Below the pieces are notes generated by a model, which saw only the letters and a list, made by a program, of their open reading frames with translations, was not told where the DNA came from and did no database searches. From the NCBI RefSeq assembly GCF_001425165.1, contig NZ_LMDU01000001.1, forward strand, positions 156,075 to 220,074: a stretch of DNA of 64,000 nucleotides. The letters are read 5' to 3'. Shown here piece by piece: positions 1-64,000 of the stretch (position 1 is the first letter of the stretch; each line of letters starts with the position of its first letter). This stretch comes from Pelomonas sp. Root405 (GTDB lineage: Bacteria > Pseudomonadota > Gammaproteobacteria > Burkholderiales > Burkholderiaceae_C). The position numbers and the translations under genes were made by a program.

Positions 1-323
1 GTTAGTTAGTCCAGCACGCCATGCCGGGAAAGCGGCGTTCACTGGCACGACTTTGCCAGCCGCTCGAACCCGCCGCAACGGTGGAATTTCCGGGCCAGCG
101 GCCTGGCAAACGAGGCCTCCCGGGCTGCCATGCTCGTGGCCGCATAGCAGCCGTTCATGGATGACGGCTCCTGGCCGGGACCGGGTCTTGCTTGGCCTGC
201 CGTTAGCTGACCTTCCCAGGAAAGGTCTGTCCATTTGAGTCGGCACACGTCCCATCAGGTGTAAGCCCGCTCCCGTAAATAAGCCGCCGCCGTGGCGCTG
301 CCCGTGGACAGCTTCACCGAGTC
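1..323. other. Left edge, no gene recognised
   Basis: I see no reading frame here with recognisable motifs or a convincing ribosome binding site. Short open frames exist on both strands but look like chance frames in GC-rich DNA. The stretch lies downstream of the desaturase gene, which reads leftwards into it. No terminator hairpin with a T-run was found. Confidence 0.4.
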
Positions 324-1565
324 TCAGCCGTACCTCAACCCCTGCCGAATCTGCTCGGCGGCGAAGGCCAGCGGCAGGACGAGTATGGCCAGCAGTTTGG
401 CAGCGCCCGAACGAGCCGCCAGCGCGATACACAGCGCCGGCAGGCCCGCGAGCTGCACGCCCGCAGCGGTCACGCTCAAGCGGCGGGCTGCGGGTCTGTG
501 GGTGAAGCCAGCACCCAGCAGGCGGTGCAGGAGCTCGGCACTCAGCAGGGTTGCCGGGCCTTCGCAGTGGATGCCATCTTGGTGCGCGTTGGCCAGCAGG
601 CGCCAAGCGTCGGCGAAGCGGGGCGAGCCCAAGGCGGCTGATGCCGGTTCCGCGCCGTCCAGCGCCCGCAACTCAGGTCGCATGGCCAAATCCTCCGGCA
701 ATCGGATGCTCCAGATCAGGCCCAGTTTGCGCAGCACGAGCAGCATCCACCAGCCAGGGTCCCACTCGCCGGCATACAGGCCGAGGCGCGCCGATCCGGG
801 GAAGGCGTGGTGGTTGTTGTGCCAGCTCTCGCCCATGGTAAGCAGTGACGTGAGCGGGATGTTTCGGCCCTGTACGGCGGCGCCGTCCACCACATGGTGC
901 ATGCCGCCGTGGTTGTGCGCGAAATATCCAATCAGCCAGTGGCCGAACACGCACGCCGTGACGCGGGCGCACGTACCCCAGAACACGAAGCTCCATCCGC
1001 CGACGGCGAACAGCAGCAGCGCGGGCGGGAACTGCTGCAGCATCCAGGTGCGCTCCAAGAATCGGTAGAAGCGGTCGCCCGCGATGCGCGACTCGATGTG
1101 TATGGCGGGCTCGCGCTCAAGCCGCAGCTCGCAGTGCAATTGCCACCAGGCGTCGCGCCAGAAGCTGCTGCCATGGCGCAAGTAGTCATGGCAGTCGGGC
1201 AGGCGTTGGGCATAGTCGCGCAGCTCGTGCTGGCGAAGGAGACCGAGAGGACCAGCCAGCCCGACCTGCACGCCGCTGTAGACCAGGGCGTACTCCAGCC
1301 ACTTGGGCGTTTGGAAGCTGTCATGGATGAGCTTGCGGTGGCTGCCGAGCGAGTGGCCGAACAGCAGCACGAAGGCGGTGCTGGCCAAGAAGACGCCAAA
1401 CGCCGCCCACGTGAAGGTGGCGAGTCCGCCAATGACGGCCGCCAGCGCCATGCTGGTGAACCAGAGGGACTTCAACGGCGACCAGGCGACGCGGCCCCGC
1501 AGCACGTCGGACGGGACGACGGCGCGTACGCGGTGGGTGTCGAGAGCGGCGGGGCAGGTGGGCAT
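324..1565 (-). CDS. Membrane fatty-acid (acyl-CoA) desaturase-like protein
   Basis: A 413-residue membrane protein of the di-iron fatty-acid desaturase family, expected to insert a double bond into acyl chains at the inner membrane. Hydrophobic stretches lie at about residues 35-70 and 180-215. Histidine box 1 is H71-x4-H76 with H81 beyond it. The third box is H249-x2-H252-H253 (SWHNNHH), preceded by an HNHGGMHH stretch near residue 218. The middle box is atypical: around H113 the sequence reads HELRDYAQ, not the usual HxxHH. A C-terminal extension of about 120 residues ends in hydrophobic segments. The gene starts 4 bases after the stop of the ArsR-type gene upstream, so the two should be cotranscribed and membrane lipid unsaturation placed under that repressor. 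Family is fairly secure; substrate and bond position are unknown. Confidence 0.8.
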   Translation of the reverse strand: MPTCPAALDTHRVRAVVPSDVLRGRVAWSPLKSLWFTSMALAAVIGGLATFTWAAFGVFLASTAFVLLFGHSLGSHRKLIHDSFQTPKWLEYALVYSGVQVGLAGPLGLLRQHELRDYAQRLPDCHDYLRHGSSFWRDAWWQLHCELRLEREPAIHIESRIAGDRFYRFLERTWMLQQFPPALLLFAVGGWSFVFWGTCARVTACVFGHWLIGYFAHNHGGMHHVVDGAAVQGRNIPLTSLLTMGESWHNNHHAFPGSARLGLYAGEWDPGWWMLLVLRKLGLIWSIRLPEDLAMRPELRALDGAEPASAALGSPRFADAWRLLANAHQDGIHCEGPATLLSAELLHRLLGAGFTHRPAARRLSVTAAGVQLAGLPALCIALAARSGAAKLLAILVLPLAFAAEQIRQGLRYG

Positions 1566-1569
1566 GGCA

Positions 1570-1938
1570 TCAGCTTTTGACGGATTTCAGGGCGGGCTTG
1601 GGTGCGCGAAGCTTTGCGATGGTCTTGGACTCGCGCTTGAGCGGACGTCCCACCGGGCATAGCTCGAAGGCGTAGCCGGTGAGGCTGGTGACGAGGCTGT
1701 CGCGGTTGATGGCGTAGTGCACGAACTGGCCGCGCCGCTCGCTGGTGACGAGGCCCGCGTTCTCGAGCACCGACAAGTGGCGCGAGATGGCCGGCGCGCT
1801 CATGGCGAAGCGCTGGGCCAGGTCAGAGGTGGTCAGCTCGGCCTCGGACAGGTAGGCCAGGATCTGCCGGCGCGGGCTGGAGGCAAGGGCTTCGAAGATC
1901 TTGTCGAGCGCAGCGGTCATTTGGTCGCGGTCAAGCAT
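1570..1938 (-). CDS. ArsR-family winged-helix transcriptional regulator
   Basis: A 122-residue ArsR/SmtB-type repressor. The winged helix-turn-helix spans roughly residues 10-85, with the typical ASSPRRQILAYL entry helix and recognition-helix segment MSAPAISRHLSVLENAGLV. No cysteine or histidine cluster typical of metal sensors is visible, so it resembles the non-metal SdpR-like branch. The ATG at 1938 was chosen because it falls in the AT-rich region just inside a dyad that looks like its own operator. An ATG at 1920 is the alternative, and neither has a clear Shine-Dalgarno. It is followed directly by the desaturase gene, its probable target. Confidence 0.8.
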   Translation of the reverse strand: MLDRDQMTAALDKIFEALASSPRRQILAYLSEAELTTSDLAQRFAMSAPAISRHLSVLENAGLVTSERRGQFVHYAINRDSLVTSLTGYAFELCPVGRPLKRESKTIAKLRAPKPALKSVKS

Positions 1939-1939
1939 T

Positions 1940-1966
1940 AGCAAATTCGTTAATTCATTATTTGCT
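1940..1966. promoter_or_regulatory. Candidate ArsR operator
   Basis: Seven-base inverted arms, AGCAAAT (1940-1946) and ATTTGCT (1960-1966), flank a 13-base AT-rich core containing TTAA. The dyad abuts the ATG chosen for the ArsR-type gene and is strikingly AT-rich in a GC-rich window. This is where an autoregulated ArsR operon normally carries its operator. Binding is inferred from position and symmetry only. Confidence 0.5.
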
Positions 1967-2121
1967 GAAGGCTCTACGTCCGTCAAGCAAGGGGATCCCG
2001 ACATGAACCGAAACCCGAGCACCCTGGGCGGCGTTGCTGTCAATGCGGCTGTCGTACTGGTCCAGCCGCTTGTCTTGGTACTAGCGGCCGCTTCCGCAAG
2101 GGACGGCCGCCGTAGGCTCCC

Positions 2122-2745
2122 TCAGATTTCCGTCTGCTCAGAGATTTCGAGGGCGTCATCGACCTCGATGCCAAGGTAACGCACCGTGGACTCCAGCTTG
2201 GAGTGCCCGAGCAGCAGTTGCACAGCGCGCAGGTTCTTGGTCCGCCGATAGATCAACGTAGCCTTGGTCCTTCGCATGGAATGCGTCCCGTAGTCGGCGG
2301 GGTCGAGCCCTAGCTCCTCGACCCAGCCCTCAAGGATTCGGGCGTACTGCCTCGTCCCCAGATGCGGCGACCCGTGCATGCGACTCGGGAACAGGAAGTC
2401 CTCGGATCTCAGGCCGGCTTGCTTAATCCAACGCTGCACCGCGTCGCGGGTCACCGGCGTGATCTCGAACTGAACGGGGCGCTGAGTCTTGTGCTGCATC
2501 ACGACTGCCCGACTGGCCACAGTGTCGCCGTGGCAGACATCTCGGACCTTGAGCGAGACGAGGTCGCAACCTCGAAGCTTGCTATCGATGCCCAGGTTGA
2601 ACAGCGCGAGCTCGCGAACGCGGTCCTCCATTTGGAGCCGGACTCGGAGTGCCCAGATGTCCTTGACCTTGAACGGCGCCTTCTGGCCGACGATCTTTGC
2701 CTTGTTCCACGGCTCGCGCGACAGGGTGTTGGCTGCTGATCCCAT
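2122..2745 (-). CDS. Compact tyrosine recombinase / integrase
   Basis: A 207-residue site-specific recombinase of the tyrosine family, essentially the catalytic domain with a short N-terminus (similar in size to FimB/FimE-type inverters). All catalytic positions are visible in order: Arg in SKLRGCDLVSL, Lys in HKTQ, His and Arg in HSMRRTKATL, His in LLGHSKLES, and the nucleophilic Tyr in TVRYLGI near the C-terminus. The start at 2745 was chosen because GGGAG lies 7 bases upstream; longer frames lack a ribosome binding site. It stands alone between a desaturase operon and a LysR gene, so it may mark an end of an inserted segment or be a relic. It appears intact. Confidence 0.85.
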   Translation of the reverse strand: MGSAANTLSREPWNKAKIVGQKAPFKVKDIWALRVRLQMEDRVRELALFNLGIDSKLRGCDLVSLKVRDVCHGDTVASRAVVMQHKTQRPVQFEITPVTRDAVQRWIKQAGLRSEDFLFPSRMHGSPHLGTRQYARILEGWVEELGLDPADYGTHSMRRTKATLIYRRTKNLRAVQLLLGHSKLESTVRYLGIEVDDALEISEQTEI

Positions 2746-3060
2746 GATGGTCTCCCATCGAGTTGAGGGCCAACAAGCATGCGCCTGGGCCGCCCGCATC
2801 GATAGGCTTGGCGCCTTGGCCCTTCCTTTCCTGCCATGCTTCAAGGTCCGCTTTGCGGCGCATGAACGACCTCACGCTGCCGGCCACAAGCAGCCGTTGG
2901 GTGGTGCGTCCGGAAGCGGACGTCGATTACCCAGACCAGCTCATTGCATCAAAGCTTCGATCAATGGGCAGGTGGGCGGAGCGGGCGTCGGCGCCTAGCT
3001 GAAGGGTAATCGCGTGTCGCCGAGGGCTGAACCTTCGACATGCGAAGCGGGGCCGGGACG

Positions 3061-3993
3061 TTAGCGGGCAGCCCCAGCGGTCGCATCTGCCTGGGCGATG
3101 AACGCCAGCAACGCGGGCGTCGACTGCTTCTGGCGATGCACAACCAGATGACATTGCCGAAGCTGCCGCGGCAATGTCGTGGCGACGCGGCACAGACGTC
3201 CGGCCTCCAGCGCATCGTTCACTACCCAGGCGGACAGGCAGGCCACCCCCAACCCTTCCTGAGCGGCACGCTGGATGGCTTCCGAACTGCCCAGCTCGAT
3301 GCTCCGCCGGTAAGAGCGCAGGTGGGGCAGCAGGCTCTGGTCGGTCGCTTCGCGTGTGCCTGAGCCCGATTCGCGCACCAGCCACACCGCCTCACGCAGC
3401 GTGCGCTGGGGAATGCGCTCGCCTGCCGTACTCGACCGGGCCAGCGCACTGTCGGGTGCAGCCACGACCACCATCTCGTCTTGGAGCCAGGGCGTGACCA
3501 CCAGCGCTGGCTGGTGGCAGGGCCCCTCGATCAGTCCCACGTCGAGTTCGAATGCGGCCACGGCATCGCAGATGGCGGCGGTGTTTCCGATCACGACCTT
3601 CGATCGCCAGGCGGCGGCGCTGCCAGGTTGCTGGGCCCCCATGAAGCCGGCGAGCAGCTTTGGCAACACGTAGTTGCCGATCGTCGTGCTGGCGCCGATG
3701 CGCAGCGACTGCGCCTGCGCGCTGCCGTCGCGCGACATCTGCTCGATGCCGGCGGCGCCATCCAGCAAAGCCAAAGCCCGCGGCAAGAGCGTGCGGCCGT
3801 TGTCGTTCAGCAGCAGGCGCTTGCCGACGCGGTCGAACAGGCGCAGCGACAGCAAGCGTTCCAGTTCGTTAACGGCCGAACTGGTGGCCGATTGCGATAG
3901 CGCGATCTCAGCGCTGGCCGCCGTGGTGCTGCCGCTGCGAGCCACTGCCACGAAGATCTGCAACTGGCGCAGCGTGAGCCGCAGTACATCCAT
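3061..3993 (-). CDS. LysR-family regulator (YeiE/CbbR-like)
   Basis: A 310-residue LysR-type regulator. The N-terminal winged helix covers about residues 4-63 (LRQLQIFVAVARSGSTTAAS, then ALSQSATSSAVNELERLL) and a type-2 periplasmic-binding-fold effector domain follows from about residue 90. It is divergent from the YeiH-type exporter gene with 117 bases between start codons, the usual arrangement for a regulator controlling its neighbour. YeiE-type proteins elsewhere sense sulfite; that ligand is a family-based guess supported by the sulfite dehydrogenase 11 kb downstream. Confidence 0.88.
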   Translation of the reverse strand: MDVLRLTLRQLQIFVAVARSGSTTAASAEIALSQSATSSAVNELERLLSLRLFDRVGKRLLLNDNGRTLLPRALALLDGAAGIEQMSRDGSAQAQSLRIGASTTIGNYVLPKLLAGFMGAQQPGSAAAWRSKVVIGNTAAICDAVAAFELDVGLIEGPCHQPALVVTPWLQDEMVVVAAPDSALARSSTAGERIPQRTLREAVWLVRESGSGTREATDQSLLPHLRSYRRSIELGSSEAIQRAAQEGLGVACLSAWVVNDALEAGRLCRVATTLPRQLRQCHLVVHRQKQSTPALLAFIAQADATAGAAR

Positions 3994-4110
3994 CGGGGTT
4001 GCCTCTATCTAGCGATTCGGTCGTTTGATCTTACGCAGATAACCCGTTGGACCGATCACAAGCCAAGTCCGAGACTCGCCTTCATTCCCTCCTCTTGCCT
4101 GAAAACCCGC

Positions 4111-5223
4111 ATGACCACCACCGCATTTCGACGCACCACAGAGTCTTCAGCCGCCACGCCGCGCGCCTGGACCCGCCTGCTTCCCGGCCTGGCCCTGAGC
4201 GGCGCGCTGGCCGCTGCCGGCGTGGCGCTGGGCCGCATCGGCTGGCTGCAGGACCACGGCTTCAGTGCGCTGACGCTGGCCATCGTGCTGGGCATGATCG
4301 TCGGCAACACGGTCTATCCGCTGGTCCCGCGCCTGGCCGCGGCCAGCGGTGCCGGCGTCAACGTCTCCAAGCAGAACCTGCTGCGCCTGGGCGTGGTGCT
4401 GTACGGCCTGCGGCTGACGGTGCAGGACATCGGCCATGTCGGCATCGCCGGCGTCGCCATCGACGCGCTGGTGCTGGGCTCGACCTTCGCGCTGGCCTGC
4501 TTCATCGGCACGCGCTGGCTGGGCCTGGACCGCAAGACGGCGATGCTGATCGGCGCCGGCAGTTCCATCTGCGGTGCCGCCGCGGTGATGGCCGCCGAGC
4601 CGGTGGTCAAGGCGCGCGCCGAGCAGGTCACGGTGGCCGTCGCCACGGTTGTGGTGTTTGGAACGCTGGCCATCTTCCTGTACCCCGCGCTGTTCCAGCT
4701 GAACCAGCACTTGGAGCTGATTCCGGGCGGTGCCAACGGCTTCGGCATCTATGCGGGCTCGACCATCCACGAGGTGGCTCAGGTGGTGGCTGCGGCACGG
4801 TCGGTGGGCCCGGATGCGGCCAACTCGGCCGTCATCGCGAAGATGGTGCGCGTGATGATGCTCGCACCCTTCCTGGTGATGCTGTCGGCCTGGCTGGCGC
4901 GCGACGACAAACGCCACGCCAACACGTCGACCGCAACCGACCAGGCCAAAGGCAAGCTCGCCGTGCCCTGGTTTGCCTTCGGCTTCGTCGCGGTGGTGTT
5001 GTTCAACTCGCTGCAGTGGCTGCCGGCCTCGGTGGTGGCGGTGACGACCGAGATCGACACCGCGCTGCTGGCCATGGCCATGGCCGCGCTCGGCCTGGCC
5101 ACGCATTTCGGTGCCATTCGCAAGGCAGGGGCCAAGCCGCTGCTGCTGGCGCTGATCCTGTTCGGCTGGCTGATCGTCGGCGGTGCATTGATCAACCGCT
5201 GGGTGCCGGCCCTGCTGGGCTGA
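4111..5223 (+). CDS. yeiH: YeiH-family putative sulfate exporter (UPF0324)
   Basis: A 370-residue polytopic inner-membrane protein with about ten hydrophobic segments and the conserved family stretches LAIVLGMIVGNTVYP, NLLRLGVVLYGLRLT and GAGSSICGAAAVMA. The family is annotated as putative sulfate exporters on genetic context, without a firmly established substrate. If correct, it would export sulfate or a related oxyanion made when sulfite is oxidised. It lies divergent from the LysR gene and is followed by an exported propeller gene with its own promoter-like site. Confidence 0.85.
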   Translation: MTTTAFRRTTESSAATPRAWTRLLPGLALSGALAAAGVALGRIGWLQDHGFSALTLAIVLGMIVGNTVYPLVPRLAAASGAGVNVSKQNLLRLGVVLYGLRLTVQDIGHVGIAGVAIDALVLGSTFALACFIGTRWLGLDRKTAMLIGAGSSICGAAAVMAAEPVVKARAEQVTVAVATVVVFGTLAIFLYPALFQLNQHLELIPGGANGFGIYAGSTIHEVAQVVAAARSVGPDAANSAVIAKMVRVMMLAPFLVMLSAWLARDDKRHANTSTATDQAKGKLAVPWFAFGFVAVVLFNSLQWLPASVVAVTTEIDTALLAMAMAALGLATHFGAIRKAGAKPLLLALILFGWLIVGGALINRWVPALLG

Positions 5224-5245
5224 GGCCTCGAATTCACGGCCCGAC

Positions 5246-5271
5246 GGAATATGCCGCCGGCCGTCAACGTC
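5246..5271 (+). promoter_or_regulatory. ECF-type promoter, class 1 (copy 1)
   Basis: GGAATA at 5246-5251, exactly 16 bases, then CGTC at 5268-5271, with a C before the first box. It lies 49 bases before the ATG of the propeller gene at 5321. The same two boxes with the same 16-base spacer occur before three other genes in this cluster, including the operon that encodes an ECF sigma factor at 10681. The layout fits a -35/-10 pair of an extracytoplasmic-function sigma factor. Confidence 0.7.
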
Positions 5272-5320
5272 CACCAAAGCGAACCTGTTTCCCTTTTCAT
5301 CCCTCCACGAAAGACATCCC

Positions 5321-6355
5321 ATGAACACCTTCTTCCGCACCACCGCGCTGGCCTTGTGCAGCACCTTCGTCCTGGTGGCGGCCAGCCTGCCCGCAGGCGC
5401 CGCAGAAGCCACCCCGGCCCGCGTCACCTTCGACGGCCAGATCCGCAACAACTCGCTGGCGCTAAGCCCCGACGAGGCCACCGCCGTCGTGTCCTACAGC
5501 GAACGGCCCGATGTCATCGTCTACGACCTGGCCACCGGCGCCGTGCGCGGTGTGCTGCGCGGCTACGTCACGCCGCGCAACATCGTCTTCGCGCCCGACG
5601 GCAAGAGCTTCTATGTCTCCGACAGCAGCCTGGGCACGGTGACGCGCCTGGACACCACCACGCTCAAGCCGCTGGCCACCGCGTCGACGCTGGCGGCCGG
5701 CCCCGGCGCCTTCGGCACCGCGCTCAGCAAGGACGGCAGCGCGCTGTACGTCAACAACCAGGCCAGCAGCACCGTGACGCGACTGGACACCGCCAGCGGG
5801 CAGGCCAAGGCCGTGATCACCGGCTTTGCGCAGCCGCGCCAGGGCGTGCGCCTGAGCCCGGACGGCAGCAAGCTCTACGTCACCAACTTCCTGGGCGACA
5901 AGGTCACCATCGTCGACACGCAGACCGACAAGATCGAGGGCGAGATCGCGGGCTTCAACAAGATCCGCGCCATCTCGGTCACCGCCGACGGCAAGACCCT
6001 GTTCGCGGCCAACAGCGGCAGCAACGACATCGCGGTGGTGGACATCGGTGCGCGCCGCGTCACCAGTACCGTGCCGGTGGGCCGCGACCCCTACGGCGCT
6101 GCGCTCACGCCGGATGGCCGCTTCGTCTACTCGGGCAACCTGGCCGACAACACGGTGTCGGTGATCGACGTGGCCACGTTGAAGGTGGTCGCCACCATCG
6201 CCGGATTCAAGCAGCCGCGCCAGGCCATCGTGTTCACGCGCGACGGCCGCACAGCCTATGTGCTGAACGAGGACCTGAGCATCTCCAAGGTCGAGCGCGC
6301 CGGGCAGCGCATCGTCGCCACGGTGGCCGCACCGCAGGCGTTGACAGCGTACTGA
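5321..6355 (+). CDS. Exported YncE-like beta-propeller (YVTN repeats)
   Basis: A 344-residue protein with a clear signal peptide (charged start, hydrophobic core to about residue 25, cleavage after AGA). The rest is a chain of about seven roughly 42-residue repeats carrying patterns such as LSPDG, VTADGKTLFAANSG and LTPDGRFVYSG, typical of YVTN/YncE propellers. These are periplasmic folds without established catalysis, often found beside redox enzymes. A class 1 ECF promoter-like site lies just upstream. A second, Tat-type propeller occurs at 12301. Confidence 0.85.
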   Translation: MNTFFRTTALALCSTFVLVAASLPAGAAEATPARVTFDGQIRNNSLALSPDEATAVVSYSERPDVIVYDLATGAVRGVLRGYVTPRNIVFAPDGKSFYVSDSSLGTVTRLDTTTLKPLATASTLAAGPGAFGTALSKDGSALYVNNQASSTVTRLDTASGQAKAVITGFAQPRQGVRLSPDGSKLYVTNFLGDKVTIVDTQTDKIEGEIAGFNKIRAISVTADGKTLFAANSGSNDIAVVDIGARRVTSTVPVGRDPYGAALTPDGRFVYSGNLADNTVSVIDVATLKVVATIAGFKQPRQAIVFTRDGRTAYVLNEDLSISKVERAGQRIVATVAAPQALTAY

Positions 6356-6569
6356 ATCGCCGGCCCACGGCCCAGAATGAAGCGCCCGAGCCGGCGGCCG
6401 CCGATCAGCGTGACTCCGCGCTCAAGGAACTTGGAAACGTCGTTCGCGGCACCGGCCGCATCCGCGCTCAATCCCCGATCTTGGGCTGTCAGAGGATCTT
6501 TCGCCGTGCGACCAAGCCCAAGGCTTTCCGCTTCCGGCTGGCCTTGCTGCCCCCCGCATAAAGGACCGA

Positions 6570-7541
6570 ATGAAGACGCTTACCAACCCTTGCCGGCGCC
6601 GATGGGCGTCGCTCTGCCTGGCCTTGTGCACGCTGCCCGCGGCGTTCTCAGCTCATGCCCAGACGGCTGCCCCGCCTGCGCTGGAACTGGTGGTGCTGGG
6701 CTCGGGCGGCCCGGGTGCCACCGGCCGCGCGGGTTCGGCCTATGCCGTGCTGGTGGACGGCGTGGCGCGGGTCTTCGTCGACGCCGGCCCGGGCTCTTTC
6801 GTGCGCCTGGGCGAAGCCAAGCTGGCGCTGGGCCGGGCCGACATCGTGCTTCTGACGCACCTGCATGTGGACCACGCTGGCGGACTGCCGGGGCTGTTCA
6901 AGGCCCGTGCGGTGTCCAGCCGCGGACCGGTCGAATTCAAGATTTTCGGGCCGGCAGGGCGGCGTGCGGTCAACGCCGACGACGCTGACTTCCCCGCCAC
7001 CAGCCGCTTCATCGACCTCTTGTTCGGCAAGCAGGGCGCCTTCGGCTACCTGAAGGACTTCTCGGCGCCGCTGCGCTTTCAAGTGAACGACATCGACGCA
7101 CCCGCCACGGCGTCAGCCCTGCCCGAAGTGCGCACGGTGTTCGATGAGGGCGGCCTGCGCATCAGCGCCGTGGCCGGCCACCACCGCGACGCACCGGCGG
7201 TGGTCTACCGCATCGACCACGCCGGCAAGAGCATCACCTTCAGCGGCGACATCGACGCCAGCGGGCTGGCGGGTCTGCGGCGAATCGCCCAAGGCACCAG
7301 CCTGCTGGTCTTCAACAGCGTGGTGCTCGACCCACCCGGCTCGCCCGACGTGCTGTACACCTTGCACACGCCACCCAAGGCCATCGGCGAAGTGGCTGAT
7401 GCGGTGCGCGCCGGCCAGCTGCTGCTGAGCCACTTGTCGCCCGCGCTCGACGCGCAGCGTGACGCTGTGAAGGCGTCGATCACTGCGCACTATGCCGGCG
7501 GGGTGGTGTTTGCGCAAGACGGTCAGCGGCTGGCGCCCTGA
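6570..7541 (+). CDS. Exported metallo-beta-lactamase-fold hydrolase
   Basis: A 323-residue protein with a signal peptide ending near SAHA (residue 30). The mature part begins with the MBL opening strand LELVVLGSGGPG and carries the metal motif HLHVDHAG with H97, H99, D101 and H102. Further ligands plausibly sit in AGHHRD and in the later FSGDID segment. The AAAGGA sequence before the ATG supports the start. Substrate is unknown; relatives include arylsulfatase-like and RNase Z-like hydrolases. It lies 214 bases after the propeller gene with no obvious ECF promoter, and its 3' end overlaps the convergent gene by 19 bases. Confidence 0.82.
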   Translation: MKTLTNPCRRRWASLCLALCTLPAAFSAHAQTAAPPALELVVLGSGGPGATGRAGSAYAVLVDGVARVFVDAGPGSFVRLGEAKLALGRADIVLLTHLHVDHAGGLPGLFKARAVSSRGPVEFKIFGPAGRRAVNADDADFPATSRFIDLLFGKQGAFGYLKDFSAPLRFQVNDIDAPATASALPEVRTVFDEGGLRISAVAGHHRDAPAVVYRIDHAGKSITFSGDIDASGLAGLRRIAQGTSLLVFNSVVLDPPGSPDVLYTLHTPPKAIGEVADAVRAGQLLLSHLSPALDAQRDAVKASITAHYAGGVVFAQDGQRLAP

Positions 7542-7972
7542 GGCGCGCAGCCGCCGGCGATAGTGGCGGTACCAGCCCCGAGTTCGACGCCCGTGCCTAC
7601 CGACCCCACGAAGGTGATCACGCGAGCCATGCCGTCGGGCCACAGGAACACGGCGGCGTCGAACTTCATGCGCTGGCCGACCGATGGGCTGCCGCTCACG
7701 AAACCTTCGGTGCCGACACCGCGGTCCAGGCCCCGCAAGTAGAAGGCGCCCGCCGTGGTGCCGAGGGCGTCGGCAAAGGTGCCCGAGAAGCTGAAGGTGT
7801 CGCTGGCCGGGTCGTAGCCGGCGAACGCGCTCGCCACATCCACGTCGCCGTTCTGCGGACCGATGTACGTGGGCAGTAGGTCGCCAATGGGGTCGGTGAT
7901 GCCTTGCGCCAGCGCACCGGTCGCGGCGGTGAACAAGCTGGCCAGCAGCAGGAAGGTCAGGGTTCGCTTCAT
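7523..7972 (-). CDS. Small exported protein of unknown function
   Basis: A 149-residue protein with a good signal peptide (KRTLTFLLLASLFTAATG, cleavage near ALA, residue 22). The mature part is rich in Gly, Ala, Thr and aromatic residues and has the look of a small beta-sandwich. I recognise no family motif. It is convergent with the MBL-fold gene, overlapping it by 19 bases. It is the only gene between 4.1 and 16.9 kb on the minus strand and has no ECF-type box on its own upstream side. Confidence 0.6.
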   Translation of the reverse strand: MKRTLTFLLLASLFTAATGALAQGITDPIGDLLPTYIGPQNGDVDVASAFAGYDPASDTFSFSGTFADALGTTAGAFYLRGLDRGVGTEGFVSGSPSVGQRMKFDAAVFLWPDGMARVITFVGSVGTGVELGAGTATIAGGCAPQGASR

Positions 7973-8044
7973 CGGAGCAATTGGTGGAGCGTGTCGGGCG
8001 GGTCAACTGCCGATGGCGTGACAGAAAAAGTTTTTGCGTGGGCC

Positions 8045-8070
8045 GGAATAGACCGCCTGCCGGCGCCGTC
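8045..8070 (+). promoter_or_regulatory. ECF-type promoter, class 1 (copy 2)
   Basis: GGAATA at 8045-8050, 16 bases, CGTC at 8067-8070, again preceded by C. It lies 83 bases before the ATG of the NTF2-like gene at 8154, in the divergent region between that gene and the minus-strand exported protein. Confidence 0.7.
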
Positions 8071-8153
8071 TGCCCTTGTGTCGGGACCTCATGGACCCTT
8101 CATCCACCACCGACCACCCCTCACTTCACCTCAAGCCTTCAACGGAGCCCTCC

Positions 8154-8618
8154 ATGTTCAAGACATTCGCCTTTGCCGCCACTGCCCTGACGCTTGCCGC
8201 TGGCAGCGCCTTCGCCGCCCCTTCCGACGACGCCCGCACGCACTTCCAGGCCATCGCTTCGGGCGACACCCAGATCGTGATGCGCGCCTACGCCGACCAT
8301 GCCCAGCTGAACTGGGTCGGCGGCCCGCTGGACGGCACCTACGCCACCACCGACGCCATCCGCGGCACCTGGGAAAAGTTCGGCAAGGCCGTCGGCCCGC
8401 TGAAGCTCACCATCGGCTCCATCGAAGAATCGGCCAACCCCAAGGGCTCGACGGTCTCCGCCAACGTCGTCTTCGAAGGCAAGCAGCCGATCAAGGTGCG
8501 TTACGTGCTGACCTACCGCGAAGGCAAGATCGTCAGCGAAACGTGGCAGATCGACCCCAAGCTGAACGTCGCCCTGGCAGCCACTGCCGAAACCGCCGGT
8601 AAGACCGCGACCTACTGA
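8154..8618 (+). CDS. Exported SnoaL/NTF2-like protein
   Basis: A 154-residue protein: a signal peptide of about 20 residues (cleavage after FAA), then an NTF2/SnoaL-type cone fold suggested by DDARTHFQAIASGDTQIVM, YADHAQLNWVGGPLDGTY and a final strand pair VRYVLTYREGKIVSETWQID. Such folds bind small ligands or act as isomerase-like enzymes; no catalytic assignment is possible. The start follows GGAG by 7 bases. It has its own class 1 ECF promoter-like site, so it probably belongs to the stress regulon. Confidence 0.78.
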   Translation: MFKTFAFAATALTLAAGSAFAAPSDDARTHFQAIASGDTQIVMRAYADHAQLNWVGGPLDGTYATTDAIRGTWEKFGKAVGPLKLTIGSIEESANPKGSTVSANVVFEGKQPIKVRYVLTYREGKIVSETWQIDPKLNVALAATAETAGKTATY

Positions 8619-8701
8619 TCCACCAGCGCCGCGCCGCACCGGGCCAGACCGGGGGCGGTGCGCACCTGCGTCGTTCGGGTTCATTCCCCGCAGTTGACAA
8701 C

Positions 8702-8727
8702 GGAATACCCGCAAGCACCCGTGCGTC
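8702..8727 (+). promoter_or_regulatory. ECF-type promoter, class 1 (copy 3)
   Basis: GGAATA at 8702-8707, 16 bases, CGTC at 8724-8727, preceded by C, 53 bases before the ATG at 8781. Same spacing as the other three copies. Confidence 0.7.
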
Positions 8728-8780
8728 GACCTGTTTGAAGTGGTTGACGCACTGCTCACCCGTCCACCCAGGAGCTCCCC

Positions 8781-10031
8781 ATGCGACACCCGCTTTCCAA
8801 ACTTTCGGCTGTGCTGATGCACGCTGCTCTCGCGGCCGCGGCAGGCCTTGCTTCACTGCCCGGCCACGCCGCAGACGGCGCTGAATCCCTGACCTATACC
8901 AACATCACCAAGATACGCGACGGCATGGGCGCACGGGGCGACCTCGCACCGATCGCACGCATCGTCTCGCCTCTGGCGGATGCGCAGATCGTGCCGGGAG
9001 AAGGCCGCATTGGCGCAGGCAGCGTGAATGGCACCGGCTTCGTGCTGAACATCGAGGTCGTCACGCGCGACGCGACGCCGGTCGCCGCGAAAGAATCGCT
9101 CAACATCAGAAACACCGCGCTGCTCGGCCAGGTCAACCCGAACATTCCGGGCCTCTATGTCTTCCTCGACACCGACCTCGTCAAGCCCGACGGTGGCGTG
9201 ATCCCGAAGAACACCAACCTGGCGAACCTCTTCAACATCCTGGGCACCGACGACACGCCCGGCGCGGGCGTGACGATGTGGCTGGGCTGGCACGTGCTTG
9301 AATCGCTGCCGCTCGACACGAACCGCTTCAACATCACCACCGCCGTGGTCGACACCGCCGGTCGGATCGGATTCGACCGGGTCTCGATGGCGGTGCTGCG
9401 CGGCGGTATCACATCGGGGCAGGCACTGACGCCCCTTCCGATCGATGTGTTCGATGACGGCATCGACGACGCGGACGGACCGGAGGTGACGATGATTGCG
9501 CCCCGCGTGCCGTCGCGTGTGTCACCTGGGCCGCAAACCGGCAATCCGACGCCGCCTGCGAATGCATCGCTGTTCTTCATTCAAGTGGCGGCGCTGGACC
9601 GCTCGCGTCACGGCATCGGCGTCAGCGAAAACGGCCAGGGCACGGCGGCCCGCTCGGTGTTGGGAACCATCCTGGATGGCAGCCAGATCCAGAACCCGAT
9701 CACGCATCCCAGCAACGGCACGAACCGCAATTTCCCGGGTCTGAACGTGACCTTCGACGTGCCCTTGCGTCAGCCCAACGGCAACGTGGTGCCGGCGGGC
9801 TCGAACCTGGCGCCGATCTTCAACGTTGCCGGCAGCGAGCTGGACGCTGACGGCTATGTCGTGACGACGGCCGATTGGGTGGTGGGGGGATCGCTCCTGA
9901 TGCCTGCGGGCAAGCGTTCGGTCACGATCACCGCCCGGGTCACCGACAACGCCAACCGCACCCGCAGCGTCAGCCACGTCGTGGGCATCAGCCCGGTCGA
10001 GAACGGCCAAAACCTGACGCCCGCACCCTGA
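8781..10031 (+). CDS. Exported protein with an internal duplication, unknown function
   Basis: A 416-residue protein with a signal peptide (cleavage near GHA, about residue 30). Two similar halves can be aligned by eye. Near residues 90-200: LNIEVVTRD, NPNIPGLYVFLDTDL, PDGGVIPKNTNLANLFNILG, FNITTAVVDTAGR. Near residues 268-400: FIQVAALDR, NFPGLNVTFDVPL, PNGNVVPAGSNLAPIFNVAG, VTITARVTDNANR. Each half looks like a beta-rich domain ending in a bacterial Ig-like strand pattern. I do not recognise the family. GGAG precedes the ATG, and a class 1 ECF promoter-like site lies upstream, so it should be coexpressed with the NTF2-like and secreted-repeat proteins. Confidence 0.75.
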   Translation: MRHPLSKLSAVLMHAALAAAAGLASLPGHAADGAESLTYTNITKIRDGMGARGDLAPIARIVSPLADAQIVPGEGRIGAGSVNGTGFVLNIEVVTRDATPVAAKESLNIRNTALLGQVNPNIPGLYVFLDTDLVKPDGGVIPKNTNLANLFNILGTDDTPGAGVTMWLGWHVLESLPLDTNRFNITTAVVDTAGRIGFDRVSMAVLRGGITSGQALTPLPIDVFDDGIDDADGPEVTMIAPRVPSRVSPGPQTGNPTPPANASLFFIQVAALDRSRHGIGVSENGQGTAARSVLGTILDGSQIQNPITHPSNGTNRNFPGLNVTFDVPLRQPNGNVVPAGSNLAPIFNVAGSELDADGYVVTTADWVVGGSLLMPAGKRSVTITARVTDNANRTRSVSHVVGISPVENGQNLTPAP

Positions 10032-10041
10032 GAACGAGGCC

Positions 10042-10067
10042 GCGCGGCTCCGACCATGGAGCCGCGC
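10042..10067. terminator. Terminator-like hairpin without T-run
   Basis: A perfect 10-base stem, GCGCGGCTCC against GGAGCCGCGC, with the 6-base loop GACCAT, 11 bases after the stop of the duplicated-domain gene. There is no T-run, so it may be a weak or factor-dependent terminator or an RNA 3'-end stabiliser. It separates that gene from the next ECF promoter-like site. Confidence 0.5.
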
Positions 10068-10135
10068 TGGACGCACAGGGCAGCGGCAGCCTGCCACCCT
10101 GCACAACCAACACCCCATCTTTTTTTCACGCCTGC

Positions 10136-10161
10136 GGAATAAAAGGCCTGAGCGTGCCGTC
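10136..10161 (+). promoter_or_regulatory. ECF-type promoter, class 1 (copy 4)
   Basis: GGAATA at 10136-10141, 16 bases, CGTC at 10158-10161, preceded by C, 65 bases before the secreted-repeat lipoprotein gene. Because the ECF sigma gene at 10681 lies in the same apparent transcription unit, this copy suggests that sigma factor is autoregulated and recognises this class. Confidence 0.72.
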
Positions 10162-10226
10162 TGCCCCGATGTGAGCAACATCTCACCCACGCTGCCCGAT
10201 CCGCCACCACCTCCACGGAGCTTCCC

Positions 10227-10619
10227 ATGTTCAAAACCCTCGCCATCGCCGCATCTGCGGCAACGTTTCTGGTCACTGCCGGCTGTGCCAACCTGGCTGA
10301 GCCGCCTGCCAAGGCGCCCGCCATGTTGTCTGGCGGCGCGCTCGTCACACCCGCTGGCATGACCCTCTACACCTTCGACCAGGACGTGGCGAACAGCGGC
10401 AAGAGCGCCTGCAACGGCGGCTGCGCCGCGCTCTGGCCGCCGATGATGGCCACCGCCACCGACCGGACCACGGGTGCCTACAGCATCGTCACTCGCGACG
10501 ATGGGTCACGCCAGTGGGCCTACAAGGGCAAGCCGGTGTACACCTACAAGGCCGACCAGAAGGCCGGCGACCGCAGCGGCGACAACTTCAAACAGGTCTG
10601 GCACATCATCAAGGAATGA
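10227..10619 (+). CDS. Secreted-repeat lipoprotein (COG4315-like)
   Basis: A 130-residue protein with a lipoprotein-type signal ending in the lipobox VTAGC (Cys19 or 20). It carries two copies of the secreted repeat of unknown function (Lipoprotein_15 type): GMTLYTFDQDVANSGKSACN with GGCAALWPP, and KGKPVYTYKADQKAGDRSGD. The family is extracytoplasmic, usually found with ECF sigma factors or redox proteins, and has no defined activity. GGAG precedes the start. It is the first gene of the unit containing the sigma factor at 10681. Confidence 0.85.
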   Translation: MFKTLAIAASAATFLVTAGCANLAEPPAKAPAMLSGGALVTPAGMTLYTFDQDVANSGKSACNGGCAALWPPMMATATDRTTGAYSIVTRDDGSRQWAYKGKPVYTYKADQKAGDRSGDNFKQVWHIIKE

Positions 10620-10680
10620 CGCCTGTACACCCGCCTGCACACCCAGCTTCGCGCGGGCTCACCCCATCTTCAACATCTTG

Positions 10681-11184
10681 ATGAACGACGACCATCAACT
10701 GCTGAGCTGGGTGCCGCGCTTGCGCCGCTATTCCCGGGCGCTGGTGAACAACCGCGACGACGCCGACGACCTGGTGCAGGACACGCTGGAGCGGGCCTGG
10801 GCCAAGTCGGGCCTGTGGGGCAGCGTGGCGGACATGCGCGCCTGGCTCTTCAGCATCATGCACAACCTGCACGTCGATGGCGTGCGCCGGCCCAGGCTGC
10901 ACACCGTGACCATGGACGATGACACCCCCGAGGTGCCGGTGATGCCGACGCAAGGCGACAGGTTGGCGGTGCTGGACCTGCAGGCCGCGCTGGACCTGCT
11001 GCCCGTCGAGCAGAAGGAAGTGCTGCTGCTGGTGGCGCTGGAAGACATGGCCTATGCCGACGTGGCGCAGGCCCTGGGCATTCCCATCGGCACGGTGATG
11101 TCGCGCTTGTCGCGCGGCCGTGAGCGCCTGCGCGGCCTGATGGAAGGTCGTGCCGAACCCGTGCGGCTGAAGGTCGTCAAATGA
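10681..11184 (+). CDS. ECF RNA polymerase sigma factor (first)
   Basis: A 167-residue ECF sigma factor. Region 2 spans about residues 8-75 (YSRALVNNRDDADDLVQDTL, then MRAWLFSIMHNLHVDG) and region 4 about residues 105-155 (LPVEQKEVLLLVALEDMAYA, then LGIPIGTVMSRLSRGRERLR). The ATG at 10681 is the first Met in front of region 2; no strong Shine-Dalgarno is present. It lies 61 bases after the lipoprotein gene and 19 bases before the anti-sigma gene. The class 1 promoter consensus upstream of this unit and three other genes in the cluster is its likely target. Confidence 0.9.
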   Translation: MNDDHQLLSWVPRLRRYSRALVNNRDDADDLVQDTLERAWAKSGLWGSVADMRAWLFSIMHNLHVDGVRRPRLHTVTMDDDTPEVPVMPTQGDRLAVLDLQAALDLLPVEQKEVLLLVALEDMAYADVAQALGIPIGTVMSRLSRGRERLRGLMEGRAEPVRLKVVK

Positions 11185-11203
11185 ATGCATTGCGAAGCAC
11201 CCT

Positions 11204-12130
11204 ATGAGTACCGATCGCCCATCGCCGCCCACCCTCCCGCCCACCCCCCCGGTCACCGAGGCCGAGCTGCATGCGTTTGTCGATGGCCGTCTGCCCGCAG
11301 AGCGTGAGGCCGAGATCGCTGCCTACCTGGCCGCGCGCCCCGACGATGCGCAGCGCGTCGAGGCCTACCGTGCGCAGAAGCGCGAGCTGCACGCCCTGTT
11401 CGACCCCGTGCTGGACGAGCAGCCGCCGCAACGCCTGCTGAAGTCGGCGCGCCCGCGCGCCGTATCGCCGACGCCTTGGTACCTGCAGCGCTTGGCCGCC
11501 GGGCTGGCTATCGCCGTCATCAGCGGCGCCACGGGCTGGGGGCTGCGCGGCGTCGGACCTGGAACAGCCGGTGACGATGCAGCCCGCATGGCGGCTGTGC
11601 AACCGGCCCCAGGTGGTTTGACTTTGGTGTCTGCGGGTGGCTTCGCGCAGCGTGCCGCCGTCGCGCACGCGGTCTACAGCCCCGATGTGCGCCGGCCCGT
11701 GGAAGTGGACGCCGCGCACGAAGACCAGCTCGTGGCCTGGCTGTCCAAGCGCATGGGCGCGCCGATGAAACCGCCGCACCTGCAGGCGCAGGGCTACACG
11801 CTGGAAGGCGGGCGCCTGCTGCCAGGTGGCCAGGGGCCGGTGGCTCAGTTCATGTACCGCAACGAGCAGGGCAGCAAGCTGACGCTGTACGTGTCCAATG
11901 ACGTCGCTGACGTGGGCAGCGCCGCGGGCTCGGGCGGGGCCGCGAAACCGGATGCGAAACCGGGTGCGAAGAACGCTGACACCGCCTTCCGCTTCGCGCA
12001 GGAAGGCGCCGTCAACGTGTTCTATTGGGTCGACGGGCCCTTCGGCTATGCGCTGTCGTCCGACGCCGACCGCAGCGTGCTGGCGCGGGTGTCGGCCGAG
12101 GTCTACCAACAGCTGGGCGCACCGCGCTGA
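11204..12130 (+). CDS. Membrane anti-sigma factor
   Basis: A 308-residue protein following the first sigma gene by 19 bases. The N-terminus (ELHAFVDGRLPAEREAEIAA, then LAARPDDAQRVEAYRAQKR) matches the cytoplasmic part of anti-sigma factors that lack the zinc-binding HxxxCxxC motif. A single membrane helix lies near residues 92-110 (LAAGLAIAVISGATGWGL). The long C-terminal part, about 190 residues, would lie in the periplasm and may sense the signal. It holds the sigma factor inactive at the membrane by family analogy. Confidence 0.85.
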   Translation: MSTDRPSPPTLPPTPPVTEAELHAFVDGRLPAEREAEIAAYLAARPDDAQRVEAYRAQKRELHALFDPVLDEQPPQRLLKSARPRAVSPTPWYLQRLAAGLAIAVISGATGWGLRGVGPGTAGDDAARMAAVQPAPGGLTLVSAGGFAQRAAVAHAVYSPDVRRPVEVDAAHEDQLVAWLSKRMGAPMKPPHLQAQGYTLEGGRLLPGGQGPVAQFMYRNEQGSKLTLYVSNDVADVGSAAGSGGAAKPDAKPGAKNADTAFRFAQEGAVNVFYWVDGPFGYALSSDADRSVLARVSAEVYQQLGAPR

Positions 12131-12174
12131 AGGCCACGGCAAGTCCCGCAGCGCAGGCGGTTTGCACCGCCATC

Positions 12175-12200
12175 GAATGAATTGGCCTGAAGCGCGCTCT
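12175..12200 (+). promoter_or_regulatory. ECF-type promoter, class 2 (copy 1)
   Basis: GAATGA at 12175-12180, 16 bases, CTCT at 12197-12200 followed by T. The same boxes with the same spacing occur at 14082-14107 in front of the second sigma gene; both copies share ATnGAATGA and CTCTT. It lies 100 bases before the Tat-exported propeller gene. It differs from the GGAATA/CGTC class. Confidence 0.55.
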
Positions 12201-12300
12201 TTGCTGCGAGCGCCTGACGCACCGACACAGCCCGTCGTTGGGTGCAAGGTCGCGCGTCACAGGCCCCAGTCCACCTTTGCACTGAACAAAGAAAGCACCC

Positions 12301-13686
12301 ATGACCACCCAACGTCGCGACATCCTCAAATACTCGCTGGCCGCCGCAGCCGCCAGCGCGCTGCCTGCAGCGCAAGCCCAGGCGCCGTCCAGCGCCGCCG
12401 CCGCCACCGGCATCGACCCGCGCGACCGCGTCTTCATCACCAACGAAGACTCCAACACGCTGGTCGTGATCGACCCCAGGACCAACACCGTCGAGAGCAC
12501 CATCAACCTGACCAGCTTCGACGAAGACCCGCGGCCGCCCTTCCGCTATGTCACCGCCGGCGTGGCGCCGACGCACGCGGCGATGATCCACAAGCCGCTG
12601 TACCACGGCTGCATCGACGCCCACGGCGCGGTGCCGTCGCCCGACGGCCGGCTGCTGGCCACCAGCGGGCGCGGCTCGAGCAACATCTACCTCGTCGACG
12701 CCGAGCAGCGCCGCGTCATCGGCAACACGCCCAACCCGGCCGCTGGCATGACGACCAACCCCGAACGCCTGAGCAGCGGGCTGCTGCTGGGCCGCGAACC
12801 GCACGAGCCCACCTTCACGCGCAACGGCAAGGAGCTTTGGGTGACGCTGCGCGGGGAAGACCGCATCGCCATCGTCAACGTCGAACTCGCCCTGCGTCAG
12901 TTGAAGGGCACCGACAACACAGGTTCGACGGCCATCCGCCAGTTCCTGCCGACGATCAACGGCCCGGCCCAGGTATGGTTCAACCGCGAAGGCACGCTGG
13001 CCTTCGTGGCCAGCCAGAAGGTGTCGCAGGTCGACGTGTTCCGTGTCAACCCGGGCGCCGATGGCCACAGCCAGCCGCAGCGCGTGACGACACTGGACAT
13101 CAGTGCGCAGGACAAGCCCGGCTTCACGCCCTTCATGAAGACCACGCCCGACGGCGCCGAGGTGTGGTTCTCGCACAAGCTGGCCGATGCGCTGTCTTCT
13201 CGCTCGACGCGGGGCGGTTTCGACCTCATTGACAGCGTGCCGCTGGGCATGGGCGCGCGGCCCAACCACGTCGAGTTCGTCAGCAACGCGCGCGGCAGCG
13301 TGGTCTATGCCAGCCTGGCGCGCATCGACGACGGGGGCCCCGGCGGCGTCGCCTCCAGCCCCATCGCCATCATCGACCGCAGCGCAGCCAGCGGCCAGCG
13401 CAAGGTGGTCGGCACCTTCTTCAGCCACGGCCGCGAATCGCACGGGCTGTGGACCAACCCCGAGAACACGCTGCTCTACGTGGCGCACGAGCAGGACGAA
13501 CTGCCCGGCACGCCCAACGCCGGCCAGACGGTGTGCAGCGCCTTCGACGTCAGCGACCCGCTGAAGCCGGTCTTCATCGCGCAGATTCCGCTGGGCAACC
13601 TGACCCTGCCTTCCGGAGCGCTGCGCAACAAGAAGAGCATCAACCTGGTCTACGTGCGCGTGGGTGCCAAGGGGCAGACTGCATGA
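12301..13686 (+). CDS. Tat-exported YncE-family beta-propeller
   Basis: A 461-residue protein with a twin-arginine-like signal (QRRDILKYSLAAAAASAL) ending near AQA. Propeller repeats are visible as DRVFITNEDSNTLVVIDP, SPDGRLLATSGRGSSNIYLV, FTRNGKELWVTLRGEDRI and TNPENTLLYVAHEQDEL. Tat export suggests folding or cofactor/metal acquisition in the cytoplasm, unlike the Sec-type propeller at 5321. The stop overlaps the start of the DUF305 gene by 4 bases (ATGA), so the two are translationally coupled. A class 2 ECF promoter-like site precedes it. Confidence 0.85.
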   Translation: MTTQRRDILKYSLAAAAASALPAAQAQAPSSAAAATGIDPRDRVFITNEDSNTLVVIDPRTNTVESTINLTSFDEDPRPPFRYVTAGVAPTHAAMIHKPLYHGCIDAHGAVPSPDGRLLATSGRGSSNIYLVDAEQRRVIGNTPNPAAGMTTNPERLSSGLLLGREPHEPTFTRNGKELWVTLRGEDRIAIVNVELALRQLKGTDNTGSTAIRQFLPTINGPAQVWFNREGTLAFVASQKVSQVDVFRVNPGADGHSQPQRVTTLDISAQDKPGFTPFMKTTPDGAEVWFSHKLADALSSRSTRGGFDLIDSVPLGMGARPNHVEFVSNARGSVVYASLARIDDGGPGGVASSPIAIIDRSAASGQRKVVGTFFSHGRESHGLWTNPENTLLYVAHEQDELPGTPNAGQTVCSAFDVSDPLKPVFIAQIPLGNLTLPSGALRNKKSINLVYVRVGAKGQTA

Positions 13687-14045
13687 AGGGCATGAAGGGC
13701 ATGAGGGGCGGACACGCCCAACATGGAGTCAGTGCCTTCGAGCGCGAGATGGACGCTTCGATGGCCCGCATGATGCAAGACATGCACGGCCCGGGCTTCG
13801 TGGGCCAGGCCGACATCGACTTCCTGGCGATGATGATTCCGCACCACGCCGGCGCCGTCGACATGGCGCGGCTGGTGCTGCAGCACGGCCGCGACCCGGC
13901 CACGCGGCAACTGGCGGAGGAGATCATCGCCGGCCAGACCATCGAGATCGAGAGCATGACGCGGCGGCTGGCGGCCTTGCAGCAGCGCTCTAGCGCGGGT
14001 TCGGCAGCCGAATTTCCATCGCTGGGTGGCACGCGCGGGCCGTGA
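13683..14045 (+). CDS. DUF305-domain protein, Met/His-rich, no signal peptide
   Basis: A 120-residue protein with the DUF305 hallmarks QADIDFLAMMIPHHAGAVDM and, later, an ETI-like helix (EEIIAGQTIEIESMTRRLAA). The family is mostly periplasmic and linked to metal (copper) handling through conserved Met and His. Here the frame starts directly with MKGMKGMRGGHAQHG and has no hydrophobic leader, and no in-frame upstream leader exists. The ATG overlaps the propeller stop. Methionine is unusually frequent, so metal binding or sacrificial oxidation is conceivable. Location (cytoplasm, or export with its partner) is uncertain. Confidence 0.8.
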   Translation: MKGMKGMRGGHAQHGVSAFEREMDASMARMMQDMHGPGFVGQADIDFLAMMIPHHAGAVDMARLVLQHGRDPATRQLAEEIIAGQTIEIESMTRRLAALQQRSSAGSAAEFPSLGGTRGP

Positions 14046-14081
14046 TGCCCAGCCTGAGGGTAAGCACTGACGATGGCGATG

Positions 14082-14107
14082 GAATGAACCGCAGCGCTGT
14101 CCGCTCT
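14082..14107 (+). promoter_or_regulatory. ECF-type promoter, class 2 (copy 2)
   Basis: GAATGA at 14082-14087, 16 bases, CTCT at 14104-14107 followed by T. It matches the class 2 copy at 12175. The ATG of the second sigma gene is at 14116, only 8 bases after the second box, so a transcript starting at the normal distance would begin at or next to that ATG (leaderless). Confidence 0.55.
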
Positions 14108-14115
14108 TGATCACC

Positions 14116-14649
14116 ATGCTGTTCCAGTCTGCCGAGTCCCGCTACAACCAATGGGTGCGGGACCATTACCGCTTCCTGCTGCGCAGCGCCTGGGCGCTGA
14201 CGGGCTCGCGTGCCATCGCCGAAGACGTGGTGCAGGACTGTTTTGCCAACGCCTGGAAGCACCGCGAGCAGTTGCGGGATGGGGCGTTGGCGCGGGCCTG
14301 GCTGTTCCAGATCATGCGGCGCGCCGCCTTCCGCCAGGCCGCGCCGGGCATGCAGTCGCTGGACGACGACGAGCAGCCCGAGCAGGCCGCCCCCGACGCC
14401 GGGCTGGACGACAAGCTGGACGTGGTCAAGGCGCTCGCGCGGCTGGCGCCCATCCACCGCGAGGTGCTGGTGCTGTTCTATTTCGACGACATGCCCACCG
14501 CGCAGATGGCCGAGGCGCTGGAGATTGCGCCCGGCACCGTGCTGTCGCGCCTGGCTCGCGCGCGCGACGCGCTGAAGCAGGTGATGGGCGTGCCAGTGCG
14601 GGCACCCGGCGGCGCCCAGGTCACGCCCTTGCGGAAGACCCCGTCATGA
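14116..14649 (+). CDS. ECF RNA polymerase sigma factor (second)
   Basis: A 177-residue ECF sigma factor: region 2 at about residues 10-75 (RYNQWVRDHYRFLLRSAWAL, then AEDVVQDCFANAWKHREQL and WLFQIMRRAA) and region 4 at about residues 105-160 (LAPIHREVLVLFYFDDMPTA, then LEIAPGTVLSRLARARDALK). The ATG at 14116 was chosen; a TTG at 14107 is the alternative. There is no Shine-Dalgarno. The stop overlaps the next gene by 4 bases. It heads the operon with a putative anti-sigma gene, sorA and a cytochrome c gene. In Sinorhizobium, ECF sigma factors responding to sulfite control SorT-type sulfite oxidation; the same logic is likely here. Confidence 0.9.
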   Translation: MLFQSAESRYNQWVRDHYRFLLRSAWALTGSRAIAEDVVQDCFANAWKHREQLRDGALARAWLFQIMRRAAFRQAAPGMQSLDDDEQPEQAAPDAGLDDKLDVVKALARLAPIHREVLVLFYFDDMPTAQMAEALEIAPGTVLSRLARARDALKQVMGVPVRAPGGAQVTPLRKTPS

Positions 14650-15278
14650 AGCGCGAACTCCGGCCGCCCGAGTTGCCCGACAGCGCGTTCGACTTGCGCA
14701 CGCGCGCCGAACTGGCGCTGGCCTTCGAGCCCATCGACGCCCCGCCGCACTTGTACCGCAAGGCGCAGCCGCTAATGGCGCGGCGCAGCTTCCAGCGCGC
14801 CGTGCTGGGCCTGCTGCTGGCAGGCAGCGGCACCGGCGCCGTGCTGGCCATGCGCCCGCCAGAACTCGTGCGCGGCGCCATCGAACACGAATACTTCGAG
14901 CGCACGCTGCGCGGCACCTTCATGGCCAGCGCGCCCTTGCTGCAGCACCTGGGGCTGGCCGGCCAACAGGTGGTGCCCGGCTTCCCGCAGCTGATGCGGC
15001 CTTGCGACATCGACGGCCACCTCGTCTACCACCTCACCACCTTCTTCGAGAAGGGCGGCATGGTCACCGTGTTCGCCTTCGACAAGGCGGTGGCGCTGAC
15101 GGAGGGCAGCGGCTGGTGGGGCAACGTGCACTGGAAAGTCATCACCTCGCGCGACGGCAAGCCGCTGGTGCTGGTGGCGCAGAAGAAGCAGGCCCTGGCC
15201 GTGGCGCAAAGCCAGTTCGGTCCAGCCACCGACATGTCCCCACCGAATTCCACACCGACCCCCAAGGAGACCCGATGA
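14646..15278 (+). CDS. Putative anti-sigma factor, single-pass membrane protein
   Basis: A 210-residue protein whose ATG overlaps the second sigma stop (ATGA), the usual position of a cognate anti-sigma factor. A cytoplasmic N-terminus of about 55 residues precedes one membrane helix near residues 58-76 (AVLGLLLAGSGTGAVLAM). The periplasmic part contains LMRPCDIDGHLVYHLTTFFE and MVTVFAFDKAVALTEGSG. A cysteine (about residue 121) and several Met and His in this part could serve sensing. It ends overlapping the sorA start. Assignment rests mainly on position and topology. Confidence 0.7.
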   Translation: MKRELRPPELPDSAFDLRTRAELALAFEPIDAPPHLYRKAQPLMARRSFQRAVLGLLLAGSGTGAVLAMRPPELVRGAIEHEYFERTLRGTFMASAPLLQHLGLAGQQVVPGFPQLMRPCDIDGHLVYHLTTFFEKGGMVTVFAFDKAVALTEGSGWWGNVHWKVITSRDGKPLVLVAQKKQALAVAQSQFGPATDMSPPNSTPTPKETR

Positions 15279-16501
15279 ACAAGACCTTGAACTCGCTGCC
15301 GCGGCGCCAGATGCTGGCCGGCAGCGCCAGCGCCCTGGCCGCGGCCGGCCTGGCCACTTTCACGCGCGGTGCCGCCGCGGCTGGCGAAACCCCAGTGGCC
15401 AGCGCCACGCCCAAGCCGCTGCCCGCCTACGTGGCGTGGAAAGACCCGGCCAGCGTCATCGTGCACAGCAGCACCACCATCGAGACCAAGCGTGCAGCCT
15501 TCGGCAGCGGGGTCATCACGCCGGCCGAGCAGCTCTACATCCGCAACAACCTGCCGGCGCCCGACGCGTCCATCGTCGCCGACCGCGACGCCTGGCAGGT
15601 GGCCATCGAAGGCGTGAAGGCGCCGCGCACGCTGACGCTGCGCGAGCTGAAGACGATGGGCGTGGAGACGACCGCGATGGTGCTGCAGTGCTCGGGCAAT
15701 GGTCGCGGCTACTTCCCCAGCAAGCCCAGTGGCACACCCTGGCAGGTGGGCGCGGCGGGTTGCGTGATGTGGACCGGCGTTCCGGTGCGCGTGGTGGCCG
15801 AAGCGCTGGGCGGCGTCGTGCCGGGCGCCGGTTACCTGACCGGCACCGGCGGCGAGAAGCTGCCCGAAGGCCTGGACCCGCTGAGCATCATCGTCGAGCG
15901 CTCGGTGCCGGCCGCCGCGATGGCCGACGCGCTGCTGGCCTGGGAGATGAACGGCGTGCCGATCTCGCTGGCCCACGGCGGGCCGCTGCGCCTGATCGTG
16001 CCCGGCTACACCGGCGTGAACAACATCAAGTACATCAAGCGCCTGGCCTTCACGGCCAAGGAAACCGAGGCGAAGATCATGTCGCACGGCTACCGCATCT
16101 CGCCGCCGGGCGGCAAGGGCGACCCGAGCCAGCCGTCGGTGCAGGAGATGTCGGTAAAGTCGTGGATCAACTCGCCGGCGCCTGATGCATCCAGCGTCAA
16201 GGCCGGCCTGGTGCAGGTGCAAGGCGTGGCCTTCGGCGGGCTGAACGGCATCAAGCGCGTCGAGGTGTCGCTGGACGGCGGCAAGACCTGGAACGACGCG
16301 CGGCTCACCGGGCCCGACCTGGGCCGCTATGCCTGGCGACAGTTCGTGCTGGCCGCGAAGCTGCCCGCTGGCAGCCACACGCTGGCCAGCCGCGCCACCG
16401 ACACGGCCGGCAACGTGCAGCCCGAACAGCGGATGGAAAACGCCGGCGGCTACAACAACACGAGCTGGGCCGACCACGCCGTGAAAGTGACGGTGGCCTG
16501 A
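15275..16501 (+). CDS. sorA: SorA-type sulfite dehydrogenase (molybdenum oxidoreductase)
   Basis: A 408-residue periplasmic molybdenum enzyme of the sulfite oxidase family. The Tat signal (LPRRQMLAGSASALAAAGLA) precedes the molybdopterin domain. The molybdenum-ligating Cys139 sits in VLQCSGNGRGYF, and GPLRLIVPGYTG and NIKYIKRL are conserved. The C-terminal dimerisation domain carries VEVSLDGGKTWNDARL. It oxidises sulfite to sulfate and passes electrons to the cytochrome c encoded next. AAGGAGACCC precedes the ATG, which overlaps the previous stop. The family could also include sulfoxide or peptide-methionine-sulfoxide reductases of YedY type, but length and the adjacent cytochrome c favour Sor. 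Confidence 0.85.
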   Translation: MNKTLNSLPRRQMLAGSASALAAAGLATFTRGAAAAGETPVASATPKPLPAYVAWKDPASVIVHSSTTIETKRAAFGSGVITPAEQLYIRNNLPAPDASIVADRDAWQVAIEGVKAPRTLTLRELKTMGVETTAMVLQCSGNGRGYFPSKPSGTPWQVGAAGCVMWTGVPVRVVAEALGGVVPGAGYLTGTGGEKLPEGLDPLSIIVERSVPAAAMADALLAWEMNGVPISLAHGGPLRLIVPGYTGVNNIKYIKRLAFTAKETEAKIMSHGYRISPPGGKGDPSQPSVQEMSVKSWINSPAPDASSVKAGLVQVQGVAFGGLNGIKRVEVSLDGGKTWNDARLTGPDLGRYAWRQFVLAAKLPAGSHTLASRATDTAGNVQPEQRMENAGGYNNTSWADHAVKVTVA

Positions 16502-16503
16502 AC

Positions 16504-16872
16504 ATGCGCAACACCATCCACCAGCACTTCGTGGTGCATGCCTTGAAAGTCGCGTCGGTGCTCGTCGCAGGCCTGGCACTGCCCGCTCTGCCCGCGCTGG
16601 CGGCCGACGAAAGCGCGCAACTCGTCCTGGGGAAGAAGCTCTTCCTGCAGGGCGTCGTCCCGTCGTGCGCCGTGTGCCACACCTTGCAGGCCGCAGGTGC
16701 CGAGGGCGCCGTCGGCCCGGTCCTCGACGAGTTGAAGCCCGACGCCGGGCGGGTCGCGAAGGCGCTGCGCAACGGGCTGGGCCAGATGCCCTCGTACAAG
16801 GACAAGCTCACCGACGCAGAGATTGCGGCGCTGGCGCTCTACGTGTCGAAGGCCAGCGGGGGTGCCAAGTGA
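16504..16872 (+). CDS. sorB: Monohaem cytochrome c, SorB-like electron acceptor
   Basis: A 122-residue exported c-type cytochrome starting 2 bases after the sorA stop. A signal peptide of about 32 residues ends in ALAA. The haem motif is C55-A-V-C58-H59, and the distal ligand is probably M95 in GLGQMPSYKDKLTD. The size and position match the SorB subunit that accepts electrons from sulfite dehydrogenase and hands them to a terminal oxidase. It is the last gene of the sigma/anti-sigma/sorAB unit. Confidence 0.87.
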   Translation: MRNTIHQHFVVHALKVASVLVAGLALPALPALAADESAQLVLGKKLFLQGVVPSCAVCHTLQAAGAEGAVGPVLDELKPDAGRVAKALRNGLGQMPSYKDKLTDAEIAALALYVSKASGGAK

Positions 16873-17405
16873 AACTTCAGGTGGGTGGAATCTGTGGTGC
16901 ATCCCCACCGATAAAGGCTCGTCCGCGCGGGCCGCAAGACGCTGACTGGCACCGAAACGCAGGGCATCTTCATCGGTCGCCGCCGTCGGCAGCGACTGCT
17001 TCTCAACTCCTCGACAGACTGGATTGGGTCGAGAGCGCCATTCCGACGCTTCGAGCAGCAGACATTCCCGGCGCGAGTTGATGGCGACAGCCGGGACCAG
17101 CCAGGCTGGACGACCGCAGCACCCTCGACACCGGTCGTTCAAGCCGTCAAACGGCCAGATGCGCCAGCGACCGCTTCATGCCGGTCATCGTCAACTCGGC
17201 GGCTGACCGCCGATGACGGCAACCGCTGCGGAATTGATCTTCACCCTGGTCGCGGACTTCGGCTTTGGGCACATTGCTGCCCCACGACTGACTAATCCGA
17301 GCGGCAGCAGCCAGCCTGAATCTGACGTCGTGAAATCGGAGTCGTCTGACAGGGGCGCGAAGCGGCTCGGTCTACCTTCGGTTGTCCCCTTTACCGGAGC
17401 ACCCG
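16873..17405. other. Intergenic region, no gene recognised
   Basis: About 530 bases between the cytochrome c gene and the DUF3606 gene. Short frames occur on the plus strand but show no motif and no ribosome binding site. No hairpin followed by a T-run was found. Composition is slightly less GC-rich than the cluster to the left, so this may hold the left boundary of the next block. Confidence 0.4.
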
Positions 17406-17591
17406 ATGGCAGATGACAAGTCTCAGAGCGGCGGCCAGGACCGCAAGCGCATCAGCCTTTCAGAAGACTACGAGGTCCGCGACTGGGCCAAGAAGTTTGG
17501 CGTCACGGCTGACGAGCTGAAGGCGGCCGTCAAAGCTGTCGGAAACGAAGCGGCTGCCGTCGAGGCGCGCCTGAAGGGCAAGAAGGGCTGA
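17406..17591 (+). CDS. DUF3606 small protein
   Basis: A 61-residue protein matching DUF3606: DRKRISLSEDYEVRDWAKKF followed by GVTADELKAAVKAVG. The predicted fold is a short helical pair, and the function is unknown. GGAG lies 7 bases before the ATG at 17406, which decides this start. It lies 5 bases before ligD and is probably cotranscribed with it. Confidence 0.8.
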   Translation: MADDKSQSGGQDRKRISLSEDYEVRDWAKKFGVTADELKAAVKAVGNEAAAVEARLKGKKG

Positions 17592-17596
17592 CCTTC

Positions 17597-20212
17597 GTGG
17601 CGATCGCTCAGCGAGCGTCGCCGCGGCCCGCCAAGCCGGCCGCCAAGGCGACGGCCGCTACCCGGGGCAGGCAGCGCGCAAAGGAAGCTCCGCCCGATGT
17701 CCCGCTGGCGAAGTACAACGCCAAGCGCGATTTCAGCGGCACCGCCGAACCTGCGGGCAAGGTCGCGCGCCGAAAGGCGAAGGACGCGCTGCGCTTCGTC
17801 ATTCAGAAGCACTGGGCGTCCCGCCTTCACTACGACTTCCGGCTGGAGCTGGATGGCGTGATGGTTAGCTGGGCGGTGCCCAAGGGGCCCAGCTACGACC
17901 CGGCGGTCAAGCAGATGGCGATCCACGTTGAGGATCACCCTATCAGCTACAACTCCTTCGAGGGGGAGATCCCGAAGGGCCACTACGGCGCCGGCACGGT
18001 CATCATTTGGGACCGCGGCACCTGGACGCCGGTCGGCGATCCGCGTGAAGGGCTGGCCAAGGGCAAGTTGATCTTCCACCTGCACGGCGAAAAACTCGCG
18101 GGCCTTTGGGAGCTGGTCCGCATCTCCAAGCCAGGCGCAAAGAAACAGGACCAGTGGATCTTGTTCAAAAAGAAGGGCGACGCCTGGGCGCGTCCGCTCG
18201 CCGAATACGACGTCATCACCGCTTTGCCGGATAGCGTCGTCGAGCAGCCGCTTGGCCTGGTTGAAGAACGAGAGCCGCGCGTCCTCGCCGCCCCTTCAGA
18301 GAGCGGCGGCCCTGATCTGTCGCGCGCCAAGAAGGCCGCCATGCCGCTGAAGCTGGAGCCGCAACTTGCCACCCTGGCCGCCTCGGCGCCCAGCGGCGGC
18401 GATTGGCTCATCGAAAACAAATTTGATGGCTATCGCATGCTGGTGCGCATCGCCGGCGGCAAGGTGCAGCTCATCACCCGCAACGGCAACGACTGGACGG
18501 CGAAGCTCCGGCCGCTGGCGGACGAGCTGCAGCAGGTCGGCATCACGCAGGGCTGGCTCGACGGCGAGATCGCCGTCCTCAACGAGCACGGCCTGCCGGA
18601 CTTCAACCGGCTGCAGAACGCCATCGATAACGCGCGCACCAAGGACATCGCGATCTTCTTGTTCGACGTGCCTTTCCTGGGCGACACCGACCTGCGTGAC
18701 GTGCCCCTGCGCAGCCGCCGCAGCGTCCTCAAGAGCTTGCTGGAAGGTCGTATCACCGAACGGGTGCGTTTCAGCGAGGAGCTGCCTTCGTCACCCACCG
18801 AAGTGCTTGCCGCCGCCTGTCAGCTTGGCCTTGAAGGCGTGATGCTGAAGAATTCGGACTCACCGTACGTCTCGCGCCGCGCTGACAGCTGGCTCAAGCT
18901 GAAATGCCAGCGACGCCAAGAGTTTGTTGTCATCGGCTTCACCGACCGGGCCAACTCCACACGCGACGTTGGCGCGCTGCTGCTGGGCTACTACGAAGCC
19001 GGCAAGCTGCGCTACGCAGGGTCGGTCGGCACGGGCTGGGGCGCAGCCCAAGGCAGCGAGCTGTTTGACCAAGTGGCCAAGTTGGAGACGAAGACGCCGC
19101 CCGTCGACACGGCGGAGGTGGACCCCGGCCGCTGGTCCAAGCGGGCCAAGGGCACGGAGCGATGGGTGAAGCCAGAGATGGTTGTCGAAGTGGCGTTCGG
19201 CGAGTGGACGGCGGACGGCAAGGTTCGGCATGCGACCTTTCGGGGTGTGCGGACCGACAAAGACCCGCGCTCCATCGGTCGCGAGCAGTCGGCGCCGCCG
19301 CCGCCTGCCAAGCCGACCAAAGCGACGAAGCCGAAGACGGCGATCAAGATCTCCAACCCGGACCGCGTCATCGACCCATCGACCGGCCTCAAGAAGATCG
19401 ACCTGGTGCACTTCTACGAGAGCGTCGCTGATCGCATCCTGCCGCACCTGAAGGATCGCCCCGTGTCCCTGGTGCGAGCGCCGCAGGGCATCACCGGTCA
19501 GCTGTTCTTCCAGAAGCACTCCGACCAGGAGATCAAGGGGATCAGCAACCTCGATCCGGCACTGTGGCCAGGCCACGACTCGCTGATGTCGATCGACACG
19601 GTCGACGGGCTCATCAACGCGGCCCAGCTCAACGTCATCGAGTTCCATACGTGGAACTCGGTGACGAAGCGCATTGACCAGCCCGACCGGGTGATCTTCG
19701 ACCTGGACCCAGGCGAGGGCGTGTCCTGGCAGAACGTTCAGGAGGCAGCCGTCCTGACGAAGACGATGCTGGATGAGCTGGGTCTAAAGGCCTGGCTCAA
19801 GACCAGCGGCGGCAAGGGCTTGCATGTGGTGGTGCCGCTGGCGCCGAAGCTGGACTACGAGGTGGTCAAGGATTTCTCCCGGGCCGTCGTCGCGCACATG
19901 GCCAAGACCATCCCGCAGCGGTTCGTGGCCAAGAGTGGCGGCAGCAACCGTGTGGGCAAGATCTTCATCGACTACCTGCGCAACGGGCACGGGCAGACCA
20001 CGGCAGCAGCGTTCTCGGCGCGCGCCAGGCCGGGGATGGGGGTATCCGTGCCGATCAGCTGGGAGCAGCTGCCGTCGCTCAAAGGCGGGGCTCAATGGAC
20101 CATCGGCACTGCGCGTGAGTACCTGAGCTTCGAGAAGACCGATCCCTGGGCCGACTACTGGAAGGCCCGGAACACTCTGACCGCAGCCCGAAGGCTGCTC
20201 AAGGTGCCGTAA
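17597..20212 (+). CDS. ligD: ATP-dependent DNA ligase D (end-joining ligase)
   Basis: An 871-residue multifunctional end-joining ligase. The order is 3'-phosphoesterase, ligase, polymerase, as in Pseudomonas LigD. The phosphoesterase motif has H72, R76, H78, D80 and R82 (HWASRLHYDFR). The ligase nucleotidyl-transfer lysine is K275 in ENKFDGYR, with motif VIGFTDRA downstream. The polymerase domain begins near residue 583, and D702 and D704 lie in VIFDLDPGEG. It normally acts with a Ku homodimer at blunt double-strand breaks. No Ku gene is visible in this window. The start is GTG, with no strong Shine-Dalgarno. It looks intact. Confidence 0.93.
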   Translation: MAIAQRASPRPAKPAAKATAATRGRQRAKEAPPDVPLAKYNAKRDFSGTAEPAGKVARRKAKDALRFVIQKHWASRLHYDFRLELDGVMVSWAVPKGPSYDPAVKQMAIHVEDHPISYNSFEGEIPKGHYGAGTVIIWDRGTWTPVGDPREGLAKGKLIFHLHGEKLAGLWELVRISKPGAKKQDQWILFKKKGDAWARPLAEYDVITALPDSVVEQPLGLVEEREPRVLAAPSESGGPDLSRAKKAAMPLKLEPQLATLAASAPSGGDWLIENKFDGYRMLVRIAGGKVQLITRNGNDWTAKLRPLADELQQVGITQGWLDGEIAVLNEHGLPDFNRLQNAIDNARTKDIAIFLFDVPFLGDTDLRDVPLRSRRSVLKSLLEGRITERVRFSEELPSSPTEVLAAACQLGLEGVMLKNSDSPYVSRRADSWLKLKCQRRQEFVVIGFTDRANSTRDVGALLLGYYEAGKLRYAGSVGTGWGAAQGSELFDQVAKLETKTPPVDTAEVDPGRWSKRAKGTERWVKPEMVVEVAFGEWTADGKVRHATFRGVRTDKDPRSIGREQSAPPPPAKPTKATKPKTAIKISNPDRVIDPSTGLKKIDLVHFYESVADRILPHLKDRPVSLVRAPQGITGQLFFQKHSDQEIKGISNLDPALWPGHDSLMSIDTVDGLINAAQLNVIEFHTWNSVTKRIDQPDRVIFDLDPGEGVSWQNVQEAAVLTKTMLDELGLKAWLKTSGGKGLHVVVPLAPKLDYEVVKDFSRAVVAHMAKTIPQRFVAKSGGSNRVGKIFIDYLRNGHGQTTAAAFSARARPGMGVSVPISWEQLPSLKGGAQWTIGTAREYLSFEKTDPWADYWKARNTLTAARRLLKVP

Positions 20213-20216
20213 CAGG

Positions 20217-20348
20217 TCATCGGCGCCAAGTCCGGCCAGCCGCGACGGCGCACCCAGCCAGCAGGAGCAGGATCAGCGCGCCCATTGGATTGGTCTGCAG
20301 GGTCTCAACCATGCGGCAAGCCGCATCGATGACCGAGGTGATGTTCAA
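20217..20348 (-). CDS. Possible 43-residue single-pass membrane peptide
   Basis: A short frame convergent with ligD, starting with TTG and preceded by AAAGGA at a good distance. It encodes a 43-residue peptide with an amphipathic N-terminus and one hydrophobic stretch (MGALILLLLAGCAVAAG), ending in RTWRR. No family is recognised. The frame, spacing and topology are consistent with a small membrane protein, but a chance frame cannot be excluded. Confidence 0.3.
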   Translation of the reverse strand: MNITSVIDAACRMVETLQTNPMGALILLLLAGCAVAAGRTWRR

Positions 20349-20632
20349 TCGTCAGTCCTTTCTTCGTTGATGGCCAGGTTCGGCATCGACGCTGACCCTG
20401 GTTGCGATGCCCCCAGCCGGAAAACCCGTTGGCGGCGCGAACTCGTGCATTAGGGGTACCGAAACGAAGCCGCCGGCCCAGACACCCAGAGAAGCACCGT
20501 GAAAGCGCTCAGATCGAGCCAGCCTCAGGGGTCCGGATAGGTTCGGTTCAACCAAATTCTCCATGCCAACGCACCGTATAAGGTGTAGTCGTTAAAGGTG
20601 CGCGGTGAGCCAATCCGGGTCGGAATCGACCC

Positions 20633-20965
20633 GTGATGAGTCTCAAGACAACCACTCCAAAATTCGGCCAGGCGCTACGTGCCTTGCGGCTTGAGCGAGG
20701 ACTGTCGCAAGAAGACTTTTACGAGGTCTCGGGACGTACCCACCTCAGCCGCCTTGAGAACCAGGGCGCCAGCCCATCCCTCAAGAAGGTTGTGCAGCTG
20801 GCTCAAACCATGGGTGTGCATCCGTTGACCTTGCTGACGCTGTCGTTCTGCAACAAGGGCAACGCCGCTGAGGTCGACAAGGTGTTGTCCGCCGTCGGCG
20901 AGGAGATTGCCTCGTTCTCGAACCTGCGGCTGGGCACGCGCGAGAAGCACCGCCGGGTCACGTGA
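20633..20965 (+). CDS. XRE-family helix-turn-helix regulator
   Basis: A 110-residue protein with an N-terminal XRE/Cro-type helix-turn-helix at about residues 12-65: FGQALRALRLERGLSQEDFY, RTHLSRLENQGASPSLKKVV, MGVHPLTLLTLS. The start is GTG at 20633 or the next-codon ATG at 20636. The stop overlaps the start of a second XRE gene (GTGA), so the two regulators are made together. First of four small XRE-type genes within 1.3 kb. Confidence 0.8.
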   Translation: MMSLKTTTPKFGQALRALRLERGLSQEDFYEVSGRTHLSRLENQGASPSLKKVVQLAQTMGVHPLTLLTLSFCNKGNAAEVDKVLSAVGEEIASFSNLRLGTREKHRRVT

Positions 20966-21225
20966 ACCAGGGGTCAGCGCCGGTCGATGTTGCATTCGCC
21001 GCAGAGCTGGCGCAGCTCAGGCTTCACGCCGGACTGAGCCGGCGCGATCTTGCAGATGAAGTCGGCATCCAGCCTTGTGACGTAAGCCGAAGTGAAGCCG
21101 GTCAGCGCAGTGTCCATGTGGTCGAGCTGTTCTACTGGTGCCTAGCCTGCGGCTCCTCTCTCGATGTCTTTTTCGAGCGCATGGATCGGCGCCTGGCACT
21201 GGACATGAGCAAAACCCGCCACTGA
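20962..21225 (+). CDS. XRE-family helix-turn-helix regulator, coupled to the preceding one
   Basis: An 87-residue protein beginning with GTG overlapping the previous stop. The helix-turn-helix covers about residues 13-55: LAQLRLHAGLSRRDLADEVG, QPCDVSRSEAGQRSVHVVEL. The C-terminus is short (SLDVFFERMDRRLALDMSK). Convergent with the XRE gene at 21238-21564, 12 bases apart. Confidence 0.72.
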   Translation: MNQGSAPVDVAFAAELAQLRLHAGLSRRDLADEVGIQPCDVSRSEAGQRSVHVVELFYWCLACGSSLDVFFERMDRRLALDMSKTRH

Positions 21226-21237
21226 GTGGGGCCCATC

Positions 21238-21564
21238 TCACTTTGCGCCTGACGCACGTCGGCCTGTTGCGGCCCCCGCCGCCCGCTTGCGTGGCTGTGC
21301 GCGCAGACGGACGCTTCCAAGCCAGCGCAGCTCGTCGTCCAGCTCCTGCAGGAACTCCATAAAGCTGTAGTCCAGCGCTTCAATCCATTCACGAAGCTCG
21401 ATGACGTTGAGGGTGGTCGCGCCGCTCTCGACATAGCTGACCCAGCCCTGGCTGCGGCCAAGCAGGTTGCCGAGGTCGGCCTGCCGCAGTTGGCGCGACT
21501 CGCGCAGGCCCTTGAGCTTCTTCAGAAAGGCTTCGTTGTGGCGGCTGTACAGGGATTTGGACAT
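21238..21564 (-). CDS. XRE-family helix-turn-helix regulator
   Basis: A 108-residue protein with a helix-turn-helix at about residues 12-65 (FLKKLKGLRESRQLRQADLG, LLGRSQGWVSYVESG) and a basic, alanine-rich tail (RAQPRKRAAGAATGRRASGA). GAGAG lies upstream of the ATG. A 15-base repeat shared with a site near 22.0 kb lies 39 bases upstream of its start and is a candidate operator or promoter element. Confidence 0.75.
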   Translation of the reverse strand: MSKSLYSRHNEAFLKKLKGLRESRQLRQADLGNLLGRSQGWVSYVESGATTLNVIELREWIEALDYSFMEFLQELDDELRWLGSVRLRAQPRKRAAGAATGRRASGAK

Positions 21565-21601
21565 GGAATTCTCTCAGCGTCGCACCGTATCCCACCACTG
21601 T

Positions 21602-21624
21602 CCATATCAAGAATTTGCATATGG
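21602..21624. promoter_or_regulatory. 15-base repeat, copy 1, inside a dyad
   Basis: CATATCAAGAATTTG (21603-21617) recurs exactly at 22035-22049. In this copy the ends form a 6-base inverted repeat, CCATAT (21602-21607) and ATATGG (21619-21624). It lies upstream of the minus-strand XRE gene ending at 21238. On the minus strand the TTGATA it contains could be a -35 element. Confidence 0.5.
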
Positions 21625-21653
21625 CACGCACCCGGCCGCCTGGGATGTCACTC

Positions 21654-21923
21654 TTACTCGTCAGCTCCGAAGCGCGCAACGACTTCCTCTAATTTCGGCA
21701 TGCGGGCGGGTTCTAGGCGGATATTCAGTTGCAGAGCTGATAGCACCGCAAATAGCGAAGCCACTGAGGTGTCGTGACCAGATTCCAGACGGTAGATCAC
21801 GTCGCGCACCCTGCCAGCCTTCTCGGCGACCTCGGTGATGCTCATTCCGGCGGCCTGGCGGGCCTGCTTGAGCGCGGCCCCAAGGTCCGAAGAAAGCCGA
21901 ACAATGTCGTTCATAGACGACAT
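21654..21923 (-). CDS. XRE-family (HipB-like) regulator
   Basis: An 89-residue protein with a compact helix-turn-helix (LGAALKQARQAAGMSITEVA, KAGRVRDVIYRLESGHDTSV, LFAVLSALQLNIRLEP) resembling antitoxin-type XRE proteins such as HipB. No HipA-like kinase lies beside it. Its start codon falls inside a perfect 10-base inverted repeat, and a related palindrome lies 29 bases upstream, so it is probably autoregulated. It is divergent from the six-gene operon beginning at 22131. Confidence 0.75.
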   Translation of the reverse strand: MSSMNDIVRLSSDLGAALKQARQAAGMSITEVAEKAGRVRDVIYRLESGHDTSVASLFAVLSALQLNIRLEPARMPKLEEVVARFGADE

Positions 21924-21926
21924 TGT
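21901..21926. promoter_or_regulatory. Palindromic operator 1 over the HipB-like start codon
   Basis: Perfect 10-base arms, ACAATGTCGT (21901-21910) and ACGACATTGT (21917-21926), separated by 6 bases. The minus-strand ATG at 21923 lies within the right arm. The core TGTCGTTCA-n3-ACGACA is repeated at 21955-21974. Confidence 0.65.
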
Positions 21927-21954
21927 GGGAGATCGCTGTCGTGATGTGAATCAG

Positions 21955-21974
21955 TTGTCGTTCAAGAACGACAA
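21955..21974. promoter_or_regulatory. Palindromic operator 2, divergent region
   Basis: Arms TTGTCGTTC (21955-21963) and GAACGACAA (21966-21974) with two bases between. Fifteen of 18 core positions match operator 1. It lies in the region between the HipB-like gene and the rightward operon, where it could control both. Confidence 0.6.
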
Positions 21975-22034
21975 ATTCGTCCGGGTTGCTTGGACAGGAC
22001 ATCAGCCTGCGTGTCCCCCATAGCCCCTCATCGG

Positions 22035-22049
22035 CATATCAAGAATTTG
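22035..22049. promoter_or_regulatory. 15-base repeat, copy 2
   Basis: Exact second copy of CATATCAAGAATTTG, 432 bases from the first, 82 bases before the first gene of the rightward operon and about 110 bases upstream of the HipB-like gene. It reads TATC-n9-GATA here, close to but not matching the HipB operator format. Confidence 0.45.
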
Positions 22050-22130
22050 GATACGGCCTGGCCGTCTGAACAATCCGCCGGAGTTCAACAGTCCAGCCGG
22101 CGAACCCTCACTGTTCACCGCCAGAGCGTC

Positions 22131-22640
22131 ATGTTCGTTTCCCAGCCGGAGTATGAGTTTCCGTTCCCTCCTGACCTCGGCCCTCCAGGCTGCCAACAGT
22201 GGCGCGTTGTCGAGCTAACCTTGGACGCGCCGTGGTTCCTGGTGTCGGTGGAGATCTTCGACGCTGAGGATCCAGGTTGCAGCGTGACCCGCACGTTCTG
22301 TGTTGCGTGGGATTCCGACGTGGTGGAACTGCTCAGCACACTGGAACCTGATCGCGTGAAGGGCATCGTCTGCATGATGCCGGCTTGGCAGTCGCCGACA
22401 GGCCAATGGACGTCGCGCGAGATTCGTGAAGTGTGGCGTTGCAGGTCAGCCGCCGGCCACAGCGTGGAGCTTGCCGATACCGCAGGTGATAGGTTCGACT
22501 GCGGCCTGGTGCCCGACCATGAAGAGCCCATTGAGCATGAGCTGGTGCTGCGCATTGCCGTCACGCGGACGCGCCAGAGCTCCGGGTCCACAACTAACAA
22601 CCCGCTGCGCCGAACTAACGCACGCAAGAGCGGAGCGTGA
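22131..22640 (+). CDS. Unknown protein, first gene of overlapping operon
   Basis: A 169-residue protein counted from the ATG at 22131; the frame is open further upstream to 21990 without a better start. Predicted as mostly beta-strand (WRVVELTLDAPWFLVSVEIF, TRTFCVAWDSDVVELL) with a polar, basic C-terminus. No family recognised. Its stop overlaps the GTG of the HAD-domain gene by 4 bases. Third-position GC is lower than in the flanking core genes. Confidence 0.55.
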   Translation: MFVSQPEYEFPFPPDLGPPGCQQWRVVELTLDAPWFLVSVEIFDAEDPGCSVTRTFCVAWDSDVVELLSTLEPDRVKGIVCMMPAWQSPTGQWTSREIREVWRCRSAAGHSVELADTAGDRFDCGLVPDHEEPIEHELVLRIAVTRTRQSSGSTTNNPLRRTNARKSGA

Positions 22641-23281
22641 CCGTGGTCGAACCCGATATCAAGGTCGCCGACGCTGGCAGGTTCGGCACTGCCTTTCTCG
22701 ACATCGACGAAGTCCTGTGTATCGGCCAGCACGAGGCCTGTCTGAGCTTGTCTCGGACGCTTGCGCGCGACGAAACGCCAAGCCAGCACCAGTTGTCCGC
22801 TCTCTTCACGCCGGTCGCGCGCAACGCCCTGGCTGTGTCCCATCGTCGATCAGCAGGCATGAAATACGTGATCAGCAGCAACTGGCGCGAGCATTTCACC
22901 CGCGAACAGATGATGTGGGTCTTGAACGGAGGCGGCCTTCATTTCGTCGCGAACAACCTGCATGAGGGCGACGCCTGGCGGTGCGTTCCAAAACGGGTCT
23001 ATCGAGAGCGGCGAGCCGAGATCCTGCATTGGCTTGAAACCCATCACCAAGGTGAACCCTTTGTGGTGCTTGACGACCACCATAGCGCGGGGGAACTGGC
23101 CTTCGCCGATCCGTCCCCGGACAACCCACTGTTGGGTCGCGTCGTCCTTTGCACGCCTGGCATCGGTCTGACGATGGATCACGTGGACGCCATCGTCCAT
23201 GCGCTACAAAGGCCGGCACGCTCAATGCGGCAGGCCCATCACGCGGGTGCCAAGCCCACCGAGGAGAGGCTCCAGCCATGA
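22637..23281 (+). CDS. HAD-superfamily protein (Swiss-army-knife RNA repair type)
   Basis: A 214-residue HAD-fold protein. Motif I is FLDIDEVL with D22 and D24. Motif II corresponds to KYVISSNWREHF. The late acidic motif is PFVVLDDHH. This pattern matches the HAD domain found in Swiss-army-knife RNA repair proteins and small stand-alone relatives, which are predicted nucleic-acid end phosphatases. The start is GTG overlapping the previous stop, and the stop overlaps the next ATG. Substrate unknown. Confidence 0.7.
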   Translation: MTVVEPDIKVADAGRFGTAFLDIDEVLCIGQHEACLSLSRTLARDETPSQHQLSALFTPVARNALAVSHRRSAGMKYVISSNWREHFTREQMMWVLNGGGLHFVANNLHEGDAWRCVPKRVYRERRAEILHWLETHHQGEPFVVLDDHHSAGELAFADPSPDNPLLGRVVLCTPGIGLTMDHVDAIVHALQRPARSMRQAHHAGAKPTEERLQP

Positions 23282-23691
23282 GGAATGCCGACGACGCCGG
23301 CATTGCCTTCGACAACGAACGCGGCGCGCTGCCACCCGAGGAAGATCCGTGCGAGGTGCACTCATGGCGCCTGTTGAAAGCGCCGTCGGGCGAGCTTCAC
23401 CTGGGAACTCGCAGGGATCGCAAGACCAACCGTGCCGTCGTACGCCTGACGTCAGCTCTGGCTGGGTTCGACATAACGTCGCGGGCGGTCAAGACGACGT
23501 CCCGCCACCGCTGCATGCTGATGGCGCCGCCGAAAAGCCGCCCACTGGAGTGCATGGCAATCCGCAACGGCGCTGCACTGCTCGGGCTGTCCGGCGGCAT
23601 CGATATAAGTTCCCAGTTCTGGGCGCAGCTGCATCCAGCCGACTCGCTGCATCCGGCTCCAGGACCGACTTCACCGACCAAGCACCAATGA
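23278..23691 (+). CDS. Unknown protein, third gene of overlapping operon
   Basis: A 137-residue protein starting with an ATG that overlaps the HAD gene stop. The N-terminus is acidic (ADDAGIAFDNERGALPPEED). The centre (EVHSWRLLKAPSGELHLGTR, VVRLTSALAGFDITSRAVKT) looks like a small mixed alpha/beta unit. No family recognised. Its stop overlaps the next ATG by 4 bases. Coupling is the main argument that it is real. Confidence 0.6.
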   Translation: MRNADDAGIAFDNERGALPPEEDPCEVHSWRLLKAPSGELHLGTRRDRKTNRAVVRLTSALAGFDITSRAVKTTSRHRCMLMAPPKSRPLECMAIRNGAALLGLSGGIDISSQFWAQLHPADSLHPAPGPTSPTKHQ

Positions 23692-23954
23692 CATCCGCCA
23701 CCGACGCCTTCATCGCTGAAAAACGCGCTCTCCTGGACTGCCTGGAGCGCTTCGCAACCACTGCGGACTACCAGCGTCTGGTGGAAATCGTGGCGCCGCT
23801 GGCCGCGGGCGATCTGGAGCCCTGGCTCGCCGAGTGGCTGATCACCCGAGCGTTTGGGCTTGGAGAAAGGCCTATCGATATGGTTGTACGACCAGGCGGC
23901 ATGCAGGCGGTCGAGCAGCACTTGATGCAGATCGGCGCAGGTGGAGTGGGTTGA
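23688..23954 (+). CDS. Small protein with antitoxin-like C-terminus
   Basis: An 88-residue helical protein (FIAEKRALLDCLERFATTAD, YQRLVEIVAPLAAGDLEPWL). Its end, LGERPIDMVVRPGGMQAVEQ followed by HLMQIGAG, follows the spacing of the MbcA/ParS/Xre toxin-binding domain (Leu-Gly-x-x-Pro, then hydrophobics, Gly, and a final helix). The match is a pattern judgement, not a search result. ATG overlaps the previous stop, and its TGA overlaps the phosphoesterase ATG by one base. Confidence 0.55.
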   Translation: MTSATDAFIAEKRALLDCLERFATTADYQRLVEIVAPLAAGDLEPWLAEWLITRAFGLGERPIDMVVRPGGMQAVEQHLMQIGAGGVG

Positions 23955-24832
23955 TGTCTACGGCACTGGCCATGAAGATCCTCGTCCTGTCAGATCTGCA
24001 TCTGGAGTTCGGCGCGCCTTGGGTGCAGTCGACCGGCACCGAGTACGACGCCGTCGTCTTGGCCGGTGACATTCACAACCCCGGCCTGGCGGCCGTGGAG
24101 TGGGCCAAGGCTGATGGCAGGTTCGGCCGCAAGCCGGTGTTTCTCGTACCTGGCAACCACGAGTTCTATCGGTGTGAAATCAACGCGGAGCTTGGCGAGA
24201 TGCGCCAGGCTTCAGCGGGCAGCAATGTTCACCTTCTTGATCGGGACGTTGTGGTCTTGAACGAAGTGCGGTTCATCGGCTGCACCCTGTGGACCGATTT
24301 CCGACTCGGCGTGAGGCAGCCTGATGGCTCGACGACATCCAGCGTCCAGCGTGCGATGAAGGCGGCGGCCGCTGGCATGAACGACTTCCGGCTCATCCAG
24401 GTTTTAGCGTGGCCCCACGGACAACGGTCCGCTCGAGCCCTGCGCGCAGAAGATGCCGTCGCCATGCACGAGAGGGACCGAGACTGGCTGGCCCAGAAGC
24501 TTGCTGAGCCTTTCCCGGGACCCACCGTGGTGGTGACCCACCATGCGCCTTCGAGCGGTTCGGTAGCGCCGGAGTACGCCGCCGACTGGCTGACGCCGAC
24601 GTTTGCCAGCGAGCTGCCAGATGGGCTGTTTGATGTGCCGGCTCTCTGGGTTCACGGCCACACCCATACCTCGTTCGATTACGAGCGGGGCAACTGCCGG
24701 ATCGTCTCTAACCCCCGTGGCTATCCCATGAGGAACGGCAGCTTCGAGAACCGGCTCTACGACCCGGGCTTCATTGTCGAAGTCGTATCAGCCCCAGGCA
24801 ACGTGCTGCCTGAAAACGTTGAGGAGTTATAG
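23954..24832 (+). CDS. Calcineurin-like metallophosphoesterase
   Basis: A 292-residue metallophosphoesterase with the complete metal motif series: D14-x-H16 (LSDLHLEFG), GDIHNP, GNHEFY, THHAPS and GHTHTS. It belongs to the cytosolic calcineurin-like group that hydrolyses phosphodiesters or phosphomonoesters, including nucleotides and nucleic acid ends. GGAG lies 8 bases before the ATG at 23954; ATG 23972 is an alternative. Together with the HAD protein two genes upstream it gives the operon two predicted phosphatases. Confidence 0.85.
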   Translation: MSTALAMKILVLSDLHLEFGAPWVQSTGTEYDAVVLAGDIHNPGLAAVEWAKADGRFGRKPVFLVPGNHEFYRCEINAELGEMRQASAGSNVHLLDRDVVVLNEVRFIGCTLWTDFRLGVRQPDGSTTSSVQRAMKAAAAGMNDFRLIQVLAWPHGQRSARALRAEDAVAMHERDRDWLAQKLAEPFPGPTVVVTHHAPSSGSVAPEYAADWLTPTFASELPDGLFDVPALWVHGHTHTSFDYERGNCRIVSNPRGYPMRNGSFENRLYDPGFIVEVVSAPGNVLPENVEEL

Positions 24833-24837
24833 ACACC

Positions 24838-25290
24838 ATGGTTGCAGCGCCGAAGTCGAATGCGTCGAAGGAAGACCGAGAGAAAGCTGACGCGATGCTG
24901 GCGCGCATGCGCGCCAAAGCTTTTCGAATGGTGATGGACGGCACAAGCTGGCTATCGGCAACGGAGCTGTTCGCGGAGCTTCCGGACAAGCCTCTCAACG
25001 CGGACACCATGCTGGCCGGCTGGCTGGAGCAGGGGCGAATATTTGCGCTTGAGAAGAACGGGGTGCCGATCTACCCCCGTTATGCATTCGACGCCATGCT
25101 TGAGCCGGTACCGATTGTTCGCGAGGTGCTTGAAGTCTTGCGCGGCCGCGCGCCGTTCCAGATCGCCGCGTGGTTTGAGTCCGCCACAACCTACCTCGAC
25201 GGCAAGCGACCGCGCGAGGTGCTGGTGGAGGAGGGCGCAGCCGTGGTGATAGCCGCTCAGCGCATGGTTGAAGGCCCCGTACATGGCTAG
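24838..25290 (+). CDS. MbcA/ParS/Xre-type antitoxin-like protein
   Basis: A 150-residue protein starting 5 bases after the phosphoesterase stop. Its layout fits the Xre/MbcA/ParS antitoxin group: an N-terminal helical part, a central GRIFALEKNGVPIYPRYAFD segment, PVPIVREVLEVLRGRAPFQI, then the toxin-binding stretch WFESATTYLDGKRPREVL. These antitoxins normally pair with a RES-domain toxin, which is absent here. The end abuts an IS3-family remnant on the other strand, so the original 3' neighbour may have been lost. Last gene of the operon. Confidence 0.65.
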   Translation: MVAAPKSNASKEDREKADAMLARMRAKAFRMVMDGTSWLSATELFAELPDKPLNADTMLAGWLEQGRIFALEKNGVPIYPRYAFDAMLEPVPIVREVLEVLRGRAPFQIAAWFESATTYLDGKRPREVLVEEGAAVVIAAQRMVEGPVHG

Positions 25291-25458
25291 CCCCGCAGAC
25301 CAGCCTCGAGCTCGTCTAGGCTGCTGAACTTGTTGACGTGGAAGTATTCCGACTTCAGCGTCCCAAAGAAGCTATCGACCACAGCGTTGTCCAAGCAGTT
25401 GCCGACACAGCCTGCCATTAGGATCACGGAGCTCTTACCGCACAGCTGGCGACCTGCG
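25287..25458 (-). pseudogene. IS3-family transposase remnant (internal fragment)
   Basis: A 170-base piece of an IS3-family (IS150-like) OrfB. It reads MAGCVGNCLDNAVVDSFFGT then LKSEYFHVNKFSSLDELEAG, the well-known GNC-DNA-ESFF-LKsE block of the integrase core. The position usually occupied by the catalytic Glu (AES) is Asp (VDS). Both ends are truncated: the frame ends at a TAG within a GGCTAGCC palindrome shared with the stop of the antitoxin-like gene. Confidence 0.82.
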
Positions 25459-25520
25459 AGCAAATAGCGGTTGCTTCGACGTCAGGGTGGCTGGGTTGAG
25501 AACAAACTGAGGAGTTAGTC

Positions 25521-25805
25521 GTGGCCCTTCAAGACCTTACCCAAGAGCAGCGCGACCTTGCTGACTTCATCTCCGAAATCTCGGAGCGGCGCTATCGAGC
25601 GGCTTGGATGCAAGGCATTGAAAACGAAGTGTGGGAGGCAATGCATGCGCCCGAGCTCGGTCGCGGGGCACTGCGCCTGACGGTCGAAGAGGCTCAAAAG
25701 CTTTACGCAATGAGCGCGAGGTGCAGGGGCTGGATCGTCTTCGATGAAGTCCATGAGGAATCATTCATCCCGATTGAAGAGTGGAGAGGCCGCCAGACTG
25801 TCTGA
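25521..25805 (+). CDS. Unknown small protein
   Basis: A 94-residue protein starting with GTG; GGAG lies 7 bases upstream. Sequence is helical and charged (DLTQEQRDLADFISEISERR, MHAPELGRGALRLTVEEAQK) and ends SFIPIEEWRGRQTV. No family recognised. It lies between two IS3 remnants. Confidence 0.5.
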   Translation: MALQDLTQEQRDLADFISEISERRYRAAWMQGIENEVWEAMHAPELGRGALRLTVEEAQKLYAMSARCRGWIVFDEVHEESFIPIEEWRGRQTV

Positions 25806-25880
25806 GGTATCAGGCGTGCGGCCTGACTCGGGTGACTTGCCCGGACGCATACAGACGGTCTCGGTTCAAACAGCTTGCTC

Positions 25881-26015
25881 ATGGCATTGACGTTGAACGG
25901 CCCGGACGCTGAAAAGCCGGTGTTCCTCCACCAACAGGTGCTGGCCGACTATGCGCTGGTGCAGGAAATGACGGGCTTGTTGGTGAACTCAGTGCCGCAG
26001 CACTTCAAGCTGTAG
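25881..26015 (+). CDS. 44-residue frame, possible gene fragment
   Basis: A short frame (GPDAEKPVFLHQQVLADYAL, QEMTGLLVNSVPQHFKL) with protein-like composition but no clear ribosome binding site. It may be the tail of a gene broken during rearrangement. No family recognised. Confidence 0.3.
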   Translation: MALTLNGPDAEKPVFLHQQVLADYALVQEMTGLLVNSVPQHFKL

Positions 26016-26018
26016 GGC

Positions 26019-26303
26019 TCAGTTGGCGACGCTGACAGTTGTCACCGTGCCATCGTCATCCATTGGGTGCCTAGTGCCGTTTCCCCAGACCCGCGAGCCG
26101 AAGAGGCGGTTGTACTCGGCGACGAAGAGCGGGCGCTGATCCCAGGTTTGGAAGCAGCCGTAGTGCATCGCCGCGTCGGAGTACCGCCATAGCGGGTGGT
26201 CCGGCGATTCGATGAAATGCGTCGTCGAGATGGTTTCCTGCCCCGCCTCAATCGCTTGGCGGCAGAGCGGGCACTGGGTCATGCCGAGGATCAGAAGGGC
26301 CAT
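26019..26303 (-). CDS. Zinc-binding small protein (CPLC motif)
   Basis: A 94-residue protein with CPLCRQAIEAGQETISTTHF and, later, DHPLWRYSDAAMHYGCFQTW: a CxxC and HxxC pair spaced as a treble-clef or HNH-like zinc site. No catalytic His-Asn signature is obvious. The start was taken at 26303; Met at 26282 (just before TQCPLC) is an alternative. It follows another zinc-ribbon gene by 47 bases. Confidence 0.55.
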   Translation of the reverse strand: MALLILGMTQCPLCRQAIEAGQETISTTHFIESPDHPLWRYSDAAMHYGCFQTWDQRPLFVAEYNRLFGSRVWGNGTRHPMDDDGTVTTVSVAN

Positions 26304-26350
26304 CAGGCGGGCGTTTCGAGGTGGCGGTTTTGCGATTGTGAGGTCGCCGT

Positions 26351-26584
26351 TCAGCGCTGCTGCAGCGCGTTGTTCAGGACATCCGCCAGGCGCCGGCCGG
26401 CCAGCGAGAGTTGCGTGACCAGCGAGCTGTCCCACTGCTCAGCGTAGGCCGGACCTGCCACCCGGGTCTCGGGATAAAACCCGGCGGAGCTTCGGACCGC
26501 ACACGATTCGTGCGCCCATGTGCCGGCAGGCGCGGTGTCCGACGGCTTCCGGCTGTGTTCGCACTTCGGGCAATGAAGAATCAC
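26351..26584 (-). CDS. Zinc-ribbon small protein
   Basis: A 77-residue protein starting MILHCPKCEHSRKPSDTAPA, typical of small zinc-ribbon proteins, with one more Cys (ESCAV) close behind; the second CxxC knuckle looks degenerate. The rest is a helical tail. Probably cotranscribed with the gene at 26019-26303. Function unknown; it may be decaying. Confidence 0.5.
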   Translation of the reverse strand: MILHCPKCEHSRKPSDTAPAGTWAHESCAVRSSAGFYPETRVAGPAYAEQWDSSLVTQLSLAGRRLADVLNNALQQR

Positions 26585-26719
26585 CTGTTCCCCCCTAGTT
26601 TTTAGGAACTGAGCTGCCGCGCCGGCTGCGGGAATCGCCCGCTCAAGTGGCTATCTACCCCCTGAAGAAGCTGATATCGCCCTTGCGATGTGCCGCACCA
26701 GGACCGTTCCTAGCTTGGG

Positions 26720-26832
26720 TTACAGCAGCGTGATGACGCCGGCCTCGCCGACGCGCTGCCAGGGCAGGCCAAGCACCAGGGCGTCGAACTGAGTGCGGCT
26801 CTCGTGCATAACGCCCACCGCTTCGTCGAAGA
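26720..26832 (-). pseudogene. Fragment of an unrecognised gene (C-terminal end)
   Basis: A minus-strand frame reading LFDEAVGVMHESRTQFDALV then LGLPWQRVGEAGVITLL and a stop has coding character but no start and no upstream continuation; it runs into the IS3 remnant end near 26.86 kb. Probably the tail of a gene cut by that insertion. Family not recognised. Confidence 0.35.
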
Positions 26833-26859
26833 GTGTTGATCCCCACGCCATCCTGACCC

Positions 26860-27006
26860 ACCGGGGGTGCGGACAAAAACTTGGACTGGTTAAACAGCGA
26901 TCCCCAAGCTTCTGCGATGTGCGGCGGGGCTGAGGCCGCCGAGCGAGATCTTGATCCGCGTCTCGTTGTCCCAGCGGATGTAGGCTTCTACGAGCATGCT
27001 AAGCGG
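26860..27006 (-). pseudogene. IS3-family transposase remnant (C-terminus and terminal end)
   Basis: The minus strand reads YIRWDNETRIKISLGGLSPA then AHRRSLGIAV and stops at 26890, the standard C-terminus of IS3-family OrfB. The following AAGTTTTTGTCCGCACCCCC resembles the terminal repeat of such elements. The N-terminal and central parts are missing on the right side. On the minus strand it precedes the other fragment (25287-25458), so the two are not halves of one interrupted gene. Confidence 0.8.
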
Positions 27007-27048
27007 CGGTGCTCACCAGGTATCTCGCTATTCCTGTCGCATGGAAGG

Positions 27049-27102
27049 GCCGGGCGCTGCGCGCCCGGCGGACTGTGGACGACGCGGGGCGTGGACCACA
27101 GT
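27049..27102. repeat. Two nested inverted repeats near the comM junction
   Basis: GCCGGGCGC (27049-27057) pairs with GCGCCCGGC (27061-27069) around TGC. Immediately right, ACTGTGG (27072-27078) pairs with CCACAGT (27096-27102). They lie about 100 bases from the point where comM sequence ends and could be remnants of a mobile-element end. Confidence 0.45.
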
Positions 27103-27136
27103 CAATAGTCTGCCTAAAGCTCCGTCTGTGTGAGCT

Positions 27137-27391
27137 CTATGGCGTTCGAGTTCTACCTTGCACAAATCGCGAGAAAAGTGCTTGACTACATTGAATTCTT
27201 TTATTCGTCGGGAAGGCCAGCCCGCTGTTCTGCAGCGCCGCCCGTACCCGCTCGCGGGCTTCCTTGACCTCGGTGTCGGCCAGGCCCACCACGGTGAAGC
27301 TCGGCAGGCCGTTGGCCAGGTGGACTTCCACCGTGACCGGCGCGGCGGCGAGGCCGTCGAGGGCGCGGCTGTGGACGGTGGCGAGGGACAT
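27137..27391 (-). pseudogene. comM: comM (YifB-type Mg chelatase-like helicase), N-terminal fragment
   Basis: Residues 1-66 match the ComM/YifB N-terminus: [60 protein letters not shown]. The family is about 500 residues long; ComM is a hexameric helicase for branch migration in natural transformation. After codon 66 the frame continues with unrelated residues ([18 protein letters not shown]) and stops at 27137. The AAA+ core is absent and not seen elsewhere in the window. The codons at the break, AAT AAA AGA ATT, are AT-rich while those before are GC-rich, placing the junction at about 27194-27205. Start at 27391; TTG at 27394 is adjacent. Confidence 0.88.
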
Positions 27392-27515
27392 CAATAGGGG
27401 AAGGTGTCGGTGTGCGGGCGCTGGCGCGCGGGGTCCGGCGTGCAGGGCTGCCTTTTGTGGCGGACCAGTCTAGCCGCCGGCTTGGCCACGGGCGGTCCGG
27501 TGCTTTTCCCTGCAA

Positions 27516-27565
27516 TGCACTTCTGCGGTGCATCTTCCGAGCGGGATCTGTGCCAAATTGGTGCG
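27516..27565. promoter_or_regulatory. Two NtrC enhancer-like sites
   Basis: Site 1, 27516-27532, reads TGCACTTCTGCGGTGCA. Site 2, 27549-27565, reads TGTGCCAAATTGGTGCG. Both fit the 17-base NtrC format TGCACC-n5-GGTGCA, with 1 and 3 deviations respectively. Their centres are 33 bases apart, three helical turns, and 75-110 bases upstream of the sigma-54 element. Confidence 0.72.
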
Positions 27566-27624
27566 AGCGTCTCCGATCCGGGCGCCGTAGGCCCAGTTTC
27601 GTGCGGCGTGACAAGGCGTGACCC

Positions 27625-27641
27625 TTGGCACGGAAGCTGCA
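27625..27641 (+). promoter_or_regulatory. Sigma-54 promoter of torF-glnK-amtB
   Basis: TTGGCAC-GGAAG-CTGCA matches the -24/-12 consensus TGGCAC-n5-TTGCA with GG and GC correctly placed. It lies 46 bases before the torF ATG, downstream of two NtrC-like sites, the classic nitrogen-limitation layout. Confidence 0.8.
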
Positions 27642-27686
27642 AATACCCGCCAGACGTATCCCCAACTTGAAACAGGAGCCTCTGCC

Positions 27687-28764
<1,078 letters not shown>

Positions 28765-28802
28765 AAGCGCGCGTCCATAACAACCGTTTGGAGAACCCTC
28801 AA

Positions 28803-30326
28803 ATGAAGAAACTCCTTGCCGGCCTCGCCCTCGCGGCGGGTCTGCTCGCGCCGGCCGCCTGGGCCCAGGATGCCGCCTCGGCGCCCGCCGCTGCCGTGGC
28901 GACTGCCGCTGTCGATGCGGCTTCGGCGGCCCCCGCGCCCGCCGCCGCTGCGCCGGCCGAAGCGCCTGCTGCCACTGCCGCCCCGGCGCCTGCGCCCAAC
29001 AAGGGCGACACGGCCTGGATGCTGGTGTCCACGCTGCTGGTCATCCTGATGACGATCCCGGGCCTCGCGCTGTTCTACGGCGGCCTGGTGCGCAGCAAGA
29101 ACATGCTGTCCGTGCTGATGCAGGTCATGGTCGGCTTCTCGCTGATGATCGTGCTGTGGGTGCTGTACGGCTACAGCTTCGCGTTCACCGAGGGCAATGC
29201 GTTCATCGGCGGCACGGACCGGCTGTTCATGAAGGGGCTGTGGGACAACGCCGCCGGCACCTTTGCCAACGGCGCCACCTTCAGCAAGGGCACGCCGATG
29301 TACGAGATCGTGTTCGCGGCCTTCCAGGCGACCTTCGCCGGTATCACCGCCTGCCTGATCATCGGCGCCTTCGCCGAGCGCATGAAGTTCTCCGCCGTGC
29401 TCGCCTTCCTGACGCTGTGGTTCACCTTCAGCTACCTGCCCATGGCCCACATGGTCTGGTACTGGATGGGCCCGGATGCCTACACCTCGGCTGAAGTCGC
29501 TGCAGAGATGACCAGCAAGGCCGGCCTGATCTGGCAGTGGGGCGCGCTGGACTTCGCCGGCGGCACCGTCGTGCACATCAATGCCGCCGTGGCGGGCCTG
29601 GTCGGTGCGTACATGGTCGGCAAGCGCGTCGGCTACGGCCGCGAGCAGTTCACGCCGCACAGCTTGACGCTGACGATGGTGGGCGCCGCGCTGCTGTGGG
29701 TGGGCTGGTTCGGCTTCAACGCCGGCTCCGCACTGGAAGCCAACGGCTTCGCTGCCCTGGCCTTCTTCAACACGCTGGCGGCTACCGCTGCTGCCGTGCT
29801 GGCCTGGTGCGTGGGTGAGGCGCTGCTGAAGGGCAAGGCCTCGATGCTGGGTGCTGCCTCGGGTGCCGTCGCCGGCCTCGTCGCCATCACGCCGGCTGCC
29901 GGCAACGTCGGCATCGGTGGTGGCCTGGTCATCGGCCTGGTGGCTGGCTTCGCCTGCCTGTGGGGTGTGTCGGGCCTGAAGAAGCTGCTGGGTGCGGACG
30001 ACTCGCTGGACGTCTTCGGCGTCCACGGTGTCGGCGGCATCGTCGGCGCCATCCTGACCGGCGTGTTCAACAGCCCCAACCTGGGCGGCCCGAGCGCCGT
30101 CGGCGACTGGGTCACCGTTGCGATGGTCGCGCCGGAGGCCTACTCCATCGCCGGCCAGGTCTGGATCCAGACCAAGGCCGTGCTGCTGACCCTGGTGTGG
30201 TCGGGCGTCGTCTCCTTCATCGCCTACAAGCTGGTCGACCTGACCATCGGCCTGCGGGTGACGGAAGAAGAAGAGCGCGAAGGCCTGGACATCTCGTCGC
30301 ACGGCGAAACGGCTTATCACAAGTGA
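28803..30326 (+). CDS. amtB: Ammonium transporter AmtB
   Basis: A 507-residue ammonium channel: a signal peptide (LLAGLALAAGLLAPAAWA), an Ala/Pro-rich linker of about 45 residues, then about eleven membrane helices. Pore histidines are in VVHINAAVAGLVGA and FGVHGVGGIVGAIL. Conserved family stretches GLALFYGGLVRSKN and LTLWFTFSYLPMAHMVW are present. The Ala/Pro linker is longer than in E. coli AmtB. GGAG lies 11 bases before the ATG chosen. Regulated by GlnK from the same unit. Confidence 0.96.
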   Translation: MKKLLAGLALAAGLLAPAAWAQDAASAPAAAVATAAVDAASAAPAPAAAAPAEAPAATAAPAPAPNKGDTAWMLVSTLLVILMTIPGLALFYGGLVRSKNMLSVLMQVMVGFSLMIVLWVLYGYSFAFTEGNAFIGGTDRLFMKGLWDNAAGTFANGATFSKGTPMYEIVFAAFQATFAGITACLIIGAFAERMKFSAVLAFLTLWFTFSYLPMAHMVWYWMGPDAYTSAEVAAEMTSKAGLIWQWGALDFAGGTVVHINAAVAGLVGAYMVGKRVGYGREQFTPHSLTLTMVGAALLWVGWFGFNAGSALEANGFAALAFFNTLAATAAAVLAWCVGEALLKGKASMLGAASGAVAGLVAITPAAGNVGIGGGLVIGLVAGFACLWGVSGLKKLLGADDSLDVFGVHGVGGIVGAILTGVFNSPNLGGPSAVGDWVTVAMVAPEAYSIAGQVWIQTKAVLLTLVWSGVVSFIAYKLVDLTIGLRVTEEEEREGLDISSHGETAYHK

Positions 30327-30357
30327 CTTGGGGGCCAGTCCGGCCCTCTTTCACGCC

Positions 30358-30386
30358 AAGCCGCCCTTCGAGGCGGCTTTTTCTTT
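30358..30386 (+). terminator. Intrinsic terminator after amtB
   Basis: Stem AAGCCGCC (30358-30365) and GGCGGCTT (30372-30379) around the loop CTTCGA, followed by TTT-C-TTT. It ends the torF-glnK-amtB unit 32 bases after the amtB stop. Confidence 0.88.
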
Positions 30387-30406
30387 GTCCCCTCGGGCCC
30401 GTCGTT

Positions 30407-31543
30407 ATGCTGACCCGCATGGATGTGATCACCCTGTTGGTGGCCGTGCTCGTCAACGCGTTGCTGATGAGCGTGGCGTTGGCCGTCGGCGTTGGTATCC
30501 GCACTCGCAGCGGCCTGCAGTCCTGGCAGTTCATGCTGCTGGGCCAGGCGATCGGCTTCGGCCTGCTGATCGCGGCCACGCAGACCACGCCGCGCCTGAT
30601 GGCCACGCTGGGGGTGATGGCGCTCAGCGCGTCATGTTCGGCCATGGTGCTGACGGCCTACCGCTTCCTGGGTCGCCAGGCGCCGCTGCGCTGGCTACTG
30701 GCACCGCCGCTGATGCTGGGCTTCGTGCATGCCATCGTCTTTCGTGACCAGCCGCTCGCCACAGGGCTCACCAACTTCACCATCGGCGTCCAGACGCTCT
30801 GGGCCGGCTGGCTGCTGCTGCATGGCGCGGGCCGTGTGCGCTGGCGCTGGTTGTGCGGCGTGGCGGCCCTGGCCAACGCACTGCTGACGCTGGGCCGGGT
30901 CGTCCTCGTGTTCGGCTGGCCCGAGGCCTATCCGCGCTTCATCGCCCCGCATCCGTTGAACTTTGCCCACCTGTTGATGCTCAACGCCAGCCTGGTGCTG
31001 GGCACCATGGGCTTTTTGCTGGCGCACCGCGACGCCGCCGAACAGGCCCTGGTGCGGCTGGCCTCACTGGACACGCTGACCGGCCTGCTCAACCGCCGCG
31101 AATGGATGAGCCGGGCCGGCCAGGCGCTGAAGACGGCCGGCGAGCCGGGCGTGCTGCTGATGCTGGACCTGGACCACTTCAAGCGCATCAACGACGAGCG
31201 CGGCCACCCGGTCGGCGACGAAGTCATCAAGCTCACCGGCGAGGTGCTGCGCGGCGAGCTGCGCGCGACCGACCTGGTCGGCCGCTACGGCGGCGAGGAG
31301 TTCTGCCTGCTACTGCGCCACTGCGAGCCTGAGGCCTTCAGCCGGCTCGACGCCCGCCTGCACCAGGCGCTGACGCGGCGCTGCGAGGCCAGCCTGGGTT
31401 TTGTCGTCGACTTCAGCGCCGGCGCCGTGCGCGTGGAAGCCGGCGAGGCGCTGGCCGCGGCCATCAAGCGTGCCGACGACCAGCTCTACCGCGCCAAGCA
31501 CGCCGGCCGGGGCCGCACCTGCTGCGCTGACGGCGTCTTGTGA
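30407..31543 (+). CDS. Membrane-bound diguanylate cyclase (GGDEF)
   Basis: A 378-residue protein with six to seven membrane helices in the first 205 residues and a C-terminal GGDEF domain. The active-site loop is GGEEF (about residue 295, RYGGEEFCLLL), and LDLDHFKRINDERGHPVGDE carries the metal aspartate. No RxxD inhibitory site is obvious five residues before the loop (ATDLVG). It should make cyclic di-GMP from GTP; the sensory ligand of the membrane part is unknown. ATG 30407 or 30419 could be the start. Confidence 0.9.
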   Translation: MLTRMDVITLLVAVLVNALLMSVALAVGVGIRTRSGLQSWQFMLLGQAIGFGLLIAATQTTPRLMATLGVMALSASCSAMVLTAYRFLGRQAPLRWLLAPPLMLGFVHAIVFRDQPLATGLTNFTIGVQTLWAGWLLLHGAGRVRWRWLCGVAALANALLTLGRVVLVFGWPEAYPRFIAPHPLNFAHLLMLNASLVLGTMGFLLAHRDAAEQALVRLASLDTLTGLLNRREWMSRAGQALKTAGEPGVLLMLDLDHFKRINDERGHPVGDEVIKLTGEVLRGELRATDLVGRYGGEEFCLLLRHCEPEAFSRLDARLHQALTRRCEASLGFVVDFSAGAVRVEAGEALAAAIKRADDQLYRAKHAGRGRTCCADGVL

Positions 31544-31596
31544 TCCGCGCGGCAGCCCTCAAGTGGGGCGGCCTGTAAGTTTGAGATCATTCGGCC

Positions 31597-32862
31597 ATGG
31601 TTCCCCATCTCATCACCGCCCTGAACGGCCCCATCAACGAGCTGGAGGCCCGTGTCCTGGAGTCCATGCCGGCCACGGAGCGCTGGTTCAGGCTGGAATG
31701 GATGGAGCACACGCCGACCTTCTATGCTTCGGTGGACCTGCGCAACGCCGGCTTCAAGCTGGCGCCGGTCGACACCAATCTCTTTCCTGGCGGCTTCAAC
31801 CACCTGACCGCCCAGATGCTGCCCCAGGCCGTCCAGGCAGCGATGGCGGCCATCGAGAAGATCTGCCCCGAGGCGCGCAACCTGCTCGTCATTCCCGAGA
31901 CGGGCGCGCGCTGCAGCTTCTATCTGGACCACCTCGCCACGCTGGCGCGCATCTTCACGCAGGCCGGGCTGAACGTGCGCTTCGGCACGCTGGACACCAG
32001 CATCAAGGAGCCGACCGAACTGCCGCTGGCCAGCGGCGGCAGCCTGGTCGTCGAGCCCCTGGTGCGCAAGCGCGGCCGGCTGATGCTCAAGGGCTTCGAC
32101 CCCTGCACAGTGCTGCTCAACAACGACCTCTCGGCCGGCACGCCGCCGCAGCTGATGGGCCTGCACGAGCAATACCTGCTGCCGCCGCTGCATGCCGGCT
32201 GGACGGTGCGGCGCAAGAGCCAGCACTTCCGCGCCTACGAGGAAGTCGCCAAGCGCTTCGGCAAGCTGCTGGGCATGGACCCCTGGCTGATCACGCCGAT
32301 GTTTCAGAGCGTCGACATGCACGGCAGCAAGGGCTTGGACGCGCTGCAGGCGGCAGCCGACGCGCAGCTGACCAAGGTGCGCCGCAAGTACAAGGAATAC
32401 GGCATCAACGAGAAGCCCTTCGTCATCATCAAGAGCGACGTGGGCAGCTACGGCCGCGCGGTGCTGACGGTGCGTGACGCTAAGGACATCGAGGCCCTGG
32501 CTTCAACCCTGCCCGAAAGCCTGGGCCAGGACGTCATCGTGCAGGAAGGCGTGCCCACGCATGAGCGCGTGCACGAGGCCGTCGCCGAGCCGGTCGTCTA
32601 CATGATGGACCGCTACGTCGTCGGCGGCTTCTACCGCGTGCACGCCCACCGCGGCATCGACGAGAACCTCAACGCCCCAGGCGCCAGCTATGTGCCGCTG
32701 GCGTTCGCCGAGTCGCCCCACCTGCCGCGCCCCGGCGAGAAGCCCGGTGCGAGCGCGCCCAACCGCTTCTACATGTATGGCGTCATCGGCCGGCTGGCGA
32801 TGCTGGCCGCCAGCTATGAACTGGAAGCGACGGACCCGCAGGCGGAGGCCGAGGCGGCCTGA
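31597..32862 (+). CDS. gshA: Glutamate-cysteine ligase, proteobacterial type
   Basis: A 421-residue protein matching the glutamate-cysteine ligase form found in betaproteobacteria (GshA of the Acidithiobacillus type), unlike the E. coli enzyme. Typical stretches are WMEHTPTFYASVDLRNAGFK, PVDTNLFPGGFNHL, EKPFVIIKSDVGSYGRAV and QEGVPTHERVHEAVAEPVVY. It makes gamma-glutamylcysteine, first step of glutathione synthesis. The partner gshB lies 7 kb downstream on the same strand, separated by four unrelated genes. Confidence 0.92.
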   Translation: MVPHLITALNGPINELEARVLESMPATERWFRLEWMEHTPTFYASVDLRNAGFKLAPVDTNLFPGGFNHLTAQMLPQAVQAAMAAIEKICPEARNLLVIPETGARCSFYLDHLATLARIFTQAGLNVRFGTLDTSIKEPTELPLASGGSLVVEPLVRKRGRLMLKGFDPCTVLLNNDLSAGTPPQLMGLHEQYLLPPLHAGWTVRRKSQHFRAYEEVAKRFGKLLGMDPWLITPMFQSVDMHGSKGLDALQAAADAQLTKVRRKYKEYGINEKPFVIIKSDVGSYGRAVLTVRDAKDIEALASTLPESLGQDVIVQEGVPTHERVHEAVAEPVVYMMDRYVVGGFYRVHAHRGIDENLNAPGASYVPLAFAESPHLPRPGEKPGASAPNRFYMYGVIGRLAMLAASYELEATDPQAEAEAA

Positions 32863-33026
32863 TCTTTGGCGGCCTGGCGGGGGTGCCGGTCGTCATGGTT
32901 GTTGCTGCAATGTGTCGTTCCGCCTCGGGGTAAACGCGGCTTTGGGGGCCTCACTTTTGGCATCCCCCGGGTGGCGCTTTTACGGTGCCTGGTCTCAGCC
33001 ATCCCGCTGTGTTCCAGGAGCTCCTC

Positions 33027-35972
33027 ATGCACCGCAATCCCCCAATGCACAAGCATTGGATCGCCGCCGCACTGACCGTGCTGGCCGCCCAGGCCCAGGC
33101 CCAAACGCCGTCTGAGCCCACCAAGATCGAACGCGTCGAAGTCACCGGCTCGCTGATCAAGCGCGTCGACCGCGCCACGCCCTCGTCGGTCCAGTCCATC
33201 ACCCGTGAAGACATCCGCGGCTCCGGCTACGCGACCATCGACGAGCTGCTGCGCGCCAACAGCGCGGTCGACGCCAGCTCCATCCAGGACGGCGCGGCCA
33301 CCGGCTTCGTTGGCGGCCTGTCCACCATCTCGCTGCGCGGCTTCGGCTCGCAGGGCACGCTGGTGCTGATCAACGGCCGTCGCATCGCGCCCGTCGGCGC
33401 CGTCGACATCAACTTCGGCCGCGGCACCCTGCTCAACACCAACACCATCCCCAAGGGCGCCATCGACCGCATCGACATCCTCAAGGATGGCGCCTCGGCT
33501 CTCTATGGTTCCGATGCCATGGCCGGCGTCGTCAACTACGTCCTGCGCAAGGACTTCGAGGGCATCGAGGGCAATGCCGGCTACAGCGCCAACGACAAGG
33601 GCGTGGGCGGCCAGAAGACCGGCGGCATCACCTTCGGCTTCGGCAACATCGGCACGCAGCGCTTCAACGTGTTCGGCGGCGTCGACGTCTCCAAGCGCGA
33701 CTCCGTCATGCATGCCGACATCAAGGACCGCGGCAACCAGGGCGCCTATGACCGCTACCTGAACGCCACGGCTGCCGGCGCCACCAACGGCCTGAATCGC
33801 TTCACGCCGGACTCGGTCGCCTCGATGTACAGCAGCTACTACCGAGTGCCGGCCAGCACCGCGGGCAGCTCGACCGTCAACGGCGCGACGGTGGCCAACA
33901 GCAGCCCCTTCGGCATCAACTACCTCGGCACGTTGCCGGGCTGCCCGGCCGAGCGCACCGTCGGCCAGGGCGTGGCGATCCGCCCCGACGGCCTGGGCCC
34001 AACCAGCCCGAGCCTGCGCCCCGGCCAGTGCCGCTTCAGCCTCGACGATGCCGACGAGGCCATCTCGGCCCAGGAGCGCGTCAGCGGCATGCTGCGCGGC
34101 ACCTTCGCGATCAGCAACGACCTGACGGCCTATGCCGACGTGATGGTCTCCAAGACCAAGACGACCGAGCGGGGCATCCCGCGCGCGCTCACCACCGGCA
34201 TCTTCAGCACGGCCACCGCGCCGTCGGCCGTGACCTGGCCCAAGCTGGACGGCTCCTTCCTGCGCCAGAGCGCCATCGTGCTGCCCGTCGGCCACCCGGA
34301 CAACCCGACCAACGGCACCGCCAACGCCCAGCCCGTGCAGCTGATCCATCGTTTCGAGGACGTGCCCGCCAACGACATCTCGACGCTGGAATCCAGCCGC
34401 TTCCTGCTCGGCATCGAGGGCGTGGTGGCGGGTTGGGACATCGACGCCGCCGTCATGCACAGCAAGCAGGAGAACGAGCGCGTGCAGCAGAACCGCCTGC
34501 GTGCCTCAAAGCTGACGGCCTCCATCGCCTCGGGCACCTACCGCTTCGGCAAGATGAACACGCCCGAGGCCATCGCCAGCATCGGCTCCGACGCCATCAA
34601 CAACGGTGATTCCACGATCACCAGCGTCGACGTGCGCGCCAGCCGCGAGATCTTCAGCCTGCCCGGCGGCCGCGCCGCCATCGCCGTGGGCGCCGAGTAC
34701 CGCCAGGAAGAACTCAGCTCCACGCCCGACGCCAACTACCTGGCCGGCGACTACATCGGCCTGGTGGCCAACGGCGCCAGCGGCAAGCGCAAGGGCAGCG
34801 CCGCGTTCAGCGAGCTGAGCCTGCCGGTGCACAAGCAGGTCGAACTGCAGGCCGCGCTGCGCTTCGAGCACTACAGCGACTTCGGCAATTCCACCACCGG
34901 CAAGCTCGGCTTCAAGTGGTCGGCCATCCCGTCCAAGCTGGCCATCCGCGGCACGACCGCGACCGGCTTCCGTGCGCCGTCGATCTCGCAGATCGGCGAC
35001 TCCTACCTGGCCTCATTCCACAGCTTCCAGGACTACGCCGTCGTCGACAACCTGCGCTGCAACAACGGTGTCAGCCGCGGCGACCCGCCGGTGCTGCGCG
35101 ACTGCAATGTGCTGGGCCGCACAACCACCAACGCCGCTGGCAACCTGCCCACCGTGGTCAGCGCCAACCGCAATCTCAAGCCCGAGGAGTCCAAGTCCTT
35201 CACGCTGGGCGTGCTGGTCTCGCCGTCGCAGGAGATCGACTTTGCACTGGACGCCTGGTACTTCCGGCGCGACCAGGAGATCCGCGTGCAGCGCGGCGTG
35301 GACATCATGGAGCGCTTCAACGCCGACCCGGCGGCCAACGCGGCCAGCGTCATCCGCGACCCCAACCCCGCCACCTGGCTGCCGGGCATCGCCAACAGCG
35401 GCCCCATCCTGGCCTTGGTGCGCCAGTACGGCAACTTCCAGTACACCAAGACGGCGGGCCTGGACTACGAGGTCAACGTGCGCCTGCCTGCCGGCGAGTG
35501 GGGCAAGTTCGGCGGCAAGCTCAGCGGCACCTATACGCAACGCTTTGACCAGTTGGTGCTGGCCGGCGGCACCGTGGACCGCTGGGCGGGCACCTCGTCC
35601 GCCGACCTGCCCAAGACCAAGGCGACGCTGGAGGTCAACTGGAAGGGCGACACCGCCTCGGCCTGGACCCGCTACAACCACCAAGACGCCATGTGGCGCC
35701 CGACCACGGCGGCCTGCCTGACCTCCACCTCGGCCGCCAACGTCATCCTGCAGGAGAGCGAAGGCTGCCATGTCGGTCGCGAGGGCACGCTGGACATCGG
35801 CGGCGCCTACCGCGGCTTCAAGGACATGGTCATCTCGGCAAGCATCCTGAACGTGACCAACAGCTACCGCCGTTCCATCAACATCCCGTCGGCCTTCACC
35901 TATTGGGATACCGGCACCACGGCGCAGCTGGGACGGCGCTTCAATCTGTCGGTGGACTACGTGTTCAGGTAG
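33027..35972 (+). CDS. TonB-dependent outer-membrane receptor
   Basis: A 981-residue TonB-dependent receptor: signal peptide (HWIAAALTVLAAQAQA), a TonB box-like start, plug domain (RVEVTGSLIKRVDRATPSSV, ISLRGFGSQGTLVLINGRRI, IDRIDILKDGASALYGSDAM), then a 22-strand barrel ending LGRRFNLSVDYVFR. The plug resembles the large group of receptors in gammaproteobacteria and sphingomonads for carbohydrates, peptides or complex organics, not a classical siderophore receptor. Ligand unknown. AGGAG precedes the ATG at 33027; ATG 33045 is an alternative. An intrinsic terminator follows. Confidence 0.9.
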   Translation: MHRNPPMHKHWIAAALTVLAAQAQAQTPSEPTKIERVEVTGSLIKRVDRATPSSVQSITREDIRGSGYATIDELLRANSAVDASSIQDGAATGFVGGLSTISLRGFGSQGTLVLINGRRIAPVGAVDINFGRGTLLNTNTIPKGAIDRIDILKDGASALYGSDAMAGVVNYVLRKDFEGIEGNAGYSANDKGVGGQKTGGITFGFGNIGTQRFNVFGGVDVSKRDSVMHADIKDRGNQGAYDRYLNATAAGATNGLNRFTPDSVASMYSSYYRVPASTAGSSTVNGATVANSSPFGINYLGTLPGCPAERTVGQGVAIRPDGLGPTSPSLRPGQCRFSLDDADEAISAQERVSGMLRGTFAISNDLTAYADVMVSKTKTTERGIPRALTTGIFSTATAPSAVTWPKLDGSFLRQSAIVLPVGHPDNPTNGTANAQPVQLIHRFEDVPANDISTLESSRFLLGIEGVVAGWDIDAAVMHSKQENERVQQNRLRASKLTASIASGTYRFGKMNTPEAIASIGSDAINNGDSTITSVDVRASREIFSLPGGRAAIAVGAEYRQEELSSTPDANYLAGDYIGLVANGASGKRKGSAAFSELSLPVHKQVELQAALRFEHYSDFGNSTTGKLGFKWSAIPSKLAIRGTTATGFRAPSISQIGDSYLASFHSFQDYAVVDNLRCNNGVSRGDPPVLRDCNVLGRTTTNAAGNLPTVVSANRNLKPEESKSFTLGVLVSPSQEIDFALDAWYFRRDQEIRVQRGVDIMERFNADPAANAASVIRDPNPATWLPGIANSGPILALVRQYGNFQYTKTAGLDYEVNVRLPAGEWGKFGGKLSGTYTQRFDQLVLAGGTVDRWAGTSSADLPKTKATLEVNWKGDTASAWTRYNHQDAMWRPTTAACLTSTSAANVILQESEGCHVGREGTLDIGGAYRGFKDMVISASILNVTNSYRRSINIPSAFTYWDTGTTAQLGRRFNLSVDYVFR

Positions 35973-35992
35973 ACCGGCACGGCTTGCCACGG

Positions 35993-36016
35993 ACGGCGCC
36001 TTCGGGCGCCGTTTTT
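35993..36016 (+). terminator. Intrinsic terminator after the TonB receptor gene
   Basis: Stem ACGGCGCC (35993-36000) and GGCGCCGT (36005-36012) around TTCG, followed by TTTT. It lies 20 bases after the receptor stop. Confidence 0.88.
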
Positions 36017-36159
36017 GTTTGCCAGACCGCCATGAGCCGGGTGCGTTCGGAAGTCAATAGGTTGCCGAGAGAATTTGCTGCGCTGCACAAAACGCCCAAA
36101 ACCGGGCGCAGAATTCCCACTTTCGAACAAACGCCACCCCAAGCCGGTGGCCTCTCGCA

Positions 36160-38043
36160 GTGAGTTCTTCACACGCGGCTCGCAGTCCCTCGGCCATGGC
36201 GGGCCTGACCCTGGGCGCCCTGGGCGTCGTCTATGGCGACATCGGCACCAGTCCCCTGTACGCGCTCAAGGAAGTCTTCCATGGCGGCCATGTCGCCACC
36301 ACGCCGGACAACATCCTCGGGGTGCTCTCGCTGCTGTTCTGGACGATGACGGTCATCGTCTCGGTCAAGTACGTGCTGCTGATCCTGCGCGCCGACAACA
36401 ACGGCGAAGGTGGCCTCATCGCGATGCTGGCCCTGGCCACCAATGCCGTGAATGACAAGCCCCAGCTGCGCCGCACGCTGATGCTGGTGGGCCTGTTCGG
36501 CACGGCCATCTTCTATGGCGACGCCGTCATCACGCCAGCCATGACGGTGCTCGGCGCCATGGAAGGCATCGAGGTCTACAAGCCTGAATACCACGGCGCC
36601 GTCGTGCCCCTCACGCTGGTGGTGCTGGCGGGCCTGTTCGCGGTGCAGCGCTTCGGCACCGGCGGCATCGGCAAGGCCTTCGGGCCGGTCATGCTGCTGT
36701 GGTTCCTCACGCTGGCGCTGCTGGGCCTGCCGCAGATCATCGACAACCCGCGCGTGCTGGCGGCCGTCAACCCAATCTATGCGCTGAACTTCTGTTTGGA
36801 GTACCGCTGGGTCGCCTTCGTCGCCCTCGGCGCCGTCGTGCTCGTCGTCACGGGTGGCGAGGCGTTGTATGCCGACCTGGGCCATTTCGGCAAGAAACCC
36901 ATCCGCCTGGCCTGGTACGGCATCGTCATGCCGGCCCTGGTCATCAACTACTTCGGCCAGGGTGCCATGCTGCTGAGCAACCCGGAGGGCGTGAAGAACC
37001 CCTTCTTCCTGCTGGCGCCGGACTGGGCCGAGATCCCGCTCTTCCTGCTCGCCACCGCGGCGGCGGCCGTCGCCTCGCAGGCGCTGATCACGGCGGCCTT
37101 CTCGGTCACGAAGCAGGCCATCCAGCTCGGCATCCTGCCGCGGCTGCGCATCGTGCACACCAGCGTGCGCGACATCGGCCAGATCTACGTGCCCTTCGTC
37201 AACTGGGCGCTGTTCGCCCTGGTCGTCGTCGCCGTGGTCTTCTTCGGCTCGTCGAGCAAGCTGGCCGGCGCCTATGGCGTGGCCGTCACCATCGACATGA
37301 CGATCACGACGGTGATGACCTTCTTCGTCATCCGCTACGGCTGGAAGTACCCGCTGGCGCTGTGCGTCGCCGCCACTGGCATCTTCTTCATCATCGACGT
37401 CACCTTCCTCGCGTCCAACCTGCTCAAGGTGCCCGCCGGCGGCTGGTTCCCGCTGCTGATCGGTGTCTGCATGTTCACGCTGATGCTGACCTGGAAGCAG
37501 GGCCGCCGGCTGCTGTCCGACAAGCTGCGCCAGGACGCCATCGAGCTCAGCGCCTTCCTCGAAGCCGTCTTCATCAACCCGCCGACTCGCGTGGCCGGCA
37601 CGGCGGTCTTCCTGGCTTCCGAGAAGGGCTCGACGCCGAACGCGCTGCTGCACAACCTCAAGCACAACAAGGTGCTGCACGAGCAGAACATCTTCGTCAC
37701 CGTCAGGCACCACGAGGTGCCGTGGATTCCCTTCGAGAAGCGCTGCGAGGTCGAGGCCCTGGGCCATCACTGCTGGCAGGTGGTGCTGCACTTCGGCTTC
37801 AAGAACGAGCCCGACGTGCCCGACGCGCTGGAGCTGCTGAAGAAGCGCGGCGTGCAGCTGGAGGAGATGGAGACCAGCTATTTCCTCAGCCGCGACATCA
37901 TCATCCCGACCATCGGTTCGGGCATGGCGCTGTGGCGCGAGAAGCTGTTCGCCAGCATGCACCGCAACGCGTCGGCGGCGGCCGACTTCCTGCACCTGCC
38001 GGCCAACCGCATCGTCGAGCTGGGCTCGAAAGTCGAGATCTAG
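36160..38043 (+). CDS. kup: Low-affinity potassium transporter Kup
   Basis: A 627-residue KUP/HAK potassium uptake protein. The N-terminal signature [20 protein letters not shown] is intact, and about twelve membrane helices follow, then a cytoplasmic C-terminal domain of about 170 residues ([53 protein letters not shown]). It imports K+ with protons. The start is GTG. Its stop abuts the stop of the convergent amidotransferase gene with no bases between. Confidence 0.95.
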
Positions 38044-38811
38044 TCAAGCCAACGGCCGCCGCTCGATGCGACCGTCGTGCACATGCACGACCTCGTTGCG
38101 TGCCAGCGGCGACCAGGCCTCGGCATCGTCGCCCAGCGGCTCCGACGCAATCGCCCAGCCGCCGCGTTGCGGCTTGATGTAGAGGCTGGGCGGCTTGTCG
38201 TCGCTGGCCCAGCGCAGCGCCCACAGCTGCTCGCCATCGGCCAACGCGGCCGAGAAGCGCAGCGGCGCCGTGATGCCCAGCGCCACGGCCGCGCTCACGG
38301 TGTCGCACAGCACGCGGCGCGACGCCTCCTCCACGCCGGCGCCGTCCTGCATCCGCGCCATCATCAGCAGGAAGAGCAGCTCTGAGTCCGTCGCCCCGCG
38401 CCTCAGGTCGTAAAGCTCGTCGGGCAGCTGCGCCTCCAGGCGCCGCCGCAGGCGCGGGAAGTCGCCGACCTGGCCGTTGTGGATGAACAGATAGCGGCCG
38501 AGGTGGAAAGGGTGACAGTTCTGCCGCGACACGCCGCCGCCCGTCGCCGCACGCACATGCGCCATGAAGAGACGCGACCTGACGTTAGCGCACAGGGCCA
38601 GCAGGTTCTCGTCGCTCCAGGCCGGCATGCATTCGCGGTAGACGCCCGGCGTCTCGCGCTCGCCATACCAGCCGATGCCGAAGCCGTCGCCATTGGTGGC
38701 GGTCTTGGCCTCCGAGGCCTGCAGGCTCTGTCGCACCAGCGAATGACGCGGCTTGCAGACCAGGTCTTCCAGGAATATCGCGTCGCCCGAGTAGGCGAGG
38801 AAGCGGCACAT
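38044..38811 (-). CDS. Class II glutamine amidotransferase-like protein (YafJ type)
   Basis: A 255-residue class II amidotransferase domain protein. The Ntn nucleophile Cys2 follows the initiator Met (MCRFLAYSG). Substrate loops are visible as TNGDGFGIGWYG, AHVRAATGGGVSRQNCHPF and FIHNGQVGDF. Stand-alone members of this family (YafJ) are hydrolases of uncertain substrate, probably gamma-glutamyl compounds. It lies between kup and benE, divergent from benE by 43 bases. Confidence 0.88.
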   Translation of the reverse strand: MCRFLAYSGDAIFLEDLVCKPRHSLVRQSLQASEAKTATNGDGFGIGWYGERETPGVYRECMPAWSDENLLALCANVRSRLFMAHVRAATGGGVSRQNCHPFHLGRYLFIHNGQVGDFPRLRRRLEAQLPDELYDLRRGATDSELLFLLMMARMQDGAGVEEASRRVLCDTVSAAVALGITAPLRFSAALADGEQLWALRWASDDKPPSLYIKPQRGGWAIASEPLGDDAEAWSPLARNEVVHVHDGRIERRPLA

Positions 38812-38854
38812 GCTTGGGGGCTGTTGGGATTGAAGTGGTGGCTATGCTGGCCGC

Positions 38855-40033
38855 ATGCGTTCTCTGCTGCAAGACTTTTCGCCCTCCACCGTCGTGGCCG
38901 GCTTCGTCGCGGTGCTGGTGGGCTACACCAGCTCGGTGGCCATCATCTTCCAGGCCACCGTCGCCCTTGGCGCCACCGCCGCACAAACGGCGTCCTGGCT
39001 GTGGGCCCTGGGTCTGGGCATGGGCCTGACCAGCCTGGCCTTGAGCCTGTGGACCCGCCAGCCGGTGCTGACGGCGTGGTCCACGCCCGGCGCCGCCCTG
39101 CTGGCCTCGACCTCGGGCCTCGACATGCCCGAGGCCATCGGCGCCTTCATCGTCTGCGGCCTGCTGATCGCTTGGGCGGGTGCCAGCGGCTGGTTCGAGA
39201 AGCTGATGGACCGCATCCCCGTGGCCATCGCGTCGGCGCTGCTGGCGGGAGTGCTGGCGCGCTTCGGGCTGGACGCGGTCGTCAGCGTGAAGACGGCGCC
39301 TGGCCTCGTGCTGGCGATGGCCGCGGCCTATGTGCTCGGCCGGCGCCTCTGGACACGCTATGCCGTGCCCGGCGTGCTGCTGGTCGGCGTCGCCTATGTG
39401 CTCGGCGAGGGGCGCCTCAGCTTTGCCGGTGTCGACACCAGCCAGCTCTTTGCGCTGCCGGTCTGGACGGCGCCTGCCTTCACCTGGCACGCCGCCATCG
39501 GTGTCGCCCTGCCGCTGTTCATCGTCACGATGGCCTCGCAGAATCTGCCCGGCGTCGCGGCCCAGCGCGCCAGCGGCTATGCCACGCCGGTGTCCGCCTC
39601 CATCGCCGTGACGGGTGCGGCGACGACGCTGCTCGCACCCTTCGGTGGCTATGCCTTCAACCTGGCGGCCATCACCGCCGCCATCTGCATGGGCCGCGAG
39701 GCGCATGAAGACCCGGCGCGGCGCTACACCGCGGCCGTCAGCGCGGGCCTCTTCTATGTGCTGCTGGGCCTGGCCGGCGGCGCGGTGGCCGCCCTGCTGT
39801 CGGCCTTCCCGCGCGAGCTGGTTGCGGCAATTGCCGGTCTGGCCCTGCTTGGCACCATTGCCGGCGCCATGGCCGCGGCGCTCAAGGACGAGGGCCACCG
39901 CGACGCGGCCATCCTGACCTTCCTGGTCTGCCTGTCGGGCATCACCGTCTTCGGCATCGGCGCCGCGTTCTGGGGTGTGGTGGCCGGTGGCATCGCGACC
40001 GTGGTTGCAGGCTGGCGACGCCAAGGGAATTGA
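38855..40033 (+). CDS. benE: BenE-family benzoate/H+ symporter
   Basis: A 392-residue membrane protein with about twelve helices and BenE signatures: FVAVLVGYTSSVAIIFQA, LTAWSTPGAALLAST, VTMASQNLPGVAAQRASGY and FGGYAFNLAAITAAICMG. The family imports benzoate with protons in Acinetobacter; substrate here is assumed. No benzoate catabolic genes lie beside it. Confidence 0.88.
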   Translation: MRSLLQDFSPSTVVAGFVAVLVGYTSSVAIIFQATVALGATAAQTASWLWALGLGMGLTSLALSLWTRQPVLTAWSTPGAALLASTSGLDMPEAIGAFIVCGLLIAWAGASGWFEKLMDRIPVAIASALLAGVLARFGLDAVVSVKTAPGLVLAMAAAYVLGRRLWTRYAVPGVLLVGVAYVLGEGRLSFAGVDTSQLFALPVWTAPAFTWHAAIGVALPLFIVTMASQNLPGVAAQRASGYATPVSASIAVTGAATTLLAPFGGYAFNLAAITAAICMGREAHEDPARRYTAAVSAGLFYVLLGLAGGAVAALLSAFPRELVAAIAGLALLGTIAGAMAAALKDEGHRDAAILTFLVCLSGITVFGIGAAFWGVVAGGIATVVAGWRRQGN

Positions 40034-40080
40034 CGCTGTGCAACACTGGCCGGCGCTGATCTGAACCACAGGCCCGACCC

Positions 40081-41028
40081 ATGAAGCTGCTCTTCGTTGC
40101 CGACCCGCTCGCCACCTTCAAGACCTACAAGGACTCCACCTTCGCCATGATGCGCGAGGCCGCCCGGCGCGGCCACCGCATCCTCGCCTGCGAGCCGCAG
40201 CAGCTCGTCTGGCTGCGTGGCGGCCGCGTCACGGCCCGTGCTGCCATCGAGATTGCGCTGACCGGTGACGCGGACGATTGGTACACCGTCACGTCCACCG
40301 CCGACCTGGCGCTGGCCGACGTCGACGCCGTGCTGATGCGCAAGGACCCGCCCTTCGACAGCGAGTTCTTCTACACCACCCACCTCCTCAGCCAGGCCGA
40401 GCGCGAGGGCGCCCGCGTCTTCAACCGGCCCAGCGCCTTGCGCGAGCATCCCGAGAAGCTGGCCATCCTGGAGTTTCCCGAGCTCATCTCGCCGACCCTC
40501 GTCACACGCGACCCGGCCGAGATCCGCGCCTTCCACGCCGAGCAGCGCGACATCATCCTCAAGCCCCTGGACGGCATGGGCGGCATGGGCATCTTCCGTG
40601 TCAAGGAAGACGGCCTCAACCTCGGCAGCATCATCGAGACGCTGAACAAGGACGGCACGCAGACGGTGATGGTGCAGCGCTTCATCCCGGCCATTACCGA
40701 CGGCGACAAGCGCATCCTCATCATTGGCGGCAAGCCTGTGCCTCACTGCCTGGCGCGCATCCCGCAAGGCAACGAGGTGCGTGGCAACCTGGCGGCCGGC
40801 GGCAAGGGCGTCGCCCGCGCGCTGAGCGCGCGCGACCGCGAGATCGCCGAGCACCTGGGGCCCATCCTTGCCGCACGCGGGCTGCTGCTGGTGGGCGTGG
40901 ACGTCATCGGCGAGCACGTCACCGAGATCAACGTGACCAGCCCGACCTGCTTCCAGGAGATCACCGACCAGACAGGCTTTGACGTGGCGAAGATGTTCGT
41001 CGATGCGCTGGAAGAGGCGATGGCATGA
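40081..41028 (+). CDS. gshB: Glutathione synthetase
   Basis: A 315-residue ATP-grasp enzyme, nearly the same length as E. coli GshB. Conserved segments: FVADPLATFKTYKDSTFAMM, VLMRKDPPFDSEFFYTTHLL, ILKPLDGMGGMGIFRV, GGKPVPHCLARIP and EINVTSPTCFQEITDQTG. It joins glycine to gamma-glutamylcysteine. Its stop overlaps the DUF885 start by 4 bases. Confidence 0.96.
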   Translation: MKLLFVADPLATFKTYKDSTFAMMREAARRGHRILACEPQQLVWLRGGRVTARAAIEIALTGDADDWYTVTSTADLALADVDAVLMRKDPPFDSEFFYTTHLLSQAEREGARVFNRPSALREHPEKLAILEFPELISPTLVTRDPAEIRAFHAEQRDIILKPLDGMGGMGIFRVKEDGLNLGSIIETLNKDGTQTVMVQRFIPAITDGDKRILIIGGKPVPHCLARIPQGNEVRGNLAAGGKGVARALSARDREIAEHLGPILAARGLLLVGVDVIGEHVTEINVTSPTCFQEITDQTGFDVAKMFVDALEEAMA

Positions 41029-42740
41029 AGCGGCGCGAATTCGGCGCCTCCAGCCTGGGCGCCTTCGGCCTGGCCGCGCTGGGCCTGCCGGCGCAGGCGC
41101 AGGTACAGGCACAGTCGAGCGCCTTCGACCCCCTGGCCGACGACTTCCTGGAGAAGCTCTGGCAGCTGGACCCGGATGCCGCCGTGGCCGCCGGCCGCTT
41201 CGAATTCGCCGAGCGGCTGGTGCTGCCCGGCGCGGCCTATCGCGCCCGCAAGCGGGCCTTCCTGCAAACCTGGCTGGCCCGCTTCGAGCGTGTGGCCGAT
41301 GCCAGCCTGAGCACCAGCCAGCGCATGGACCGCGCGATGCTGCTGGGCAAGCTCAAGAGCGACCTGTGGCGCCTGGACGTGCTGCGCGAATGGGCCTGGA
41401 ACCCGTCCGACTACAACCCCGCCGGCCTGATCGACCTGGTGTTGAACACCGACTGGGCGCCGCTGCAGCAGCGCGTCAAGGCCCTGCACCGGCGCGTCCA
41501 GCAACTGCCGCGCTTCTACGCCGATGCCCGCGCCAGCGTGGCCGGCGTCACGCGCGAACACACCGAGCTGGCGCTGCAGCAGGCACCCGGCGTGCTGTCG
41601 GTGCTGGACGATGTCGAGTCGCGCGCCCAGCAGGTCGGCATGGGCCAACTGACGGCGCCCGCGCTGCGCGCCGCGCGCCAAGCGGCGGCCGGCTGGCAGG
41701 CGCACCTCAACAAGCTGCTGCCGTCGGCCAGGCGACCCTGGCGACTGGGCGCGGCGCTGTACGAGCCGAAGTTCGTCCACGACATCCAGTCCGCCCGCAC
41801 GGCGCGCGAGACCTATGAGCTGGCGCTGGCGCGCCGCGAGGAAGTGCTGGCCAGCATGCAGACGCAGGCCGCCGCGCTGTGGCCCACCGTCATCGGTGCC
41901 GAAGCCCCGCCGGCCGACCGCTTTGCGCTGATCGGCCGCGTCATCGCCAAGCTCAGCGAGCGGCATGTGACCCGCGAGCGTTTCGTCGACGAGATCCGCG
42001 CGCAGATCCCGCAGCTCGAAGCCTGGGTGCGCGAGAAAGACCTGCTCAGCCAGGACGCCAGCAAACCGCTGGAAGTGCGCGAGGCGCCCCTCTACCAGCG
42101 CGGCGTGGCCGGGGCCAGCATCGAGGCGCCCGGTCCCTACCGGCCGCAGGACCGCACCTTCTACAACGTCACGCCGCTGGACGACCTGACGCCCGAACAG
42201 GCCGAGAGCACGCTGCGCGAATACAACCACTGGATCCTGCAGATCCTCAACATCCACGAAGCCATTCCCGGCCACTACACGCAGCTGCTGCACGCCAACC
42301 GCGCGCCGAGCAAGGTCAAGGCGCTGTTCGGCAGCGGCTCCATGGTGGAAGGCTGGGCCGTCTACGGCGAGCGCGTGATGATCGAGAGCGGCTACGGTGC
42401 CAGTCCGGAGATGACGCTGATGTACGGCAAATGGCATCTGCGCTCGGTCACCAACACCGTCCTCGACTACAGCGTGCACGTGCTCGGCATGGGCGAGAAG
42501 GAGGCCCTGGACTTGCTGGTGCGTCAGGCCTTCCAGACCGAGCGCGAGGCCAAGGAGAAGTGGCGCCGCGTGCAGCTGACGTCCGTGCAGCTGACTAGTT
42601 ATTTCAGCGGGTACAGCGAGATATTTGCGCTGCGGGAGCAGCTGAAGTCACGGCCGGGATTCAACCTCAAGGGCTTCCATGAGCAGTTCCTCAGCTATGG
42701 GAGTGCGCCGGTGAGGTTGATTGCGGCGGAATTCCTGTAA
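41025..42740 (+). CDS. DUF885 family, exported metallopeptidase-like protein
   Basis: A 571-residue protein with an N-terminal signal of twin-arginine appearance (MKRREFGASSLGAFGLAALG). The DUF885 zinc signature is H411-E412-x3-H417-less in standard form: it reads HEAIPGHYTQ, with downstream VEGWAVYGERVMIE supplying the likely third ligand. Members are predicted zinc carboxypeptidases or oligopeptidases. The ATG overlaps the gshB stop, so it is translationally coupled to glutathione synthesis; a gamma-glutamyl or glutathione-peptide substrate is conceivable but unproven. Confidence 0.85.
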   Translation: MKRREFGASSLGAFGLAALGLPAQAQVQAQSSAFDPLADDFLEKLWQLDPDAAVAAGRFEFAERLVLPGAAYRARKRAFLQTWLARFERVADASLSTSQRMDRAMLLGKLKSDLWRLDVLREWAWNPSDYNPAGLIDLVLNTDWAPLQQRVKALHRRVQQLPRFYADARASVAGVTREHTELALQQAPGVLSVLDDVESRAQQVGMGQLTAPALRAARQAAAGWQAHLNKLLPSARRPWRLGAALYEPKFVHDIQSARTARETYELALARREEVLASMQTQAAALWPTVIGAEAPPADRFALIGRVIAKLSERHVTRERFVDEIRAQIPQLEAWVREKDLLSQDASKPLEVREAPLYQRGVAGASIEAPGPYRPQDRTFYNVTPLDDLTPEQAESTLREYNHWILQILNIHEAIPGHYTQLLHANRAPSKVKALFGSGSMVEGWAVYGERVMIESGYGASPEMTLMYGKWHLRSVTNTVLDYSVHVLGMGEKEALDLLVRQAFQTEREAKEKWRRVQLTSVQLTSYFSGYSEIFALREQLKSRPGFNLKGFHEQFLSYGSAPVRLIAAEFL

Positions 42741-42798
42741 GCCCCTCGCTCAGTCTTGCCTGCTGGACGCGGCAAGCCTGATCGGTACCCCGAGGGAC

Positions 42799-42837
42799 GG
42801 CGATGTACTCGCGGCATTGAGCCGCAAGTACATCGCC
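42799..42837. repeat. Long palindromic hairpin element
   Basis: GGCGATGTACT (42799-42809) pairs with AGTACATCGCC (42827-42837). After one C/A mismatch, GCGGC pairs with GCCGC around the loop ATTGA: 16 paired bases in a 39-base element. There is no T-run. It lies in the 193-base gap between the DUF885 gene and the TumA-like gene (convergent) and could be a REP-like element or factor-dependent bidirectional terminator. Confidence 0.65.
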
Positions 42838-42933
42838 CGCCGGCCGGCTTGGGGGCGGCCCGGCGCTCGGCCGGCAACCCGGTAGGTTGGGATGAGCCTG
42901 CAAACACCAGCATAGCCCGCCTTGCGCGCACGA

Positions 42934-43281
42934 CTACGCCGCCTCCAGCATGAACTCCACCTTCACGGCATCGAAAGGGAACTCGACGCCGCCGAAGGGC
43001 GTCCGACTGAGCACGCCAGCGTCCAACAAGGTTTTCACGTCGCCATGCACCGCCTTCACATCACGGCCAACGCGCCTTGCTGCCTCGCGGATGGACATGG
43101 AACCCGCGCCACACATGGCCTTGAGCAACTCCCAACGCTTGGCCGTCAGCACTTGCCACAGCAACTCAGGCGTGGCAAAGCCGATGCGGGCTTCACGCTC
43201 GGCACGGCCTGAGTGCATGGCGCGGGCCGCGTCGGCAAGCGTGTCGGACAGGGATCGAACCTCAAGAATGACCGTGTTCAT
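42934..43281 (-). CDS. TumA-like antitoxin / winged-helix DNA-binding protein
   Basis: A 115-residue protein with a C-terminal helix-turn-helix (FATPELLWQVLTAKRWELLK, GSMSIREAARRVGRDVKAVH, VKTLLDAGVL). It matches the HVO_A0114-type DNA-binding proteins that act as antitoxin to TumE (DUF6516) toxins. The gene preceding it on the same strand is indeed the end of a TumE-like gene, overlapping by 20 bases. GAGGTGG lies before the ATG. Appears intact. Confidence 0.78.
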   Translation of the reverse strand: MNTVILEVRSLSDTLADAARAMHSGRAEREARIGFATPELLWQVLTAKRWELLKAMCGAGSMSIREAARRVGRDVKAVHGDVKTLLDAGVLSRTPFGGVEFPFDAVKVEFMLEAA

Positions 43282-43432
43282 GATTCCACCTCGCAATGTC
43301 AGCGTTGAAGTCGAGCATCAACTGTTCCGGCTTTGAGAAGACGTACGCCATCTCCTGCGTCCCGAAGTGGCGGTGATCGCCCTTGCCGCGCTCGTTGTCG
43401 TATCTCAACACGCACCCAACGCGGCGAACCAC
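43262..43432 (-). pseudogene. TumE-family (DUF6516) toxin, N-terminally truncated
   Basis: The frame gives a 56-residue product if read from the GTG at 43432. It holds the TumE core CVLRYDNERGKGDHRHFGT, then EMAYVFSKPEQLMLDFNADI. Complete family members have about 50 more residues before the RYDNE motif. Here a TGA lies just upstream and the metallophosphoesterase gene ends 4 bases away, so the N-terminal half is gone. Overlap with the antitoxin gene is the usual toxin-antitoxin arrangement. Confidence 0.72.
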
Positions 43433-43435
43433 CGC

Positions 43436-45361
43436 TCACGAGACGAACCGGTCACGCACCCGAGGCGCCGTCGCCTCCGCATCGTCGGCCGCCCAGACCG
43501 GCCCGGCTCCTGCATTGCGCTTCCACCGCCGCGGCACCCGATCCAGCGCAATGAACCACGCCGTCAGCCCACCACTCGCATCGATGCGAAACCGCAGGAA
43601 CCCCTTGTGGTCCTGCCCGTCCAGAGCCGCGTAACCGTTGTTGGTCAACAGCCCCAGTTGGGACATCAGCGCCAGGTAGCTGCCGAAGATCAGCGCGCCC
43701 GCCCCCGTGCCGCCGATGAAGACACCGAGGCCCACCAGGCCGGCATGGATGGTCAATCCTCGCAGGCTGTCGCGATTGGGAATCCAATCCCAGTCCCCTA
43801 CCAGCTGATGCAGGCCGAAGGTCAGCGTGAAGATGGCCGCCACGTGCACCACGGCGTGGACGAAGCCGATGCCCCAGGTCGCTCCCCAGCGCCAGGTCTT
43901 GCCGGCGTCGGGCGGCAGCTCGTTGACCGCCTCGCGGCCCATGACCATGCAGCCGAAGGCCATCGCGGCATTGATCACCAGGCTCAAGGGGCTGAACACC
44001 ATGGCCTTGAGCCACAGCGCCGCCGCCAGGCCGTACTCATGCAGGTCGAACTCCCACACCGGCCGGAACAGGTCGGGCACGAAGGAGCGCGTGAAGGGCG
44101 TGGAGTTCAGGTAGGCGTTGAAGCAATAAAGCAGGCCCAGCAGCAGCGCGAAGCTGTAGTTGCCGCGCCAGCCCGTGGGGTCGCGTCGGAACAGTGCCCA
44201 CAGGTTGCCCTTGCAGCCGGCCTTGGAGGTGGCGAGGTCGGGATAGACGGTGGCCTCCTGCCGCTCGAATTCGTCGCCCGGGTGCGCGTCCTCGGTCAGG
44301 CCGATGGCCAGCGATGGGTGCGAGCTGATCGGCTCGGGCGGAATGCAGTCGCGCGTGTCGAACTCGCGCAGCCGCACCGGCCGGGTCGTCGGCTTCGTAT
44401 GCGTCGGGTGCGTGAACGCGCCGCCGGTGCCGCAGGTGACCAAACGGCCCCATGACGCGGACTCCCAGCGCATGTAGTGGTGCAGGTCGCCGGCCAGCCG
44501 CAGCTTGACGCGGCTGCGCAGCAGCCCCTCCAGCCGCTGGTAGCGCTTGGGGTGGCTCTCCTCGGCGCCGTCGCCGATGGGGCGCGTCCAGTAGGGCTCG
44601 GGGTAGATCAGCAGCACGCGGTCGTCCGGCGCGATCTGGTACTCGTGGCCGTCCTCCGTGACCAAGCCGCGTTCGCTCAGCAGCGCCTCGAACTGCTCGT
44701 ACTGGTCGCGGTCGATGTCGTGGTCCAGCGCGAAGTCCAGTCCCAGCGCCCACCAGCCGCCCGGCAGCTTGATGCAGAAATAGGTCTGGCGCTGCGGGAT
44801 CTTGGCGCCCAGCAGCGGTGCCGAGTCGTTGCGGCGCGTGAAGTAGCGGCTGAAGGTGGAGGCCGAGTCCATCCAGTCGTGGTTCTGCGGAATGGCCGCC
44901 AGCGTCAACCGCCGGCCGCGCACGAAGCTGGGTTCATGGCTGTTGCGCACGGCCTCGAACATCTCGACGAAGCGGTAGCGGTAGTCCTGCGTGCTGGCGG
45001 CCGGGTAGGCCAGGTCGCCGCCGAACAGCAGCAGCTGGCCGCGCGGCAGGCGCTCGCCGTCCAAGTGCAGCTCGTTCGCCAGCGCCGCGCTGGCTACGGC
45101 ATAGCAGGCATTGCCGCCGTCGCCCGTGTCGGCGATGAAGTCGAACCAGCAGTTGCCGGCGAAGGCGCCTTCTGACTCGGGCTGGCTGCGGTCGATGACC
45201 TTCATCGGCACCGGCTGGCTCTCGCGGCCGTCGCGGTTGCGCAGCTGGTCCAGCGACGACAGCACCTGGCGCGCAGCCGTCCACAGCACGTCCGGCTGGT
45301 ACCAGGCGACGGGATGGCGTTCGTGGGGCGGGACGGCGCGGCCGAGCTTGGGGGAGGGCAT
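43436..45361 (-). CDS. Metallophosphoesterase with C-terminal membrane region
   Basis: A 641-residue protein. The first 330 residues form a calcineurin-like phosphoesterase: DFIADTGDGGNACYAV, LLLFGGDLAYPAAS, AAIPQNHDWMDS (where the family has GNHD), and AGDLHHYMRW. The C-terminal 250 residues hold about six membrane helices (YSFALLLGLLYCFNAYL, IGFVHAVVHVAAIFTLTFG, LVGLGVFIGGTGAGALIFG). Substrate unknown; similar proteins occur scattered in proteobacteria. ATG at 45361 chosen; codon 1 of a longer frame at 45397 is also possible. The 3' end abuts the truncated TumE gene. Confidence 0.8.
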   Translation of the reverse strand: MPSPKLGRAVPPHERHPVAWYQPDVLWTAARQVLSSLDQLRNRDGRESQPVPMKVIDRSQPESEGAFAGNCWFDFIADTGDGGNACYAVASAALANELHLDGERLPRGQLLLFGGDLAYPAASTQDYRYRFVEMFEAVRNSHEPSFVRGRRLTLAAIPQNHDWMDSASTFSRYFTRRNDSAPLLGAKIPQRQTYFCIKLPGGWWALGLDFALDHDIDRDQYEQFEALLSERGLVTEDGHEYQIAPDDRVLLIYPEPYWTRPIGDGAEESHPKRYQRLEGLLRSRVKLRLAGDLHHYMRWESASWGRLVTCGTGGAFTHPTHTKPTTRPVRLREFDTRDCIPPEPISSHPSLAIGLTEDAHPGDEFERQEATVYPDLATSKAGCKGNLWALFRRDPTGWRGNYSFALLLGLLYCFNAYLNSTPFTRSFVPDLFRPVWEFDLHEYGLAAALWLKAMVFSPLSLVINAAMAFGCMVMGREAVNELPPDAGKTWRWGATWGIGFVHAVVHVAAIFTLTFGLHQLVGDWDWIPNRDSLRGLTIHAGLVGLGVFIGGTGAGALIFGSYLALMSQLGLLTNNGYAALDGQDHKGFLRFRIDASGGLTAWFIALDRVPRRWKRNAGAGPVWAADDAEATAPRVRDRFVS

Positions 45362-45468
45362 GGGGCGGGATGATCGTCGCCTGGGCGGCGACGTCAATAT
45401 CCACCGCCAGAGCTGCGCGTCGGCGCCGTGCGCTACCCTTTCGGGGCCATCACCAACCTCGGTTCAGC

Positions 45469-45765
45469 ATGACCCACCCCGACACCCCGAAAGACGGCGA
45501 CTTTGCCGAGTTCCTCGAGCGCAAGGTTTCCGACGTTTTGCTGGCTGGCGCAGCTGCCGTTGCGCCGGCGGCGCCGGACGGTTTGGCGCCTGACGCCTCG
45601 CCGCAAACTCTCGACGACGTGCTTATCAACGGCGAAGAGCCGACGACGGAGTTGCTGGAGGAGATGGACGCCCTTCGGCAGGCCGCGCCCCTGTCGGACG
45701 AAGAGCTGGCGCGGCAGGCGCTTGAGCACCCTGGTGCTGACGGCGATCCCAGCACGCCGGAGTAG
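45469..45765 (+). CDS. Small acidic protein of unknown function
   Basis: A 98-residue acidic, alanine-rich protein (DGDFAEFLERKVSDVLLAGA, LDDVLINGEEPTTELLEEMD, LSDEELARQALEHPGADGD). It has no signal peptide or membrane segment and no recognised family. Ends 10 bases from the stop of the convergent monooxygenase gene. Confidence 0.55.
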   Translation: MTHPDTPKDGDFAEFLERKVSDVLLAGAAAVAPAAPDGLAPDASPQTLDDVLINGEEPTTELLEEMDALRQAAPLSDEELARQALEHPGADGDPSTPE

Positions 45766-45774
45766 CGTGCCTGA

Positions 45775-47001
45775 CTACCGGCTGCCCTGCGTCCGGTGCC
45801 CCGCCGCGGCCTTGTAAGTGTTGATCTCTGCCGCCACCTCAGCCGGGTCGATGACGTCCTCCAGCCGCGCAAAGCCCTCCGGCGCCAGCGCCTCGACGCG
45901 GTCGAGGATGGCGTCCAGGCCTTCGCGGCGGTTCATCTCGACAATGCGCGCGCACAGCGGGCGGCGCTCGTCCTCATAGGCCGCCAGCGCCGTGTCCAGG
46001 TCGGCGTGGTTCGACAGCGCATCGGCCAGCGCCTGCGCATCCATGACGGCCTGCGTCGCGCCGTTGGAGCCGATTGGGACCATTGGATGCGCCGCATCGC
46101 CCAGCAGCGTCGAGCGGCCGAGCCGCCAGCGCGGCAGCGGGTCACGGTCCACCATGGGCCACTCCAGCATCTGCTCGGCGCGGTTGATCAGGCCGGGCAC
46201 GTCCAGCCAGTCGAAGTGCCAGCGGCCGAAGGTGGGCAACAGGTCGGTGGTGTTGCCGGCGCGGCTCCAGTCGGCGCGGTCGGGTGCGGTGAGGCCGGGC
46301 GTCGGTTCCTGCACGCGGCGGTCGGCAATCCAGTTGATCAGTTGCAGCCCATCAGCACGCGGCGCGCCAATCGGGTAGACGACGAACTTGGCCTGGCTGT
46401 GGCCGGCCTGCACCATCGTGCGGCCGTCCAGGAAGGGCGGCGCCCAGGTCGTGCCGCGCCACATCATGACGCCGCGCCAGCAGGGCGCGCCTTCGTCGGG
46501 CGCCAGCCGCTTGCGCAGCGCGGAATGGATGCCGTCGGCGCCGATGACGAGGTCGGCCGCCTGCTCGCGGGGACCGTCCGCCGTCATGATCTCGGCGATG
46601 GCCTGGCCGCCCTCGTCGCGCACGCCGACAACGCGCTGGCCCGCCAGCACCGTGAGCTTGGCCGAAGCCTCGGCCCACAGGCGCATCTGCAGCTGGCCGC
46701 GGTGGATGCTGAACTGCGGGTGGCTGTAGCCGCCTGCCAGCCCGCGCGCATCGCGGTATATGGCTTGGCCGTGCTTGTTGGCGAACACCAGCGCCGCCGT
46801 CTCGACGGCCATGGTGCGCAGCGCCGGCAGCAGCCCCAGGCCGTCCAGAACGCCGACGGCATGCGGCAACAGGTTGATGCCGACGCCCAGCGGTTTCGGC
46901 TCGCGCACCGACTCCATGACCGTGACGTCATGCCCGCGCGCCTGCAGCGCCAGCGCCGCCGTCAGCCCGCCGATGCCACCGCCTGCAATGAGAACTTTCA
47001 T
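45775..47001 (-). CDS. Flavin-dependent monooxygenase, PhzS-like
   Basis: A 408-residue FAD monooxygenase of the PHBH/PhzS group. The dinucleotide motif GGGIGGLTAALALQARG is at residues 7-23. The DG motif is LVIGADGIHSALRKRL, and the GD motif is LLGDAAHPMVPIGSNGATQ. The stretches KPLGVGINLLPHAV, MWRGTTWAPPFLDGRTM and WPMVDRDPLPRWRLG closely follow PhzS (phenazine carboxylate hydroxylase). No phenazine genes are near, so a different aromatic substrate is likely. Divergent from the MarR gene with a shared palindrome between them. Confidence 0.87.
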   Translation of the reverse strand: MKVLIAGGGIGGLTAALALQARGHDVTVMESVREPKPLGVGINLLPHAVGVLDGLGLLPALRTMAVETAALVFANKHGQAIYRDARGLAGGYSHPQFSIHRGQLQMRLWAEASAKLTVLAGQRVVGVRDEGGQAIAEIMTADGPREQAADLVIGADGIHSALRKRLAPDEGAPCWRGVMMWRGTTWAPPFLDGRTMVQAGHSQAKFVVYPIGAPRADGLQLINWIADRRVQEPTPGLTAPDRADWSRAGNTTDLLPTFGRWHFDWLDVPGLINRAEQMLEWPMVDRDPLPRWRLGRSTLLGDAAHPMVPIGSNGATQAVMDAQALADALSNHADLDTALAAYEDERRPLCARIVEMNRREGLDAILDRVEALAPEGFARLEDVIDPAEVAAEINTYKAAAGHRTQGSR

Positions 47002-47022
47002 GACTTCAGGGTAAGCGAGATG

Positions 47023-47037
47023 GTTGCACTGTGCAAC
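47023..47037. promoter_or_regulatory. MarR-type palindromic operator
   Basis: A perfect palindrome, GTTGCAC-T-GTGCAAC. It lies 21 bases from the monooxygenase start and 12 bases from the marR start, so one dimer could repress both directions. Confidence 0.75.
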
Positions 47038-47049
47038 TAAAACTAACCT

Positions 47050-47577
47050 GTGGACGTGAAGACCGACAGTCCCGACCCCGAAGGCCTGATGCTGCCCGTC
47101 CCCGGCGTGGACTACGGGCCGCTGGACGGGCTGCTGGGCTATGCGCTGCGCCGAGCGCAGAACGCGCTCTATCTCGACTTCTACCGGGCTGCCGCGGAGT
47201 GGGATGTCAGCCCCCAGCGTTTTGCCGCCCTGGTGCTGATCTCACGCAACCCCGGCCTGCGCCAGGGCCTGCTCGGCCAAGCGATGGGCCTGCACCGCAG
47301 CGGCGCGCTGCGCCTGACCGACTGGCTCACCGTCCAGGGCTGGGCCGAGCGCCACGACGCGCCCGGCGATGCGCGCGCCTGGGGCCTGCATCTCACGGCC
47401 ACTGGCAAGCGGCGCCTCGCCAAGCTCGAAGCCGCCGTCGCCGAACACGACCGCGCCCTGTTGGCCGCCCTGGGCGAGCACGGTCCCGCACTCAAGGCCG
47501 GCCTGGACCGCCTGGCCTGGGTGGCCACCGCACAGAGCACCACACCGCAGAACAAACCAAGGAGACAGAAATCATGA
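47050..47577 (+). CDS. MarR-family transcriptional regulator
   Basis: A 175-residue MarR-type winged-helix protein: dimerisation helix (LDGLLGYALRRAQNALYLDF), DNA-binding core (VSPQRFAALVLISRNPGLRQ, LGQAMGLHRSGALRLTDWL), wing (HDAPGDARAWGLHLTATGKR). GTG start at 47050. It probably represses the divergent monooxygenase and its own unit via the palindrome between them; the ligand is likely an aromatic acid. Its TGA overlaps the next ATG. Confidence 0.87.
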   Translation: MDVKTDSPDPEGLMLPVPGVDYGPLDGLLGYALRRAQNALYLDFYRAAAEWDVSPQRFAALVLISRNPGLRQGLLGQAMGLHRSGALRLTDWLTVQGWAERHDAPGDARAWGLHLTATGKRRLAKLEAAVAEHDRALLAALGEHGPALKAGLDRLAWVATAQSTTPQNKPRRQKS

Positions 47578-48548
47578 TGGATCGCCGCCTCGTTCTCGCC
47601 TCACTCGCCGCTTTGCCCACCGTCCTGACAACGGTTGCGCGGGCACAGGGCCAGCCGCCCCGCATCCTCGTCGGCTTCCCCGCCGGCGGCTCGGTCGACG
47701 CGACGGCGCGCCGCGTCGCCGAATTCAGCCGCGGCAAGCTGGCCGAGACCGTGCTTGTCGAGCAGAAGGTGGGCGCCGGCGGCCGCCTCGCCATCGCCGC
47801 GCTGAAGGATGCGGCGCCGGATGGGCAGACGCTGCTGCTCAGCCCGTCGTCCATGTTCACCATCTACCCGCACGCCTACCGCAAGCTGGCCTACAACCCA
47901 GCCACCGACGTCATCCCCGTGGCGCCGCTGGCGCTGTCGACCTGCGGCTTCGGCGTCGGTCCGATGGTGCCCACCACCGTGAAGACGCTGGCCCAGCTGG
48001 CCGACTGGCTGAAGGCCAACCCCGACAAGGCGGCCTACGCCTCGCCGGCGGCCGGTGCGATGCCGCACTTCCTCGGCAATCAGTTCGAGCACGCCGCTGG
48101 GCTGAAGCTGACGCACGCCCCCTACCGCGGCGCCGCCCCCGGCCTGCAGGACCTGATGGGCGGCCAGATCGCCTGTGGCTGTTTCTCCATCGGCGACTTC
48201 GTGCCGCATCTCGCCGCCGGCCGGCTGCGCCTGCTGGGCGTGACCGACAAGGCGCGCTCGCGCTTCGCACCCGACGTGCCCACCTTCGAGGAGCAGGGCT
48301 TCAAGGGCATCGTCGGCGTCGAGAGCTATGGCCTGTACCTGCCGGCCAAGACGCCGCAGGCGATGGTGGACAAGCTGGCCGACATCGCCCGCGCCGCCGT
48401 GCGCGAACCGTCCGTCGTCGAGGCGCTTGCCAAGCTCGGTTTCGAGCCGCTGTCGCTGTCGCCGGCCGACTACGCCAAGCGCCTGGCGGCCGAGCGCGAC
48501 TACTGGGGGCCGGTCGTCAAGGCCTCGGGTTTCTCTTCCGACGATTAG
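47574..48548 (+). CDS. Bug-type tricarboxylate-transporter substrate-binding protein
   Basis: A 324-residue periplasmic binding protein of the Bug/TTT family, abundant in Burkholderiales. Signal peptide MDRRLVLASLAALPTVLTTV to ARA, then ILVGFPAGGSVDATARRVAE, PYRGAAPGLQDLMGGQIACG and LLGVTDKARSRFAPDVPTFE. Such orphan binding proteins bind carboxylates and may signal or serve shared TctAB permeases. AAGGAG lies before the ATG, which overlaps the marR stop. ATG 47577 is also possible. Confidence 0.9.
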   Translation: MMDRRLVLASLAALPTVLTTVARAQGQPPRILVGFPAGGSVDATARRVAEFSRGKLAETVLVEQKVGAGGRLAIAALKDAAPDGQTLLLSPSSMFTIYPHAYRKLAYNPATDVIPVAPLALSTCGFGVGPMVPTTVKTLAQLADWLKANPDKAAYASPAAGAMPHFLGNQFEHAAGLKLTHAPYRGAAPGLQDLMGGQIACGCFSIGDFVPHLAAGRLRLLGVTDKARSRFAPDVPTFEEQGFKGIVGVESYGLYLPAKTPQAMVDKLADIARAAVREPSVVEALAKLGFEPLSLSPADYAKRLAAERDYWGPVVKASGFSSDD

Positions 48549-48554
48549 CATGCC

Positions 48555-48573
48555 GGCTCCACTTCATGGAGCC
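48555..48573 (+). promoter_or_regulatory. Hairpin masking the ribosome binding site of the zincin gene
   Basis: GGCTCC (48555-48560) and GGAGCC (48568-48573) form a 6-base stem around ACTTCAT. The GGAG inside the right arm is the only Shine-Dalgarno for the ATG at 48577. The previous stop codon ends 6 bases upstream of the stem, so ribosomes finishing the binding-protein gene could open it. Confidence 0.5.
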
Positions 48574-48576
48574 TGA

Positions 48577-50979
48577 ATGCCCTGGCGTCGACTGGCTGTT
48601 GGCCTCGCTGTCTGCCTGACCCTGAATGCCGCCACTGCGGCCGCCGACACGAGCCGCTTGCAGGCGCTGCTGACGCAACAGCAGTACGTCGCGGCGCGCC
48701 CTGAGGTCGACGCCTTGCTGCGCGCTCGGCGGCCCGATGCCGCCGAGCGCGCCGTCATCTACCAATGGCTGTTCGCCCGCGACGACGGCGCCGCCATCGA
48801 CCGCCGCACGCGCGCTGTGCTCACCGATGCGAACGCCGACGCCGTTGACCTGCTGGCCGCCGGCCGCCTGGCGCTGGACCGGCGCGATTTCGAGCGTGCG
48901 CGGCTCTGCTTCGAGCAGGCGCTGGCCAAGGCCACGCGGCCGGCCGACAAGGCGCAGGCCTTGCGCGGCCTCGGTCAGCGCCACTACCAGCTGCGGGAGT
49001 TCGATGCTTCGCTGAAGCAACTGGAAGCCGGGCTGGGCCAGGCCCGCACCGCCGACGGCCTGGCGGCGTTGGCCGACACGCTGATTCGCCTCGGCCGCAC
49101 CGAGGACGCCATCGCCGCCGCCGAGGGCGCCGTCGCGCTGAACCGCCACCACGAGGCCGCCCGCTACCTGCTGGGCAACGGCTATGTGCGCGAGAACTAC
49201 ACGCAGCTCGCGGCCCGGCTGGGCGACGGCTTCGCACCGCTGCTGGCCGACGTGCGGCGCGCGTCCGATGCCTTCGAGAAGGGCGATTTCGACGCGGCGC
49301 TGGCCCTCAGCCTGGCCGTGCTCGAACGCTGCCCGCAGCTCGGCCGGGCGCACGCCATTGCGGCCAAGGCGCTGGAGTCGCAGCGCTTCGCCATCGACGT
49401 GCACCGTGCCGCCTACGAGCGCCGCTTCAAGGCGGCACGCATGCCCGTCGTGCCCGGCATCGAGAAGTACGTGCTGAACTGGCAAGACCTGTCACCGCGT
49501 CACCAGAAGCGTGTCGCGCTGTCCATCGCGCCGTGGAAGGCCTTCATCCCCGTCCTCGTCGAAGGCGGCGCCACCCACTTCATCAAGCCGATGTGGATGC
49601 GCCTGTCCGAGACACCGCAGGCCCATGCGCTGAAGGATGCCCGCATCGACTACGACTCGCGCCTGTGGGACGACGTGCGCGGCATGGGCGGCCACTTCAC
49701 GGTCACCGGCATCGAGGACGTGGAGCGCAATATCTTCGACAAGTACAACACCGTGCTGCACGAGTTGACCCACCAGGTGCACGGCGTGCTGACGGCCGAC
49801 CAGGCGCGCGAGATCGAGGCGCTTTACCAGCAGGCCAAGGCGCGCGAGGCCCGCACGCGCAACGGTTTCCTGTCGCGCTATGCCGGCGGCTCGGTGTGGG
49901 AGTACTTTGCCGAGGGCGCCAATGCCGAGGCATCGCCCAGACGCGATGCCTATGACGGCCGCGAGATCGTGCGCGAACGCCTCGTCGCGATGGACCCGGC
50001 GTTGCGCGCGTTGGTGAAGCGCCTGTTCGCCCAGCGCGACACGCGGGCCAGCCTGCCCATCGCCCTCGTCAATGCCGGCAGTCAGCAGCTGGAGGACGGC
50101 AAGTTGAGCGACGCCAAGCCGCTGTTCGAGCGCGCCTTGAAGCTGGCGCCCAGCGATGAACGTGCGCTGGCTGCCCAACTGAACGTACTGGCCATTGAAG
50201 GCCGCGGCGCCAGTGACCTGGCCGCACGTGAGCTCGCCGCCCACCCGCGCAGCGGTGTGCTGCGCGTCGGCGTGGCCGATGCGCTCTGGCATGGCGGCCG
50301 GCCGCTGGCTGCCGAGGTCGTGCCCGCATTGGCCCGCGACGTGGAGGCATTGAAGGGCGAGGACCGCTTCCGTGTCGACCTGGCCCTGGCCGACCACCAT
50401 CGCCGCCTCGGCGACGTGCCCCGCGCGTTGGCTGCCTACCAGGCGGTGCTGGCCTACCAGGGCGACCAGCCGGAGGCGCTGTGGGGCCGCGCGGCGACGC
50501 TGGCGCTGGCCGAGCGTTGGGACGAGGCCTTTGCCCAGTACGAGGCGGTGCTGCGCCTGCGCACCGGCCTCGTGCCGCTGCGCCGCGACTACGCGCTGGA
50601 CCTGCTGCGCGCCGGCCGCCGTGATGCCGCGCGCGAGCAGGTCAAGGCGGCGTTGCTGCTGGACCCCCGCGACCCCGACACGCTGGCGTTGAAGGGTTGG
50701 CTGGCACTGGCCGATGGTGACGCCGCTGCCGCGCGGCGCACGGCCGATGAGGCGTTGGCGCTGGGCCCGTGGAGCGACCTCGCGGTGATCGTGCAGGCTG
50801 CCGCGCTGCAGTCGCTGGGCCAGCCCGATGCCGCGCAGGCCGCGCTCGCCCCGCTGAGGCAGCGCATCGCCGGCGGTGCGCCGCCGCGCTATGTCTACCG
50901 GCCCGAGAAGTCGGGCTGGTTCTCCGTGCACCAGTTGCCGGCCAATGAGCGGCGTGTCATGGAGATGCTCGTCAAGTGA
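48577..50979 (+). CDS. Exported TPR protein with embedded zincin peptidase motif
   Basis: An 800-residue exported protein. Signal peptide (RRLAVGLAVCLTLNAATAAA), TPR-like helical repeats in residues 25-270, a central domain with the zinc signature H395-E-L-T-H399 (TVLHELTHQVHG) and a probable third ligand E446 in WEYFAEGANAEASPRRDAYD, then further TPR repeats from about residue 495 to 780 (LEDGKLSDAKPLFERALKLA, GDVPRALAAYQAVLAYQGDQ). The order repeats-gluzincin-repeats is unusual. It would act on proteins or peptides in the periplasm; substrate unknown. Its stop overlaps the FUSC start. Confidence 0.8.
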   Translation: MPWRRLAVGLAVCLTLNAATAAADTSRLQALLTQQQYVAARPEVDALLRARRPDAAERAVIYQWLFARDDGAAIDRRTRAVLTDANADAVDLLAAGRLALDRRDFERARLCFEQALAKATRPADKAQALRGLGQRHYQLREFDASLKQLEAGLGQARTADGLAALADTLIRLGRTEDAIAAAEGAVALNRHHEAARYLLGNGYVRENYTQLAARLGDGFAPLLADVRRASDAFEKGDFDAALALSLAVLERCPQLGRAHAIAAKALESQRFAIDVHRAAYERRFKAARMPVVPGIEKYVLNWQDLSPRHQKRVALSIAPWKAFIPVLVEGGATHFIKPMWMRLSETPQAHALKDARIDYDSRLWDDVRGMGGHFTVTGIEDVERNIFDKYNTVLHELTHQVHGVLTADQAREIEALYQQAKAREARTRNGFLSRYAGGSVWEYFAEGANAEASPRRDAYDGREIVRERLVAMDPALRALVKRLFAQRDTRASLPIALVNAGSQQLEDGKLSDAKPLFERALKLAPSDERALAAQLNVLAIEGRGASDLAARELAAHPRSGVLRVGVADALWHGGRPLAAEVVPALARDVEALKGEDRFRVDLALADHHRRLGDVPRALAAYQAVLAYQGDQPEALWGRAATLALAERWDEAFAQYEAVLRLRTGLVPLRRDYALDLLRAGRRDAAREQVKAALLLDPRDPDTLALKGWLALADGDAAAARRTADEALALGPWSDLAVIVQAAALQSLGQPDAAQAALAPLRQRIAGGAPPRYVYRPEKSGWFSVHQLPANERRVMEMLVK

Positions 50980-53105
50980 GATCACTCAAGCGGCTGGAGG
51001 CCCCCCATCTCAACGGCATCAGCGTTGCGCTGGGCGTGGCGGCCACCCATCTTGTCATCGGCGCGCTGTTTGGCGAGACCGCCGGCCTGGCCGCCGTGGG
51101 TGGTGCCGTCTGCGCCAGCCTGACCGATGTGCCCAACCCGCCGCAGCGCGTGTTGCCGCGCGTGCTGCCGGCCGCGGCGGCGGCGGCCTTGGTGACGCTG
51201 CTGGTGGGCGTGACCGACCACTCGCTGGCCCTGACCGTGGCGCTGATCGCCATCGTCAGTTTCCTGTCACTGATGACGCTGGCCTGGGGCCTGCGCGCCG
51301 GGCCGTTGTCCTTTGCGCCGGTGCTGGCGATGGTCTTCGCGATGGCCTGGGACCCGGCAGCCGGGGGCGCCATCTCGCCGCTGGCACATGCGCTCTGGGT
51401 CGGTGTGGGCGGCTGCGTCTATGCCGCCTGGGCACGCGGCAGTGCCGTCTTGCTGCGCCATCGGCTGCGCGAGCTGGCGCTGGCGCATGCGCTGCGCGCC
51501 ACCGAGCGGCGGCTGCGCTCGCGCGCCCAGCGCATTGCCGGCGCGGTGGGCGGTGCCGAGGCCAGCATCCGCGCGTCCATTGCCGATGACGTCGTGCTGG
51601 CCGACGCGCTGCAGGCCGCACGCGACCAGGTCTTCGCCGCGCGCCGCTCGCCACGCAGCCGCCGCCAGACCGACCTGGTGCTCGGCCTGATCGAGCTGCG
51701 CGACCTGTTGCTGGCCAGCCGGCTGGACATCGAGCTGCTGGGCCAGGACTTTCCCGGCCGCCAGTGGCGCGCCGCGCTGGCCGACACGCTGCGCCACCTG
51801 GCCGACGTGCTGGCCGCGCTGGCCGACACGGTGACCGTGGGCGCACCGTTGCCCGAGGTGTCGGCCGACGCCTGGCGCGGCCAGCTCGCCGCCCGCCTGG
51901 CCGATGTCAGCGCGCCGGCCGGCGACTCGCGCAGCCACCTCGTGTCGGCGCTGCAGTCGCGTGTCGGTCACATGCTGGACGATGTGGCCACCATGGTCGC
52001 CCGCCAGGCCGCCGCGGACGACCCGGCCAGCCCCTGGACGCCCGAGCGGCTGGCGCCCTTCGTGTCGCCCGAGGGCTGGCCGCTGGCCGCGTTGAAGGGG
52101 CACCTGACCCTGCAGTCGAGCGTCATGCGGCATGCGCTGCGCTCGGCGCTGGCGCTGTCCTTCGCCTATGCGCTGGGCGCGGCCCTGCCTTGGGCGGCGC
52201 ATCCGTTCTGGCTGATGCTGAGCGTGGCGGTGGTGCTGCGCGGCAACCTGGAGCAGACGCTGTCGCGCCGCAACGACCGCATCGTCGGCACGGTGCAGGG
52301 CTGCCTGCTGGTGATGCTGCTGGCGCATGTGGAGTGGGTGCCGCTGCTGAGCCTGTGCTTCATCGCCGCCGTGGGCGTGGCCCATGCCTATGTGAACCGG
52401 CGCTACCGCGTCGCGGCGACGGCGGCCACCTTGATGGCACTGCTGCAGCCGCTGATGCTGGCGCCCGGCAGCGACCCCTTCATCGGCGAGCGCCTGGCCG
52501 ATACCGTCATCGGCGCCGGCCTGGCCTGGCTGTTCAGCTTCGTGCTGCCGTCCTGGGAGCGTGCGGCTGTGCCGCGGTTGGGCGCGCAGCTGCGTGGCGC
52601 GCTGGCGCGGCATGCCGGCAACATGCTGCAGTGGCGGCCCAGCGCCGACGCGCAACTGGCACAGCGTATCTCGCGCCAGCAGGCCTACACCGCACTGGCG
52701 GCGCTCGCCGGTGCAGCCCAGCGCACGCGCGTGGAACCCGAGAGCGTGCGCCTGCCGGACGCCGAGATTGAGTCGGCGTTGAGCCACGGCTACCGCTTCA
52801 TGGCCCTGCTCGGTGCCGTGCAGCACCAGGTGCAGCGCCGCAGTGATCGCCTGGACCCGGCCCGCGCCGAGACCGCGCTGCCGCTGGCCCGCAAGGCCTG
52901 TGTCGACGTTCTCAACGGCGAACCCGCCACCGGCACCGACCCCGCCGAGATCCCCGACGCCAATGCCGGTGCATGGCCCGAGCATCTCGGCCAGCCAGAC
53001 CTGACACCGTGGCTGCTGCGCCGCCTGCGGCTCTGCCGCATCGAGGCGCGCGAGTTCGTCGCCGCACTCAACCAACTTCAACCCACCGCAGGAGAGCACC
53101 AATGA
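50976..53105 (+). CDS. FUSC-family membrane transporter (fusaric acid resistance/YccS-like)
   Basis: A 709-residue protein with two blocks of about six membrane helices each (GISVALGVAATHLVIGALFG to VLAMVFAMAWDP, and LRSALALSFAYALGAALPWA to VIGAGLAWLFSFVLP) separated by a long cytoplasmic helical region, the FUSC layout. Members export aromatic acids or related toxic compounds. GTG start overlapping the zincin stop; its own stop overlaps the dehydrogenase ATG. Coupled to the genes on both sides. Confidence 0.85.
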   Translation: MRSLKRLEAPHLNGISVALGVAATHLVIGALFGETAGLAAVGGAVCASLTDVPNPPQRVLPRVLPAAAAAALVTLLVGVTDHSLALTVALIAIVSFLSLMTLAWGLRAGPLSFAPVLAMVFAMAWDPAAGGAISPLAHALWVGVGGCVYAAWARGSAVLLRHRLRELALAHALRATERRLRSRAQRIAGAVGGAEASIRASIADDVVLADALQAARDQVFAARRSPRSRRQTDLVLGLIELRDLLLASRLDIELLGQDFPGRQWRAALADTLRHLADVLAALADTVTVGAPLPEVSADAWRGQLAARLADVSAPAGDSRSHLVSALQSRVGHMLDDVATMVARQAAADDPASPWTPERLAPFVSPEGWPLAALKGHLTLQSSVMRHALRSALALSFAYALGAALPWAAHPFWLMLSVAVVLRGNLEQTLSRRNDRIVGTVQGCLLVMLLAHVEWVPLLSLCFIAAVGVAHAYVNRRYRVAATAATLMALLQPLMLAPGSDPFIGERLADTVIGAGLAWLFSFVLPSWERAAVPRLGAQLRGALARHAGNMLQWRPSADAQLAQRISRQQAYTALAALAGAAQRTRVEPESVRLPDAEIESALSHGYRFMALLGAVQHQVQRRSDRLDPARAETALPLARKACVDVLNGEPATGTDPAEIPDANAGAWPEHLGQPDLTPWLLRRLRLCRIEAREFVAALNQLQPTAGEHQ

Positions 53106-54208
53106 GCATCCAGACCCGCGCCGCCGTTGCCTGGAAGGCCGGCCAGCCGCTGACCATCGAGACCCTGGACCTGGAAGGCCCGCGCGACGGCGAGGTGCTG
53201 GTGGAGGTGAAAGCCACCGGCATCTGCCACACCGACGACTTCACGCTGTCGGGCGCCGACCCCGAAGGCCTGTTCCCCGCCGTGCTCGGGCACGAGGGCG
53301 CGGGTGTCGTGCTTGAGAGCAAGGTGCCTTGGCTGAAGCCTGGTGACCACGTCATCCCGCTCTACACGCCTGAATGCCGCGAGTGCAAGTTCTGTCTGAG
53401 CCGCAAGACCAACCTCTGCCAGGCGATCCGCTCGACGCAGGGCAAGGGCCTGATGCCCAACGGCACGTCGCGCTTCTCGCTGAACGGCGAGCCGATCTTC
53501 CACTACATGGGCACCAGCACGTTTGCCAACCACATCGTCGTGCCGGGCATCGCGCTGGCCAAGATCCGGCCGGATGCGCCCTTCGACAAGGTTTGCTACA
53601 TCGGCTGCGGCGTGACCACCGGCGTGGGTGCCGTGCTGTTCACGGCCAAGGTGGAGGCGGGCGCGAATGTCGTGGTGTTCGGCCTGGGCGGCATCGGCCT
53701 GAACGTCATCCAGGGCGCCAAGATGGTGGGCGCCGGCAAGATCATCGGCGTGGACATCAACCCGGCGCGCGAGGCGATGGCGCGGCAGTTCGGCATGACG
53801 GATTTCGTGAATCCCAAGGACGTTGGGAATGTCGTCGACCACATCGTGCAGCTGACCGATGGCGGTGCGGACTACTCGTTCGAGTGCGTCGGCAATGTGC
53901 AGCTGATGCGCCAGGCGCTGGAGTGCACGCACAAGGGCTGGGGCCGCAGCATCATCATCGGCGTGGCGCCGGCTGGTGCCGAGATCGCGACGCGGCCGTT
54001 CCAGTTGGTCACCGGCCGGCATTGGGAAGGGTCAGCGTTTGGTGGCGCGCGTGGGCGGACCGATGTGCCGAAAATCGTCGACTGGTACATGGAGGGCAAG
54101 GTGCGGATCGATGAGTTGATTACGCACAAGCTGCCGTTGGAGCGGATCAATGAGGGGTTTGATCTGATGCGGCGGGGGGAGTCGATTCGGTCGGTGGTGG
54201 AGTTCTGA
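53102..54208 (+). CDS. frmA: S-(hydroxymethyl)glutathione dehydrogenase (class III alcohol dehydrogenase)
   Basis: A 368-residue zinc alcohol dehydrogenase of class III. Catalytic zinc ligands are in GICHTDDFTLSG and VLGHEGAGVV; the structural zinc cysteines are in PECRECKFCLSRKTNLC. The NAD motif is VFGLGGIGLNVIQGAKMVG, and GVAPAGAEIATRPFQLVTGR is typical of FrmA. It oxidises the glutathione adduct of formaldehyde. The usual S-formylglutathione hydrolase gene is not next to it. The ATG overlaps the FUSC stop, an unusual coupling. Confidence 0.94.
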   Translation: MSIQTRAAVAWKAGQPLTIETLDLEGPRDGEVLVEVKATGICHTDDFTLSGADPEGLFPAVLGHEGAGVVLESKVPWLKPGDHVIPLYTPECRECKFCLSRKTNLCQAIRSTQGKGLMPNGTSRFSLNGEPIFHYMGTSTFANHIVVPGIALAKIRPDAPFDKVCYIGCGVTTGVGAVLFTAKVEAGANVVVFGLGGIGLNVIQGAKMVGAGKIIGVDINPAREAMARQFGMTDFVNPKDVGNVVDHIVQLTDGGADYSFECVGNVQLMRQALECTHKGWGRSIIIGVAPAGAEIATRPFQLVTGRHWEGSAFGGARGRTDVPKIVDWYMEGKVRIDELITHKLPLERINEGFDLMRRGESIRSVVEF

Positions 54209-54238
54209 AGGGGTGCTCCTGCGGTTGTTCTAACGACT

Positions 54239-54275
54239 CGCTGCATTGCCGGACGGGACTCCCGGCAATGCAGCG
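54239..54275. terminator. Bidirectional terminator-like palindrome
   Basis: A perfect 14-base stem, CGCTGCATTGCCGG (54239-54252) against CCGGCAATGCAGCG (54262-54275), with a 9-base loop, between the converging frmA and cyclo-ligase genes. No T-run, so termination may be factor dependent. Confidence 0.6.
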
Positions 54276-54311
54276 GGCAAACACACCCTCCGCACAAGCA
54301 ACCTCAGGAAC

Positions 54312-54881
54312 TCACCCCTCCCGATCCCAAACCACCCCCTCCTCCGTCAACATCGCATCCAGCGCCACATCCAATTGACTCGGCTTCAGCAGCGGCAAGA
54401 AGCCATGCGCATACCCGATGCCCACCGCAGCGGGCCTCGGGTCCATCTCGCGCAGCGTCTTGTCCATGAAGCCGCCGCCATAGCCCAGCCGCAGGCCGCA
54501 CGGCCCGAAGCCGAGGCAGGGCACCAGCATCAGCTGGGGTTGAAACTCCTCGGTGCCCTTGGGCTTGGGAATGTGGAAGGCGTCTTCCTCCATCGGGCAG
54601 CCCGGGTACCAGACGTGAAAGCGCAAGGTGCCGTGGACCTTGTCCACGACGGGCAGGCCGATGCGGCGTTCGGGGTGGTCTTCGGCCCAGCGATACAAGG
54701 CCGGCAGTGGGTCGAACTCGCCCTTGATGGGCCAGTAGGCGCCGATGGTGGTCTCGCGCCGGCGCAACAGCCAGACGCGCAGAACCTCCTGCAGGTCGGC
54801 GGCCAGTTCCAGCCGCTGGGGCAGGGCCAGGCGTTGTTCGATCAGCTTGTGCCGGAGCGCGGCGCGGTCGTTCGCATCCAT
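54312..54881 (-). CDS. 5-formyltetrahydrofolate cyclo-ligase (paralogue 1)
   Basis: A 189-residue member of the 5-FCL family: an Arg/Lys-rich start, TIGAYWPIKGEFDPLPALYR, LMLVPCLGFGPCGLRLGYGG and GFMDKTLREMDP. The family converts 5-formyl-THF to methenyl-THF with ATP. The conserved GYGGGYFDR end of the motif reads GYGGGFMDK here. A second copy, at 59407-59949, sits in the usual chromosomal setting, so this one may be the specialised paralogue. Divergent from the TfoX-like gene with 25 bases between starts. Confidence 0.87.
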   Translation of the reverse strand: MDANDRAALRHKLIEQRLALPQRLELAADLQEVLRVWLLRRRETTIGAYWPIKGEFDPLPALYRWAEDHPERRIGLPVVDKVHGTLRFHVWYPGCPMEEDAFHIPKPKGTEEFQPQLMLVPCLGFGPCGLRLGYGGGFMDKTLREMDPRPAAVGIGYAHGFLPLLKPSQLDVALDAMLTEEGVVWDREG

Positions 54882-54906
54882 GGGGCGCGAGCTTACAGTT
54901 GCCGGC

Positions 54907-55359
54907 GTGACTGAAGACTTCACCAATCTCTGCGTCGAGTTGCTGTCGCCCCTCGGCCCCGTGCGTACCCGACCGATGTTCGGCGGCCGGGGCTTCTATG
55001 TGGACGGCCTTTTCATGGCGCTGATCGCCGACGGGCAGTTCTTCCTGAAGACGGACGACGTCAATCGCGAGCACTTCGTCGCCGCGGGCTGCGTGCCGTT
55101 CAGCTTCTCGACCAAGGACGGCGAGCGCATCGTCATGAGCTACTTCCGGGCGCCGGAGGAGGCGCTGGAGTCGCCGCCGCTGATGCTGCCGTGGGCGCGG
55201 CTGGCCTTCGAGGCCGCCCTGCGTGCCGCGAACGCCAAGGCAAAAAAGCCAGCCGCCAAAAAATCAAAGGCCGTCGCGGAGCGGGCCGCCCCATCAGCGG
55301 CCAAGAAGTCCGCCGCCAAAAAAGCGGCGACCAAGCGAAGCACGGCTGGCCGAGGCTGA
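54907..55359 (+). CDS. TfoX/Sxy N-terminal domain protein with lysine/alanine-rich tail
   Basis: A 150-residue protein. Residues 1-100 are a TfoX N-terminal domain (LLSPLGPVRTRPMFGGRGFY, GLFMALIADGQFFLKTDDVN, MSYFRAPEEALESP). Residues 105-150 are a basic tail of AAKK-type repeats (KAKKPAAKKSKAVAE, AAKKSAAKKAATKRS), as in histone H1-like proteins, suggesting DNA binding. TfoX/Sxy regulates competence in other bacteria; single-domain forms are of unclear role. GTG start. The tail overlaps the convergent DUF2917 gene by 66 bases. Confidence 0.82.
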   Translation: MTEDFTNLCVELLSPLGPVRTRPMFGGRGFYVDGLFMALIADGQFFLKTDDVNREHFVAAGCVPFSFSTKDGERIVMSYFRAPEEALESPPLMLPWARLAFEAALRAANAKAKKPAAKKSKAVAERAAPSAAKKSAAKKAATKRSTAGRG

Positions 55360-55605
55360 GGTTGGCGGCACCAGCAGCTCGAAGTCGGCCGCGGGCCAGC
55401 CTTCCAGCACGGCCGTCTGGCCCGGCGCCAGGGCCAGCGCCTCGCCGGCCTCCAGCCACGTGTCCTCGGCCGGCTGGTCGGCGGTGCCGGACAAGGTCAG
55501 CCAGACGCGGCCACGGGCCACCGCCACGCGGCGCGCTTCTGCGCTGCCGGCCAGGGTCAGGGCCCGGCCACCGTCCAAATGCCATGTCGATTGCGCATCA
55601 TTCAT
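55294..55605 (-). CDS. DUF2917 protein
   Basis: A 103-residue protein of the DUF2917 type, a small cupin-like domain: WHLDGGRALTLAGSAEARRV, RGRVWLTLSGTADQPAEDTW, LEAGEALALAPGQTAVLEGW. Function unknown. It is divergent from the LysR gene by 90 bases, an arrangement common in Burkholderiales, so it is probably that regulator's target. Its last 66 bases overlap the TfoX-like gene on the other strand. Confidence 0.82.
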   Translation of the reverse strand: MNDAQSTWHLDGGRALTLAGSAEARRVAVARGRVWLTLSGTADQPAEDTWLEAGEALALAPGQTAVLEGWPAADFELLVPPTSASASRASLGRRFFGGGLLGR

Positions 55606-55695
55606 GATGACTCTCCTGGGTTGATGTCAGGGATTCTGCTGAGTTGCCCCAGGGCGGTCCAATGACTCCGCCGCGCGGATTGATACCATCCGCGC

Positions 55696-56643
55696 ATGAA
55701 TCAGCCCGTGCGCCAGAGACCCCTCTCCGTCGGCCCCCTGCGTGCTTTTGAGGCCGTGGCGCGGCTGCTGTCCTTTCGCGCTGCGGCCGATGAGCTGAGC
55801 CTGACGCAGTCGGCCATCAGTCGCCAGATCCAGTCGCTGGAGGAGGAGATCGGCTGCGTGCTGTTCCTGCGCGGCACGCGCCGGGTCGAGCTGTCCAGCG
55901 ACGGCGCGCAGTTGCTGCCGACCGCCGTGGCCGTGCTGTCCAAGCTGGACCAGGCCGTGCGCCAGATCCGCCGCTCGCGCGGCCGGCGCGTCGTCAATGT
56001 CAGCACCTTCGCGTCGTTCGCGTCGCTGTGGCTGATCCCGCGCATGGAGGCCTTCCAGCGCGAGCACGAGGACATCGACATCCGCGTGTCGGCCTATGAC
56101 CGCAAGGTCGACCTGGAGGACGGCGAGATCGACCTGGCCCTGCGCTACGACGACCGTCCCTCGGTGCCCGCGGACGCCGTGCAGCTCTTCGAGGAGACGC
56201 TGTCGCCCTGCGTCAGCCCTTGGTACTTGCAAAAGCCGCCGGCGCCGCTGAAGAAGCCCGCCGACCTTGCCGGCCACGCCCTGGCCGAAGAGGACGACGC
56301 CCGCCCCAGCGCCGAGTTCCTGAGCTGGCGGCGCTGGTTGACGGTGCAGGGCCAACCGGACCTGCAGCCGCGCCGCTGGCTCTACCTGAACTTCACCTAC
56401 CAGCAGGTGCAGGCCGCACTGACCGGCCAGGGTGTCGCGCTGGCCCGGCTGCCGCTCGTGCACGAGCACGTACAGCGCGGCGAACTCGTCGAGCCCTTCG
56501 GCAAGGCCGGCCGCCTGGGCTGCCCGTTCAGCTACTGGCTGATCACCGGCCCGAACGCGGCGCGCCGGCCCGAGGTGCAGCAGTTTGCCGACTGGGTGAA
56601 CCAGCAGGCCGCCATCACGCGCGACCAGCTGGCCGGGGTCTGA
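55696..56643 (+). CDS. LysR-family regulator (GcvA-like)
   Basis: A 315-residue LysR-type regulator: winged helix at about residues 10-68 (LRAFEAVARLLSFRAAADEL, LTQSAISRQIQSLEEEIGCV) and effector domain after residue 95 (VNVSTFASFASLWLIPRMEA, GEIDLALRYDD). The GcvA-like subgroup is indicated by FLRGTRRVELSSDG. Likely controls the divergent DUF2917 gene. The next gene starts 2 bases after its stop. Confidence 0.9.
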   Translation: MNQPVRQRPLSVGPLRAFEAVARLLSFRAAADELSLTQSAISRQIQSLEEEIGCVLFLRGTRRVELSSDGAQLLPTAVAVLSKLDQAVRQIRRSRGRRVVNVSTFASFASLWLIPRMEAFQREHEDIDIRVSAYDRKVDLEDGEIDLALRYDDRPSVPADAVQLFEETLSPCVSPWYLQKPPAPLKKPADLAGHALAEEDDARPSAEFLSWRRWLTVQGQPDLQPRRWLYLNFTYQQVQAALTGQGVALARLPLVHEHVQRGELVEPFGKAGRLGCPFSYWLITGPNAARRPEVQQFADWVNQQAAITRDQLAGV

Positions 56644-56645
56644 GG

Positions 56646-57065
56646 ATGTGGAGGCGCGTAGCCCTCTATGGCCTGGCCCTTGCTGCGGGTACGGCGTTGC
56701 TGCAGTGGCTGGACTACCGCCACCTCGCCCGCGCGCAGTCCGAGACGGTCTATGTCGCGCTGGTCGCGGTGGCCTTCCTGGGCCTGGGCGTGTGGGCCGG
56801 CGTCCAGTTGCCCGGCCGCCGTGCGCCGCCGGCCGAGCCCTTCGACGGCAACCCGCAGGCGCAGGCCTCGCTGGGCATCAGCCCGCGCGAGCGCGAAGTG
56901 CTGGAGCTGCTGGCGGCGGGCCTGGCCAACAAGGAGATCGCCGAGCGCCTGCATGTGTCGCCGCACACGGTCAAGACGCATGTGACCCGGCTGTACGAAA
57001 AGCTCGACGCCCGGCGCCGCACCGAGGCCATCCTGAAAGCGCGCGAGCTCGGTTTGTTGCGTTGA
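56646..57065 (+). CDS. Membrane-anchored LuxR-type regulator
   Basis: A 139-residue protein with two N-terminal membrane helices (VALYGLALAAGTALLQWL and YVALVAVAFLGLGVWAGV) and a C-terminal GerE/LuxR helix-turn-helix at about residues 75-135 (ISPREREVLELLAAGLANKE, HVSPHTVKTHVTRLYEKLD). It has no receiver domain, so it must be controlled through the membrane part. Such proteins commonly precede DUF4199 genes, as here. Confidence 0.85.
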   Translation: MWRRVALYGLALAAGTALLQWLDYRHLARAQSETVYVALVAVAFLGLGVWAGVQLPGRRAPPAEPFDGNPQAQASLGISPREREVLELLAAGLANKEIAERLHVSPHTVKTHVTRLYEKLDARRRTEAILKARELGLLR

Positions 57066-57161
57066 AGGGCTGATTTCAGCGAAATCACCCATTTGTCCGA
57101 TGGCCCTGGCGGCCCGAACATCGTTTCATGGCGGCATCTTCCACGCTGCCATGAGGTCCCC

Positions 57162-57695
57162 ATGCTGAAAACCGTCCTGTCCTTCGGCGTTGCCGCCGGT
57201 CTGCTTGCCGGCGTGCCGTTGTTCGCGCTGATCGTCCTGAACCGGGGCGCGCCGCCGGAACACGGCATGGTCATCGGTTACCTGATCATGCTGGTGGCCC
57301 TCACCCTCGTCTTCGTCGCAATCAAGCGCCGCCGCGACAGCGAGCTGGGTGGCGTCATCCGCTTCTGGCCGGCCTTCCTGCTCGGCCTGGGCATCAGCCT
57401 GACCGCCGGCGTCGTCTATGCCGCGGCCTGGGAGGTGACGCTGGCCGTCACGAAGATGGACTTCGGCACCGAATGGGCCAAGGTCTACCTGGCGCAGGGC
57501 AAGGCCAAGGGCCTGCCCGAGGCCGAGCTTGCCAAGCTGGCCGCCGAGATGGACGAGTTCAAGCGCCTGTACGCCAACCCGCTGTACCGCTTCCCGATGA
57601 CGATGGCGGAGATCGTGCCCGTCGGGCTGCTGGTGTCGCTGATCTCCGCGGCGTTGTTGCGCAACCCGCGCTTCATGGCGTCGAGACGCCGTTGA
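57162..57695 (+). CDS. DUF4199 membrane protein
   Basis: A 177-residue protein with four membrane helices (VLSFGVAAGLLAGVPLFALI, MVIGYLIMLVALTLVFVAI, FWPAFLLGLGISLTAGVVYA, MAEIVPVGLLVSLISAALL). The helix-2 to helix-3 region and the long acidic loop (LPEAELAKLAAEMDEFKRLY) fit DUF4199. Function unknown. It follows the membrane LuxR gene by 96 bases and may be its partner. Confidence 0.82.
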   Translation: MLKTVLSFGVAAGLLAGVPLFALIVLNRGAPPEHGMVIGYLIMLVALTLVFVAIKRRRDSELGGVIRFWPAFLLGLGISLTAGVVYAAAWEVTLAVTKMDFGTEWAKVYLAQGKAKGLPEAELAKLAAEMDEFKRLYANPLYRFPMTMAEIVPVGLLVSLISAALLRNPRFMASRRR

Positions 57696-57728
57696 GACGC
57701 TGCCGCCTTCCCGGCGGTTCACCAACGC

Positions 57729-59399
57729 CTAGGCTGCTTCGGCCGACACCGCGTGCGCCAGCGCGTCCGCCAGCGCCGCATGGGCGCGCAGCACTCGCGT
57801 CACGCCGGTGTCGCGCAGCCACTGCGCTTCCTCGTCCGTGCGTGCCACCACCGCGCTCTTCAACGTCGGGTTGAGCTGCTGCGCGATGGCGAGCATGGCG
57901 GGCACGCCGCGCACGTCGGTCACCGTGACGACGAGCCAGGCGGCCTGCGCGATGTGGGCCTGCACCAGCGTCATCGCCTCGGCTGCCTCGCCCAGCACAG
58001 CCGCCTGGCCCGCGGCGCGAAGCCGCTCGACGATGTCGCGATCGCTGTCGACGACGACGACCGGCCGCGCGCTCAGCCGTTCCCGCAGCGCGGCACCGAG
58101 GGAGCCGTGGCCCACCAGCACGATCTGCCCGGCCAGCGCGCTCTCGGGCGTGTCGGCTGGCAACTCGGCCAGCGGGTCGTCGCGCGCCTCCAGCTGGCGG
58201 GCCCAGGCGGAGCGCTTCAGCACCCAGTTGCGCAAGGGCTCCACGCCCGCGAACAGCACGGGGTTCAGCGCGATGGACACGATGGCGCCGGCGACGACGA
58301 GACTGGTCGCTTCCGGCGGAATGAGGTTGAGGCTCTGGCCCAGGCCCATCAGGATGAAGCTGAACTCGCCGATCTGCGCCAGGCTGACGGCCACGGTCAG
58401 CGCCGTGGACAGCGGGTACTTCAGCAGGATCACGAGCACGCCCGCCGCCACCGTCTTGCCGACCAGGATGACGGCCACGGTCGCCAGCACGGCCATGGGC
58501 CGCTCGATGAGGATGAGCGGGTCGAACAGCATGCCGACGGCGACGAAGAACAGCACCGCGAAGGCGTCGCGCAGCGGCAGGCTCTCATGCGCGGCACGCT
58601 CGCTGAAGGCCGACTCGCGCAGCACCAGGCCGGCGAAGAAAGCGCCCAGCGCGACGCTGACCCCGAACAGCGCCGCCGCCCCCACCGCCAGCCCGATGGC
58701 CGCCGCCACCGTGGCCAGCGTGAACAGCTCGCGCGAGCCGGTGCGGTTGACCTGCCACAACATCCACGGCAACAGGCGCCGGCCGGCGATGAGCATGACG
58801 GCCACGAAGGCTGCGACGGCCAGCAGCGTGGTGACGATGGTGACGGCCAGATTGCCTTCAGACCCGCCGTCGCCCTTGCCACCCAGCACCGGGATCAGCA
58901 CCAGCGCCAGCACCATGGCCAGGTCTTCCACGACCAGCCAGCCGACCGCGATGCGGCCATTGCCGGTATGCAGCAGCGAGCGCGACTCCAGCGCGCGCAG
59001 CAGCACCACCGTGCTGGCGACGGACAGCGCCAGGCCGAAGATCAGCGACGCGCCCACGTCCCAGCCCCACCACCCGTGCGCCATCGCCGCGCCCATGGCC
59101 GTTGCCGCGGCCATCTGCACCAGCGCGCCGGGCAGGGCGATGTTTTTGACCGACATCAGGTCGCCGACCGAGAAATGCAGACCCACGCCGAACATCAGCA
59201 GCATCACGCCGACCTCGGACAGTTGCTGGGCCAGGTGCACGTCGCCGACGAAGCCCGGCGTGTGCGGCCCGATCAGCACGCCGGCCAGCAGATAACCCAC
59301 CAGCGCCGGCAGCCGCGCCCATTGCGCCAGAAGGCCCAGCACCAGGGCCAGACCAAAGGCGGCGGCCAGCGTGGAGATCAAGGTCATGTTCTCGTGCAT
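57729..59399 (-). CDS. CPA2-family cation:proton antiporter (YbaL/Kef type)
   Basis: A 556-residue antiporter: about twelve membrane helices (LPALVGYLLAGVLIGPHTPG, GVMLLMFGVGLHFSVGDLMS, LSVASTVVLLRALESR, LGAFFAGLVLRES) followed by an RCK/TrkA-N domain (GQIVLVGHGSLGAALRERL, VVVVDSDRDIVERLRAAGQ). Members exchange K+ or Na+ for protons and are gated by nucleotides or glutathione adducts. The domain order matches YbaL. Its start lies 7 bases from the end of the cyclo-ligase gene upstream, so the two are probably cotranscribed. Confidence 0.9.
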   Translation of the reverse strand: MHENMTLISTLAAAFGLALVLGLLAQWARLPALVGYLLAGVLIGPHTPGFVGDVHLAQQLSEVGVMLLMFGVGLHFSVGDLMSVKNIALPGALVQMAAATAMGAAMAHGWWGWDVGASLIFGLALSVASTVVLLRALESRSLLHTGNGRIAVGWLVVEDLAMVLALVLIPVLGGKGDGGSEGNLAVTIVTTLLAVAAFVAVMLIAGRRLLPWMLWQVNRTGSRELFTLATVAAAIGLAVGAAALFGVSVALGAFFAGLVLRESAFSERAAHESLPLRDAFAVLFFVAVGMLFDPLILIERPMAVLATVAVILVGKTVAAGVLVILLKYPLSTALTVAVSLAQIGEFSFILMGLGQSLNLIPPEATSLVVAGAIVSIALNPVLFAGVEPLRNWVLKRSAWARQLEARDDPLAELPADTPESALAGQIVLVGHGSLGAALRERLSARPVVVVDSDRDIVERLRAAGQAAVLGEAAEAMTLVQAHIAQAAWLVVTVTDVRGVPAMLAIAQQLNPTLKSAVVARTDEEAQWLRDTGVTRVLRAHAALADALAHAVSAEAA

Positions 59400-59406
59400 G
59401 TCCGCC

Positions 59407-59949
59407 TCAATCCGGCGTGACGAGCTCGCGCTCGGTCAGGATCAGGGTCAGCGCGCGGTCATGCGCCTCGACGGCGAAATGCGTCTCGCTGCCCGACCAG
59501 GCCAGGCCGATGGCCGTCACTCCGGGATGCGCCGCCATCCAGCGGTCGAAATAGCCGCCGCCGTAGCCCAGGCGAAATCCTTCGCGCGTGAAACCGACGC
59601 AGGGCACCAGCACGACATCGGGCACGGCAACCGCGCCGCTGGATGTCGCGATGCCGCACTCGTCCTGCGCGGCGGGTGCGCTGCCGTCCCAGCGCCGGAA
59701 CACCATCTCGGCCGGTTCGCGGCGCGCAAACGGCAGCGCGCGCGGGTAGGGCAGTTCGCCGGGGTCGAACTCGCCCGCCAGCGGCCAGTACACGCCCAGC
59801 AGCTCGGGCTCCAGCTGCGCCAGCAGCTCGGGCAGCGCTTGGGTGAGGGCGGCCTGCGCGGTCTGGAAGGCCGGGCTGGCCGCAAAGTCGCGGCGCGCGG
59901 CCAGCAGCTCGCGGCGCAGGGTCGGGCGGTCGGGGTGGGCAGCGGTCAT
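59407..59949 (-). CDS. 5-formyltetrahydrofolate cyclo-ligase (paralogue 2)
   Basis: A 180-residue 5-FCL family protein: TLRRELLAARRDFAASPAFQ, LLGVYWPLAGEFDPGELPYP, VVLVPCVGFTREGFRLGYGG and GYFDRWMAAHPG. The full ATP-site motif GYGGGYFDR is present. Its placement near slt and an NDUFA9-like gene is common in Burkholderiales, so this is probably the housekeeping copy. Confidence 0.92.
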   Translation of the reverse strand: MTAAHPDRPTLRRELLAARRDFAASPAFQTAQAALTQALPELLAQLEPELLGVYWPLAGEFDPGELPYPRALPFARREPAEMVFRRWDGSAPAAQDECGIATSSGAVAVPDVVLVPCVGFTREGFRLGYGGGYFDRWMAAHPGVTAIGLAWSGSETHFAVEAHDRALTLILTERELVTPD

Positions 59950-60073
59950 CGGCCAATTAAAACCCAGGGCGCGTGTCGGTCCTCAGGGCTGGGGACGTTC
60001 CTGGTTGTCGCGCTGCTCACCAGGCGCTGTCAGGGGCTATGGTCGTCTTTCGTCTCCACCACGGAAGCCGCCC

Positions 60074-61699
60074 ATGCCCACGCCCGACGCCCCCTACCAC
60101 CCCATCATCTACGTGCGCGGCTATGCGATGTCGCGTGGCGAGATCGATGAGACCGCGGCCGACCCCTTCTGCGGCTTCAACCTCGGCTCGACCATGTACC
60201 GAGCCGTGCCCAACAAGACCGAGCGCCCGCGCAAGTACGTCTTCGAGTCGCCCGTCGTGCGGCTGGCGTCGGAGTACCAGTACCAGGACGTCTACGAGGA
60301 CGGCTACGACATCATCGACGACGAGTGGGAGCTCGACTCCATGGGCAAGCCCACCGGCAACAAGCTGGGCAACCGCTGCATCGTCATCTACCGCTACTAC
60401 GACGCCGCCTCCACCCATCTCGGCAACGGCAAGACGCCGGAGATCGAGGACTTCGCCAAGGGCCTGTCCAAGCTGGTGGCCCGCGTGCGCGACCTGGTCT
60501 GCAAGAACCCCGACAACAAGATCAAGCCGGCCGATTTCCGCTGCTACCTGGTGGCGCATTCCATGGGCGGCCTGGTCTGCCGCGCCTTCCTGCAAAACCC
60601 GGCGCTGGATACCGAGAAGGTGGTCCAGCATGTCGACAAGTTCTTCACCTATGCCACGCCGCACAACGGCATCGACGTGCTGGGCCAGAACATTCCGTCG
60701 TGGCTGGGCGTCAACGACATCTCCAACTTCGACCGCGACAAGCGCATGCCGGACTACCTGGACCTGGCCGCTGCCGCCAAGAAGCACAAGCGCGTGGACC
60801 TGGTGCCGGAGGCGCGCTTCCCGTCGCGCCGCATCTTCACGCTGGTGGGCAGCAACCGGCTGGACTACGAGGCCGCCGCCGGCATGTCGCGCAGCTTCGT
60901 CGGCCATGGCAGCGACGGCCTGGTCAAGATCGAGAACGCGACGCTGTGCGGCCTGGACGCCAAGAACAACATCACACAGCAATGCGCCAAGGCGGTCGTC
61001 TACCGCGCCCACTCGGGTTACTTCGGCATCGTCAACAGCGAGGAGGGCTTCCAGAACCTGGCGCGCTTCCTGTTCGGCGACGTGCGCGTGGATCTGTGGC
61101 TGGAGATCGAGGACATCCGCCTGCCCGACAAGGTGCAGGCGGAGGCCGACGCCGGGCGGGCCGTCAACGCCCTCTACCAGATCGAGGTGCTGGCCTCGCC
61201 GCGCGGCAAGCTCTGGTACCTGACCCGGCGCACGACCGAGGAGGACTCGGTCGCCTGCGTGGCCCATGCCGACTGGCAGAAGAACGCCAGCCTTTACCTC
61301 AGCTCGGTCTTCCTGGCCAACCGCGCGCGGGTCAACATGCAACGCAAGTCACTGGCCTACGGCATGACGCTGGGCGTGCGCGTGCCCGACTACGAGATCG
61401 AGAAGCGGCTGTGGCTCAACGAGCACTTTGAGGGCGGCTATCTGTTCCGCAATGCGCTGATCCTGGAGATGGTGCCCCCGGCCAAGGAAGGCGAGGACTG
61501 GAAAGTCAAGTACGCCTGGCAGGACGCCGGCGTGTCCATGGCCGACACCGAGATCAAGGCCACCCAGCTGAAGTCCGGTCGCATCGAGGTCAGCGTGCCC
61601 TTCGACAGCAGCACCGTCGGCGCCAACGGCAAGATGAAGCCCAGCAACCCCGGCATCCGCGGCCGCCTGCGCTTCGAGATCGAGGGCTGGAACCAATAG
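60074..61699 (+). CDS. Lipase-like alpha/beta hydrolase, cytoplasmic
   Basis: A 541-residue protein without a signal peptide. Oxyanion-side opening strand PIIYVRGYAMSRGEI. The nucleophile elbow is A-H-S163-M-G-G (LVAHSMGGLVCRAF), a common lipase/PGAP1-like form. FTYATPHNGIDVLGQ is typical of such lipases, and SFVGHGSDGLVKIENA may hold the acid. The C-terminal 200 residues are beta-rich and unfamiliar. Substrate unknown; esters of lipids are most likely. It is inserted between the cyclo-ligase and slt genes. Confidence 0.78.
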   Translation: MPTPDAPYHPIIYVRGYAMSRGEIDETAADPFCGFNLGSTMYRAVPNKTERPRKYVFESPVVRLASEYQYQDVYEDGYDIIDDEWELDSMGKPTGNKLGNRCIVIYRYYDAASTHLGNGKTPEIEDFAKGLSKLVARVRDLVCKNPDNKIKPADFRCYLVAHSMGGLVCRAFLQNPALDTEKVVQHVDKFFTYATPHNGIDVLGQNIPSWLGVNDISNFDRDKRMPDYLDLAAAAKKHKRVDLVPEARFPSRRIFTLVGSNRLDYEAAAGMSRSFVGHGSDGLVKIENATLCGLDAKNNITQQCAKAVVYRAHSGYFGIVNSEEGFQNLARFLFGDVRVDLWLEIEDIRLPDKVQAEADAGRAVNALYQIEVLASPRGKLWYLTRRTTEEDSVACVAHADWQKNASLYLSSVFLANRARVNMQRKSLAYGMTLGVRVPDYEIEKRLWLNEHFEGGYLFRNALILEMVPPAKEGEDWKVKYAWQDAGVSMADTEIKATQLKSGRIEVSVPFDSSTVGANGKMKPSNPGIRGRLRFEIEGWNQ

Positions 61700-61760
61700 G
61701 GATTCCCCCTGGGTTAAATTCGTCCGGTGGGCGTGAGCGCCGGACGCAGAGGTAGTAGGC

Positions 61761-63749
61761 ATGACGGCGGTGAAGTGGTGGCTCGGGATGAGCCTGATGT
61801 GGGCCCTGGGATGCGGGGCACAACCGGGGCCGGGCGACCTGGCCGTGCAGGCCCGTGAGGCCTGGGTCAAGCGCGACCGCCCGCGGCTGGCGTCGCTTGC
61901 CGACACCGCGCGCCGCCAGAACGATCCGCTGGCCGGCTGGGTCGACTACTTCGACCTGAACGCGCGCATGGCCGAGATCCGCCAGCCCGACATGGATGCC
62001 TTCTATGCGCGCTACCCCGGCAGCTATGTCGAGGACCGGCTGCGCAACGACTGGCTCCTGGAACTGGGCCGCCGCCGCGACTGGGCCAACTTCCGGCGCG
62101 ACCATGTGCCCTACCAGATGCGCGATGACCGCGAGGTGGCCTGCTATGCACTGCTGGCCGACCATGCGGCCGGCAGCAAGGTCGCCACCGACACTGCCCG
62201 GGAAGCCTGGATGGGCCAGAAGGACGGCGACGACGGTTGCCAGCAGCTGGCCAAGGCCATGCTGGAGGCCGGCCAGTTCAAGCCCGACACTGTCTGGGCC
62301 AAGGCGCGCTTGGCGATCGAGCAGAGCCGCCCGCGCGCCGCGCGCCAGGCCGTCGCGCTGCTGGGCAGCAAGCCCTTCGATCAGAAACTGGCCGAACTGC
62401 AGGACAACGCCGGCCGCTACCTGACGCGCAAGGCCCGCACCTCACCGCGCGCGGAAGCGGAACTGACGGCGCTGGCCCTGGCCCGCGTCGCGGCCAACGA
62501 CCCCGAGCAGGCCGGCGACCTGCTGGGCGACAAATGGAGCCGCCTGCCCGCCGACCTGCAGGCCTGGCTGTGGGCACAGATCGGCCGCCAGTCGGCGCTG
62601 CGCCTGCGCGACGACGCCATGCCCGCCTTCGAGCGCGCCGCCAAGCTGGCGGCCGAGCTGGACTGGAGCGACGACACGCTGGCCTGGGCCGCGCGCGCCG
62701 CGCTGCGCGCCAAGCAGCCGGCCGTCGCGCTGCGCGCCATCGAGAAGATGAGCCCGGCCGAGCAGCGCGACCCGGCCTGGGTCTACTGGAAGGCCCGCGC
62801 GACGCGCATGCAGGGCGATGCGCCGACGGCACGCGCCCAGCTCGCCGCGATGGTGGCGTCGCCCCAATACGGGCCGCTGAACTACTTCGGCCGCCTGGCC
62901 GCCGAGGACCTCGGCCTGCCGACGCCGCTGCCATCCCCCCCCGCGCCGCTGACCGCCGAGGAGCGCCGCGCCGCCCGCCAACACCCCGGCCTGACGCGCG
63001 GCCTGCAGCTCATCGAGTTCGGCCTGCGCAGCGAGGGCGTGCGCGAGTGGAATTTCTCGCTGCGCGGCATGGGCGACCGCGCCCTGCTGGCCGCCGCCCA
63101 GGAAGCCTGCGACCGCGAGGTCTGGGACCGCTGCATCAACACCAGCGAGCGCACCAAGACCGAGATCGACATCGCCCAGCGCTACCCCCTGCCGTTCCGC
63201 ACCGAACTTCAGCGCGAGGCGCAGAACGCCGGCCTGGACCCGGCCTATGTCTACGGCCTGATCCGCCAGGAATCGCGCTTCGTGCTGGACGCGCGTTCCC
63301 ATGTCGGCGCGTCGGGCCTGATGCAGGTCATGCCCGCCACGGCCAAGTGGACGGCCAAGAAGGCCGGCCTGGACTACAGCCCCGCCCGCATCCACGACCG
63401 CGACTTCAACCTCCGCATCGGCACCCATTACCTGAAGCTGGTGCTGGACCGTTTCGACGGCGCCCAGGCCCTGGCCGCGGCCGCCTACAACGCCGGCCCC
63501 GGCCGCCCGGCGCGCTGGCGCGATGGCCCCGTCATCGACGCGGCCATCTGGGCCGAGAACATTCCCTTCACCGAGACGCGCGACTATGTGCGCAAGGTGC
63601 TGCTCGGCGGCGCGGTCTACGCCCAGGTGCTGGGCCTGCCGGCCACGCGCGTGCGCGAGCGCCTCGGCGCCAGCGTCGGCCCGGCCGGCATGCGCGCCGC
63701 AGATGTCAGCGATGTGCCGCCGGCGGCGGCGGGGGATGCCAAGTCATGA
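61761..63749 (+). CDS. slt: Soluble lytic murein transglycosylase
   Basis: A 662-residue exported Slt70-type enzyme: signal peptide of about 20 residues (possible lipobox ALGCGA), a long alpha-superhelical U/L domain to about residue 480, then the lysozyme-like domain. Catalytic Glu504 is in YGLIRQESRFVLDARSHVGA, followed by SGLMQVMPATAKWTAKKAGL and AAAYNAGPGRPARWRDG. It cleaves peptidoglycan with formation of 1,6-anhydro ends. GAGG lies upstream of the ATG; the stop overlaps the next ATG. Confidence 0.94.
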   Translation: MTAVKWWLGMSLMWALGCGAQPGPGDLAVQAREAWVKRDRPRLASLADTARRQNDPLAGWVDYFDLNARMAEIRQPDMDAFYARYPGSYVEDRLRNDWLLELGRRRDWANFRRDHVPYQMRDDREVACYALLADHAAGSKVATDTAREAWMGQKDGDDGCQQLAKAMLEAGQFKPDTVWAKARLAIEQSRPRAARQAVALLGSKPFDQKLAELQDNAGRYLTRKARTSPRAEAELTALALARVAANDPEQAGDLLGDKWSRLPADLQAWLWAQIGRQSALRLRDDAMPAFERAAKLAAELDWSDDTLAWAARAALRAKQPAVALRAIEKMSPAEQRDPAWVYWKARATRMQGDAPTARAQLAAMVASPQYGPLNYFGRLAAEDLGLPTPLPSPPAPLTAEERRAARQHPGLTRGLQLIEFGLRSEGVREWNFSLRGMGDRALLAAAQEACDREVWDRCINTSERTKTEIDIAQRYPLPFRTELQREAQNAGLDPAYVYGLIRQESRFVLDARSHVGASGLMQVMPATAKWTAKKAGLDYSPARIHDRDFNLRIGTHYLKLVLDRFDGAQALAAAAYNAGPGRPARWRDGPVIDAAIWAENIPFTETRDYVRKVLLGGAVYAQVLGLPATRVRERLGASVGPAGMRAADVSDVPPAAAGDAKS

Positions 63750-64000
63750 GCTTTTCGGTCCTGGTTCTGGGCGGCAGCGGCTTTGTCGGCCGCGCGCTGT
63801 GCGAGCAGCTGATGCGCCGGCTGGGCGCCGGCGTGCGCATCACCGTGCCGACGCGCCGCCTGGCCCATGCGCGCGACCTGCAAAGCCTGCCCGGCGTGAC
63901 CGTGTTGCAGGCCGATGTCTTCCGCGACCTGGCCACGCTGCTGTCTGGTCATCACGCCGTCGTCAACCTCGTCGCCATCCTGCAAGGGAATGCCGCCGCC
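63746..64000 (+). CDS. NDUFA9-like NAD(P)-binding protein, partial
   Basis: The first 85 codons of a gene cut by the window end. The Rossmann start VLVLGGSGFVGRALCEQLMR and the following RITVPTRRLAHARDLQSLPG, VVNLVAILQG match the complex I NDUFA9-like branch of short-chain dehydrogenases. The ATG overlaps the slt stop (ATGA). In related genomes this pair is common. Confidence 0.88.
   Translation, partial: MSFSVLVLGGSGFVGRALCEQLMRRLGAGVRITVPTRRLAHARDLQSLPGVTVLQADVFRDLATLLSGHHAVVNLVAILQGNAAA

Follow-up and report, generated by a model that had tools for sequence, protein, structure and literature searches.

The closest described relative of the locus considered here is the SMc01418-rpoE1-ecfR1 operon of S. 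meliloti, an ECF26 system in which a Lipoprotein_15 gene, a sigma factor and a membrane anti-sigma factor follow one another in this order. The accessible parts of two reports (PMC3511301, PMC6180224) give it a GGAATA-N16-TGTC promoter, a small regulon and a link to sulfite, and describe mapped ECF26 promoters of this format, with TGTC at the rpoE1 operon and CGTC at rpoE4. The tabulated S. meliloti sequences stop 7–12 bases beyond this box, presumably at the transcription start. Excerpts of the former state that RpoE1 responds to sulfite-generating compounds, and that a sulfite response is not universal among ECF26 sigma factors. In rpoE4-ecfR4/sorT-sorU-azu2 of S. meliloti and sigE/sorAB of Starkeya novella, an ECF sigma factor and its anti-sigma factor adjoin a sulfite dehydrogenase operon. 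Beta-proteobacteria carry a more distant 'group 3' of sulfite-enzyme ECFs (PMC6527743, in part; Delftia, Comamonas and Acidovorax in the consulted parts of PMC3511301); their enzyme genes are not preceded by GGAAT/CGTC. The available sections of PMC6527743 give no promoter for group 3 sigmas, include a preliminary statement that a close RpoE1 homologue is absent in these species, and describe the route from sulfite to ECF release from anti-sigmas as unknown (2019). YeiH, in turn, has a role in Salmonella sulfite resistance (PMC12880088, in excerpt).

We analysed a 64,000-nucleotide stretch of Pelomonas sp. Root405 (the window), in which related elements lie close together (see the table). On sequence grounds, we consider it probable that four motifs, P1–P4, are promoters of an ECF26 sigma factor of the S. 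meliloti RpoE1 type (sigma 1), and that they define a sulfite regulon beside a second sigma factor (sigma 2), the whole forming one circuit.

Features of the window, in order of position, with the basis of each assignment
Feature	Position	Strand	Basis or remark
Discrete block, ~14.15 kb	2881..17031	.	common to Methylibium plasmid records NC_024957.1 (pT29A) and NC_024958.1 and other genomes
LysR regulator, divergent from yeiH	3061..3993	-	PF03466/PF00126; YeiE-like by family and position only
YeiH-family membrane protein, candidate sulfite exporter	4111..5223	+	PF03601, E 2.3e-105
P1, putative ECF26-type promoter CGGAATA-N16-CGTC	5245..5271	+	motif scan; boxes kept in 7/7 orthologues, spacer diverges
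Exported beta-propeller protein (YVTN repeats)	5321..6355	+	family search
MBL-fold hydrolase	6570..7541	+	PF12706; no P motif directly ahead
Small exported protein	7523..7972	-	0 families matched
P2, putative ECF26-type promoter	8044..8070	+	motif scan; upstream of 23/23 NTF2-like orthologues
Exported NTF2/SnoaL-like protein	8154..8618	+	PF12680, slightly over cut-off
P3, putative ECF26-type promoter	8701..8727	+	motif scan; also in L049, L129
Exported duplicated-domain protein	8781..10031	+	0 families matched
P4, putative ECF26-type promoter heading the sigma 1 operon	10135..10161	+	motif scan
Lipoprotein_15 protein, SMc01418 counterpart by family and position	10227..10619	+	PF03640, E 5.3e-33
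Sigma 1, ECF26-like (RpoE1-type)	10681..11184	+	family search; 41% to RpoE6 of S. meliloti
Anti-sigma 1	11204..12130	+	N-terminal anti-sigma region, one predicted membrane helix, RseB/MucB-C-like periplasmic domain, no cysteine
Q1, second motif CGAATGA-N16-CTCTT	12174..12201	+	motif scan
Exported YncE-like propeller protein	12301..13686	+	family search; weak Tat signal match; YncE name from plasmid annotation
DUF305/CopM-like protein	13683..14045	+	CopM model just under cut-off (86.3 of 90)
Q2, second motif GGAATGA-N16-CTCTT	14081..14108	+	motif scan; sigma 2 loci
Sigma 2, second ECF sigma, possibly leaderless	14116..14649	+	family search; starts at ATG, same annotated start in pT29A
Putative anti-sigma 2, no family	14646..15278	+	position and overlap
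SorT sulfite dehydrogenase	15275..16501	+	NF052247, 652.6 bits (cut-off 570)
SorU cytochrome c	16504..16872	+	NF052248, 114.5 bits (cut-off 100)

The P motifs and the sigma 1 operon

A first-pass annotation of this DNA had claimed four copies of CGGAATA-N16-CGTC as ECF promoters of a compact regulon under the sigma factor at 10681. Four copies are indeed found in the window, where 0.01 would be expected and none of 100 shuffles reached four; all lie on the + strand with a spacer of exactly 16 bases. The positions given for them (5246, 8045, 8702 and 10136) fall on real sites but point at GGAATA, the motif beginning one base earlier. Between CGTC and the start codon lie 49 (P1), 83 (P2), 53 (P3) and 65 bases (P4), in agreement with the claimed range of 49–83. 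As had also been proposed, the four downstream genes all begin, on reading of the sequence, with signal-like segments, and P4 heads the unit that contains the sigma gene, which follows the Lipoprotein_15 gene.

The 5.81 Mb genome holds five exact matches and none to the reversed pattern, so that the flood of unrelated matches named in the annotation as a refutation did not appear. The fifth copy (C18:132579) runs across an ATG start codon into the coding sequence, its CGTC lying within codons 3–4; that gene appears binding-protein-like by reading of its sequence. Looser forms are less specific. GGAATA-N16-CGTC has seven matches in the genome against one reversed, and in at least 120 of 150 family genomes it is present, as the reversed pattern frequently is too; GGAATA-N16-CGT falls to background level (10 matches against 9 reversed). 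GGAATAA-N14/15-YGTY has four sites in the Pelomonas genome and none reversed; besides a site in the island and the C18 site, these are C1:727789 and C13:439383, neither of which has a clear promoter setting. Relaxed scans of this genome gave no convincing further regulon members.

Since the exact pattern was defined after the four copies were known, its conservation elsewhere is the independent test. Loci for this comparison (80 named and 30 family loci) were selected by their sigma 1 homologue alone, and the widened pattern GGAATA-N15/16-[CT]GT[CTA] was adopted after the strict form gave 47 of the named loci. The widened form lies upstream of sigma 1 in 76/80 named and 29/30 family loci, with 16-base spacers in 59 named and 28 family loci and 15-base spacers in 20 and 1; any other spacer from 10 to 24 bases occurs in only 0–4 loci. 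The reverse strand gave two named and two family loci, and 59 permuted -35 boxes averaged 0.5 named and 0.2 family loci (largest 7 and 4). A P motif also precedes every orthologue of the propeller gene (7/7; reverse control 0) and of the NTF2-like gene (23/23; reverse control 2). These counts include several near-identical copies, and at many of the NTF2-like genes the motif is the site belonging to the sigma operon itself. Altogether, these data support a P-type motif that travels with sigma 1, and the proposed regulon gains computational support from its ECF26 format and this conservation. Its putative propeller and NTF2-like members keep the motif elsewhere; the duplicated-domain protein is a thin case, with P motifs at two of four ORF pieces (near-identical copies) and P3 unmatched in L046 and in pT29A. 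In the plasmid record of Methylibium sp. T29, the matches to this protein and to anti-sigma 1 are each divided between two ORFs. A fold model of this protein (pLDDT 31.5, three near-identical sequences) was discarded.

Sigma 1 aligns with RpoE6, itself an ECF26 sigma factor, over 151 residues (E 6e-35), and its best Pfam match is the sigma2 domain of PhyR. The locus has the ECF26 (RpoE1-type) layout, with a Lipoprotein_15 gene 5' of the sigma gene and an anti-sigma gene 3', and P1–P4 fit the ECF26 promoter format of GGAATA, a 15/16-base spacing and a GT-containing -10. Modelling suggests that anti-sigma 1, too, has the ECF26 arrangement of an N-terminal domain, a membrane helix (residues 92–116; span and side predicted from sequence) and a periplasmic C-terminal domain (near 176–308). 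That domain adopts an RseB/MucB-like fold in the structural model, with a moderate score; MucB_RseB_C (PF17188) matched one of 38 anti-sigma relatives (E 0.23) and not the window protein, and a profile search against solved structures found none by sequence (two rows, best E 0.24). The modelled fold resembles that of E. coli RseB and P. aeruginosa MucB, which work with RseA and MucA, but here it would lie within the anti-sigma chain itself; the domain offers a concrete hypothesis of how the signal is received. Unlike S. meliloti rpoE1, sigma 1 has four putative promoters within 5 kb, with propeller and NTF2-like targets, in a mobile block that carries sulfite enzymes.

Two other accounts of the motifs bear on this assignment. 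The post hoc choice of pattern would leave room for a repeated element or chance, an explanation we find scarcely credible given the excess over expectation in the window, the empty reversed scan of the genome and the conservation in independent loci; moreover, the spacers differ among the copies and diverge among orthologues, whereas the boxes stay constant. Alternatively, the motifs could be promoters of an ECF15 general stress sigma factor (EcfG), as the PhyR match and a weak NepR match in 11/38 anti-sigma relatives (best E 0.0003) might suggest. ECF15 promoters have a GGAAC -35 (the form also seen at RpoE2 targets) and NepR is a small soluble protein; here all four sites read GGAATA and anti-sigma 1 has 308 residues with a periplasmic domain. 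We therefore rejected an ECF15 identity for sigma 1 as very improbable.

Sigma 2 and the sulfite oxidation genes

The Q motif, [G/C]GAATGA-N16-CTCTT, has two matches in the genome, both in the island, against one for the reversed control; with one mismatch allowed, the window still holds two, against 0.31 expected and with 6 of 100 shuffles reaching two. GGAAT-N18-[CT]TCTT occurs in 11/13 sigma 2 loci, and in five of the seven that are not near-copies. The motif precedes sigma 2 in three genomes (G128, G342 and G371), all without a sigma 1 match at E 1e-20. Across 399 genomes of the order, TGGAAT-N18-CTCTTTAG has 10 matches, three at sigma 2 and seven elsewhere, against two reversed. Q is promoter-like, a candidate promoter class of sigma 2 itself, and provides a testable promoter for this sigma factor.

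SorT and SorU both exceed curated equivalog cut-offs, and the stretch immediately upstream of sorT contains no P motif. Linkage between these genes and either sigma factor varies: among the 14 loci fetched for sorT orthologues, 13 show neither a sigma 1 nor a sigma 2 homologue, G342 and G371 have sigma 2 with no sorT in the fetched stretch, and G128 has sigma 2 and sorT-sorU without sigma 1. As in the rpoE4 and sigE systems, an ECF/anti-sigma pair adjoins a sulfite dehydrogenase operon; unlike them, sigma 2 lies further away in sequence (32% with RpoE6 as the reference) and CTCTT replaces CGTC. In layout, sigma 2 resembles group 3, as an ECF adjoining a sulfite enzyme in Burkholderiales with a GGAAT/CGTC-free upstream region. 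It differs from group 3 as described in that an RpoE1-type operon adjoins it and a candidate motif is at hand. Among the literature matches listed (open-licence texts), no title or abstract concerned the block or a GGAAT/CTCTT promoter, and the parts consulted of a study on A. butzleri ECFs (PMC3445524) have no bearing on the promoter question.

A mobile block and its possible circuit

The block is 96.7% identical to pT29A over aligned parts. Its left end is common to six sequences (the window included; L130 and L131 share the same flank) and its right end to four; repeats sought at the ends in the compared stretches amounted to one 8-base, chance-like match. Deletion joints at the promoter motif were considered and dropped after reading the alignment. 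Shared as it is among several hosts, the block probably travels as a whole; sigma 2 and SorT are both unmatched in G030, the single genome of the same genus. Block mobility, the second ECF sigma, the sulfite genes and the modelled RseB/MucB-like fold of anti-sigma 1 were absent from the first-pass annotation. As in Salmonella YeiE/YeiH (PMC12880088, in excerpt), a LysR gene adjoins yeiH; here, unlike there, the pair sits within a block with two ECF systems.

The motifs, their link to each sigma factor, the gene families and the shared block are established at sequence level, and from them we infer the following circuit. The membrane anti-sigma factor, with its RseB/MucB-like periplasmic domain, would hold sigma 1 until sulfite (from sulfonates or thiosulfate) or its damage led to release; sulfite as the signal, the sensing site and the release step are all proposals. 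Once freed, sigma 1 would transcribe from P4, at the head of its own operon, and from P1–P3, ahead of three genes for exported proteins, and sigma 2 would read the propeller-CopM pair (Q1) and its own operon with sorT-sorU (Q2); there may be read-through or cross-talk between the two. Sulfite would be exported, probably by YeiH, and then oxidized to sulfate by SorT-SorU. Added sulfite reportedly failed to act as an inducer, which argues against simple periplasmic sensing; this finding and the Q-motif controls weigh somewhat against both this explanation and the two-sigma reading of the island.

The P motifs could also be real sigma 1 promoters that serve a general envelope or oxidative stress signal, the sulfite genes being passengers of sigma 2 and LysR only. 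Near sigma 1, yeiH occurs in 15/103 loci and sorT in 13/103 (including the divergent L141 and L142), most of them copies of one mobile block, so that these counts are not independent; 88/103 lack yeiH and 90/103 lack sorT in the fetched stretch, some stretches being short, and the signal may accordingly be wider. The P-motif genes encode exported proteins of unknown function, G128 carries the sulfite enzymes without sigma 1, and some ECF26 sigmas do not answer sulfite (PMC3511301, in part). Nevertheless, yeiE-yeiH or sorT recur by distant sigma 1 operons in varied arrangements (L141, L142, L144), and RpoE1, the closest studied counterpart, answers sulfite-generating compounds (same source, in part), which makes a general stress signal unlikely, if still worth serious attention. 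A single operon from P4 to SorU, in which read-through places sulfite oxidation under sigma 1 alone and the Q motifs matter little, would suit the collinear genes at 10227–16872 (gaps ≤170 bases) and a scan of those gaps that found no terminator-like site and no sigma-70-like promoter; terminator-like sites in the region number 2 against 9.0 expected, one of them inside sigma 2 at 14455. It is rather improbable, as the Q motifs of this genome occur only within the island and such motifs precede sigma 2 in genomes without sigma 1.

Returning to the circuit with two sigma factors, we tentatively propose, at somewhat less than even odds, a self-contained, horizontally moving sulfite-defence island of Burkholderiales. 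It would have two ECF sigmas with orthogonal promoters sharing a -35 GAAT: an RpoE1-type ECF26 (CGTC) with a built-in RseB-like sensor anti-sigma, and a second sigma (CTCTT, partly leaderless) driving SorT-SorU. If this is true, the promoter used by the beta-proteobacterial sulfite sigmas would be in hand, and the proposal would conflict with the preliminary statement, in the sections seen of PMC6527743, that RpoE1 homologues are absent where those sigmas occur. One 14 kb block unites a candidate sensor, exporter, enzyme and two sigma factors with putatively separable promoters and, because all parts lie in it, the circuit could be transferred whole into a laboratory host and dissected there.

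Probable promoters of an ECF26-type regulon

The motif CGGAATA-N16-CGTC occurs four times in the window against 0.01 expected, and a count of at least 4 was reached in 0 of 100 shuffles. Genome-wide (5,809,961 bases, 18 contigs), there are 5 matches and 0 with the reversed pattern; the fifth, on contig C18, overlaps a start codon, its CGTC falling in codons 3-4. The first-pass annotation had read the four copies as promoters of a compact ECF regulon. The observation is real, and its reading as an ECF regulon of sigma 1 (an ECF26-like, RpoE1-type factor) is supported. Relaxed patterns drop toward background: in the same genome, GGAATA-N16-CGTC gives 7 matches (1 reversed) and GGAATA-N16-CGT gives 10 (9 reversed). 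Moreover, GGAATA-N16-CGTC is found in at least 120 of 150 family genomes, where the reversed pattern is also frequent. Because relaxed forms lie near background and are common across the family, the motif by itself is not diagnostic; its position is.

Coordinates of the features in the window
Feature	Position	Strand	Remark
CGGAATA-N16-CGTC sites (P1-P4)	5245, 8044, 8701, 10135	+	pattern scan of the window
sigma 1	10681-11184	+	downstream of the Lipoprotein_15 gene, upstream of the anti-sigma gene
block	2881-17031		discrete unit
integrase gene	2122-2844		just beyond the left end of the block copy

Relatives of sigma 1 are present in 73 of 150 family genomes, its own included (E 1e-25). With spacers of 12 to 21 tried in the 30 best family loci, strict GGAATA-CGTC had 18 sites at spacer 16, 1 at spacer 15 and 0 at the others, with 0 on the reverse strand. 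Loci lacking the strict form mostly carried CGTT, TGTT or CGTA, and the pattern was therefore widened to GGAATA-N15/16-[CT]GT[CTA], present in 29 of the 30 (exception L028). A second set, which may have genomes in common with these 30, consists of named loci chosen on sigma 1 and nothing else, the best 80 among 576 that were confirmed. There, GGAATA-N16-[CT]GT[CT] occurred in 47/80 and the widened form in 76/80 (absent from L077, L090, L097 and L124). By spacer, the widened form was found in 59 loci at 16, 20 at 15 and 0-4 at others from 10 to 24. The reverse strand gave 2 loci, and permuting the -35 box (n = 59) a mean of 0.5 and a maximum of 7.

The widened form also lies upstream of orthologues of the target genes: propeller (7/7), NTF2-like (23/23; reverse control 2), Lipoprotein_15 (41/59) and duplicated-domain pieces (2/4). 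At P1, ahead of the propeller gene, the spacer varies and the boxes are kept as far as the propeller orthologue of L142, whose flanks have diverged. In several relatives the sigma operon opens with the NTF2-like gene, whose site and the operon site are then one and the same; this links the gene to the regulon.

The layout of the sigma 1 operon is that of S. meliloti SMc01418-rpoE1-ecfR1, as given in excerpts of PMC3511301 and PMC6180224. Among 10 ECF26-linked promoters taken from Table 1 of the latter, 7 carry GGAAT[AT]-N15/16-[CT]GT[CT], 2 match less exactly and 1 not at all; those of the rpoE1 operon, rpoE4 and SMc04291 read GGAATA-N16-[CT]GTC. Identity to RpoE6 is 41% for sigma 1 (E 6e-35) and 32% for sigma 2, the second ECF factor of the block; RpoE6 itself was placed on pSymA via four published promoters surrounding it. 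The promoter class and operon type of the P1-P4 regulon are already known (ECF26). A second sigma 1 paralogue (L148, G000:C1:335943-336401) is 69% identical, and its match contains one TGA; the stretch fetched around it shows no homologue of anti-sigma 1. A comparable orphan is present in Pelomonas sp. Root1444 (L077).

A second sigma factor and its motif

A different motif, [G/C]GAATGA-N16-CTCTT, precedes the propeller-CopM pair and also sigma 2, whose ATG is at 14116. The genome has two matches to GAATGA-N16-CTCTT, and both fall in the block (reversed control 1); with one mismatch allowed, the window holds 2 matches against 0.31 expected, and 6 of 100 shuffles reach 2. Like the P1-P4 pattern, this one was picked after its copies had been seen, so conservation serves as its test. 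Apart from the window, the 13 sigma 2 loci comprise five near copies and seven others. GGAAT-N18-[CT]TCTT lies upstream in 11 of the 13, including 5 of the seven others, with 0 at N18 on the reverse strand; one remaining locus has N20 and one (L161) lacks the motif.

In 399 order genomes, TGGAAT-N18-CTCTTTAG gives 10 matches (reversed 2), of which 7 lie away from sigma 2 and 3 stand at sigma 2 (genomes G128, G342 and G371). These three have no sigma 1 at E 1e-20, which argues that the motif travels with sigma 2; sorT was not found in the fetched stretches of G342 and G371. In G197, a genome of another family, both site types occur in a single stretch. A P-type site precedes NTF2-like, CopM-like and propeller genes, which themselves lie ahead of sigma 2-sorT-sorU; the stretch also has a Q-type site (this second motif), and sigma 1 of this genome is located elsewhere. 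As the -10 box of sigma 2 ends 7 bases upstream of the ATG (window 14081-14118), its transcript may be leaderless.

A mobile block with sulfite genes

Over aligned parts, the block is 96.7% identical to two plasmid records, NC_024957.1 (pT29A) and NC_024958.1, from the Methylibium sp. strains T29 and T29-B, and it is found in G033 and L049 as well. The window, pT29A, L129, L130 and L131 (the last two with a common flank) share its left end, as does L049 (off by a few bases); its right end is shared by the window, pT29A, L049 and L129. Shorter forms keeping the gene order occur on the Acidovorax sp. T1 plasmid p1-T1, where the copy lies near IS1071 and a Tn3-family transposase, and in four genomes (G046, G053, G057, G114). 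Neither sigma 2 nor SorT has a match in G030, the sole genome of the same genus. A scan of 19 other ORFs from the remainder of the window gave family hits for 14; these look chromosomal, for example glutathione synthesis and transporters.

Both block ends are sharp in several hosts. No transposase was recognised within the block, and the end stretches that were compared showed no clear terminal repeats. On p1-T1, chromate resistance genes lie past the Tn3-family transposase near the sulfite block. The anti-sigma 1 match on pT29A is divided between two ORFs; so is the duplicated-domain match, there with an IS21 transposase gene in between. A frameshifted RpoE1 anti-sigma has been reported for S. 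meliloti 1021.

SorT and SorU score over curated cut-offs, and a LysR gene stands divergent from a YeiH-family gene, resembling the Salmonella pair that confers sulfite resistance (PMC12880088, excerpt). Around sigma 1 in 103 loci outside the window (80 named, 20 unnamed, 3 plasmid), yeiH occurs in 15 and sorT in 13, mostly in copies of this block; L141, L142 and L144 have different arrangements, with sigma 1 53-61% identical. Outside the block, 14 sorT orthologue loci were fetched, and 13 of them have neither sigma nearby. Added sulfite gave no reporter induction in S. meliloti, according to the PMC3511301 excerpt.

The discussion of PMC6527743 reports a GGAAT/CGTC promoter for alpha-proteobacterial sulfite enzymes, states that it did not appear upstream of beta-proteobacterial group 3 enzymes, mentions preliminary work in which group 3 species showed no close homologue of RpoE1, and describes the sigma release mechanism as unknown. 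The Burkholderiales window pairs an RpoE1-type operon with a sulfite-linked sigma. As far as these sources go, what is new is the setting, a predicted second promoter class and a hint of a sensor domain.
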